A stretch of 32,549 nt of DNA from an uncultured Ruminococcus sp. (GTDB lineage Bacteria > Bacillota > Clostridia > Oscillospirales > Acutalibacteraceae): NCBI GenBank assembly GCA_902765625.1, contig CACXAO010000021.1, positions 1-32,549 of the forward strand. The letters run 5' to 3'. The position numbers and the translations under genes were made by a program. The notes under the pieces were generated by a model. It did no database searches and was not told the DNA's origin. It was given only the letters and a program-made list of their open reading frames with translations. This document shows positions 1-32,549 of the stretch, piece after piece (the stretch's first letter is position 1; each line of letters starts with the position of its first letter).

Positions 1-83
1 GGTTCTCGAGAAATCCCGATTCATTTATTGTAAATTCATCACAGGGCGGAGGTTTTAAGGACACATGGGTATTATCACGGTAG
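1..83 (+). CDS. Circularly permuted ATP-grasp protein, C-terminal fragment
   Basis: Only the end of this gene is in the window. Reading from base 3, the frame stays open to a TAG at 81-83 and ends in NSSQGGGFKDTWVLSR. A serine/glycine-rich stretch followed by KDTWVL is the typical C-terminus of circularly permuted type 2 ATP-grasp proteins (DUF404/DUF407 type), which are predicted to form peptide or amide bonds using ATP. The gene overlaps the start of the alpha-E gene by 19 bases, and these two families are usually adjacent, which supports the call. The catalytic part lies upstream of the window, so activity cannot be judged. The fragment is too short to be certain on sequence alone. Confidence 0.75.
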   Translation, partial: FSRNPDSFIVNSSQGGGFKDTWVLSR

Positions 84-733
84 ACAAGAGCGACCATCTT
101 TTTTGGCTGGGCAGATACACCGAGAGGGTGTACACGACTCTGAAATATTACTTTGAGAGCGCTGACAAGATGATTGACGAGAACCCCGAGTATTACGACG
201 AGTTTTGCCGCAAGGTAGGCATTCTGAATGTATACGGTACGAGCGAGAATTTTCTGAGGACATATCCCTTTGACGAGAACGACCCGAACTCTATCATTTC
301 GAATCTCAACCGCGCATACGACAACGCGATTGTAATGCGCGACTACATAGGCACGGAAACGATGGCATATATCCAGCTCGCGATCGACGACATTCACAAT
401 GCCGACAGGGGAGTGGCGGCGATAGCAGACCTGATGCTCGCGATTGACCACATTCTCGCTTTCTGGGGCTGCGTCAACGATATGATCGACAACGAGCAGA
501 TCCGCAATATCATAAAGCTCGGCAAGGGCTTGGAGAGGCTTGATTTGTATCTGAGCCTTGACCTGCCGGACAGCGACATCATCAGGGAGTACCGCAGAAT
601 GAAGCAGTTTCTGGCTAAGTCAAAGCTCAGGTACGACGAGAGCGTCATCAACACGGTGGACAGCATGATTTCGGATTCAAAGCTCAACCACAGGAATATC
701 AAAAACCTGCTGAGAAATCTCATAACCGAATGA
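65..733 (+). CDS. Alpha-E domain protein (DUF403 family)
   Basis: A 222-residue, mostly helical protein that opens with ITVDKSDHLFWLGRYTERV, the characteristic N-terminus of the alpha-E family (bacterial DUF403), whose members sit beside circularly permuted ATP-grasp and transglutaminase genes. The family has no proven reaction; it is predicted to be a partner in peptide synthesis or modification. Family members I know of are often around 300 residues, so this is a short version. The ATG follows a GGCGGAGG ribosome binding site (about 46-53) and overlaps the end of the ATP-grasp gene. Its TGA (731-733) overlaps the ribosome binding site of the next gene. No signal peptide or membrane segment is visible, so it is probably cytoplasmic. 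Confidence 0.85.
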   Translation: MGIITVDKSDHLFWLGRYTERVYTTLKYYFESADKMIDENPEYYDEFCRKVGILNVYGTSENFLRTYPFDENDPNSIISNLNRAYDNAIVMRDYIGTETMAYIQLAIDDIHNADRGVAAIADLMLAIDHILAFWGCVNDMIDNEQIRNIIKLGKGLERLDLYLSLDLPDSDIIREYRRMKQFLAKSKLRYDESVINTVDSMISDSKLNHRNIKNLLRNLITE

Positions 734-742
734 GGTGGTACT

Positions 743-1546
743 ATAAAACGGCTTAAATTTATTTACACACTGAATACGGAGTTCAGCGCGCCGGTTACGC
801 ATCACGCATTTTCGGTGATGTTTTTGCCGAAGGACACGAACAGGCAGAAAATCGAGAAACTTGATATTTATATTTCTGATAACGAAAAATACTGCTTGAC
901 TGAGGACAATTTCGGCAACCGCAAGTTTTACGGACTTATTGAGAAAACGCACGACCGCTTTGAGGTTGTAGTCAGCGGCGAGGCTCAGACAGGGCTTGAC
1001 ATCTGCGAGGAGCACACCCTCAATCCGTTTGCGTATTCGTTTTTGAAGGCGCAGACCGCACTTACTCAGCCCGGCGAAAAAATAAAAGAGTACCGCAAAA
1101 GCCTTGAGCTTGAAAAACTCACCGGCGATTACGACAAGGCGCTGTGTGTGATGAACACGCTTCATTACACCTTTGCCTACGATACCGAAGCGACCGCGGT
1201 GCACGAAACTGCCGAAAACGCGCTTGCGCTGGGACGCGGCGTGTGTCAGGACTACGCGCATATTATGCTCTCACTGCTGAGAACGGAAGGTATACCCGCG
1301 AGGTACGTCGTGGGAATGATGACAGGAGAGGGTTCGTCGCACGCTTGGGTTGAGGCGCTCTGCAACGGATACTGGTACGGCTTTGACCCGACAAACAACA
1401 AGCTCGTGAACGCCGACTATATCCGCGTTTCCTGCGGAAGAGATTCCGCCGACTGCTCGGTTATCCGCGGAAACTTTTACGGCTGCGTCACTCAGCGGCA
1501 GAATGAAAAGGTAGTAGCAGAAGAAAAGGACGAAAAATATGATTGA
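743..1546 (+). CDS. Transglutaminase-like cysteine protease family protein (proposed ATA start)
   Basis: Bacterial transglutaminase-like protein with the full papain-type triad: Cys168 in GVCQDYAH, His200 in SSHAW and Asp215 in FDPTNN (numbered from base 743). The first ~90 residues fit the beta-rich N-terminal domain found in this family. The first conventional start in frame is GTG at 815, but the frame is open right back to the alpha-E stop and the lost stretch (RLKFIYTLNTEFSAPVTHH) looks like the normal family N-terminus. The only start-like codon at the right distance from GAGG (732-735) is ATA at 743, giving 267 residues. It may cleave or ligate peptides made by the neighbouring ATP-grasp enzyme; that role is inferred from context. 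The 3' end overlaps the next gene by 8 bases, suggesting translational coupling. The fold is sure; the start is not. Confidence 0.85.
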   Translation: MKRLKFIYTLNTEFSAPVTHHAFSVMFLPKDTNRQKIEKLDIYISDNEKYCLTEDNFGNRKFYGLIEKTHDRFEVVVSGEAQTGLDICEEHTLNPFAYSFLKAQTALTQPGEKIKEYRKSLELEKLTGDYDKALCVMNTLHYTFAYDTEATAVHETAENALALGRGVCQDYAHIMLSLLRTEGIPARYVVGMMTGEGSSHAWVEALCNGYWYGFDPTNNKLVNADYIRVSCGRDSADCSVIRGNFYGCVTQRQNEKVVAEEKDEKYD

Positions 1547-2468
1547 AACTGTAGCGTCGGTCGGTTTGCCGATCGACGAGAAATTGATGATACAAAAAAA
1601 CCGCCTTGTTCCGGCAAACGGACTCAGCGGAAATGAAAAGCGGATAAGCGTTGTGACGGGTACCCACGGCGACGAGCTTGAGGGACAGTATGTATGCTAC
1701 GAGCTGCAGCGGAGAATCAAAGAAAACATCGAATGTCTTACGGGAATCGTCGACGTTTATCCCGCGATAAATCCGCTGGGAATCGACTCCATCACGCGCG
1801 GCATACCCGGCTTTGATCTGGATATGAACCGTATCTTTCCGGGGCTTGAAAACGGCTCGATGCCCGAATATATCGCCTCAAAAATTATAGATGATCTGAG
1901 CGGAAGCGCGGCGGTGGTCGACATTCACGCGAGCAATATTTTCCTCGAGGAGATTCCGCAGGTGCGCATCAACGAGCTGTCGCGCGATACGCTTGTTCCG
2001 CTCGCAAAGCTTCTGAACGTGGACTATATCTGGGTGCATTCCTCTGCTACGGTGCTCGAGTCTACGCTCGCGTATTCGCTCAACGTTATCGGCACTCCTA
2101 CTCTTGTTGTAGAGATGGGCGTCGGAATGAGAATCACCAAAAAATACGGCGACCAGCTGACGGACGGAATTCTGGCGCTCATGAAGGAACTTGGCATCTG
2201 GAACGGCGAGGTGATAACTCCGAAGGAGCCGATCATCTCCGAGGACGGCGAAGTGTCGTTTATCAACGCCGGGAAATCCGGCGTGTTTGTTCCTTGCGTC
2301 GGGCACTGGAAGAACGTAAAGAAGGACGGTCATATCGGCGATATCCTCAATCCGCTGACGGGTGAGATAAACGAGAGGATATTCGCTCCGACTGACGGAA
2401 TCGTCTTTACCCTGCGCGAATATCCTATTGTCAACGAAGGCTCGCTCATAGCGAGAATCCTTGCGTGA
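1539..2468 (+). CDS. Succinylglutamate desuccinylase/aspartoacylase family zinc hydrolase
   Basis: A 309-residue protein of the AstE/AspA branch of the M14 carboxypeptidase-like fold. These enzymes use one zinc to cleave an N-acyl amino acid or peptide amide bond. The zinc ligands are visible: His43 and Glu46 in GTHGDE and His130 in VVDIHAS. The substrate-contacting DLDMNR motif (93-98) and a VVEMG segment, likely carrying the catalytic glutamate, are also present. The C-terminal ~80 residues form a biotinyl/lipoyl-like beta domain usual in this family (NAGKSGVFVP, GDILNPLTGE). It overlaps the transglutaminase gene and is followed at once by a paralogue. The substrate is unknown; context suggests an amide made by the ATP-grasp/alpha-E system. 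Confidence 0.88.
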   Translation: MIETVASVGLPIDEKLMIQKNRLVPANGLSGNEKRISVVTGTHGDELEGQYVCYELQRRIKENIECLTGIVDVYPAINPLGIDSITRGIPGFDLDMNRIFPGLENGSMPEYIASKIIDDLSGSAAVVDIHASNIFLEEIPQVRINELSRDTLVPLAKLLNVDYIWVHSSATVLESTLAYSLNVIGTPTLVVEMGVGMRITKKYGDQLTDGILALMKELGIWNGEVITPKEPIISEDGEVSFINAGKSGVFVPCVGHWKNVKKDGHIGDILNPLTGEINERIFAPTDGIVFTLREYPIVNEGSLIARILA

Positions 2469-2476
2469 GGTGCGTT

Positions 2477-3415
2477 ATGAAAGAGAAGCTTTTATTTGAA
2501 CTCAATTCTGTCTACAGAGATAATATGCGCATCAAGGGCTATTCCTTCGGCGAGGGCGAGGAGTCGGCATGTATTGTAGGCGCGACCCGCGGCAACGAGG
2601 TGCAGCAGCTTTATATTTGTTCGCGGCTGATCAATATTTTCAAGCAGCTCGAGCATCAGGGCAAGATGAAATACGGCAAATCGGTGATGGTCATTCCGAC
2701 AGTCAACAGCCATTCAATGAATATCGGCAAGCGCTTCTGGTCGACCGATAACACCGACATCAACCGCATGTTCCCGGGCTACAGCCTCGGAGAAACGACT
2801 CAGAGGATTGCCGCCGGAGTGTTCGAGAACATAAGCTCCTATAAGTTCGGCATTCAGTTCACGAGCTTTTATATGCAGGGCGATTACATACCCCACGTCA
2901 GGGTAATGCAGACGGGCTTTGAGGATATAGAGCTTGCCAAGGACTTCGGGCTGCCGTATGTTTACCGCAGAAACGCCAGACCTTACGACACGACCACGCT
3001 CAACTACAACTGGCAGCTCTGGGAAACCAAGGCGTTTTCGGTTTATACAAGCGCGACCGACAAGATCGACGTAGTCAGCGCGAGGGAAGCAATCAACGCG
3101 GTGCTCAGTTTTCTGAACAAGCAGGGTATAATTCAGTACAGGTGCCACGAGGGTTTTATTTCGCAGTTTATAGAAGGACATTCGCTGATGAATGTAAAAT
3201 CCGCGACGGCGGGAATATTTATCCGTCATGCCGACGTTGATTCAAGGGTAAAAAAAGGCGACGTGATAGCGGAGATAATGGATCCGTACACGGGCGAGAC
3301 CGCCGACAGGGTGATAGCGCCGCAAAACGGAATCGTGTTCTTCCACGTGAACCAGCCGCTGATTTACTCCCAGACGCCGCTGTTCCGCATTATTCCGACG
3401 GACGATCTGGTATAG
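2477..3415 (+). CDS. Second aspartoacylase/AstE-like protein with degenerate zinc site
   Basis: A 312-residue paralogue of the preceding gene, with the same fold landmarks: GATRGNE (35-41), NTDINRMFPG and a C-terminal beta domain with KKGDVIAEIMDPYTGE. The zinc ligands are lost: the first His of the GxHGxE motif is Arg38 (codon CGC) while Glu41 is kept, and the VDIHAS segment is replaced by GIQFTS, so the second His is Phe. This predicts a non-hydrolytic protein, perhaps a partner or regulator of the intact paralogue. The ATG at 2477 is preferred over an upstream GTG at 2465 because GAGG (2467-2470) lies 6 bases before it. It is in the same operon, 8 bases after the preceding stop. Confidence 0.85.
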   Translation: MKEKLLFELNSVYRDNMRIKGYSFGEGEESACIVGATRGNEVQQLYICSRLINIFKQLEHQGKMKYGKSVMVIPTVNSHSMNIGKRFWSTDNTDINRMFPGYSLGETTQRIAAGVFENISSYKFGIQFTSFYMQGDYIPHVRVMQTGFEDIELAKDFGLPYVYRRNARPYDTTTLNYNWQLWETKAFSVYTSATDKIDVVSAREAINAVLSFLNKQGIIQYRCHEGFISQFIEGHSLMNVKSATAGIFIRHADVDSRVKKGDVIAEIMDPYTGETADRVIAPQNGIVFFHVNQPLIYSQTPLFRIIPTDDLV

Positions 3416-3455
3416 AAAAGACAGGAAATAAATATTTTATCAGGAGGTATTGTTT

Positions 3456-5976
3456 ATGGCGGCGTTTGACAGGATACTTTCGGGAATACCCGAGATGGAT
3501 AAGGCTCTCGACAACATCAGGCTCGGAGATAACGTTGTCTGGAGGGTATCGGATTTGGGCGAGTTCAGGCTTTTTATGGAGCCGTATGTGAGGCAGGCGG
3601 TCAAGGATAAGCGCAAAATCATCTATTTCCGCTTTGCCGCTCACGAGCCGCTGATAACGGACATACCCGAGGTTGAAACAATAAATATTCCTCTTTCGCA
3701 CCGCTTTGAGAACTTCACGGTTGAGATCCACAACGCTATCGAAAAAGCCGGCAGAGACGCATTTTATGTTTTCGACTGCCTTTCGGAGCTTCAGACGGCG
3801 TGGGCTACAGATCTGATGATGGGCAATTTTTTCAGAGTTACCTGTCCGTTTCTGTTTATCCTCGATACCGTGGCGTTTTTTCCTCTGATACGCGGAAAGC
3901 ATTCGGTCAATTCTGTCAACAAGATCATCGACACCACCCAGCTTTTCCTCGACGTATATACGGGCGGGAAGGATATTTTTGTCCGACCCGAGAAGGTCTG
4001 GAACCGCGATTCCGAAACGATGTTCCTGCCGCATACCTATGAGCCTTCAACTGGCAGATTCCGCCCTGTTACCGACGGAGTAAAGTCGAGCAGATTCTAC
4101 CATACGCTCGGCAAGCTGAGGCGAGGTACCGACGACAGATACATTGATTCGTGGGACAGATTCTTCAACACAGCCAAGCAGAAGTACTCGGCAGGAGGCG
4201 ACATCACCTCCGAGTGCGAGAGCATGTGCAGGGTAATGATGACCCGCGACCAGAAAATGCGCCTGATGGTAAAGAAGCATTTTTATCCAGAGGATTATTT
4301 TGAAGTCCGCAGCCACATGATAGGCACCGGAATGATAGGCGGCAAGGCGTGCGGAATGCTTCTGTCCAGAGCGATAATCCGCAACGAGCTACATCGGTTC
4401 GGACGTGTATTACACCTATATCGTCGACAACGGCTTCTGGGATATGCGGATTCGCCAGAGGACTGACGAGGGATATTTTGCGCTTGCCGACGAGTTCAGA
4501 AATCTGCTGCTAAACGGAAGCTTCTCCGACGATATGCGCGAGCAGTTCGGCAATATTATCGAATACTACGGTCAGGATCCGTACATCGTCCGCTCAAGCA
4601 GCATTCTTGAGGACGGCTTCGGCAACGCCTTCGCCGGTAAATACGAATCCGTTTTCTGCACGAACAGAGGCAGCTTTGAGGACAGGCTGGCAGAATTTGA
4701 GAACGCGATAAAAACCGTTTACGCCAGCACAATGGGACTTTCAGCTCTTGACTATAGAAAACGCCGCGGACTTGATAAGCGCGACGAGCAGATGGCGCTT
4801 CTGGTTCAGCGCGTTTCAGGCTCGTATTACGGCACATATTATATGCCCTGCGCGGCAGGCGTGGGTTATTCGTACAGCCCGTACAGATTCATGCAGACCG
4901 CAGACCCAAAGGCAGGTATGCTCAGGCTTGTCATGGGACTCGGAACCTCGGCGGTTGACAGAACAGAGGGTTCATATCCTCGTCTTGTCAGTCTTGACGT
5001 TCCCGAGAGGACGGTCTATTCGACCGTTGCAGACAGACACAGGTTTTCTCAGCGAAACGCCGAGGTAATAAATACAACCGCGCGAAAGCTCGAAACGGTA
5101 AAGCTCGAAGAATTGGAGCCGGTACTTCCGCGTTATACGGGCAACGTGCTTCTGGAGCACGATTTTGAAGCGGAGCAGCGACTGAGCGAGACGGGAAGGT
5201 ACCGCGCTGTGCGGTTTATCTCGTGCCGAGGACTTGTCAGGAACAAGAAGCTGATGGACAGCATGCGGCGTATGCTCGCTTGCATTCAGGCTGAATACGA
5301 TTACCCCGTCGACACGGAGTTCACGATAAACGTATCGGACGACGGAGAATATACTATCGACCTGCTCCAGTGCAGACCGCTTCAGGTCGTCAGGGGCAAG
5401 GATTCGGTGAATATTCCCGACGCTGCCGGGGAGAATATACTGCTGAGCAGCCGCGGTGCGTCTATGGGCTTGTCGCGCGAGGAAGAGCTCGATTATATCG
5501 TATATGTCGACCCGATCGGCTACTACAATATGCCCTATAAGGACAAGATCACCGTCGCGCAGATGATTGGCAGGATCAACTGGCATTTCCGCAGCTCGGA
5601 CAAGCATATGATGCTCATGGTTCCCGGAAGAATAGGAACTTCGTCGCAGGAGCTTGGAGTGCCGACTGCGTTTTCGGATATCAGCGGCTTTGACGTTATC
5701 TGCGAGATGGAAGAAACCAAAGCCGGCTATAACCCCGAGCTGTCCTACGGAAGTCACATCTTTCAGGACTTGGTTGAGGCTGAGATTCTTTACACGGCTG
5801 TGTTTAACAACAGCAAGACCCTCGGCTTTTATCCCGATAAGCTCAACCGCTTTGAGAATATTTCGGCTGAGTTCGACGAGAGCGGCGCGCTGTCGGAAAT
5901 CGTCAAGGTATTCCGCGTCAGCGGCTGTACCCTATATCATGATATCAACAAAGAACAGCTGCTTATTACGCTGTAA
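3456..5976 (+). pseudogene. PEP/pyruvate-binding domain protein, split by frameshift near 4380-4398
   Basis: One gene read in two frames. The first part (3456 to about 4390) starts at ATG after AGGAGG (3442-3447). It has a RecA/KaiC-like N-terminal region (ILSGIPEMDKAL, GDNVVW) without a Walker A motif, then ends in GGKACGMLLSRAIIRNE. The second part continues in the next frame with SYIGSDVYYTYIVDN and YIVRSSSILEDGFGNAFAGKYESVF, the ATP-binding signature of pyruvate phosphate dikinase/PEP synthase, then a CRPLQVV segment. The first frame runs on to a stop at 4466 as a shadow of the second. Homologues normally have residues between the two joined pieces, so I infer a small out-of-frame deletion rather than two genes. 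No phosphohistidine domain was recognised, so this is not a full PEP synthase. It is the last gene of the operon. It could be a true pseudogene or an assembly error. Confidence 0.8.
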
Positions 5977-6056
5977 CGGATTTTTTACCTGCATTTATTT
6001 CACCGAAGTGACGTTACCATTAGGTCAAAGTCCTGTCAGGCGCACCAAGCGAAGAT

Positions 6057-6102
6057 AATCCGAACCTTCTCCCTGTTGGAGACGGGTTCGGATTTGTTTT
6101 TT
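6057..6102 (+). terminator. Rho-independent terminator of the ATP-grasp/alpha-E operon
   Basis: A perfect 10-bp outer stem (6057-6066 with 6085-6094) encloses a second 5-bp stem (6068-6072 with 6078-6082) and is followed by a T-rich run from 6093 to 6103. It lies 80 bases after the last gene and before the next promoter, so it separates the two operons. Confidence 0.9.
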
Positions 6103-6159
6103 TAACTGTTCTTTTTTTCAGACGCAGCAAATCGCGGCGGCCGCTTTTTTAAACTTATC

Positions 6160-6188
6160 TTGAATCTTACTCAAAAATATGATATAAT
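6160..6188 (+). promoter_or_regulatory. Sigma-A promoter of the radical SAM/GH3 operon
   Basis: TTGAAT at 6160-6165 and a perfect TATAAT at 6183-6188 are separated by exactly 17 bases. Transcription would start near 6195, giving a leader of about 150 bases before the ATG at 6348. No cobalamin riboswitch signature is seen in the leader. Confidence 0.85.
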
Positions 6189-6251
6189 ATACAAAAATTT
6201 ATATAACAATCGACAAATAATCCGCTGCGGTAATTGGAATTGCGTGACGAA

Positions 6252-6296
6252 ATGAAATTACTGATGATACACGCACGGAATGAAGATGAACCATAA
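6252..6296 (+). other. Possible 14-codon leader ORF
   Basis: Between the promoter and the first radical SAM gene there is a short ORF reading MKLLMIHARNEDEP and then TAA. It has only a weak ribosome binding site (a GGAA about 12 bases upstream). The MKLLMIH opening resembles the first beta strand of B12-binding radical SAM proteins such as those downstream. It could be the relic of a further paralogue, a leader peptide or chance. Confidence 0.25.
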
Positions 6297-6347
6297 CGGC
6301 ATAACGCGGTTTTAACTTCCTCGGAACAGATAAACATACAGAAAGAA

Positions 6348-7664
6348 ATGAAGATAGCGGTAATACGACTGAACATGTTCGAGCACATAAGCTCGGACGC
6401 GATGAAGCCGATACTTTTCGGCATATTAAAAAGCCTGACTCCAAAGCGGTTTGATATTGAATTCTTTGACGAGCGGACAGAAAGACTTCCCGAGCGCATA
6501 GACGCGGATATAATTGCGTTCTCGGTTGAAACCTTTACGGCGAAACGCGCGTATATCCTCGCGAAAAAATACCGCACCTCTTCAAATATCATCGCAATGG
6601 GCGGTTTTCACGCGGGCGTTATGGCGGAAGAAATGCTCGGTTACGCCGATACGGTGCTCGTCGGAGACGCGGAGGGCAACTGGGAGCGGTTCCTCGTCGA
6701 CTGCGAAAACGGCAAGCCGAAAAGAACATATTACGCCGACGAAACCGCGCCGCTGACCGAGCTGTACGACGACGGAAAAACATATAAACATAAGTATTTC
6801 GGGCTGGGAGTTCATCAGCTGTCGCGCGGCTGCAAATTCAACTGCGGCTTCTGTTCGATAAAGACTATGTACAAATGCGTCCGCAGAAAGCCTGTCGATA
6901 TGATCGTCCGGGAGCTTTCGGCTGCAAAGGAAAAGCTCATCTTTTTTGCGGACGACAACATTTTTTATGACCGCAGCTCCGCCGCCGAACTGTTCCGTGC
7001 GCTGATTCCGCTGAAAAAGAAGTGGGCGTGTCAGATAAGCATGGACGCTGCGAGCGACGACGAGCTTCTGAGCCTGATGAAGAAATCGGGCTGTTTTCTG
7101 GTGCTGATGGGCTTTGAGAGCCTGAGCCGCGAGAGTCTTTCGGAGATGCACAAGGCGGCGAATCTCAGCTTGGATTACGACTCGCTGATCAGGAATATTT
7201 ACCGTCACGGTCTGCTGATTTACGGAACCTTTGTGCTCGGATGTGACGGCGACAGCACCGACGTTTTTGAACGAACCTTTGCGTTTGCGAAGAGGAACAA
7301 CATCGCCGTCACAAATTTCAATCCGCTGATTCCGATGCCGGGAACGGAGGTATATCTGCGTATGGAGCGCGAGGGCAGGCTGCGCTATCGCAAATGGTGG
7401 CTGTCCGATAAGTACCGCTACGGCGAGACCGCTTTTGTGCCGAAAAATATGTCTCCGCAGGAGCTTCAGGACGGATGCCTGAAAATGAGGACGGATTATT
7501 ACTCCGCGGGCTGCATTTTGAAGCGGCTTTTCGGAAACAAATATAATTTTTTGCCGATGAACTTTTTTGTGTTCATGGCGGCGAATCTTATTTCGAAAAA
7601 GGAAATAAAAAGAAAGCAGGGTCAACTGTTGGGAGGTGTTCTCGGTGAAACTGACGCTGATTAA
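6348..7664 (+). CDS. B12-binding-domain radical SAM enzyme, paralogue 1
   Basis: A 438-residue cytoplasmic enzyme. The N-terminal ~130 residues form a cobalamin-binding-like Rossmann domain (MGGFHAGVMAEE, YADTVLVGDAEGNW). The radical SAM core follows, with the 4Fe-4S cluster motif C162xxxC166xxC169 in SRGCKFNCGFCS. Further motifs shared with its neighbours are FFADDN, GFESL and KWWLSDKYRYGE. Members of this superfamily use S-adenosylmethionine, often with cobalamin, for radical methylation, ring formation or C-C bond chemistry. The substrate is unknown. It is the first of seven tightly packed genes, and the next gene overlaps it by 20 bases. The family call is sure; the function is not. Confidence 0.93.
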   Translation: MKIAVIRLNMFEHISSDAMKPILFGILKSLTPKRFDIEFFDERTERLPERIDADIIAFSVETFTAKRAYILAKKYRTSSNIIAMGGFHAGVMAEEMLGYADTVLVGDAEGNWERFLVDCENGKPKRTYYADETAPLTELYDDGKTYKHKYFGLGVHQLSRGCKFNCGFCSIKTMYKCVRRKPVDMIVRELSAAKEKLIFFADDNIFYDRSSAAELFRALIPLKKKWACQISMDAASDDELLSLMKKSGCFLVLMGFESLSRESLSEMHKAANLSLDYDSLIRNIYRHGLLIYGTFVLGCDGDSTDVFERTFAFAKRNNIAVTNFNPLIPMPGTEVYLRMEREGRLRYRKWWLSDKYRYGETAFVPKNMSPQELQDGCLKMRTDYYSAGCILKRLFGNKYNFLPMNFFVFMAANLISKKEIKRKQGQLLGGVLGETDAD

Positions 7665-9000
7665 ACCTAATATCGGGCGCAGGGAGCACAGCCTGTACGT
7701 TGACGAGGGACGAATGGAACCGCTGCCGCTTGGCATTCTCGCGGCGCTTACTCCCGATGATATCGAGGTTGTGATGTACGACGACCGCATGGAGCAGATT
7801 CCCTACGACGAGCCTACGGATCTTGTCGCGGTCACGGTGGAAACCTTTACCGCGCGCCGCGCCTACGAAATCAGCGCCGAGTACCGGAAACGCGGCGTGA
7901 GCGTCGTTATGGGCGGAATGCACGCCATGCTTATTCCCGACGAGGTAGAGCGGCACTGCGACTGCGTTATCGTAGGCGACGCGGAGCCGGTTTGGGCGCA
8001 GATGTGTTCGGATTTCCGGGCAGGCAGGTTGAAAAAACGCTATGCAGCTGTTCAGCCTTCGTGTCCGCAGGAGGGAATCATTGCGCGTCGCGATATTTTT
8101 GAGGGAAAGGGCTATCTGCCGATAACGCTGCTTCAATTCTCGCGCGGCTGTTCGCACAGGTGCAGCTTCTGCGCGTCGTCGGTGTATTTCGGCGCAAGGC
8201 ATTTCTGCCGTCCTGTAGATGAGGTGGTCAGGGAGATCAAGTCGCAGAAGCGCAGGCTGCTGTTCTTCGTCGATGATAACATCGTCTGTAACCACGCAAA
8301 GGCAAAGGAACTGTTCCGTGCGCTGATTCCGCTGAAAGTCCGCTGGGTCAGCCAAGGCAGCATGGATATGCTTGCCGACAGGGAGCTGATGGAGCTGATG
8401 GTAAAAAGCGGCTGTCTCGGGCTTGTGATCGGATTCGAGAGCATTTCTCCGCAGTGCATAAGCGACATGCGCAAATACACCAACAAACGCGCGGCTTCCG
8501 ATATGTACTCGCATGAGATCGCCGAGCTTAGGAAATGGGGCTTGCAGACTTGGGCGGCGTTCACCGTAGGTCACGACGGCGACACTGTAGAGTCTATCCG
8601 CGCCACCTGCGACTTTGCGATACGCAATAAGTTCACCTTTGCGGCATTCAATATTTTGATGCCTTACCCGAACACTCCGCTTTATGAGCGGCTTGAAAAA
8701 GAGGGCAGACTTCTGTACGGCGGAAAATGGTGGCTGCACGAGGAATACCGCTTTAACTACTCAAGTATCGTACCGAAAAATATGACGGCGGACGAGCTGA
8801 CCGAGATATCCTTTGACTGCCGCCGCCGATTTAACAGCGCGCGCTCGATTTTTGTCCGCGCGTTCGAGCCGCATACAAATATGAGAACGCCGTACAGGTT
8901 TCTTACATATCTGATGTACAATCCGCTGTTCCGCAAGGAGGTTTTCAAGAAGCAGGGACTGAGGTTCGGGCTTGAAGAAGCGAAAGGAGACGACCGATGA
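7645..9000 (+). CDS. B12-binding-domain radical SAM enzyme, paralogue 2
   Basis: A 451-residue paralogue of the preceding gene. A B12-binding-like N-terminal domain (MGGMHAMLIPDE, CDCVIVGDAEPVW) is followed by a radical SAM core with C169xxxC173xxC176 in SRGCSHRCSFCA, then FFVDDN, GFESI and KWWLHEEYRFN. The GTG at 7645 is chosen because GGGAGG (7631-7636) lies 8 bases upstream; the GTG at 7636 would sit inside that site. The start lies within the end of paralogue 1, and the end shares an ATGA with the next gene, so translation is probably coupled. The substrate is unknown. The similarity to paralogues 1 and 4 suggests successive or parallel steps of one pathway. Confidence 0.92.
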   Translation: MKLTLIKPNIGRREHSLYVDEGRMEPLPLGILAALTPDDIEVVMYDDRMEQIPYDEPTDLVAVTVETFTARRAYEISAEYRKRGVSVVMGGMHAMLIPDEVERHCDCVIVGDAEPVWAQMCSDFRAGRLKKRYAAVQPSCPQEGIIARRDIFEGKGYLPITLLQFSRGCSHRCSFCASSVYFGARHFCRPVDEVVREIKSQKRRLLFFVDDNIVCNHAKAKELFRALIPLKVRWVSQGSMDMLADRELMELMVKSGCLGLVIGFESISPQCISDMRKYTNKRAASDMYSHEIAELRKWGLQTWAAFTVGHDGDTVESIRATCDFAIRNKFTFAAFNILMPYPNTPLYERLEKEGRLLYGGKWWLHEEYRFNYSSIVPKNMTADELTEISFDCRRRFNSARSIFVRAFEPHTNMRTPYRFLTYLMYNPLFRKEVFKKQGLRFGLEEAKGDDR

Positions 9001-9692
9001 AGGGCAAGGTCATTAAGATAAACGAGGCGGCGACCGCCGACATCGACGCGATGTACGCGCTGATGGACGAATTTTACGACAATATGGACAGAGCCGTGTT
9101 CGAGCGCGATTTTTACGCAAAGGACTATTGCATAATCCTGCGTAACGACGAGGGCAGGCTTGTGGGCTTCACCACACAAAAGGTGATGACCGTCACCGTA
9201 GACGGCAGAGAGATTCACGGAATGTTTTCGGGCGATACGATAATTCACAGGGACTACTGGGGCGACACCGAGCTGTTTCGGGTCTGGGCGCAGTTCTGGT
9301 TCCCGTACGCCGAGCAGTATGATGAGTTCTACTGGTTCCTTATCTGCAAGGGCTACAAGACATACCGCATTCTGCCGCTTTTCTGGCGCGAGTTTTACCC
9401 CAAATGCAGAACCGAAACGCCCGAATACGAGAGAAAAATAATTGACGCCTACGCTTCTCTGCTGTATCCCGACGAGTACAACAGAGAGACGGGCGTAATC
9501 GAATACAGGCACGTCAAGGACAGGCTTAAACCGGGCGTTGCGGATATTGACGGGCGCAGAATAAAGAATAAGGATATCGCGTTTTTCAACGCCGTCAATC
9601 CGCACCACGCCGACGGCAACGACCTCGCCTGTCTCGCGAAAATCGACCGTTCGCTGCTCAGACGGCATTCAGAGGAGCTGCTGTTCCGATGA
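8997..9692 (+). CDS. GNAT-like acyltransferase (putative), 231 aa
   Basis: The N-terminal half fits a GNAT acetyltransferase fold: an early helix (IDAMYALMDEFYDNMD), strands CIILRND, GRLVGFTTQKVMTV and a region MFSGDTIIHRDYWGDTEL where acyl-CoA-binding beta4 and the pyrophosphate loop are expected. The classic Q/RxxGxG/A loop is not obvious, so acyl-CoA use is uncertain. No signal peptide or membrane segment is seen. It is joined by ATGA overlaps to paralogue 2 upstream and the GH3 gene downstream, so it belongs to the same pathway. It could transfer an acyl or amino-acyl group in product assembly; that is inference. Confidence 0.65.
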   Translation: MKGKVIKINEAATADIDAMYALMDEFYDNMDRAVFERDFYAKDYCIILRNDEGRLVGFTTQKVMTVTVDGREIHGMFSGDTIIHRDYWGDTELFRVWAQFWFPYAEQYDEFYWFLICKGYKTYRILPLFWREFYPKCRTETPEYERKIIDAYASLLYPDEYNRETGVIEYRHVKDRLKPGVADIDGRRIKNKDIAFFNAVNPHHADGNDLACLAKIDRSLLRRHSEELLFR

Positions 9693-11209
9693 TATCGTGC
9701 AGAATGCTCAACGGCGCGTGCAGGCTGCTCTACAGCGGCGAATACAGGCGGTTTCGTTCCGTCAATAATATCGGGCAGGCGCAGCAGGACTACCTGTTTC
9801 GTTTGCTCGGAAAAAACGCAGATACCGTTTACGGAAGGCGGTACGGCTTCTCCGGGATATCATCCTATAAGGAGTTTGCCGCGAGGGTTCCGTTGACAAG
9901 GTATGAGGATTATGAAAAGTATATCCACGATATCGCTGACGGCGCCGGGAATGTTCTGACAGCGGAAAAGGTGCTGCTGTTCGAGCCGACGAGCGGTTCA
10001 TCGGGCGGCAAAAAGCTTATTCCGTACACAGCCGCGCTCAAGGCTGAGTTCCAGCGCGGAATAAAGCCGTGGCTCTATGATATTTATAAAAACGTCGGCG
10101 GCGCGTCGTCAGGCAAAAGCTACTGGTCGATCACGCCCGTTACGGCAGGCAGGAGCACTACAAAGGCAGGGATACCGATCGGCTTTGAGGAGGATTCCGC
10201 GTATTTCGGACGGTTCGGACAGGCGCTTGTCAACAGGATATTCGCGGTTGACGGGAGCGTAAAATTTCCCGAAAGCATGGACGCCTTCTGGCTTGAAACC
10301 GCAAGGCAGCTGCTTAAATGCAAAAGTCTCACGCTTATTTCCGTTTGGAACCCGACGTTTCTGACGATCCTTTGCGGACATATCCGCGATAGCTTTACTA
10401 AATTAAAAAATGAACTCCCCGTTTCGCGTGCGGAGGAGATATACCGCGGACTGAGCGAAAACCGCTTTGACATGGTTTTTCCGGATCTGAAAATCATAAG
10501 CTGCTGGGCTGACGGCAGCGCGTTTAAGGACGCGGAGGAGCTGAAAAAGCTGTTTCCGACGGTGTATTTGCAGCCAAAGGGACTGCTTGCTACGGAGTAC
10601 TTTGCTTCTTTTCCGCTTGTCGGGGAGGAGGGAGGCAGGCTGAGCTTAAATTCGCATTTCTTTGAGTTCAGGCGACCGGACGGAAAAATCATTACCGCAG
10701 AAGGACTTGAACGCGGTGAATATGAGCTGATCGTCACAACAGGCGGCGGCTTTTACCGCTATATGACAGGCGATGTGATCGAGGTTTTTGAAACATATCC
10801 TGCCGAGCCGCCGCGAATCGGATTTTTGCGCAGAAGCGGAGTCACAAGCGACCTCCGCGGCGAAAAGCTGACGGACGACTTCGTCCGCTCAGTGTGCGAG
10901 CGGCTGGGCATTGCAAAAGACTTCTGTCTGCTCGCTCCCGAGGATAACGGCTACACCCTCTACACATCATCGCCCTCGGTTACCTGCGAAGCGCTTGACC
11001 GTGCTCTCAGGGAAAGCTATCACTACAACTATTGCCGCGAGCTTGGACAGCTCTCTCAGGCGCGCGTCGTCCGGGTCGCGGAAAATTCACACGAAATATA
11101 CCTCAAACGCCTTGTCGGCGACGGCATGCGGCTCGGCGATATCAAGCCCGCTTATCTCAGCTCAAAAAGCGGGTGGCGCCAATGCTTTGAAACAGGTGAA
11201 ACAAAATGA
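9689..11209 (+). CDS. GH3 family acyl-adenylating/amide-forming enzyme
   Basis: A 506-residue bacterial member of the GH3 (auxin-responsive promoter) family, a branch of the adenylate-forming ANL superfamily. The ATP-binding motif FEPTSGSSGGKKLIPYT (98-114) is complete. Other landmarks are YLQPKGLLATEYFASFPL, where the adenylate-binding motif is expected, YELIVTTGGGFYRYMTGDVIEV, and a small C-terminal domain with NSHEIYLKRLVGDGMR. Plant GH3 enzymes activate a carboxylic acid with ATP and join it to an amino acid. Bacterial ones are largely uncharacterised, so an acyl-amide product is inference. The gene overlaps both neighbours by ATGA, placing it mid-operon among radical SAM and GNAT-like genes. 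The length is normal for the family. Confidence 0.9.
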   Translation: MISCRMLNGACRLLYSGEYRRFRSVNNIGQAQQDYLFRLLGKNADTVYGRRYGFSGISSYKEFAARVPLTRYEDYEKYIHDIADGAGNVLTAEKVLLFEPTSGSSGGKKLIPYTAALKAEFQRGIKPWLYDIYKNVGGASSGKSYWSITPVTAGRSTTKAGIPIGFEEDSAYFGRFGQALVNRIFAVDGSVKFPESMDAFWLETARQLLKCKSLTLISVWNPTFLTILCGHIRDSFTKLKNELPVSRAEEIYRGLSENRFDMVFPDLKIISCWADGSAFKDAEELKKLFPTVYLQPKGLLATEYFASFPLVGEEGGRLSLNSHFFEFRRPDGKIITAEGLERGEYELIVTTGGGFYRYMTGDVIEVFETYPAEPPRIGFLRRSGVTSDLRGEKLTDDFVRSVCERLGIAKDFCLLAPEDNGYTLYTSSPSVTCEALDRALRESYHYNYCRELGQLSQARVVRVAENSHEIYLKRLVGDGMRLGDIKPAYLSSKSGWRQCFETGETK

Positions 11210-12546
11210 AAATAGCACTATTGGCTCCTGCGGGAGCCATGCACAGATATTCGGGCAGCTTCGGAAAATCGCTGCACTACGCGCCGCTGACTCTTACGAC
11301 TCTCGCCGCGCTCGTGCCGGAGGAGGCTGAGGCGGAAATAAAAATATACGACGAAACGGCAGGTAAAATACCGCTCGACATCGACGCGGATCTGATCGGC
11401 ATTACCTGCATAACGGGAACAGCGCCGCGCTGCTACGCCTTCGCCGACTATTACCGCAAAAGAGGGGTCACCGTATTTATGGGCGGCGTACACCCGTCAA
11501 TGCTGCCCGACGAAGCGGCACGTCATGCCGACGTAGTATTCACGGGCTTTTCTGAGCAGACCTTCCCTCAGTTTATCCGCGATTATATGAGCGGCAGCTT
11601 CAAAAAGCTGTACGCGCAGAACTGCGACTTTTCAATCGCAAACAGACCGCTGCCACGTCGTGAGCTGCTGAATAAAAAACGCTATATCACGATCAACACG
11701 GTGGAAGCTATTCGCGGCTGCTGCCACCGCTGCAGCTTCTGCGCCTATCCGGCGGCGTTCGGTCACCCGGTTTACAAGCGCCCGGTTAAGGAGGTCATCG
11801 CGGAGATCGAGGCGCTTCATTCCCGTCATGTCCTCTTTCCCGACGTTAATCTGATCGCTGACAGGGCGTACGCGATCGAGCTGTTTTCGGCGATGATACC
11901 GCTGAAAATCATGTGGGTCGGCTTGGTCACCTCCGCTGTCGGTATCGACGACGAGCTTATCACCGTGTTCCGCAAAAGCGGCTGCAAGGGCTTGCTTATC
12001 GGCTTTGAGTCGATCACTCAGGAGTCGCAGCGCTATATTCACAAGGGCGTTAACAGGGTAGACGGCTACATCGACCTCATGAAGCGCCTGCACGACAACG
12101 GCATTCTGGTTCAGGGCTGCTTCGCTTTCGGCGGCGACGAGGAGGATACGAGCGTTTTTGAGAGAACCGTTGAGACCGTTATCAAGGCAAAAATCGATCT
12201 GCCGCGCTATTCTATTTTAACTCCGTTTCCGCGAACAGAGCTTTACGCGCAGCTCGAGCGAGAGGGAAGAATAACGGAGCGCAACTGGGCGATGTACGAC
12301 GTTCAGCACTGCGTTTTCAAGCCGAAAAAAATGACGAAGGAGCAGCTTGAGGAGGGCACCGACCTCGCATGGCGGCTGACCTATTCAACGGGAAATATAA
12401 TGAAGCGGCTCATGCCTATGCGCCACAGTCCGTGGCTGTCGGTTCCGCTTAATCTGGGCTACAAGGGCTACGCGGACAAATGGCACAAATTCACCAGAGA
12501 GGTCATGTGCGACAATTCGGATATACCGGGCGTTTCGGAGAACTGA
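11206..12546 (+). CDS. B12-binding-domain radical SAM enzyme, paralogue 3 (divergent)
   Basis: A 446-residue enzyme with the same layout as its neighbours: a B12-binding-like N-terminal domain (MGGVHPSMLPDEAARHADVVFTGF) and a radical SAM core with C172xxxC176xxC179 in RGCCHRCSFCA. It is the most divergent of the four. The DDN motif of the others is PDVN here, the VETFT segment is ITGTA, VGDAE is TGFSE, and the KWWL motif is missing. It probably acts on a different substrate or catalyses a different step. The ATG shares an ATGA with the GH3 stop, and one base separates its stop from the next ATG. The reaction is unknown. Confidence 0.92.
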   Translation: MKIALLAPAGAMHRYSGSFGKSLHYAPLTLTTLAALVPEEAEAEIKIYDETAGKIPLDIDADLIGITCITGTAPRCYAFADYYRKRGVTVFMGGVHPSMLPDEAARHADVVFTGFSEQTFPQFIRDYMSGSFKKLYAQNCDFSIANRPLPRRELLNKKRYITINTVEAIRGCCHRCSFCAYPAAFGHPVYKRPVKEVIAEIEALHSRHVLFPDVNLIADRAYAIELFSAMIPLKIMWVGLVTSAVGIDDELITVFRKSGCKGLLIGFESITQESQRYIHKGVNRVDGYIDLMKRLHDNGILVQGCFAFGGDEEDTSVFERTVETVIKAKIDLPRYSILTPFPRTELYAQLEREGRITERNWAMYDVQHCVFKPKKMTKEQLEEGTDLAWRLTYSTGNIMKRLMPMRHSPWLSVPLNLGYKGYADKWHKFTREVMCDNSDIPGVSEN

Positions 12547-12547
12547 T

Positions 12548-13879
12548 ATGAAAATTACGTTTATCCTGCCTGCGATCGGCAAGAAGCAGGGGAAAAAATA
12601 CATCGGCACGTGGAAAATGGAGCCGCTCACCGTAGCCGTGCTCAAGGCGCTTACGCCTTGGAACGTCCAAACAGAGCTGTTTGACGACAGAATCGAGCTG
12701 ATCGATTACAATACGAAAACCGACCTTGTCTGCATAACTGTCGAAACCTATACCGCGAAGCGCAGCTACCAAATCGCCGCGCGTTTCCGCGAACGGGGAA
12801 TACCCGTCGTTATGGGCGGCTATCACGCGACCATCTGTCCCGAAGAAACGGAGAATTACTGCGACAGCGTTATCGTGGGCAACGCCGAGGGAGTGTGGCG
12901 GCAAATGCTCGCCGACGCGGGAAACCGCAGGCTGCAAAAGCGTTATGCCGGCGGAATCGGCACGTACTCGGTCAGACCCGACAAGAGCATTTTTACGGGG
13001 AAAAAATACCTTCCAGTATCGCTCGTCGAAACGGGACGGGGCTGCAACCACAGCTGCGAATTCTGTTCAATTTCGCGGTTCTATGACAGCCGTTACCATG
13101 CGCGCAGCCATGAGCTGATTGAATCGGATATCAAAGCGTCGCCTTACAAATACTTCTTTCTCGTTGACGACAATCTTGTCGCGAACAGAAAAAACGCGCT
13201 TGAGCTGTTCCGGCGGATCGAGCCTCTGAAAATCAAGTGGGCAGGACAGGGCACGCTCTCGATGGCGAAGGATCCCGAGCTTCTGAGGGCGATGAAGAAA
13301 AGCGGCTGCGAAATTATTCTCATAGGCTTCGAGAGCCTTGACAACGCCAATCTGAAGCAGATGAACAAGTCGTTCAACTACGCGCTCGGCGAGCGCGACG
13401 AGCTTGTAAAGCGCGTTCACGACGCAGGAATAGGCATTTACGCGACGTTTGTTTTCGGCTACGACAACGACGACGAAAAGACGGTTGAGCAGGCGCTGCA
13501 ATTCTCAAAAAAGCATAATTTCTATACCGCGGCGTTCAATCATCTGCTGCCGTTTCCGAACACAAGACTTTACGACCGCCTCAAAGAGGAAAACAGGCTG
13601 ATTTACGACAAGTGGTGGCTTGCCGACGGCTACAACTACGGCGAGCTTTCGTTCGTTCCGAAAAAAATATCTCCCGAGGGTCTGAGCAAGGCGTGCAGGG
13701 ACGCGCGAAAGGAGTTTTCGTCGTTCGGCACTGTCATGAGCCGCGGCTTTGCCTCTCTCGGACGGACAAGTCCGCTGCTTTGGGGACTGTTCTGGGGTAT
13801 GAACCTGCGAATCGGAGGCGAGGTCGACCAAAAGATGAACGTACCGATAGGAGAAAACTTAGATGAGCTTCCAAAGTGA
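12548..13879 (+). CDS. B12-binding-domain radical SAM enzyme, paralogue 4
   Basis: A 443-residue protein with an N-terminal B12-binding-like domain (MGGYHATICPEETENYCDSVIVGNAEGVW) and a radical SAM core carrying C166xxxC170xxC173 in GRGCNHSCEFCS. FLVDDN, GFESL and KWWLADGYNYGELSFVPKK align with paralogues 1 and 2, so these three form one subfamily. It starts one base after paralogue 3 ends, and its 3' end overlaps the last gene of the operon by 17 bases. The substrate is unknown. Superfamily enzymes with this architecture include methyltransferases and cyclases. Confidence 0.92.
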   Translation: MKITFILPAIGKKQGKKYIGTWKMEPLTVAVLKALTPWNVQTELFDDRIELIDYNTKTDLVCITVETYTAKRSYQIAARFRERGIPVVMGGYHATICPEETENYCDSVIVGNAEGVWRQMLADAGNRRLQKRYAGGIGTYSVRPDKSIFTGKKYLPVSLVETGRGCNHSCEFCSISRFYDSRYHARSHELIESDIKASPYKYFFLVDDNLVANRKNALELFRRIEPLKIKWAGQGTLSMAKDPELLRAMKKSGCEIILIGFESLDNANLKQMNKSFNYALGERDELVKRVHDAGIGIYATFVFGYDNDDEKTVEQALQFSKKHNFYTAAFNHLLPFPNTRLYDRLKEENRLIYDKWWLADGYNYGELSFVPKKISPEGLSKACRDARKEFSSFGTVMSRGFASLGRTSPLLWGLFWGMNLRIGGEVDQKMNVPIGENLDELPK

Positions 13880-14912
13880 ACAGCACGGAAAATACCTTTT
13901 GCGTCTGGCAAATCCCGGCGACAACGACGGTATACGAAAAATATTTGAAAGCGGAAGCTTTGCAGGCGGACTGAACGTGCAGTTCCTGCGCGGAGAGCAG
14001 CCGCTGTCGTCGTTCGTGGCGGACGGCGACGCAGCCCGTATCCTTGTTGCCGAGGACACAAAAGAAAACCGTCTGATCGCGGTCGGCGGCGCTGTGGTGC
14101 GGACAGAGTATCTGAACGGCGCTCCTGCGAGCTGCGCATACCTGACAGGGCTTAAGATACATCACGATTACCGCGGCAGGCTGACGTTTATTCCCCGTGC
14201 GTACGGCATAATGGGAGAGCTGGTTTCAGACTGCGCGGCTACATATACAACTATTCTCGACGGCAACACCGGCGTGATAAGAATGCTCGAAAAGCGGCGC
14301 AAAAATATGCCGGAGTACAATTATCTCGGACATTATACCACCTTTTGCCTTGGCGGCGGAAAAAAGCTGATGAATGTTGAAAAGAACCGCACCGACGGCT
14401 TTGATACTCTCTTGCGGCGGCATTTCAGCCGGAAAAGCCTGACACCCTGCTGTCCCGATTACGAGGGCTTCGGAAAAAAGGATTTTTACTGTATCCGCGA
14501 TAACGCCGGACAGATCGCCGCATGCTGCTTTATCGGCGACCAGAGCAGGACGAAATACTACAAAATGTGTTCCTACGGAGGAATTTACCGGCTTATCTCA
14601 CATCTTCCGACGGGACTTTTAGGCTATCCGTCCTTTCCTAAGTCGGGAGAAAATATTAAATGCGGCGTGATTTCTTACCTGTATGTGCGCGGAAACGACG
14701 CGGAGTTATGCAAACGCTTTCTCCTGTCAGCCGCTCATGAAAGCGGATTTCCGCTGCATCTGTGGGGCGGTTTTGACGGCGACCCCTTGTGTTCCGCTGT
14801 GGGCAGGATGAAAACGGTGAAATACGGCAGCCGGCTTTACGAGGTGCTGTGGAACGAAAACACCAAAACCCGTATCGGCGGCGCAATAGCCGTTGAGGCG
14901 GCGTTGCTGTAA
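13863..14912 (+). CDS. GNAT-family acyltransferase, possibly with two GNAT-like halves
   Basis: A 349-residue protein. The N-terminal half has a recognisable GNAT pattern: LRLANPGDNDGIRKIFE, RILVAEDTKENRLIAVGGAV and SCAYLTGLKIHHDYRGR, the strand and helix that bind acyl-CoA. The C-terminal half again shows strand patterns (FYCIRDNAGQIAACCFIGDQ, CGVISYLYVRGND), so it may be a tandem GNAT fold; this is less sure. It is the last gene of the seven-gene operon and overlaps paralogue 4 by 17 bases. A role in acylating the pathway product is inferred from context. No signal peptide is present. Confidence 0.75.
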   Translation: MSFQSEQHGKYLLRLANPGDNDGIRKIFESGSFAGGLNVQFLRGEQPLSSFVADGDAARILVAEDTKENRLIAVGGAVVRTEYLNGAPASCAYLTGLKIHHDYRGRLTFIPRAYGIMGELVSDCAATYTTILDGNTGVIRMLEKRRKNMPEYNYLGHYTTFCLGGGKKLMNVEKNRTDGFDTLLRRHFSRKSLTPCCPDYEGFGKKDFYCIRDNAGQIAACCFIGDQSRTKYYKMCSYGGIYRLISHLPTGLLGYPSFPKSGENIKCGVISYLYVRGNDAELCKRFLLSAAHESGFPLHLWGGFDGDPLCSAVGRMKTVKYGSRLYEVLWNENTKTRIGGAIAVEAALL

Positions 14913-14969
14913 TCGGCTTCGGCGATATTTGTATTTTAACTCACTATTGACATGATAAGCATTTTGAAT

Positions 14970-15003
14970 AACGGCAGACTCACTATCAGGCGAGCCTGCC
15001 GTT
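14970..15003 (+). terminator. Hairpin after the radical SAM/GH3 operon (weak terminator)
   Basis: An 8-bp stem (14970-14977 with 14996-15003), continued by three more pairs after one mismatch, lies 57 bases past the last gene. There is no clear T-run after it, so intrinsic termination is uncertain; it may instead protect the 3' end. Confidence 0.4.
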
Positions 15004-15070
15004 CGGACTGTATGTCGGATTTTAAGACGAGGACGCTTGAACCGTTCAGAAAACAATTAGGTACTTGATT

Positions 15071-15098
15071 TTGAACCGTGCTTTTTATATACTATAAT
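15071..15098 (+). promoter_or_regulatory. Sigma-A promoter of the esterase lipoprotein gene
   Basis: TTGAAC at 15071-15076, a 16-base spacer and TATAAT at 15093-15098. Transcription would start near 15105. This rules out an upstream in-frame ATG at 15078 and supports the start at 15132. Confidence 0.75.
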
Positions 15099-15131
15099 AT
15101 AGGACAAAAAGGCGAAAAGGGAGCGATCGGC

Positions 15132-16358
15132 ATGAAGAGGAGAATATCGTTGGTTTTATCTGCCGCAGTGTTGGTTTCGCTGTTTGCCGGGTGCGCGTCT
15201 GAGAGCACAGACCCGGCTCAAGAGACCGTTCAAAGCGGTACCGAAGCGGCAGCGGCGGCTGTGCCCGAGTACAAAACCACCCACACGCTGTATTTTAAGG
15301 ACAGCACAAAGAGCGGCAAGGCAGCCGCGACGTTTTTTAACAGCGACAGCGGCAAGAGCGAGGAGGTTGAAATGAAAAAGGTCGGCGAGTCCGACGACTC
15401 CGTCACCTTCTCGTGCGAAGGGAACTGCGCCGAGTACAATACGGTCAGCATAAAGCACGGCGACGCAACGACCCAAAAGCTGGCGTTCAATCCTTGTGTC
15501 AGCGGCTGGTATCAGAGCGATAAGGAGGTTTTGCCGTACACCGAGGGCAAGGAAACAACCTACGAGCCTGATTTTGAGGAGATCACTCTCACCTGCATAG
15601 ACTATGACAAGCCCGTTTACATCTGGAAGCCCGACGACTACGACCCAACCTCATCCGAAAAGTATTCCACGATATATCTGCTTGACGGTCAGTTTATTAT
15701 GTACACCGGAAAGTACGGACAGGTCAGGGAGGACTGCACCGACGCGATCGAGCAGATAGACGCGATGATTTCGTCAACGGGACAAAAGGCTATCGTCGTG
15801 GCGGTGGACAACGTCGGCAAGCGCGATTTCGAGCTTGTTCCGAACATCGGCGTTCCTATGGATAAGACCGATTTTGAGTACGAGGGTACAGACGGCACAA
15901 AATTTGCGGAATTCGTCGGCAAAACTCTCGTTCCGTATATTCAGGAGCATTACAACGTCTGTACCGACGCTCTGCACACCTCTCTCGCAGGCGTTTCGCT
16001 CGGCGGAATGGAGTCGTTTTATATTGCGCAGGAGTATCCCGAAATATTCGACACCGTGGGTTCGTTCTCTCCGTCATTCTGGGAGTACGACGATGAAACA
16101 TGGTCTGAGTACCTGAGCGGAAAAACCTTCGGCGGGGATTCTCCCTTCGTTTATTTCTACACAGGTCCCAAGGAGTTCGACACCGACCCTCATGTAACCG
16201 ATATGTATAACCGCTTAAAGAAGCTGGGCTATCCCGAGAGCAGGCTTGTTTTGCATTTCAACGAGGACGGCGCTCACGGAGGAGTTTACTGGCGAGCGGT
16301 TTTCTCCGAATTTCTCGCGGCTATGATCTATCAGTGTGTGGAGCCGCTGCAAAAGTGA
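15132..16358 (+). CDS. Esterase-family lipoprotein
   Basis: A 408-residue secreted lipoprotein. The first 21 residues form a lipoprotein signal peptide ending in LFAGC, so the mature protein is anchored at the outer face of the membrane. A threonine/glutamate-rich linker is followed by a beta-rich region (about 45-145) resembling a small carbohydrate-binding module. Then comes an esterase D-like alpha/beta hydrolase: nucleophile Ser289 in AGVSLGGME, and His382 in DGAHGG as the likely catalytic base. Relatives include acetyl- or feruloyl-xylan esterases and enterochelin-type esterases, so removal of acyl groups from a polysaccharide is plausible but not shown. It has its own promoter. The following gene starts 41 bases later, after a small hairpin (16366-16383). 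Confidence 0.85.
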   Translation: MKRRISLVLSAAVLVSLFAGCASESTDPAQETVQSGTEAAAAAVPEYKTTHTLYFKDSTKSGKAAATFFNSDSGKSEEVEMKKVGESDDSVTFSCEGNCAEYNTVSIKHGDATTQKLAFNPCVSGWYQSDKEVLPYTEGKETTYEPDFEEITLTCIDYDKPVYIWKPDDYDPTSSEKYSTIYLLDGQFIMYTGKYGQVREDCTDAIEQIDAMISSTGQKAIVVAVDNVGKRDFELVPNIGVPMDKTDFEYEGTDGTKFAEFVGKTLVPYIQEHYNVCTDALHTSLAGVSLGGMESFYIAQEYPEIFDTVGSFSPSFWEYDDETWSEYLSGKTFGGDSPFVYFYTGPKEFDTDPHVTDMYNRLKKLGYPESRLVLHFNEDGAHGGVYWRAVFSEFLAAMIYQCVEPLQK

Positions 16359-16399
16359 TGATTACGCGCCTGACGAGAGGCGCTTGAAAGGGTGATTTG

Positions 16400-17878
16400 T
16401 TGACTGTAAATAAACACATTCGAAAGCGGTATAAATATGTGCCGTTCGTTTTGCTGAGCATAGTTCTCGCCGTGCTGGTGTATTTTTTCATAGCTTCTCA
16501 TTCATATTCCGAGCTTGTTTTTGCGTCGGAGAAAAAGCTTGCACCTTCGCAGATATCGTACGAGGTTTCAGACAGCGATATTATCAGCACGGATATTGAA
16601 TGCCGTCAGGCTTCCGACGGCAAATACGAGTATTACCTCAGCGTTAAGCCGGTCAATCCGGGCACTGCTTCGGTAGAATACAAGGTCGGCGGCGTCGGCG
16701 ACCGTTTGATAATGAATTCAACGGGCCTCGGTACTATCTACGAGGATGAATTTTTGAAATTCAACGGTCAGGAGGCATTGCTTCCGGCGATGCTGCTCAT
16801 AATGCTTATCGTGCTGGTCTGCTTTACTCACACCTTTGTCGAAATGTTCCGCGCAGGCGATTTTTCGTACTCAATGGCTGTGCTGGGAGGCGTTATCCTG
16901 TATCTTGCGGGAATTCTGATAATAATCACGGTGTACTGCGTTCAGGAACAGGTCTGGGTCTGGATGCCGCTCAGCTTTATCGGCGCGCTGCTCTTTTACA
17001 CAGGCGCGATCTTTCCGATAGTCACTGCTCCTGCTATGCTGCTGTTGGCAGCCGCGCTCTTTGTCAGCAATATCTGGCTGCTGCGCCGCGAGGGGTTCAG
17101 ATTTCAGAACCTGCTCAGTGCGCTGCTTGGCTTTGCGATAATCGCAGCCTATGCCGCTATAATGATATTCGCCGTTCTTCCGGAACAGTCCGGCGTTATT
17201 TTGGTACGTCTCAGCTCGGCTGTCCAATCGATAATCTCATACGTTCTGGGCTATCTGGAGTGCATGCTGTTTTCGTGCATGATCTGCGCGGTGCTCTCAA
17301 CGGTCTACAAGCCGCCGTTCGATAAGGATTACATAATAATTCTGGGCTGCGCGATATGCAGCGACGGTACGCCGACTCCGCTGCTCAGAGGCAGGATCGA
17401 CCGTGCGATCGCGTTTGAGAGCGAACAGTTTTCCAAAAGCGGAAAGCACGCGTTTTTTGTTCCGTCGGGAGGACAGGGCAGCGACGAGGTGATATCCGAG
17501 GCTGAGAGCATGAAGCGTTACCTGATGGAACAGGGGATACCGGAGGAACAGATCGTTCCCGAGGACAAGAGCGTAAACACCCTGCAGAACATGGAGTTTT
17601 CAAAGACGGTGATCGAAAAACACGGCTCAGGCGCGCGCGGTAAAAAAATCGCTTTTTCCACAACGAACTACCATGTTTTCCGCGGCTACACAATGGCGCA
17701 TAAGGCGTCGATGCACGCTCACGGTCTGTCGGCGAAAACAAAGCTGTACTTTTATCCGAACGCGCTGGTCAGGGAGTTCATCGGCCTGCTTTACGAGCAG
17801 AAGAAAAAGCATATAGCCGTAGTAGCGGAAATCATAATACTTATCACGCTCTACTGCATAACGCCTTATTTGTTATAA
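16400..17878 (+). CDS. YdcF/SanA-like (DUF218) membrane protein
   Basis: A 492-residue protein. An N-terminal membrane anchor (about 12-32) precedes an external segment of roughly 90 residues. Several hydrophobic helices follow (around 125-300), then a DUF218 domain with the hallmarks DYIIILGCAI, GTPTPLLRGRIDRAI, PSGGQG, EAESMKRYL and FSTTNYHVFRGY, and a final hydrophobic tail. DUF218 proteins are linked to cell-envelope integrity, but their reaction is unknown. The start is a TTG. AAAGGGTGAT (16387-16396) fits TTG at 16400 best, though TTG at 16397 is possible. It probably shares the esterase transcript, as no strong terminator or promoter lies in the 41-base gap, and a terminator follows it. 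Confidence 0.85.
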   Translation: MTVNKHIRKRYKYVPFVLLSIVLAVLVYFFIASHSYSELVFASEKKLAPSQISYEVSDSDIISTDIECRQASDGKYEYYLSVKPVNPGTASVEYKVGGVGDRLIMNSTGLGTIYEDEFLKFNGQEALLPAMLLIMLIVLVCFTHTFVEMFRAGDFSYSMAVLGGVILYLAGILIIITVYCVQEQVWVWMPLSFIGALLFYTGAIFPIVTAPAMLLLAAALFVSNIWLLRREGFRFQNLLSALLGFAIIAAYAAIMIFAVLPEQSGVILVRLSSAVQSIISYVLGYLECMLFSCMICAVLSTVYKPPFDKDYIIILGCAICSDGTPTPLLRGRIDRAIAFESEQFSKSGKHAFFVPSGGQGSDEVISEAESMKRYLMEQGIPEEQIVPEDKSVNTLQNMEFSKTVIEKHGSGARGKKIAFSTTNYHVFRGYTMAHKASMHAHGLSAKTKLYFYPNALVREFIGLLYEQKKKHIAVVAEIIILITLYCITPYLL

Positions 17879-17882
17879 AATG

Positions 17883-17920
17883 AAACGGTACCGGATAGCA
17901 TTCGGCGCCGTTTTGGTTTT
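17883..17920 (+). terminator. Rho-independent terminator after the DUF218 gene
   Basis: An imperfect 11-bp stem (starting AAACGG at 17883, closing with CCGTTT around 17908-17913) is followed by the T-rich run TTTTGGTTTTT. Confidence 0.75.
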
Positions 17921-17946
17921 TGAAATATTAATATTATATAATAATA

Positions 17947-17975
17947 TTGAAAAAATCAGTTGAATATTGTATAAT
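17947..17975 (+). promoter_or_regulatory. Sigma-A promoter of the 18047 lipoprotein gene
   Basis: TTGAAA (17947-17952), a 17-base spacer and TATAAT (17970-17975). It lies about 70 bases upstream of the ATG at 18047, just after the preceding terminator. Confidence 0.85.
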
Positions 17976-18046
17976 GTCATCGGATTCGTAAAACCCAACT
18001 TCAGGCGCGACATGCCTGAGAAGCAAATTCACGCAAAGGAGCCCTA

Positions 18047-18802
18047 ATGAGAAAGATTATTATTCTGTTATTGGCTGCGGCGGCCTGCGTAACGGCGACC
18101 GCATGCTCGCTTCAGTTACCCGACGCGGAAAGCGCCGCAGCGACAACGGGCGTTACTGCCCCGGAGTCAGCCAAGACAACCGAAAAGACTACCGAAAAGA
18201 CCACCGTGAAGCCTGATGAAAAGGCGACGGAGAACACGACCTCGCAACCTACAACAGAAGCGCCGGCTGAAACTACCGCAGAACCTGCGGCGGAAGATCC
18301 GACCGATCCTCCTCAAAACGCGTCATGGAAAACAGCTTATATCGAATATCTGGATTCTCTGGACGAAAGCAGGTACAGGGGATTTGAGCTGATTTACATC
18401 GATGATGACGACATTCCCGAGCTCGTTGCGATTTCAGAATCGCATATCGGCGTCAGTAATCTGTGCTGGATTTATCAGCACGAATTATGCAAAGAAAATA
18501 TCTCGTTCATCGGAATAAAGTATTTTGAGAAAGAGAATCGCTATTTTTACCATGAGACTTTCACCGGAGCCGGATTCGAATCGATCAGAAGTCTGAACGG
18601 AAGCGAATCTGAGATAATTAAAAAAGGTAACTTCTGCACTGTCAAAAATCTGGGAGAATATTATTGCTGGGACGGCGTTGATTACGATACTAAGGACGAA
18701 TACGATGCGGCAGTGGATGCCGACTTTGACAAAAACGCCGCAAAATCTACCGATGACCTCAAATCCTATTCCGAAATCCGCGGGCAAATCACAAGCTTTT
18801 AA
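18047..18802 (+). CDS. Hypothetical lipoprotein with Thr/Glu-rich linker
   Basis: A 251-residue lipoprotein. The signal peptide ends in TATAC, giving a lipidated Cys20. Residues ~25-90 are a low-complexity linker rich in Thr, Glu, Pro and Ala, with KTTEKTTEKTT repeats, which probably spans the cell wall. The folded part begins near WKTAYIEYLDSL and contains FELIYIDDDDIPELVAI, a pattern common in uncharacterised surface lipoproteins of ruminococci and related Clostridia. No enzyme motif is visible. The start follows AAAGGAG (18034-18040) at good spacing. It is a single-gene unit with its own promoter and terminator. The function is unknown. Confidence 0.8.
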   Translation: MRKIIILLLAAAACVTATACSLQLPDAESAAATTGVTAPESAKTTEKTTEKTTVKPDEKATENTTSQPTTEAPAETTAEPAAEDPTDPPQNASWKTAYIEYLDSLDESRYRGFELIYIDDDDIPELVAISESHIGVSNLCWIYQHELCKENISFIGIKYFEKENRYFYHETFTGAGFESIRSLNGSESEIIKKGNFCTVKNLGEYYCWDGVDYDTKDEYDAAVDADFDKNAAKSTDDLKSYSEIRGQITSF

Positions 18803-18840
18803 CCAAAAAACTCAAGAGGTTTTTGTAACCTTTTTACTGC

Positions 18841-18882
18841 AAAGCAGAGAGCGCCGATATAAGGATGCTCTCTGCTTTATTC
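18841..18882 (+). terminator. Rho-independent terminator after the 18047 gene
   Basis: A perfect 12-bp stem (18841-18852 with 18867-18878), a 14-base loop and a short T-rich tail (TTTATTCT). Confidence 0.85.
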
Positions 18883-18899
18883 TAATCAACCCGAAAAAC

Positions 18900-18928
18900 T
18901 TGATTAATTAATAAAACTGTGCTATAAT
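18900..18928 (+). promoter_or_regulatory. Extended -10 sigma-A promoter of the 18965 lipoprotein gene
   Basis: TTGATT (18900-18905), a 17-base spacer and TATAAT (18923-18928) preceded by TGC, an extended -10. Transcription would start near 18935. That makes the upstream in-frame ATG at 18935 unlikely and supports ATG 18965. Confidence 0.85.
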
Positions 18929-18964
18929 ATAATAATGCAAATTATTATCGGCATCTGGTGTTTT

Positions 18965-19681
18965 ATGAAAAGATTAGGAATTATAGCAATTATTGCGGCG
19001 TTTTGCGTGTTTCTGACCGCTTGCGACAGCGGTGGAGAGCAGGTTACAACAACGGCTCCCGAGGTTGTGATTCAAGCCGCCAAGGTGAAAAATAAAATAT
19101 CGGTAGCACGCGAGGAGAGCTTTGAATACACCGACAACAACGGCAACGCCTACAGCGCGACCTACCGCATTCCTTCAATAAATTTCGATAACGACGACTC
19201 CGAAAAAGCAAACGAGGAGATAGTTGAGAAGTACACGCCCGACTTTGAAAAGGCGGAGAAGGAGAGCGCTTCGAGAAACGGTCTGACCTGCGACTCGCTC
19301 AATTACGAGAAGTTTGAGAACAATGGTATTCTCAGCGTTGTAATAAAGCGCGTGTATTACTCGCACGCCGTCGATTACTCCGTCTACAACTTCAATTCAA
19401 AGACCGGCGATGCTCTCAGCGGCAGCGACGTTGCCAAGGCTTCAAAGCTGAGCTGGGACGAGGTTACGGAGACCCTCAGGACGGAGCTTGAGAAGGACTA
19501 CGTCTCAAAATACAAAACCTCAAAGCCCGAAAAATACGAAGAGAATCTCGAAAAGACCCTGTCCGACGACAATCTCGGCAGCGCCATGCTGTACCTCGGC
19601 AAGGACGGCAAGCTGACAGCCATCTGCAAGGAGTACGCAAGCGTTGGAGCAGGCGAGTTCTCGGTAGTGCTGACGATTTAA
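18965..19681 (+). CDS. Lipoprotein with DUF3298/DUF4163-like domain
   Basis: A 238-residue lipoprotein. The signal peptide MKRLGIIAIIAAFCVFLTAC gives a lipidated Cys20. The rest resembles the DUF3298/DUF4163 pair found in extracellular parts of RsiV-type anti-sigma factors and PdaC-type deacetylases: RIPSINFDNDD near the N-terminus, then YSHAVDYSVYNFNSKTGDALSG and LSWDEVTETLRTELE. The catalytic domain that sometimes accompanies it is absent. ATG 18965 is preferred because the signal peptide begins there and the in-frame ATG at 18935 lies at the predicted transcription start. The ribosome binding site is weak. The function is unknown; a cell-surface binding role is likely. Confidence 0.75.
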   Translation: MKRLGIIAIIAAFCVFLTACDSGGEQVTTTAPEVVIQAAKVKNKISVAREESFEYTDNNGNAYSATYRIPSINFDNDDSEKANEEIVEKYTPDFEKAEKESASRNGLTCDSLNYEKFENNGILSVVIKRVYYSHAVDYSVYNFNSKTGDALSGSDVAKASKLSWDEVTETLRTELEKDYVSKYKTSKPEKYEENLEKTLSDDNLGSAMLYLGKDGKLTAICKEYASVGAGEFSVVLTI

Positions 19682-19688
19682 ACGACAA

Positions 19689-19720
19689 AAGACACCCACG
19701 CTTGTGAGTGTCTTATTTTT
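19689..19720. terminator. Bidirectional terminator between convergent genes
   Basis: An 11-bp stem with one mismatch (19689-19699 with 19704-19714) and a 4-base loop. It is followed by TATTTTTT on the + strand and by a T-rich run on the - strand. It can end both the lipoprotein transcript (+) and the kinase transcript (-). Confidence 0.8.
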
Positions 19721-21030
19721 TACGGTTTTAATACCGCGCTGAATTCGATCACGCCGTTCTGGTACGAAACCTCAAGCTTGCCGCGGTACTGCGAAACAAT
19801 GCTGTCGGCTATCGAAAGACCGATTCCGAAGCCGCCCTTGTCGATGTTGTGCGACTGGTCCTCGCGGTAGAAACGGTCGAGGAAGCGGTTGTAATCCACG
19901 TCCTTGCCGTCGGCGTAGTTGTTTGAAACGGCGATTTTAACGCCCTTGCCCTTCTGACGGAGTGAAACCTTTATCTCGCCGCCTTCGTCGCAGTATTTTA
20001 TCGCGTTGTCAACGAACAGCGTGACAAGCTGCTGTATCTGCGATTCGCTGGCGACCATGCGGACGCCCTCTGCGACGTCCTTGGTAAGAGTCTTGCCGTT
20101 TTGCTTTGCAACGGGCGCGAACGCGTCGGTGGTTTTTTCGACGGCGCCCGAAACGTCGGTGTCGGTTCTGCCTTCCTTGTTAGCCTTTTCGTCAGCCTTG
20201 GCGATCTGAACAAGGTTCGAGATAAGTCCCGTCATGCGGTCGACCTGATTCATCGTCGACTCGTTCCATTCGTCCTCGCCGTGCATCATCATTTCAAGCT
20301 CGGTGTTGGCGCGGATAACCGCGAGAGGGGTTTTAAGCTCATGGCTGGCGTTCGTGATGAACCGCTTCTGATTCTCGGCGTTGCGGATCTCGGGACGGAT
20401 CGCTCGGTTCGAGAAAATCCTTATGATAAGATAGCTGAGCGCCGAACCGACAAGGCTGAGCAGAAGCACAATCGTGCCTATCCTTCTCTGGTCGGCGATC
20501 TGGTTGGCGACGTTGAGAAACACGACGACGGTCTGACCGTCGTCCTTGTCAACCTTGTAGCGGTAGTTGCCCATCCAGCCGTACTCGTGGCCTTCCTTGA
20601 TGGCTTCCTCGGCGTAGGCGAAGGCGCTGTTTTCGTCGATCTCGTTGATGTGAGCGGTGATGGGATTGCTGTCGCCCTCGTCCTTGTAGACTACGGCGAA
20701 GTAGCGCATTCCGAAAACCGACTCGGAGCCTTCGTCGATTTTTGTATTGAAAGCCTCGCGGAGGATTTCTCTGAAAATAGTGGCAAAGTTCTCGGAGGAC
20801 GAGCTTACGCTGTCGTAGGTCGCGCCGTCCCAGTGGCGCGTCGGGGTGTCAAAGTCGACCTCGCCGCCGTGCTCGACAAGGTAGTTAAGAGCGTTGTCCA
20901 TCTGACGTACGGTGGTTATGTAGTTGACATAGAATATCGTGCCGCCCATGATCAGCATGACCGAGAACAGCGAGATAAACGAGAGCGTAATGAATTTGCG
21001 CCGCAGCTTTTTTATTGAATGCTCGTTCAT
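19720..21030 (-). CDS. Sensor histidine kinase of a two-component system
   Basis: A 436-residue membrane kinase. The first transmembrane helix is at about 14-37, then an extracellular sensor domain of ~145 residues, then a second helix at about 184-205. The HisKA domain has the phospho-acceptor His230 in NASHELKTPL. The ATPase domain shows LFVDNAIKYC (N box) and GFGIGLSIADSI (G2 box), so it should autophosphorylate and pass the phosphate to the regulator encoded 10 bases upstream. The signal is unknown; the sensor domain matches nothing I recognise. It is the last gene of an operon headed by an alarmone synthetase. Confidence 0.95.
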   Translation of the reverse strand: MNEHSIKKLRRKFITLSFISLFSVMLIMGGTIFYVNYITTVRQMDNALNYLVEHGGEVDFDTPTRHWDGATYDSVSSSSENFATIFREILREAFNTKIDEGSESVFGMRYFAVVYKDEGDSNPITAHINEIDENSAFAYAEEAIKEGHEYGWMGNYRYKVDKDDGQTVVVFLNVANQIADQRRIGTIVLLLSLVGSALSYLIIRIFSNRAIRPEIRNAENQKRFITNASHELKTPLAVIRANTELEMMMHGEDEWNESTMNQVDRMTGLISNLVQIAKADEKANKEGRTDTDVSGAVEKTTDAFAPVAKQNGKTLTKDVAEGVRMVASESQIQQLVTLFVDNAIKYCDEGGEIKVSLRQKGKGVKIAVSNNYADGKDVDYNRFLDRFYREDQSHNIDKGGFGIGLSIADSIVSQYRGKLEVSYQNGVIEFSAVLKP

Positions 21031-21040
21031 GGTTCCTCCG

Positions 21041-21703
21041 TTATTTCAGCATGTAGCCGGACTCCTCGCTGCCCTCAATAACGGTTTCGGAGGCGATAGC
21101 CCTGAGCTTGCGCTTGAGGTAGGAGATGTACAGCCAAACCGTGTCGGGCTGAACGTCGGGTTCGCGGTTCCAGATCTGCTCCATAATGTAGTCTACGGAA
21201 AGCGCGCGCTCCTTGTGGAGCATTAAGAGCTGCATCAGCTCAAACTCCTTGACCGAAAGCCTTACGCTGTTTTCGGAGGCAAGCTCAAAGGTCTGAGACT
21301 TGAGCATAACGTCGTGGTAGGTCAGGTCGTTTTGGGTGTATTCGGTTTTGCGGCGCGTCAGCGCGCGGACCCTCGCGAGCAGCTCCTTCATCGCGAAGGG
21401 CTTTGAGAGGTAGTCGTCAGCGCCCGCGTCAAGACCGGCGACCCTGTCGTCTATCTCCGCCTTTGCGGTCAGCATGATGACGGGAGTGAGAATGTTCTTC
21501 GCTCTCACCTCGCGCAGAACCTGAATGCCGTCCTTTTTCGGCATCATAATGTCGAGTATCATGCAGTCGTAGCCCTCGGTGTTGATGTGCTCCATCGCTT
21601 CCTCGCCGTCAAAGGCGGGGTCAACGTCGTAGCCCTCGTGGGCAAGAACTGCGCATATAACCTTGTTTAAATCCGCGGTGTCTTCCGCCAATAAAATTTT
21701 CAT
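21041..21703 (-). CDS. OmpR/PhoB-family response regulator
   Basis: A 220-residue two-domain regulator. The receiver domain (1-115) has the acidic pocket EDT at 7-9, phospho-acceptor Asp51 in ILDIMMPKKDG, the conserved Thr in MLTAKAE and Lys in LSKPF. The C-terminal winged-helix DNA-binding domain (about 125-220) has KEFELMQLLMLHKERALSVDYIMEQIW and VWLYISYLKRKL. It sits between the alarmone synthetase gene (13-base gap) and its partner kinase gene (10-base gap), so all three are probably co-transcribed. The target genes are unknown. Confidence 0.95.
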   Translation of the reverse strand: MKILLAEDTADLNKVICAVLAHEGYDVDPAFDGEEAMEHINTEGYDCMILDIMMPKKDGIQVLREVRAKNILTPVIMLTAKAEIDDRVAGLDAGADDYLSKPFAMKELLARVRALTRRKTEYTQNDLTYHDVMLKSQTFELASENSVRLSVKEFELMQLLMLHKERALSVDYIMEQIWNREPDVQPDTVWLYISYLKRKLRAIASETVIEGSEESGYMLK

Positions 21704-21716
21704 ATTCTCATCATCC

Positions 21717-22307
21717 TTATTCTTCCAAAATCATGTCGCGTATCGTCTGCATCGAGAGGTCGGTCGAGGCAAGCTCATCGGCGCAGCGTTTGAGCTCCTC
21801 CTCGATAAGAGCCGCTCTGCCGCCCACCGACTTTTTGTATTTCAGGTGGTGCTCCAGCGCCGCCCATGTGTCCATCGAGATCGTGCGCAGCTGAATCTCG
21901 GCAAAGTAGCCCTGCTTGGTGCGCAGGATCATGTGGTAGCTGCGGTAGCCGTTCGGCTTGGCGTGACGGATGTAGTCCTTTTCCTTGATGACCTCGTACT
22001 CGTCGGAGGCTTTTAGATAGTCGCGGATGGTGTAAACGTCGTCGACAAACGCGCATACGATCCTCAGACCAACCGCGTCGGTCAGAATCCTGAGCACCGA
22101 ATCGGTTGTTTCGGGCAGATTGTTGCGGCGGCATTTCTCGCGCATGCTCTCCTCGGATTTTATCCGGCAGAGGCAGTGCTCAACGGGATCCATGCTCAGC
22201 TTTTTCTCCATTTCTGAGCGTATCTCGCCGATGTGCCGCATAAGACCGTCCATGACCTGTTCGAGCGCGGGACGGTGCGCGCCGTAAATGCTTTCCTGTG
22301 TTTCCAT
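21717..22307 (-). CDS. Small alarmone synthetase (RelA/SpoT-domain GTP pyrophosphokinase)
   Basis: A 196-residue single-domain (p)ppGpp synthetase of the RelQ/YjbM type. It lacks the hydrolase, TGS and ACT domains of long RelA/SpoT proteins. Synthetase motifs are visible: IKSEESMREK, TDAVGLRIVC (Mg-binding Asp), HAKPNGYRSYH (GTP-binding Tyr and His) and AEIQLRTISMDTWAALEHHLKYK (catalytic Glu in EIQLRT). It would transfer pyrophosphate from ATP to GDP or GTP in the cytoplasm. It is the first gene of an operon with a two-component system, which suggests that envelope signals and alarmone production are coordinated; that link is inferred from position. It has an upstream promoter-like element. 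Confidence 0.9.
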   Translation of the reverse strand: METQESIYGAHRPALEQVMDGLMRHIGEIRSEMEKKLSMDPVEHCLCRIKSEESMREKCRRNNLPETTDSVLRILTDAVGLRIVCAFVDDVYTIRDYLKASDEYEVIKEKDYIRHAKPNGYRSYHMILRTKQGYFAEIQLRTISMDTWAALEHHLKYKKSVGGRAALIEEELKRCADELASTDLSMQTIRDMILEE

Positions 22308-22333
22308 TTTATTCTCCGTAATTGTTTTCTAAT

Positions 22334-22362
22334 ATATTAGCAGATGTCCCTGAGTTTCACAA
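22334..22362 (-). promoter_or_regulatory. Probable promoter of the alarmone synthetase-regulator-kinase operon
   Basis: On the - strand, TTGTGA (22362-22357) and TAATAT (22339-22334) are 17 bases apart, about 27 bases upstream of the ATG at 22307. Confidence 0.6.
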
Positions 22363-22411
22363 GCGGTTTCAGAAAAACGTCACGAAAAATTCAGACGTTC
22401 AACCCGATTTG

Positions 22412-22431
22412 ATTGCATAGTTTTATGCAAT
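22412..22431. repeat. Perfect inverted repeat upstream of the holin-like gene
   Basis: ATTGCATA (22412-22419) and TATGCAAT (22424-22431) are separated by 4 bases, then T-rich sequence follows (22436-22442). The repeat falls in the spacer of a possible TTGATT (22409) / TATCGT (22432) promoter, so it may be an operator. Alternatively it is a small attenuator hairpin. Confidence 0.5.
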
Positions 22432-22471
22432 TATCGTTTTTTTAGAGCCATAGGTGAAAGGAGGGATGATG

Positions 22472-22909
22472 ATGAAAGAAAATATGTTCCGCACCCTGTT
22501 CGCGGCGGCGCTCGGAGCGCTGGCGGCATATGCAGGCGTATTGCTTGCGCCGCTGTGCGTGCTGGCTGTGGTAATGGTGCTCGACTACGCCACGGGAATC
22601 GCGGCGGCATGGTCGTGCAAGCTGCTCAGCAGCCGCGTCGGCGTTAAGGGAATCGTCAAAAAGGTAGCCTACCTCGCGCTTGTGGCGGTGGGAATGGTCG
22701 TCGACTACCTGATTTCCTCTGCGCTGCTGCGCGTCGGGGTGGATATTCAGATAAACTACTGCTTCGGCATGATGATTTCCGTCTGGCTTATTATCAACGA
22801 GCTGCTCTCGATCCTCGAGAATTTGGGAAAGCTCGGCATTCCGCTGCCGGACTTTCTGCTCAAGGCGATAGAACGCCTCAGAGACGGGGTAGACCGCCGC
22901 ACAAAATAA
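22472..22909 (+). CDS. Holin-like membrane protein (phage holin/toxin-secretion family)
   Basis: A 145-residue membrane protein with three or so hydrophobic helices (FAAALGALAAYAGVLL, VLAVVMVLDYATGIAAAW, VAYLALVAVGMVVDYLI). The VLDYATGI motif followed by SSRVGVKGIVKK and ISVWLIINELLSILENL is typical of the phage_holin_4/TcdE-like family. Such proteins form membrane pores for lysis or for release of large proteins. A strong AAAGGAGGG (22457-22465) fits ATG 22472 best of three stacked ATGs. No endolysin, phage structural gene or toxin lies nearby, so it is an orphan. It stands alone with a strong terminator; an inverted repeat precedes it. Confidence 0.85.
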   Translation: MKENMFRTLFAAALGALAAYAGVLLAPLCVLAVVMVLDYATGIAAAWSCKLLSSRVGVKGIVKKVAYLALVAVGMVVDYLISSALLRVGVDIQINYCFGMMISVWLIINELLSILENLGKLGIPLPDFLLKAIERLRDGVDRRTK

Positions 22910-22913
22910 CGGA

Positions 22914-22944
22914 AAAAAGCGCTTCCGCCGAGGAAGCGCTTTTT
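22914..22944. terminator. Strong bidirectional terminator between holin and rubredoxin genes
   Basis: A perfect 13-bp stem (22914-22926 with 22932-22944) with a 5-base loop and A/T runs on both flanks can end transcripts from either side. Confidence 0.9.
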
Positions 22945-23025
22945 GACTTTGAAGGAAAACTTTCCGCCGCGCCGATAAACAGTAAAGAAGAACCTCCGGG
23001 ATGCCGCGGAACGCGCTGAGGGCGC

Positions 23026-23187
23026 TTAGTCTTCGTAAGGAACGAAATCCTCTTTGCCTACGCCGCAAACGGGGCAGCACCAATCGTCCGGAATATCCTC
23101 AAACGCGGTGCCGGGAGCGATACCGCCGTCGGGATCGCCTTCTGCGGGGTCGTAGATGTAGCCGCAAGGCTCGCACATATATTTCAT
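23026..23187 (-). CDS. Rubredoxin
   Basis: A 53-residue iron protein with the two knuckles CEPCGY and CCPVCGV that bind a single iron through four cysteines, and the usual [25 protein letters not shown] between them. Rubredoxins carry single electrons in anaerobes, often to oxygen or peroxide reductases. ATG 23187 is preferred to an upstream in-frame ATG because AAAGGAG lies 8 bases before it and the protein then has the standard length. It is a single-gene unit with a near-consensus promoter, facing the holin gene. Confidence 0.96.
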
Positions 23188-23217
23188 GGTCAAAACTCCT
23201 TTCATCATGTTAGCCTA

Positions 23218-23246
23218 ATTATACACGAAATCGATGGCATAGTCAA
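23218..23246 (-). promoter_or_regulatory. Sigma-A promoter of the rubredoxin gene
   Basis: On the - strand, TTGACT (23246-23241), a 17-base spacer and TATAAT (23223-23218). It starts only about 18 bases after the end of ddh. Confidence 0.85.
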
Positions 23247-23264
23247 GATGAAAATTAGGTAAAA

Positions 23265-24242
23265 TTACAGCAAATGTGCTCTCAGTTCCTCGCCCGATTC
23301 CTTGCAGAGATATGCAGGCGCGATGTCGAATACGGTCTTTGCGCCGCTTGAACCCTCTGCGTTGAGTCTTACCGCTGCTCTCGCGAACGCGATAAGCACC
23401 GAACCGGTAAATTCGGGGTTTGAGTCGAGGTTAAGGCTGTACTCAATAACGTGCTTTGTGCCGTCGGAGGTGGTGCCGGAGTAGATCACTGAGCCGCCGT
23501 GGGGCAGACCGCTGTGCTCCGCCTTCATTTCCTCTGCGGTGATAAAGTGAACGGTGGTGTCGTAGTCGGCAAAGTAGTTGGGCATTGTCTTGATCTCGTT
23601 CTCGATGCGCGCAAGGTCAGCGCCTTCCTCTGCAACGACGAAGCACTCTCTGAGGTGCTTTTCGCGTGTGGTAAGCTCGGGATTCTCGCCGCTTCTTACT
23701 CTTTCAAGAGCCTCGGGAACGGGGATCGTGTACTGGCGAGCGTCGATAACGCCGTCGATTCTTCTGACAGCGTCGGAGTGACCCTGACTTACGCCCTTGC
23801 CCCAGAAGGTGTACGCCTGACCGTCGGGCAGAACCGCGCCTGCGTAAACTCTGTTGAGCGAGAACATTCCGGGATCCCAGCCGCAGGAGATAATGCCGAT
23901 TTTGCCTGCCGCCTTGGCAGACTTGTCAACGTTCGCAAAGTGCTCGGGAACTCTTGCGTGGGTGTCGAAGCTGTCGATAACGTTGTACATAGCCGCGTAC
24001 TTGGGGGTCATTTCGGGAAGGTCTGTAGCGGAGCCGCCGCAGATAACGAGAATATCAATATCCTCCTTGCCCGTGTCGAGATCGGCTGTGCTCTTAACGG
24101 CAGCAGCCGGGGTTTTGATTGTGAGTGTAGAGGGGTCGCGGCGTGTGTAAACAGCCACAAGCTCCATATCTTCATTCTTCTTAACGGCTGCCTCAACGCC
24201 TCTGCCGAGGTTGCCGTAGCCCAAAATACCTACTTTGATCAT
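23265..24242 (-). CDS. ddh: meso-Diaminopimelate dehydrogenase
   Basis: A 325-residue NADPH-dependent enzyme that makes meso-diaminopimelate in one step from tetrahydrodipicolinate and ammonia, feeding lysine and peptidoglycan synthesis. The N-terminal Rossmann motif GILGYGNLGRGVE, the family segments VICGGSATDLPE, NVIDSFDTHARVPEH and SCGWDPGMFSLNR, and the substrate region FWGKGVSQGHSDAVRRIDGV are all present, and the length is normal. It is the last gene of the nadB-nadC-ddh set, 18 bases after nadC. The pairing with NAD synthesis genes may simply be shared transcription. Confidence 0.95.
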   Translation of the reverse strand: MIKVGILGYGNLGRGVEAAVKKNEDMELVAVYTRRDPSTLTIKTPAAAVKSTADLDTGKEDIDILVICGGSATDLPEMTPKYAAMYNVIDSFDTHARVPEHFANVDKSAKAAGKIGIISCGWDPGMFSLNRVYAGAVLPDGQAYTFWGKGVSQGHSDAVRRIDGVIDARQYTIPVPEALERVRSGENPELTTREKHLRECFVVAEEGADLARIENEIKTMPNYFADYDTTVHFITAEEMKAEHSGLPHGGSVIYSGTTSDGTKHVIEYSLNLDSNPEFTGSVLIAFARAAVRLNAEGSSGAKTVFDIAPAYLCKESGEELRAHLL

Positions 24243-24260
24243 AAAATTATTCCTCCTGTA

Positions 24261-25100
24261 TCAGTCTGCAATTTTAAGTGAAATATCGAAAGCCTTGACA
24301 GAGTGCGTGATCGCGCCCATCGAAATGATGTCCACGCCTGTCTCGGCGATTTCTCTCAGTCTGTCCTCGGTCACGTTGCCGCTCGCCTCAAGCAGCGCCT
24401 TGCCGCCTGTGATCTCAACCGCGTCGCGCATCATCTCGCAGGTCATGTTGTCGAGCATGATTACGTCGACTCCTGCCTCAAGCGCCTGACCCAGCTCGTC
24501 GAGGTTGCGGACCTCAAGCTCGATTTTGGTCATGTGACCGAGCTTTTCCCTGAGCTTTGCAACGGCGTTTTTGATTCCGCCGCCCGCGTCAACGTGGTTG
24601 TCCTTGAGCATGGCGGCGTCCGAGAGGTTGTAGCGGTGGTTTCTGCCGCCGCCGACCGTTACGGCGTACTTTTGCAGCGGACGCATGCCGGGCAGAGTCT
24701 TTCTGGTGTCGGCGATGGAGGCGTTTGTGCCCTTTACGATTTTGACCGCCTTGTTGGTCGCGGTCGCAACGCCGCTCATGTGCTGGATAAGGTTGAGCGC
24801 GGTGCGTTCGCCCTTGAGAATGGTGCGTGTTTTGCCCTTGATCTCGGCAATGATATCGCCCTTCTGCAGCTCGTCGCCGTCCTTTTTGTAGACGGTCGCC
24901 TCAAAGCCCTCGGGCTGTAAAATGCGGAATACTCTGAGCGCAACGTCGATACCGCAGAGAATGCCGTCGTCCTTGGCGAGAAAACGCGCGGTGTTCTCCT
25001 GTTCCTCGTCGATGAGGTAGTCGGTGGTAACGTCGAGGTAATTGATGTCCTCAAGCAGCGCGGTTTTGATGATGTTGTCCACGTAGATGCTGTTTATCAT
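24261..25100 (-). CDS. nadC: Quinolinate phosphoribosyltransferase (nicotinate-nucleotide pyrophosphorylase, carboxylating)
   Basis: A 279-residue enzyme that converts quinolinate and PRPP into nicotinate mononucleotide in de novo NAD synthesis. The conserved segments ERTALNLIQHMSGVAT, DTRKTLPGMR, KYAVTVGGGRNHRYNLSDAAMLKDNH and EASGNVTEDRL are complete. The start shares an ATGA with the nadB stop, indicating coupled translation, and ddh follows 18 bases later. Confidence 0.97.
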   Translation of the reverse strand: MINSIYVDNIIKTALLEDINYLDVTTDYLIDEEQENTARFLAKDDGILCGIDVALRVFRILQPEGFEATVYKKDGDELQKGDIIAEIKGKTRTILKGERTALNLIQHMSGVATATNKAVKIVKGTNASIADTRKTLPGMRPLQKYAVTVGGGRNHRYNLSDAAMLKDNHVDAGGGIKNAVAKLREKLGHMTKIELEVRNLDELGQALEAGVDVIMLDNMTCEMMRDAVEITGGKALLEASGNVTEDRLREIAETGVDIISMGAITHSVKAFDISLKIAD

Positions 25101-26563
25101 GATTGACCCTCCCGAACTTCGTCAAGAATTATGCTCGCCACAACGGCGATGCTCTTTGCTTCAACGAGGTCTGACGAGATTTCATAGCACTCGCTGAAAA
25201 GCTGTTTTATTATGTCCTCCACCTTTTTGTAGCTCTCGTCGTACTTTTCGGGCTTGGGGAGAACGAAGTATGCGTCCTGCAAAATCGCGCGTATCTGCGA
25301 ACGGAAGCCGGACGGCATTTTTTTGCCTGTGATCGGGCGGTGAGCAGGCTCCAGACCGAGCGGCTTTCTGCCGTACTTCTGAAGCTTGCGCGTAATGTCC
25401 TCGGCGGCGGTTCTCGAGTAGACGAGAGCCTCAAGCAGCGAGTTGCTGGCGAGTCTGTTTGCGCCGTGAACGCCCGTGTGAGCGCATTCGCCTGCCGCGT
25501 AAAGTCCGTCGATGGAGGTTTCGGAGTGCAGATTTACGTCTATGCCGCCCATCAGGTAGTGCTGACAGGGATAAACGGGGATCCACTCCTTTGTGATGTC
25601 GATACCCTCCTCGAGACACTTCGCGTAAATCATCGGGAAGCGGCTCTTGATAAAGTCCGCGGGCTTGTGGGTTATGTCGAGGTAGAATTTCTCGCTGTTC
25701 GTACGTAAGGCTTCGCGCGCAATCGCGTTTGAAACAACGTCGCGCGGAGCAAGCTCGCCGCGTTTGTCGTAGTTGTGGGCAAAGCGTTCGCCGTTGCAGT
25801 TGAGCAGCACCGCGCCTTCGCCTCTTACCGCCTCGGAAATCAGGAAGCGCTCGCGGTTAGCCTCAGCCGCAAACGCGGTGGGGTGGAACTGAACTCGCGA
25901 GAGGTTGCGGATCTTCGCGCCGAGCATGTAGGCAAAGGCGATGCCGTCGCCGGTCGCGATAGCGGAGTTGGTTGTGTATTGATAAACCCTGCCTATGCCG
26001 CCGGTGGCGAGCAGACAGTAGTTGCAGCCGAAGTAAAGGCTTTTGCCGTCCTTGAGAACGCTCAGGTAAAATCCGCCGAGGGTCTTGTGCATGGAGTAAA
26101 GCAGCGCGTTGTCGAGAATATCGACGTTGGGCAGCTTCTTGACCTGCTCGATAAGCGCGTCTACTATCGCCTTGCCGGTGGAGTCCTTGTGGTGGACAAT
26201 GCGGTGGCGGCTGTGACCTGCCTCAAGGGTCTTGCACATGGTGCCGTCGGGATTGAGGTCGTAATCCACGCCGAGGTCTTTGGTGCGCAGCACGTCGGCG
26301 GGACCCTCCTTGACGAGCTTCTCAACCGCCGAAAGGGTGTTTTTGTACTTGCCGGCGACAAGAGTGTCGTTGATATGCAGCTTGTAGTTGTCGTGAACGG
26401 TGTCGAGCACGCAGGCAACGCCGCCCTGAGCGAGGGAGGAGTTGGAAAGAGGCAGCTCGCGTTTTGAGATCAGAAGCACGCTTACGCTCTCCGGAAAATT
26501 CAGAGCCGCGTAAAGACCTGCCGCGCCTGTGCCGACGATCACCGCGTCGTATCGTTTATCCAT
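25097..26563 (-). CDS. nadB: L-aspartate oxidase
   Basis: A 488-residue flavoenzyme that oxidises L-aspartate to iminoaspartate, the first step of de novo NAD synthesis; in anaerobes fumarate can serve as electron acceptor. It shows the FAD-binding VIVGTGAAGLYAALNF near the N-terminus, SSLAQGGVACVL, RHRIVHHKDSTGKAI, and the signature GLYAAGECAHTGVHGANRLASNSLLE near 340-370. ATG 26563 follows TTGAGG at good spacing; a TTG at 26575 is less likely. nadA (quinolinate synthase) is not in the window and must lie elsewhere if the pathway is complete. Its promoter overlaps the divergent hflX promoter. Confidence 0.95.
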   Translation of the reverse strand: MDKRYDAVIVGTGAAGLYAALNFPESVSVLLISKRELPLSNSSLAQGGVACVLDTVHDNYKLHINDTLVAGKYKNTLSAVEKLVKEGPADVLRTKDLGVDYDLNPDGTMCKTLEAGHSRHRIVHHKDSTGKAIVDALIEQVKKLPNVDILDNALLYSMHKTLGGFYLSVLKDGKSLYFGCNYCLLATGGIGRVYQYTTNSAIATGDGIAFAYMLGAKIRNLSRVQFHPTAFAAEANRERFLISEAVRGEGAVLLNCNGERFAHNYDKRGELAPRDVVSNAIAREALRTNSEKFYLDITHKPADFIKSRFPMIYAKCLEEGIDITKEWIPVYPCQHYLMGGIDVNLHSETSIDGLYAAGECAHTGVHGANRLASNSLLEALVYSRTAAEDITRKLQKYGRKPLGLEPAHRPITGKKMPSGFRSQIRAILQDAYFVLPKPEKYDESYKKVEDIIKQLFSECYEISSDLVEAKSIAVVASIILDEVREGQS

Positions 26564-26594
26564 ATGGTACCTCAAGATAAATCCGAAATTTTTA

Positions 26595-26623
26595 TTTACA
26601 TTCTTCCAAATTTATATTATACT
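26595..26623 (+). promoter_or_regulatory. Promoter of hflX
   Basis: TTTACA (26595-26600), a 17-base spacer and TATACT (26618-26623) on the + strand, facing and overlapping the nadB promoter. Confidence 0.7.
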
Positions 26624-26644
26624 ACTTTATATGAAAATAGTAAA
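26616..26644 (-). promoter_or_regulatory. Promoter of nadB-nadC-ddh
   Basis: On the - strand, TTTACT (26644-26639), a 17-base spacer and a perfect TATAAT (26621-26616). The -10 element overlaps that of the opposite hflX promoter. No NiaR/NrtR-type operator was recognised. Confidence 0.8.
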
Positions 26645-26678
26645 TAATAAATTTAAATTCTGAGGGAAAGAAAATCGT

Positions 26679-27926
26679 ATGAACATGATTGAAAACGAGG
26701 AAAAAATCACCCGTGCGCTGCTCGTCAGCGTAGATACGGGCGACTTTGACGCCGAAGCGTCGCTCGCTGAGCTTGAGGAGCTTGTCAAGAGCGCAGGAGC
26801 CGTTCCGGAGTTCACTCTGACCCAAAAGCTGCAGCGACCCGAAAGCGCGACCTTTGTCGGTTCGGGCAAGCTGCTCGAGATCAAGGAGCTTTGCGAGGCT
26901 CAGGAGCTCGATCTGATCGTTGTTGACAGCGAGCTTACGCCGACACAGATAAAAAATATAGAAAACTTCACCGACGTACGCGTTATCGACCGCACCACGC
27001 TGATTCTCGATATCTTCGCGCAGCGCGCGCGTTCAAAGGAGGGCAAGCTTCAGGTAGAGCTTGCGCAGCTCAAGTACCTTCTGCCGCGCCTTACCGGCAA
27101 GGGAATCGAGATGTCGCGTCTCGGAGGCGGTATCGGAACGAGAGGTCCCGGCGAGACGAAGATAGAAACCGACCGCCGCCACATCCGCCGCCGCATGGAA
27201 ACGCTCAAGGACGAGCTTGCCGAGGTAGAGAAGCACCGCCATATGCTGCGCCGCCGCCGCGAAAAGGACGGCGTGATCACCTGCGCCATAGTCGGCTATA
27301 CGAACGCCGGCAAGTCGACCCTGATGAACACGCTGACCGACGCGGGAGTTCTCGCTCAGGACAAGCTTTTCGCGACCCTCGACCCGACGTCGCGCGCGTT
27401 GAAGCTGCCCGGCGGAGTTTCGGTTATGCTGATAGACACCGTCGGACTTGTCCGCCGCCTGCCGCACCATCTTGTCGAGGCGTTCCGTTCGACCCTTGAG
27501 GAAGCGGCGCAGTCGGACATCATCATCAACCTTTGCGACGCTTCGAGCGACGAGGCGAGGGTTCACCTGAGCGTGACAAACGACCTGCTCGAATCCCTCG
27601 GCGCACAGGACAGACCGATCATCACCGTTCTCAACAAGTGCGACCTGCTCGACGGCAGCTTAATACCGCTTGAGTTTGAGTCGTGCGTCAAGATAAGCGC
27701 CAAGACGGGAGAGGGCATAGACAGGCTGCTCGAAGCGATAGAAAACAACCTTCCCGTCCGCATGAAGCGAGTAAGCCTGCTGATACCGTTTTCGGACGCC
27801 GGAATAGTCAGCGAGATCCGCGGGAATGGCACTCTGCTTTCGGAGGAATACACCGCCGATGGAGTAGAGGTCGAGGCGATCGCGGACGAGATTTTGTACT
27901 CAAAGCTTGCGCGGTTTGAAAAATAA
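26679..27926 (+). CDS. hflX: Ribosome-associated GTPase HflX
   Basis: A 415-residue GTPase that binds the large ribosomal subunit and helps split or rescue stalled ribosomes. The N-terminal HflX domain ends with the signature SRLGGGIGTRGPGETKIETDRR (about 146-167), followed by a coiled-coil stretch. The G domain has G1 GYTNAGKST (206-214), G3 DTVGL and G4 NKCD. A short C-terminal domain follows. The ATG lies 8-12 bases after GAGGGAAAG (26662-26670). It is divergent from nadB and followed 12 bases later by a PAP2 gene, probably in the same transcript. Confidence 0.96.
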   Translation: MNMIENEEKITRALLVSVDTGDFDAEASLAELEELVKSAGAVPEFTLTQKLQRPESATFVGSGKLLEIKELCEAQELDLIVVDSELTPTQIKNIENFTDVRVIDRTTLILDIFAQRARSKEGKLQVELAQLKYLLPRLTGKGIEMSRLGGGIGTRGPGETKIETDRRHIRRRMETLKDELAEVEKHRHMLRRRREKDGVITCAIVGYTNAGKSTLMNTLTDAGVLAQDKLFATLDPTSRALKLPGGVSVMLIDTVGLVRRLPHHLVEAFRSTLEEAAQSDIIINLCDASSDEARVHLSVTNDLLESLGAQDRPIITVLNKCDLLDGSLIPLEFESCVKISAKTGEGIDRLLEAIENNLPVRMKRVSLLIPFSDAGIVSEIRGNGTLLSEEYTADGVEVEAIADEILYSKLARFEK

Positions 27927-27938
27927 GGAGTGGTACTT

Positions 27939-28511
27939 ATGGAATTTATAACCTCAATCGACTTTGCAATTCTGGATTTTATTCAGTCTGCAATCAAAAA
28001 CTTTATTCTCGACCCCGTAATGATGGTGTTCAGCTACGCCGGCGACAAGGGCGCAATCTGGATAATTCTGGGTCTTGTACTTCTGTTCTTCCGCAAAACG
28101 CGCGTTACGGGCGTAATGGTTCTCGCGGCGCTTCTGCTCGGTCTTGTCATGGGCGAGTACGGACTGAAATTCATCGTCTGCCGTCCGCGGCCGTTTGTGA
28201 CCAATACCGATATCACGCTGAACATCGTCGCGCCGTCGGGCTACAGCTTCCCGTCGGGACATTCGATCGCGGCGTTCTCGTCGGCGCTTATCGTCGCGGT
28301 GAGGGAAAGACGCGCGTTCGGAATAGCGGCGTACGTTGTGGCGGCGCTGATCGCGTTCTCGCGGCTTTATAACTACGTGCACTTCCCGACGGACGTTCTT
28401 GCAGGAATGGCAATCGGCACGATCGCCGCGCTTATCGTGATATTCGTCTTCAAAAAGACAAAGCTCGATAACAAGATAGAAAATATCGGTAAAAAGAAGA
28501 ACGCCGCGTAA
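27939..28511 (+). CDS. PAP2-family membrane phosphatase
   Basis: A 190-residue membrane protein with about five hydrophobic helices and the three PAP2 motifs: K77xxxxR82P (KFIVCRPRP), PSGHS (105-109) and SRxxxxxHxxxD (S141, R142, H148, D152). Such enzymes remove phosphate from lipid phosphates, for example undecaprenyl pyrophosphate in cell-wall recycling or phosphatidate. The substrate cannot be told from sequence. AAGGAG (27925-27930) lies 8 bases before ATG 27939, which is chosen over an in-frame GTG at 27930. It follows hflX by 12 bases and precedes a terminator. Confidence 0.9.
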   Translation: MEFITSIDFAILDFIQSAIKNFILDPVMMVFSYAGDKGAIWIILGLVLLFFRKTRVTGVMVLAALLLGLVMGEYGLKFIVCRPRPFVTNTDITLNIVAPSGYSFPSGHSIAAFSSALIVAVRERRAFGIAAYVVAALIAFSRLYNYVHFPTDVLAGMAIGTIAALIVIFVFKKTKLDNKIENIGKKKNAA

Positions 28512-28523
28512 ACGAGGATTTCA

Positions 28524-28566
28524 GCCGGAGAGTATCGGAACAGCCGACGCTCTCCGGCACTTTTTA
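28524..28566 (+). terminator. Rho-independent terminator after hflX-PAP2
   Basis: A perfect 9-bp GC-rich stem (28524-28532 with 28550-28558) is followed by ACTTTTTAA. Confidence 0.88.
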
Positions 28567-28583
28567 ATAATATATAAAAATAC

Positions 28584-28612
28584 TTGATTTTCTGAAAAAT
28601 CTATGTTATAAT
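28584..28612 (+). promoter_or_regulatory. Strong promoter of the SRP RNA gene
   Basis: TTGATT (28584-28589), a 17-base spacer and TATAAT (28607-28612) preceded by TGT (extended -10). It is suited to an abundant RNA and starts near 28620. Confidence 0.85.
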
Positions 28613-28633
28613 AGCAAAAGACGCAAGCAGTCA

Positions 28634-28738
28634 ACGCGTGCAAATAAGTGAGCGGCAGGCCCTGTGCGATTGGGGCCTGTGAACCATGTCAGGCGGGGAA
28701 CCGAGCAGCATTAAGGTCGTTCTCTTATTTGCACGCCG
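28634..28738 (+). ncRNA. ffs: Signal recognition particle RNA (small bacterial type, 4.5S-like)
   Basis: This RNA guides membrane and secreted proteins together with Ffh. The conserved helix 8 is clear around 28675-28715: GTGAACC, then GTCAGG, a GGAA tetraloop closed by CGG/CCG, and AGCAGC on the other side of the symmetric loop. The ends pair through a perfect 13-bp stem (28636-28648 with 28724-28736). At about 105 bases it lacks the Alu domain of the ~270-base SRP RNA found in Bacillus and classical Clostridium. It has its own promoter and terminator and sits directly before dnaX. The exact mature ends are uncertain by a few bases. Confidence 0.93.
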
Positions 28739-28770
28739 CCGTCATCATTCGGCAGGACGGCTTGCTTTTT
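28738..28770 (+). terminator. Terminator of the SRP RNA gene
   Basis: A 6-bp stem (28738-28743 with 28756-28761) is followed by TTGCTTTTT, between the SRP RNA and the dnaX ribosome binding site. Some read-through into dnaX is likely, because no separate dnaX promoter is visible. Confidence 0.75.
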
Positions 28771-28791
28771 CTATGCAGCGGAGGTGATCGC

Positions 28792-30531
28792 GTGTATCAG
28801 GCATTGTACAGAAAGTGGAGACCCAAAACCTTTGACGACGTCGCCGGTCAGGAGCATATTACCACCACACTCAGGAATGAACTGAAAAACGACCGTATCA
28901 GCCACGCGTACCTCTTTACAGGCTCGCGCGGTACGGGAAAAACCACCTGCGCCAAAATCCTCGCAAAGGCTGTGAACTGCCTCAACCCCAAGGACGGCAG
29001 TCCGTGCGGCGAGTGCGAGGTTTGCCGCGAGATCGACAACGGCACCTCCATCGACGTCTTTGAGATGGACGCCGCGTCAAACCGCAAAATCGACGACATC
29101 CGCGGAATCATCGACGAGGTACAGGGCACGCCGTATAAGTGCCGCTACAAGGTGTATATCGTCGACGAGGTTCATATGCTCACCCCGGAGTCCTTCAACG
29201 CGCTTCTTAAAATCCTCGAGGAGCCGCCGAAACACGTGATTTTTATTCTCGCGACAACCGAGGTTCACAAGATAATGCTGACTATCCAGTCGCGCTGTCA
29301 GCGGTTCGATTTTCACCGCATTCCGCCTCGCGATATCGCCGACAGGCTGCTCTACGTCGCAAATCAGGAGGGTATCGCCCTCGACGACGCGGCGGCTATG
29401 CTTATCGCTTCCGTGTCCGACGGCGCAATGCGCGACGCCTTGTCGCTGCTCGACCGCTGTATCGCGATCAGCCGCGAGGTCAACTCCGACGTTGTACGCA
29501 CGGCGGCAGGACTTGCCGACAAGGGCTATCTCTACGACCTCGCCTCCTGCGTGATAAACAAAAACACCGCGAAGGCGCTCGGTATAATCGACAGGCTCTA
29601 CGGCGAAGCGAAGGATATGCCTTTGCTCTGCGACGAGCTGACTGCGCATTTCCGCGCGCTTATGCTTATAAAATCCGTTTCAAATCCGCGCGACATCGTT
29701 GTTTTTACCGACAGCGAATTTGAGCAGAGCGTCGCTCAGGCGGATTACCTCTCGCTTGCCGACATCGTTTTCTATATGGACGTGCTTTCGCGCGCCTATC
29801 AGCGCATGGGCAAGGGCACCGGCGACAGAACCGAGCTTGAAATGGCGGTCGTCAAACTGACCTCGCCTGAGCTTGACGTGACAAACGAGTCTGTTGCCGC
29901 AAGGCTCACCGCGCTTGAGCAGGCAGTGAGAAAGGGAATCGCCGTCGCAGCGACTCAGCCTGCGCCGCTTCCGATAACAAGCCCGGAGCCGGCTGATACC
30001 GGAACCGCGAAGGCGGCGGAAACAAGCGAGTCTGAGCAAATGCAGAAGGCAGCGGAAACCGTTCCCGCGGAGCCGCAAAAAACGGAACCCGTAAGGTCAG
30101 AGCCAAAGCCGGAAGCGAAGGCTGAGCCGCAGCCGGCAGCAACAAAGCCCGCACCGGCGCCTTTGAAGCGTTCGGGCGAGGTAGACGTGGTCGAGCTGAG
30201 CCGAAACGCAAAGCCGTTCCCGAACTGGGCGGAGATAGTTGAGAGCTTTCGAGGTCCCTCGGCGACCATAGCCGCGTCGCTGTCAGGCTCGGAGGCGTTC
30301 GTAAACGGCAGCTATCTGCTGATAAAGGCTGAGAGCGACCTCGCGTTTGAAATGCTCAAAATTCCCGAAAAACGCCGCGCTATCCGCGAGGCAATTATCG
30401 CGAACACGGGCAAGCAGTACCGTCTGGGGCCGTACCGTCTCGAAGATAAGCGGCAGCAGACAGCGGCAGACCCGTTTGAGCAGTTCAAGGACAGGCTGAT
30501 AAAAAGCGGCATTGAGTACACAGAAGAATAA
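28792..30531 (+). CDS. dnaX: DNA polymerase III subunit gamma/tau
   Basis: A 579-residue clamp-loader ATPase that loads the sliding clamp during replication. The N-terminal AAA+ domain has Walker A GSRGTGKT (44-51), a zinc knuckle with Cys63, Cys72, Cys75 and Cys78, Walker B IVDEVH and the SRC motif QSRCQRF. A collar region follows, then a Pro/Glu/Ala-rich linker (about 395-465), then a C-terminal tau-like domain. The GTG at 28792 is chosen: GGAGG (28780-28784) precedes it and MYQALYRKWRPKTF is the normal N-terminus. Longer reading to 28648 would run through the SRP RNA. It is followed by ybaB and recR in the classic order. A six-A run lies at 30077-30082, near codon 430. Confidence 0.97.
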   Translation: MYQALYRKWRPKTFDDVAGQEHITTTLRNELKNDRISHAYLFTGSRGTGKTTCAKILAKAVNCLNPKDGSPCGECEVCREIDNGTSIDVFEMDAASNRKIDDIRGIIDEVQGTPYKCRYKVYIVDEVHMLTPESFNALLKILEEPPKHVIFILATTEVHKIMLTIQSRCQRFDFHRIPPRDIADRLLYVANQEGIALDDAAAMLIASVSDGAMRDALSLLDRCIAISREVNSDVVRTAAGLADKGYLYDLASCVINKNTAKALGIIDRLYGEAKDMPLLCDELTAHFRALMLIKSVSNPRDIVVFTDSEFEQSVAQADYLSLADIVFYMDVLSRAYQRMGKGTGDRTELEMAVVKLTSPELDVTNESVAARLTALEQAVRKGIAVAATQPAPLPITSPEPADTGTAKAAETSESEQMQKAAETVPAEPQKTEPVRSEPKPEAKAEPQPAATKPAPAPLKRSGEVDVVELSRNAKPFPNWAEIVESFRGPSATIAASLSGSEAFVNGSYLLIKAESDLAFEMLKIPEKRRAIREAIIANTGKQYRLGPYRLEDKRQQTAADPFEQFKDRLIKSGIEYTEE

Positions 30532-30571
30532 TTAATTTAAATAAATACAAACCTGAAAGGAAGAACAAAAT

Positions 30572-30922
30572 ATGAAAGCAAGATTACCCAAGGGCTACGG
30601 CAGCGGCGGAGCCAACAACATCCAGCAGCTCGCGCGTCAGGCTCAGAAGCTCCAGGACGACATGGAGGCGGTATCCGCAGAGCTTGAGGCTAAGGAATAT
30701 GAGGCTGCGGCAGGCGGCGGCGCCGTTAAGGTAGCCGTAACCGGCAAAATGGAGCTTACCAAGGTAGAAATCAGCCCCGAGGTCGTTGACCCCGAGGATG
30801 TAGAGATGCTCGCAGACCTCGTTATGGCTGCGGCTAACGAAGCGCTCAGAAGCGCGGCAAAAGAAAAAGAGGAAAGAATGGAGTCAATCTCGGGCGGCTT
30901 GAATATCCCGGGAATGTTCTGA
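30572..30922 (+). CDS. YbaB/EbfC nucleoid-associated protein
   Basis: A 116-residue small DNA-binding protein of the YbaB/EbfC family, with a glycine-rich N-terminus, a helix [29 protein letters not shown], the conserved [37 protein letters not shown] core and a C-terminal helix. It forms dimers that coat or bend DNA. Between dnaX and recR it occupies the position conserved in most bacteria. The ATG follows GAAAGGAAG (30554-30562), and recR starts one base after its stop. Confidence 0.95.
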
Positions 30923-30923
30923 T

Positions 30924-31526
30924 ATGGCGCAATACAACGTCGCTCCGCTTGAAAATCTTGTGGAGCAGTTTGAAAAAATGCCCGGCATCGGTCATAAAAC
31001 CGCCCAGCGGCTTGCATATTATGTACTGAATCTGTCAAAAACAGAAGCGGAACAGCTTGCGGCGGCGGTTATGGACGCTCACACCAAAATTCATTACTGC
31101 AGCCGCTGCTGCAATCTCACCGACAAGGAGCTGTGTCCGATATGCGCGTCCGATTCGCGCGACCACAGCGTGATCTGCGTGGTCGAAACGCCGCGCGACG
31201 TTACGGCGGTCGAGAATACGCGCGAATACAGCGGCACCTACCATGTGCTTCACGGCTCTATATCTCCGCTCAACGGAATCAGTCCCGAGGAGCTTACGGT
31301 AAAGGAGCTTCTCGCGAGGATCGCGCAGGGCGGTGTAAATGAAGTGATAATGGCGACCAATCCGACCGTTGAGGGCGACGCGACCGCGCTGTATTTATCG
31401 GGACTGCTCAAGCCGATGGGAATCAAGGTAACGCGTCTCGCCTACGGAATCCCTGTGGGCGGCGACCTCGAGTATGCCGACGAGTACACTCTCGCCAAGG
31501 CTCTGGAAGGCAGGAACGAGATATGA
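30924..31526 (+). CDS. recR: Recombination mediator RecR
   Basis: A 200-residue protein of the RecFOR pathway that helps load RecA onto single-stranded DNA gaps. The helix-hairpin-helix segment [17 protein letters not shown] is near the N-terminus. The C4 zinc finger is Cys59, Cys62, Cys71 and Cys74. The Toprim domain ([16 protein letters not shown] to [14 protein letters not shown]) and Walker-like C-terminus [18 protein letters not shown] are complete. The stop shares an ATGA with the smpB start. Confidence 0.97.
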
Positions 31527-31981
31527 GCGAACTCAAAACCATAGCCAACAACAAAAAAGCGCGCCACGACTATTTTATCGAGGAGAGCTTTGAGGCAGGC
31601 ATCGAGCTGTGCGGAACGGAGGTAAAGTCCATACGCAGCGGCAGGGTCAACCTCAAGGACAGCTGGTGCTCAATAGTCGAGGGCGAGATATTCGTAAACG
31701 GAATGCACATTTCGCCTTACGAGCACGGAAATATATTTAACCGCGACCCAATGCGCGTCCGCAAGCTGCTGATGCACAAAAAGGAGATCAACCGTCTTTA
31801 CGGAGTGGTAAAGCAGACCGGCTATTCGCTGATACCGATAAGTCTTTATTTCAAGGGCAGCAGGGTAAAGATGCAGCTGGGACTCTGCCGCGGCAAAAAG
31901 CTCTATGACAAGCGCGAGGACATGGCAAAGCGCACAGCCAAGCGCGACATAGAACGCGCCCTAAAGGAACAGGGCAGATAA
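31523..31981 (+). CDS. smpB: SsrA-binding protein SmpB
   Basis: A 152-residue protein that binds tmRNA and brings it to stalled ribosomes for trans-translation. [39 protein letters not shown] and the basic C-terminal tail with [25 protein letters not shown] are all present and full length. It overlaps recR by ATGA, and the tmRNA it serves is encoded 60 bases downstream. Confidence 0.97.
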
Positions 31982-32041
31982 ACAAAGTAAACACGTTCCG
32001 TCGGGAACGATCACTGCGAAGCGAAGAGCTTCGCAATATAT

Positions 32042-32385
32042 GGGGATGTAAAGGCTTCGACGGGGAGCGCGAACTCTGATAAGCGAGCGGCGGTGCGGAA
32101 CCGCCATAAAATCCGCAACTTTAAAATAACTGACAAAAATACAGTTGCTTTAGCAGCGTAAGCTGCTCGTTCCTGCGCTGAGTACCTCGGCAGCGCAAGG
32201 GGCGTCGATCAGAGGTAAATGTGAACGGGAAAGCGCTCCGGTTCCCGTCACACATCAGGAGCTGCCAAGCTGCGTAGCCTGTCGATGGGCGCCGCAGTAA
32301 GGGAGATTAAAAACACCGACTGCGCTCGGAGAAAGTCAGGGCAAGTACTTTTCGGACGCGGGTTCGATTCCCGCCATCTCCACCA
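32042..32385 (+). ncRNA. ssrA: Transfer-messenger RNA (tmRNA)
   Basis: The 5' end GGGGATGTAAAGGCTTCGAC and 3' end with a T-arm (GGGTTCGATTCCCGCC) and encoded CCA form the tRNA-like half. The acceptor stem pairs 32042-32048 with 32375-32381, with a G-U at the third pair, the alanine identity element. The tag frame ends GCT TTA GCA GCG TAA (stop 32159-32161). After the upstream element AAAATAACT the resume codon would be GAC at 32132, giving the tag DKNTVALAA. It rescues stalled ribosomes with SmpB, encoded just upstream. No separate promoter is obvious, so it may be processed from the smpB transcript. Confidence 0.96.
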
Positions 32386-32415
32386 TAAAGGATATGCAAA
32401 AAAGATATATCCCCG

Positions 32416-32446
32416 AAAAACCCCGATTCTATCGGGGTTTTTCACG
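32416..32446 (+). terminator. Rho-independent terminator of ssrA
   Basis: A perfect 12-bp stem (32416-32427 with 32431-32442) with a 3-base loop, the 3' arm ending in TTTTT. Confidence 0.92.
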
Positions 32447-32549
32447 TCTAAAGGGCGTGGATTTTTTTGTCACGAAATATGGATGTAAAACCACCGTTTT
32501 CCCATTCTGGCAGGAACTGAACTTCCGTAATACAACTGAATAACCCACA
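32447..32549. other. Unassigned sequence downstream of ssrA
   Basis: About 100 bases with no recognisable gene. The 3' end of ssrA is a common integration site for phages and islands, but too little sequence is visible to say whether an element begins here. Confidence 0.4.

Follow-up and report, generated by a model that had tools for sequence, protein, structure and literature searches.

What does a run of radical SAM, GH3 and acyltransferase-like genes in an uncultured Ruminococcus make, and do the genes belong together at all? The window, that is, the whole stretch of 32,549 nucleotides analysed here, carries four radical SAM genes (R1 to R4), one GH3 gene and two genes for GNAT-type proteins (N1 and N2). 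Radical SAM enzymes catalyse reactions that are beyond most other catalysts, and GH3 enzymes use ATP to activate a carboxylic acid and join it to an amine. The reading preferred here, held with about even confidence, is that the genes form a cassette for small-molecule biosynthesis in anaerobic gut Clostridia, which would be both inherited and moved as a single block and in which GH3 would make an amide, the GNAT proteins would acylate and the radical SAM enzymes would tailor the product. In most related loci a fifth radical SAM paralogue, R0, stands ahead of R1. The features of the locus are as follows.

6051-6104, forward strand: hairpin followed by a T-run (RNA fold -25.9 kcal/mol, z -4.30, 0 of 200 shuffles as good).
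6160-6188, forward strand: promoter-like site TTGAAT-17-TATAAT (10 of 12 matches, TG before the second hexamer).
6252-6292, forward strand: 5' remnant of R0, which reads MKLLMIHARNEDEP and then meets a stop.
6299-6351, forward strand: remnants of the interior and 3' end of R0, only partly above shuffles; the last of them shares its ATGA with R1.
6348-7664, forward strand: R1, radical SAM protein with a B12-like domain, forming a module with R2 (PF04055 1e-12, PF02310 sub-threshold).
7645-9000, forward strand: R2, radical SAM protein with a B12-like domain (PF04055 1.8e-14; best NCBIfam model PhpK, 96 of 600 bits).
8997-9692, forward strand: N1, protein with a predicted GNAT fold, in the constant part of the cassette.
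9689-11209, forward strand: GH3, acyl-acid amido synthetase-like protein, constant part (PF03321, PF23571 and PF23572 above cut-off).
11206-12546, forward strand: R3, radical SAM protein with a B12-like domain, constant part.
12548-13879, forward strand: R4, radical SAM protein with a B12-like domain, forming a module with N2 (PF04055 4.9e-16).
13863-14912, forward strand: N2, GNAT-family protein and last cassette gene, assigned through the Pfam matches of its relatives and not its own.

By the open reading frame calls of the window, the seven intact genes span 6348-14912 on the forward strand. The preliminary description had them joined by ATGA or longer overlaps. This is true of most junctions: R2/N1, N1/GH3 and GH3/R3 share an ATGA, R4 and N2 overlap by 17 nt, and R1 and R2 overlap by 20 or 29 nt, depending on the start of R2. 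R3 and R4, however, are separated by 1 nt. The R2 frame could open at GTG 7636, with an alternative GTG at 7645 that sits 8 nt after GGGAGG; the latter agrees better with the start of R2 in the relatives, MKLTLIKPN.

The consensus promoter that was proposed to drive the genes is present at 6160-6188, but it is weak evidence, because chance alone would give 1.2 such sites in the 501-base stretch concerned. The hairpin at 6051-6104 likely terminates the upstream gene and isolates the cassette. No cobalamin riboswitch was found at the operon, the only match in the window at an Rfam gathering threshold being a tmRNA gene (32042-32385, tag DKNTVALAA). The genome has one cobalamin riboswitch, on another contig (C39), which shows B12 regulation and says nothing about the cassette enzymes.

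Against the preferred reading, the block encodes no carrier protein, transporter, regulator or scaffold synthase, so that general metabolism must supply its starting materials.

The predicted GH3 protein agrees with the adenylating type first proposed for it. Its N, M and C domains score 126.1, 42.5 and 30.3 bits against a Pfam cut-off of 23.6, and the key positions of three nucleotide motifs, TSGSSGGKK, LLATE and GGFYRYxxGD, are invariant in all 15 rows of the alignment. The accessible part of PMC12493201 quotes matching motifs for plant GH3 proteins and for OlsH, the bacterial GH3-type enzyme that makes N-acyl ornithine in the OlsH/OlsI ornithine lipid pathway of Planctomycetes. OlsH (NF052613) is also the sole NCBIfam match of the cassette GH3, at 35.3 bits against a cut-off of 620 and over residues 19-117 only.

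The radical SAM genes encode proteins of 438-454 residues. Four such enzymes with B12-binding-like domains had been described. The radical SAM part stands, as PF04055 is above cut-off in all four (1e-12 to 2e-17) and the cysteines of the cluster motif CX3CX2C are invariant in 22 of 22 alignment rows, R0 included. The Pfam B12-binding score, in contrast, is above cut-off in R3 alone and below it in R1, R2 and R4. The R3 model has a Rossmann domain ahead of the radical SAM barrel, and its residues 1-421 align with TsrM and OxsB, but equally with MiaB. MiaB is not known to be cobalamin-dependent. The closest entry to R3 in the PDB, by modelled fold and by sequence, is AprD4 (6fd2), at 19% identity. 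With AprD4 as the closest fold and three of the four Pfam B12 scores sub-threshold, the term B12-domain does not serve as a statement about the cofactor. As far as the accessible part of PMC13331322 goes, cobalamin-dependent radical SAM enzymes have no universal lower-ligand motif.

Curated family models place the four enzymes only at a distance. Against HpnJ (TIGR03471, cut-off 577.6 bits), R1 to R4 score 91.4, 84.5, 92.1 and 90.8 bits; against PhpK (TIGR04479, cut-off 600), 68.6, 96.2, 54.1 and 52.9; and against the radical SAM enzyme of ladderane-type lipids (TIGR04072, cut-off 360), 51.6, 53.3, 74.3 and 59.2. Against AprD4 (NF033070, cut-off 500), R1, R2 and R3 score 38.4, 49.9 and 59.8, and R4 is not among the matches listed. 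The best NCBIfam model is HpnJ for R1, R3 and R4 and PhpK, a model of P-methyltransferases, for R2, all far below cut-off. Membership in the OlsH, HpnJ, AprD4, PhpK and ladderane families was rejected on these scores. Methylation, which had been put forward as the chemistry, is not supported either: R1, R3 and R4 lie nearest to HpnJ, a non-methylating enzyme according to the accessible part of PMC13142503, and only R2 leans towards a methyltransferase.

These distant matches suggest a first alternative to a small-molecule cassette, namely a membrane lipid pathway. The radical SAM enzymes would couple, cyclise or methylate fatty chains, and GH3, acting like OlsH, would link an amino acid to a fatty acid, so that an unusual amino lipid results. 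In its favour, the radical SAM enzymes (R1, R3 and R4 in particular) have HpnJ, BchE and ladderane-type models among their best matches and share the Rossmann and radical SAM layout with them, and the one NCBIfam match of the GH3 is to a maker of N-acyl ornithine (PMC12493201, as far as its accessible part goes). Yet that match reaches 35 of 620 bits, the HpnJ scores are 85-92 of 578, and the cassette enzymes stand at 15-21% of the cut-offs for the HpnJ, BchE and ladderane-type models. The block has no hopanoid or chlorophyll genes and no partner gene such as an O-acyltransferase like OlsI, and the OlsH/OlsI pathway, in the accessible part of its description, has no radical SAM enzymes. A lipid product is thus possible but unlikely.

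The likeness of R3 to AprD4 points to a second alternative, an aminosugar or aminocyclitol metabolite. R3 would be an AprD4-like diol dehydratase, the GNAT proteins would acylate amino groups and GH3 would attach an acid. An identity of 19% and scores of 38-60 of 500 bits for R1 to R3 are low for such an assignment, GNAT folds are generic, and the block has neither an AprD3-like reductase to partner R3 nor a sugar gene. This alternative is a little less probable again than a lipid.

For the GNAT-type proteins the evidence comes from the modelled fold and from relatives. On their own, N1 and N2 of the window have no Pfam or NCBIfam match at E 0.001. The N1 model has a GNAT-like fold, and three of the 15 N1 alignment members match PF13527, the best at 0.047. 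The GNAT family PF00583 is found in 13 of 14 N2 alignment members at E<=1 (best 5e-8), the exception being N2 of the window, which matches PF13527 only (12 bits, E 0.21, against a cut-off of 25 bits). Two GNAT-type proteins, as first described, are thus predicted. Catalysis by them is weakly supported, since the match of the window's N2 is sub-threshold, and this counts against the preferred reading.

Whether the genes form one unit can be judged from related loci. A GH3 scan of the genomes of 84,980 species gave 15 (L009-L023), all Clostridia by title; the titles of five refer to a gut site in goat or water deer. In ten of these loci, eight genes stand in the order R0-R1-R2-N1-GH3-R3-R4-N2, with N2 of L013 cut by a contig end. 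The remaining five comprise L015, without R1 and R2; L016 and L023, both truncated at contig ends; and L020 and L021, where the 388 and 535 bases that precede R1 hold no R0. A class sample of 391 genomes added three orthologous blocks: L060 (R1-R2-N1-GH3-R3-R4-N2); L061 (R1-R2-N1-GH3-R3), whose R4-N2 pair lies on another contig, L077, of the same genome (G457); and L062 (N1-GH3-R3-R4-N2), in a genome (G226) that is 88% complete. The cassette measures 8.6-9.9 kb.

With the window, this makes 19 loci, and the counts below are out of those whose contig allows judging. Constancy of GH3 follows by construction, because the loci were found through it. N1 adjoins GH3 in 18 of 18 loci that reach that far, and R3 adjoins it in 19 of 19, so the co-occurrence in other genomes on which the proposed single pathway depended is found in every locus reaching these genes. 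R1 and R2 co-vary, both being present in 16 of 18 and both missing in two (L015 and L062). R4 follows R3 in 17 of 18 loci, R4 and N2 adjoin in 18 of 18 (L077 included), and R0 is present in 12 of 18 and absent from its place in six. Absences were checked genome-wide for the window and the three class-sample genomes.

Some loci carry additional frames. L011 has an acetyltransferase-looking one between R2 and N1 (8832-9287), and L022 has one at about 8800-9320 (R2/N1) and another at about 12840-13430 (R3/R4), one hydrophobic and one unassigned.

The recurrence of the gene order in 18 other loci bears out a single co-inherited block. The seven-gene operon and the set of four radical SAM enzymes fit the window, where all these genes are intact, but the usual set is eight genes, including five for radical SAM enzymes, and the remains of the eighth gene had been missed.

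These remains were traced by ungapped matching to four relatives (L009-L012), each compared with 200 shuffles. The R0 start matches 6252-6292 at 28, 27, 30 and 32 of 39 bases in L009, L010, L011 and L012, where the best shuffle gives 24-25. The inner piece exceeds all shuffles in one of the four relatives, L012 (12 of 13 bases; best shuffle 11). The 3' piece matches 23, 22, 24 and 24 of 38 bases against a best shuffle of 22, and so is above shuffles in three relatives and equal to them in L010. The pieces are colinear, with R0 nucleotide 1095 matched in three of the four relatives and nucleotide 1261 in all four. Likewise, blastn similarity of the block takes in part of the 3' piece (up to 6308) for L009 and L012, though not for L010 and L011. 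R0 was accordingly lost by internal deletion, after which the ends decayed. No other R0-type copy was found in the window genome. Both congeners with the block, the genomes of L009 and L010, retain R0.

A decayed R0 in a genus where two congeners keep the gene raises the question of whether the whole block is a non-functional, decaying leftover in this species. The other seven genes, however, are intact and under purifying selection. Their dN/dS against L009 and L010 is 0.036-0.164; against L012 it is 0.043-0.115 for six genes, N2 being saturated. R3 is the most conserved (94-95% identity), and N2 and GH3 are the least. Moreover, R0 is missing from its place beside R1, or from the block, in five other loci too, and a leftover is accordingly quite improbable. 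A modified peptide or protein, with radical SAM enzymes that C-methylate or crosslink it as MgmA or RiPP enzymes do, is more improbable still, because the genes abut or overlap, so that a precursor gene would not fit into the block, where none was seen, and known GH3 cases act on small acids.

In three genomes, the radical SAM enzymes of the cassette score at least 369 bits against their common profile and the next radical SAM protein at most 44. A maximum-likelihood tree was built from 46 rows: the window, seven of the 15 loci L009-L023 and contigs of three class-sample genomes, with R2 of L060 left out. It has five groups, one per radical SAM gene, each with support of 99-100. The tree divides into R0+R3 and R1+R2+R4 (by a midpoint root, with no outgroup and long branches), and the grouping of R2 with R4 is weak (82/39). 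The genes share a history, since the same pairs (the window with L009, L018 with L019) recur inside the groups.

For the small-molecule cassette, the following route can be proposed. GH3 would activate a carboxylic acid with ATP and join it to an amine, and N1 and N2 would acylate amines with CoA or ACP as the acyl donor. After or before the GH3 and GNAT steps, R0 to R4 would dehydrate, cyclise, rearrange or methylate the substrate at unactivated positions. The scaffold would be made by N1, GH3 and R3, with R1+R2, R4+N2 and R0 as tailoring modules. That R1 goes with R2 and R4 with N2 points to steps carried out by two enzymes, and the loss of R0 points to a modification that is optional, either a last or a side step, so that the window species should make the product without one modification. 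A more specific version, which would amount to a new kind of anaerobic biosynthetic logic, is put forward only tentatively: a single acyl amide made by GH3 is the substrate of as many as five sister radical SAM enzymes that descend from each other within the cassette, and through removable modules related gut bacteria make a graded series of products of an undescribed class.

In keeping with the earlier statement that no described cluster has this set, none was found in the open-access literature, which misses most subscription journals; among open-access papers mentioning both GH3 and radical SAM, no title concerns such a cluster. If the reading is correct, the cassette is a lead to a gut metabolite not yet described and to new radical enzyme reactions. 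Natural copies without one, two or three radical SAM enzymes each predict which modification disappears, and a block of this size is small enough to be expressed whole. A culture of Ruminococcaceae bacterium P7, the source of L009, may exist, since its record is titled as an organism and not as a MAG.

The borders of the block are sharp. Among L009, L010, L011 and L012, blastn similarity sets in no more than about 12 bases from the start of R0 and ceases no more than about 55 bases from the stop codon of N2, and their flanks have no blastn match to one another. The relatives carry different genes 3' of N2, with which the block ends. By tblastx at 1e-5, the window has no flanking similarity to L009 or L010, and none of ten proteins encoded in its flanks has a match in L009-L023.

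The window's upstream genes are typical of the genus (74-82% DNA identity in four congeners). Those at 65-5976 encode an alpha-E protein, a transglutaminase-like protein, two AstE/AspA-type proteins, an unassigned protein and a PPDK_N ATP-binding protein. Parts of this set are conserved in congeners, and it may be a separate peptide- or amide-forming system. Frames at 3450-4466, 18047-18802, 18935-19681 and 22442-23083 have no Pfam match at E 0.001. The flank gene at 4405-5976 occurs in eight of 80 congeners, the window included; in four of the seven others, which were examined, the block is absent from the 0.5-5.6 kb of sequence downstream of it. No precise empty site can be given, because none of the four shows the window's downstream genes.

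The cassette is also rare. In the genus, three of 161 genomes have R3 at E<=1e-60; coordinates identify the other two, G1227 and G1241, as the genomes of L009 and L010 (RUG581). In the class, the cassette occurs in four of 391 sampled genomes. Cassette-type GH3 was found in the window genome alone among 394 sampled from the order, 14 others having distant GH3 only, and again in the window genome alone among 98 relatives, with distant GH3 in four others. A search for N1 in 398 family genomes, a draw that left out both congeners with the block, gave its own copy and one chance-like match of 39 residues with a stop. The different surroundings in congeners, together with this rarity, point to transfer of the discrete cassette as a unit.

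Most GH3 matches in the class (21 of 25) are distant. Four of these 21 neighbourhoods were read and contain no cassette enzymes, although one short frame in L066 was matched by R2 at 0.001. Seven clostridial genomes (G113, G147, G186, G277, G368, G389 and G936) have at least two distant GH3 genes, often adjacent and unrelated to the cassette.
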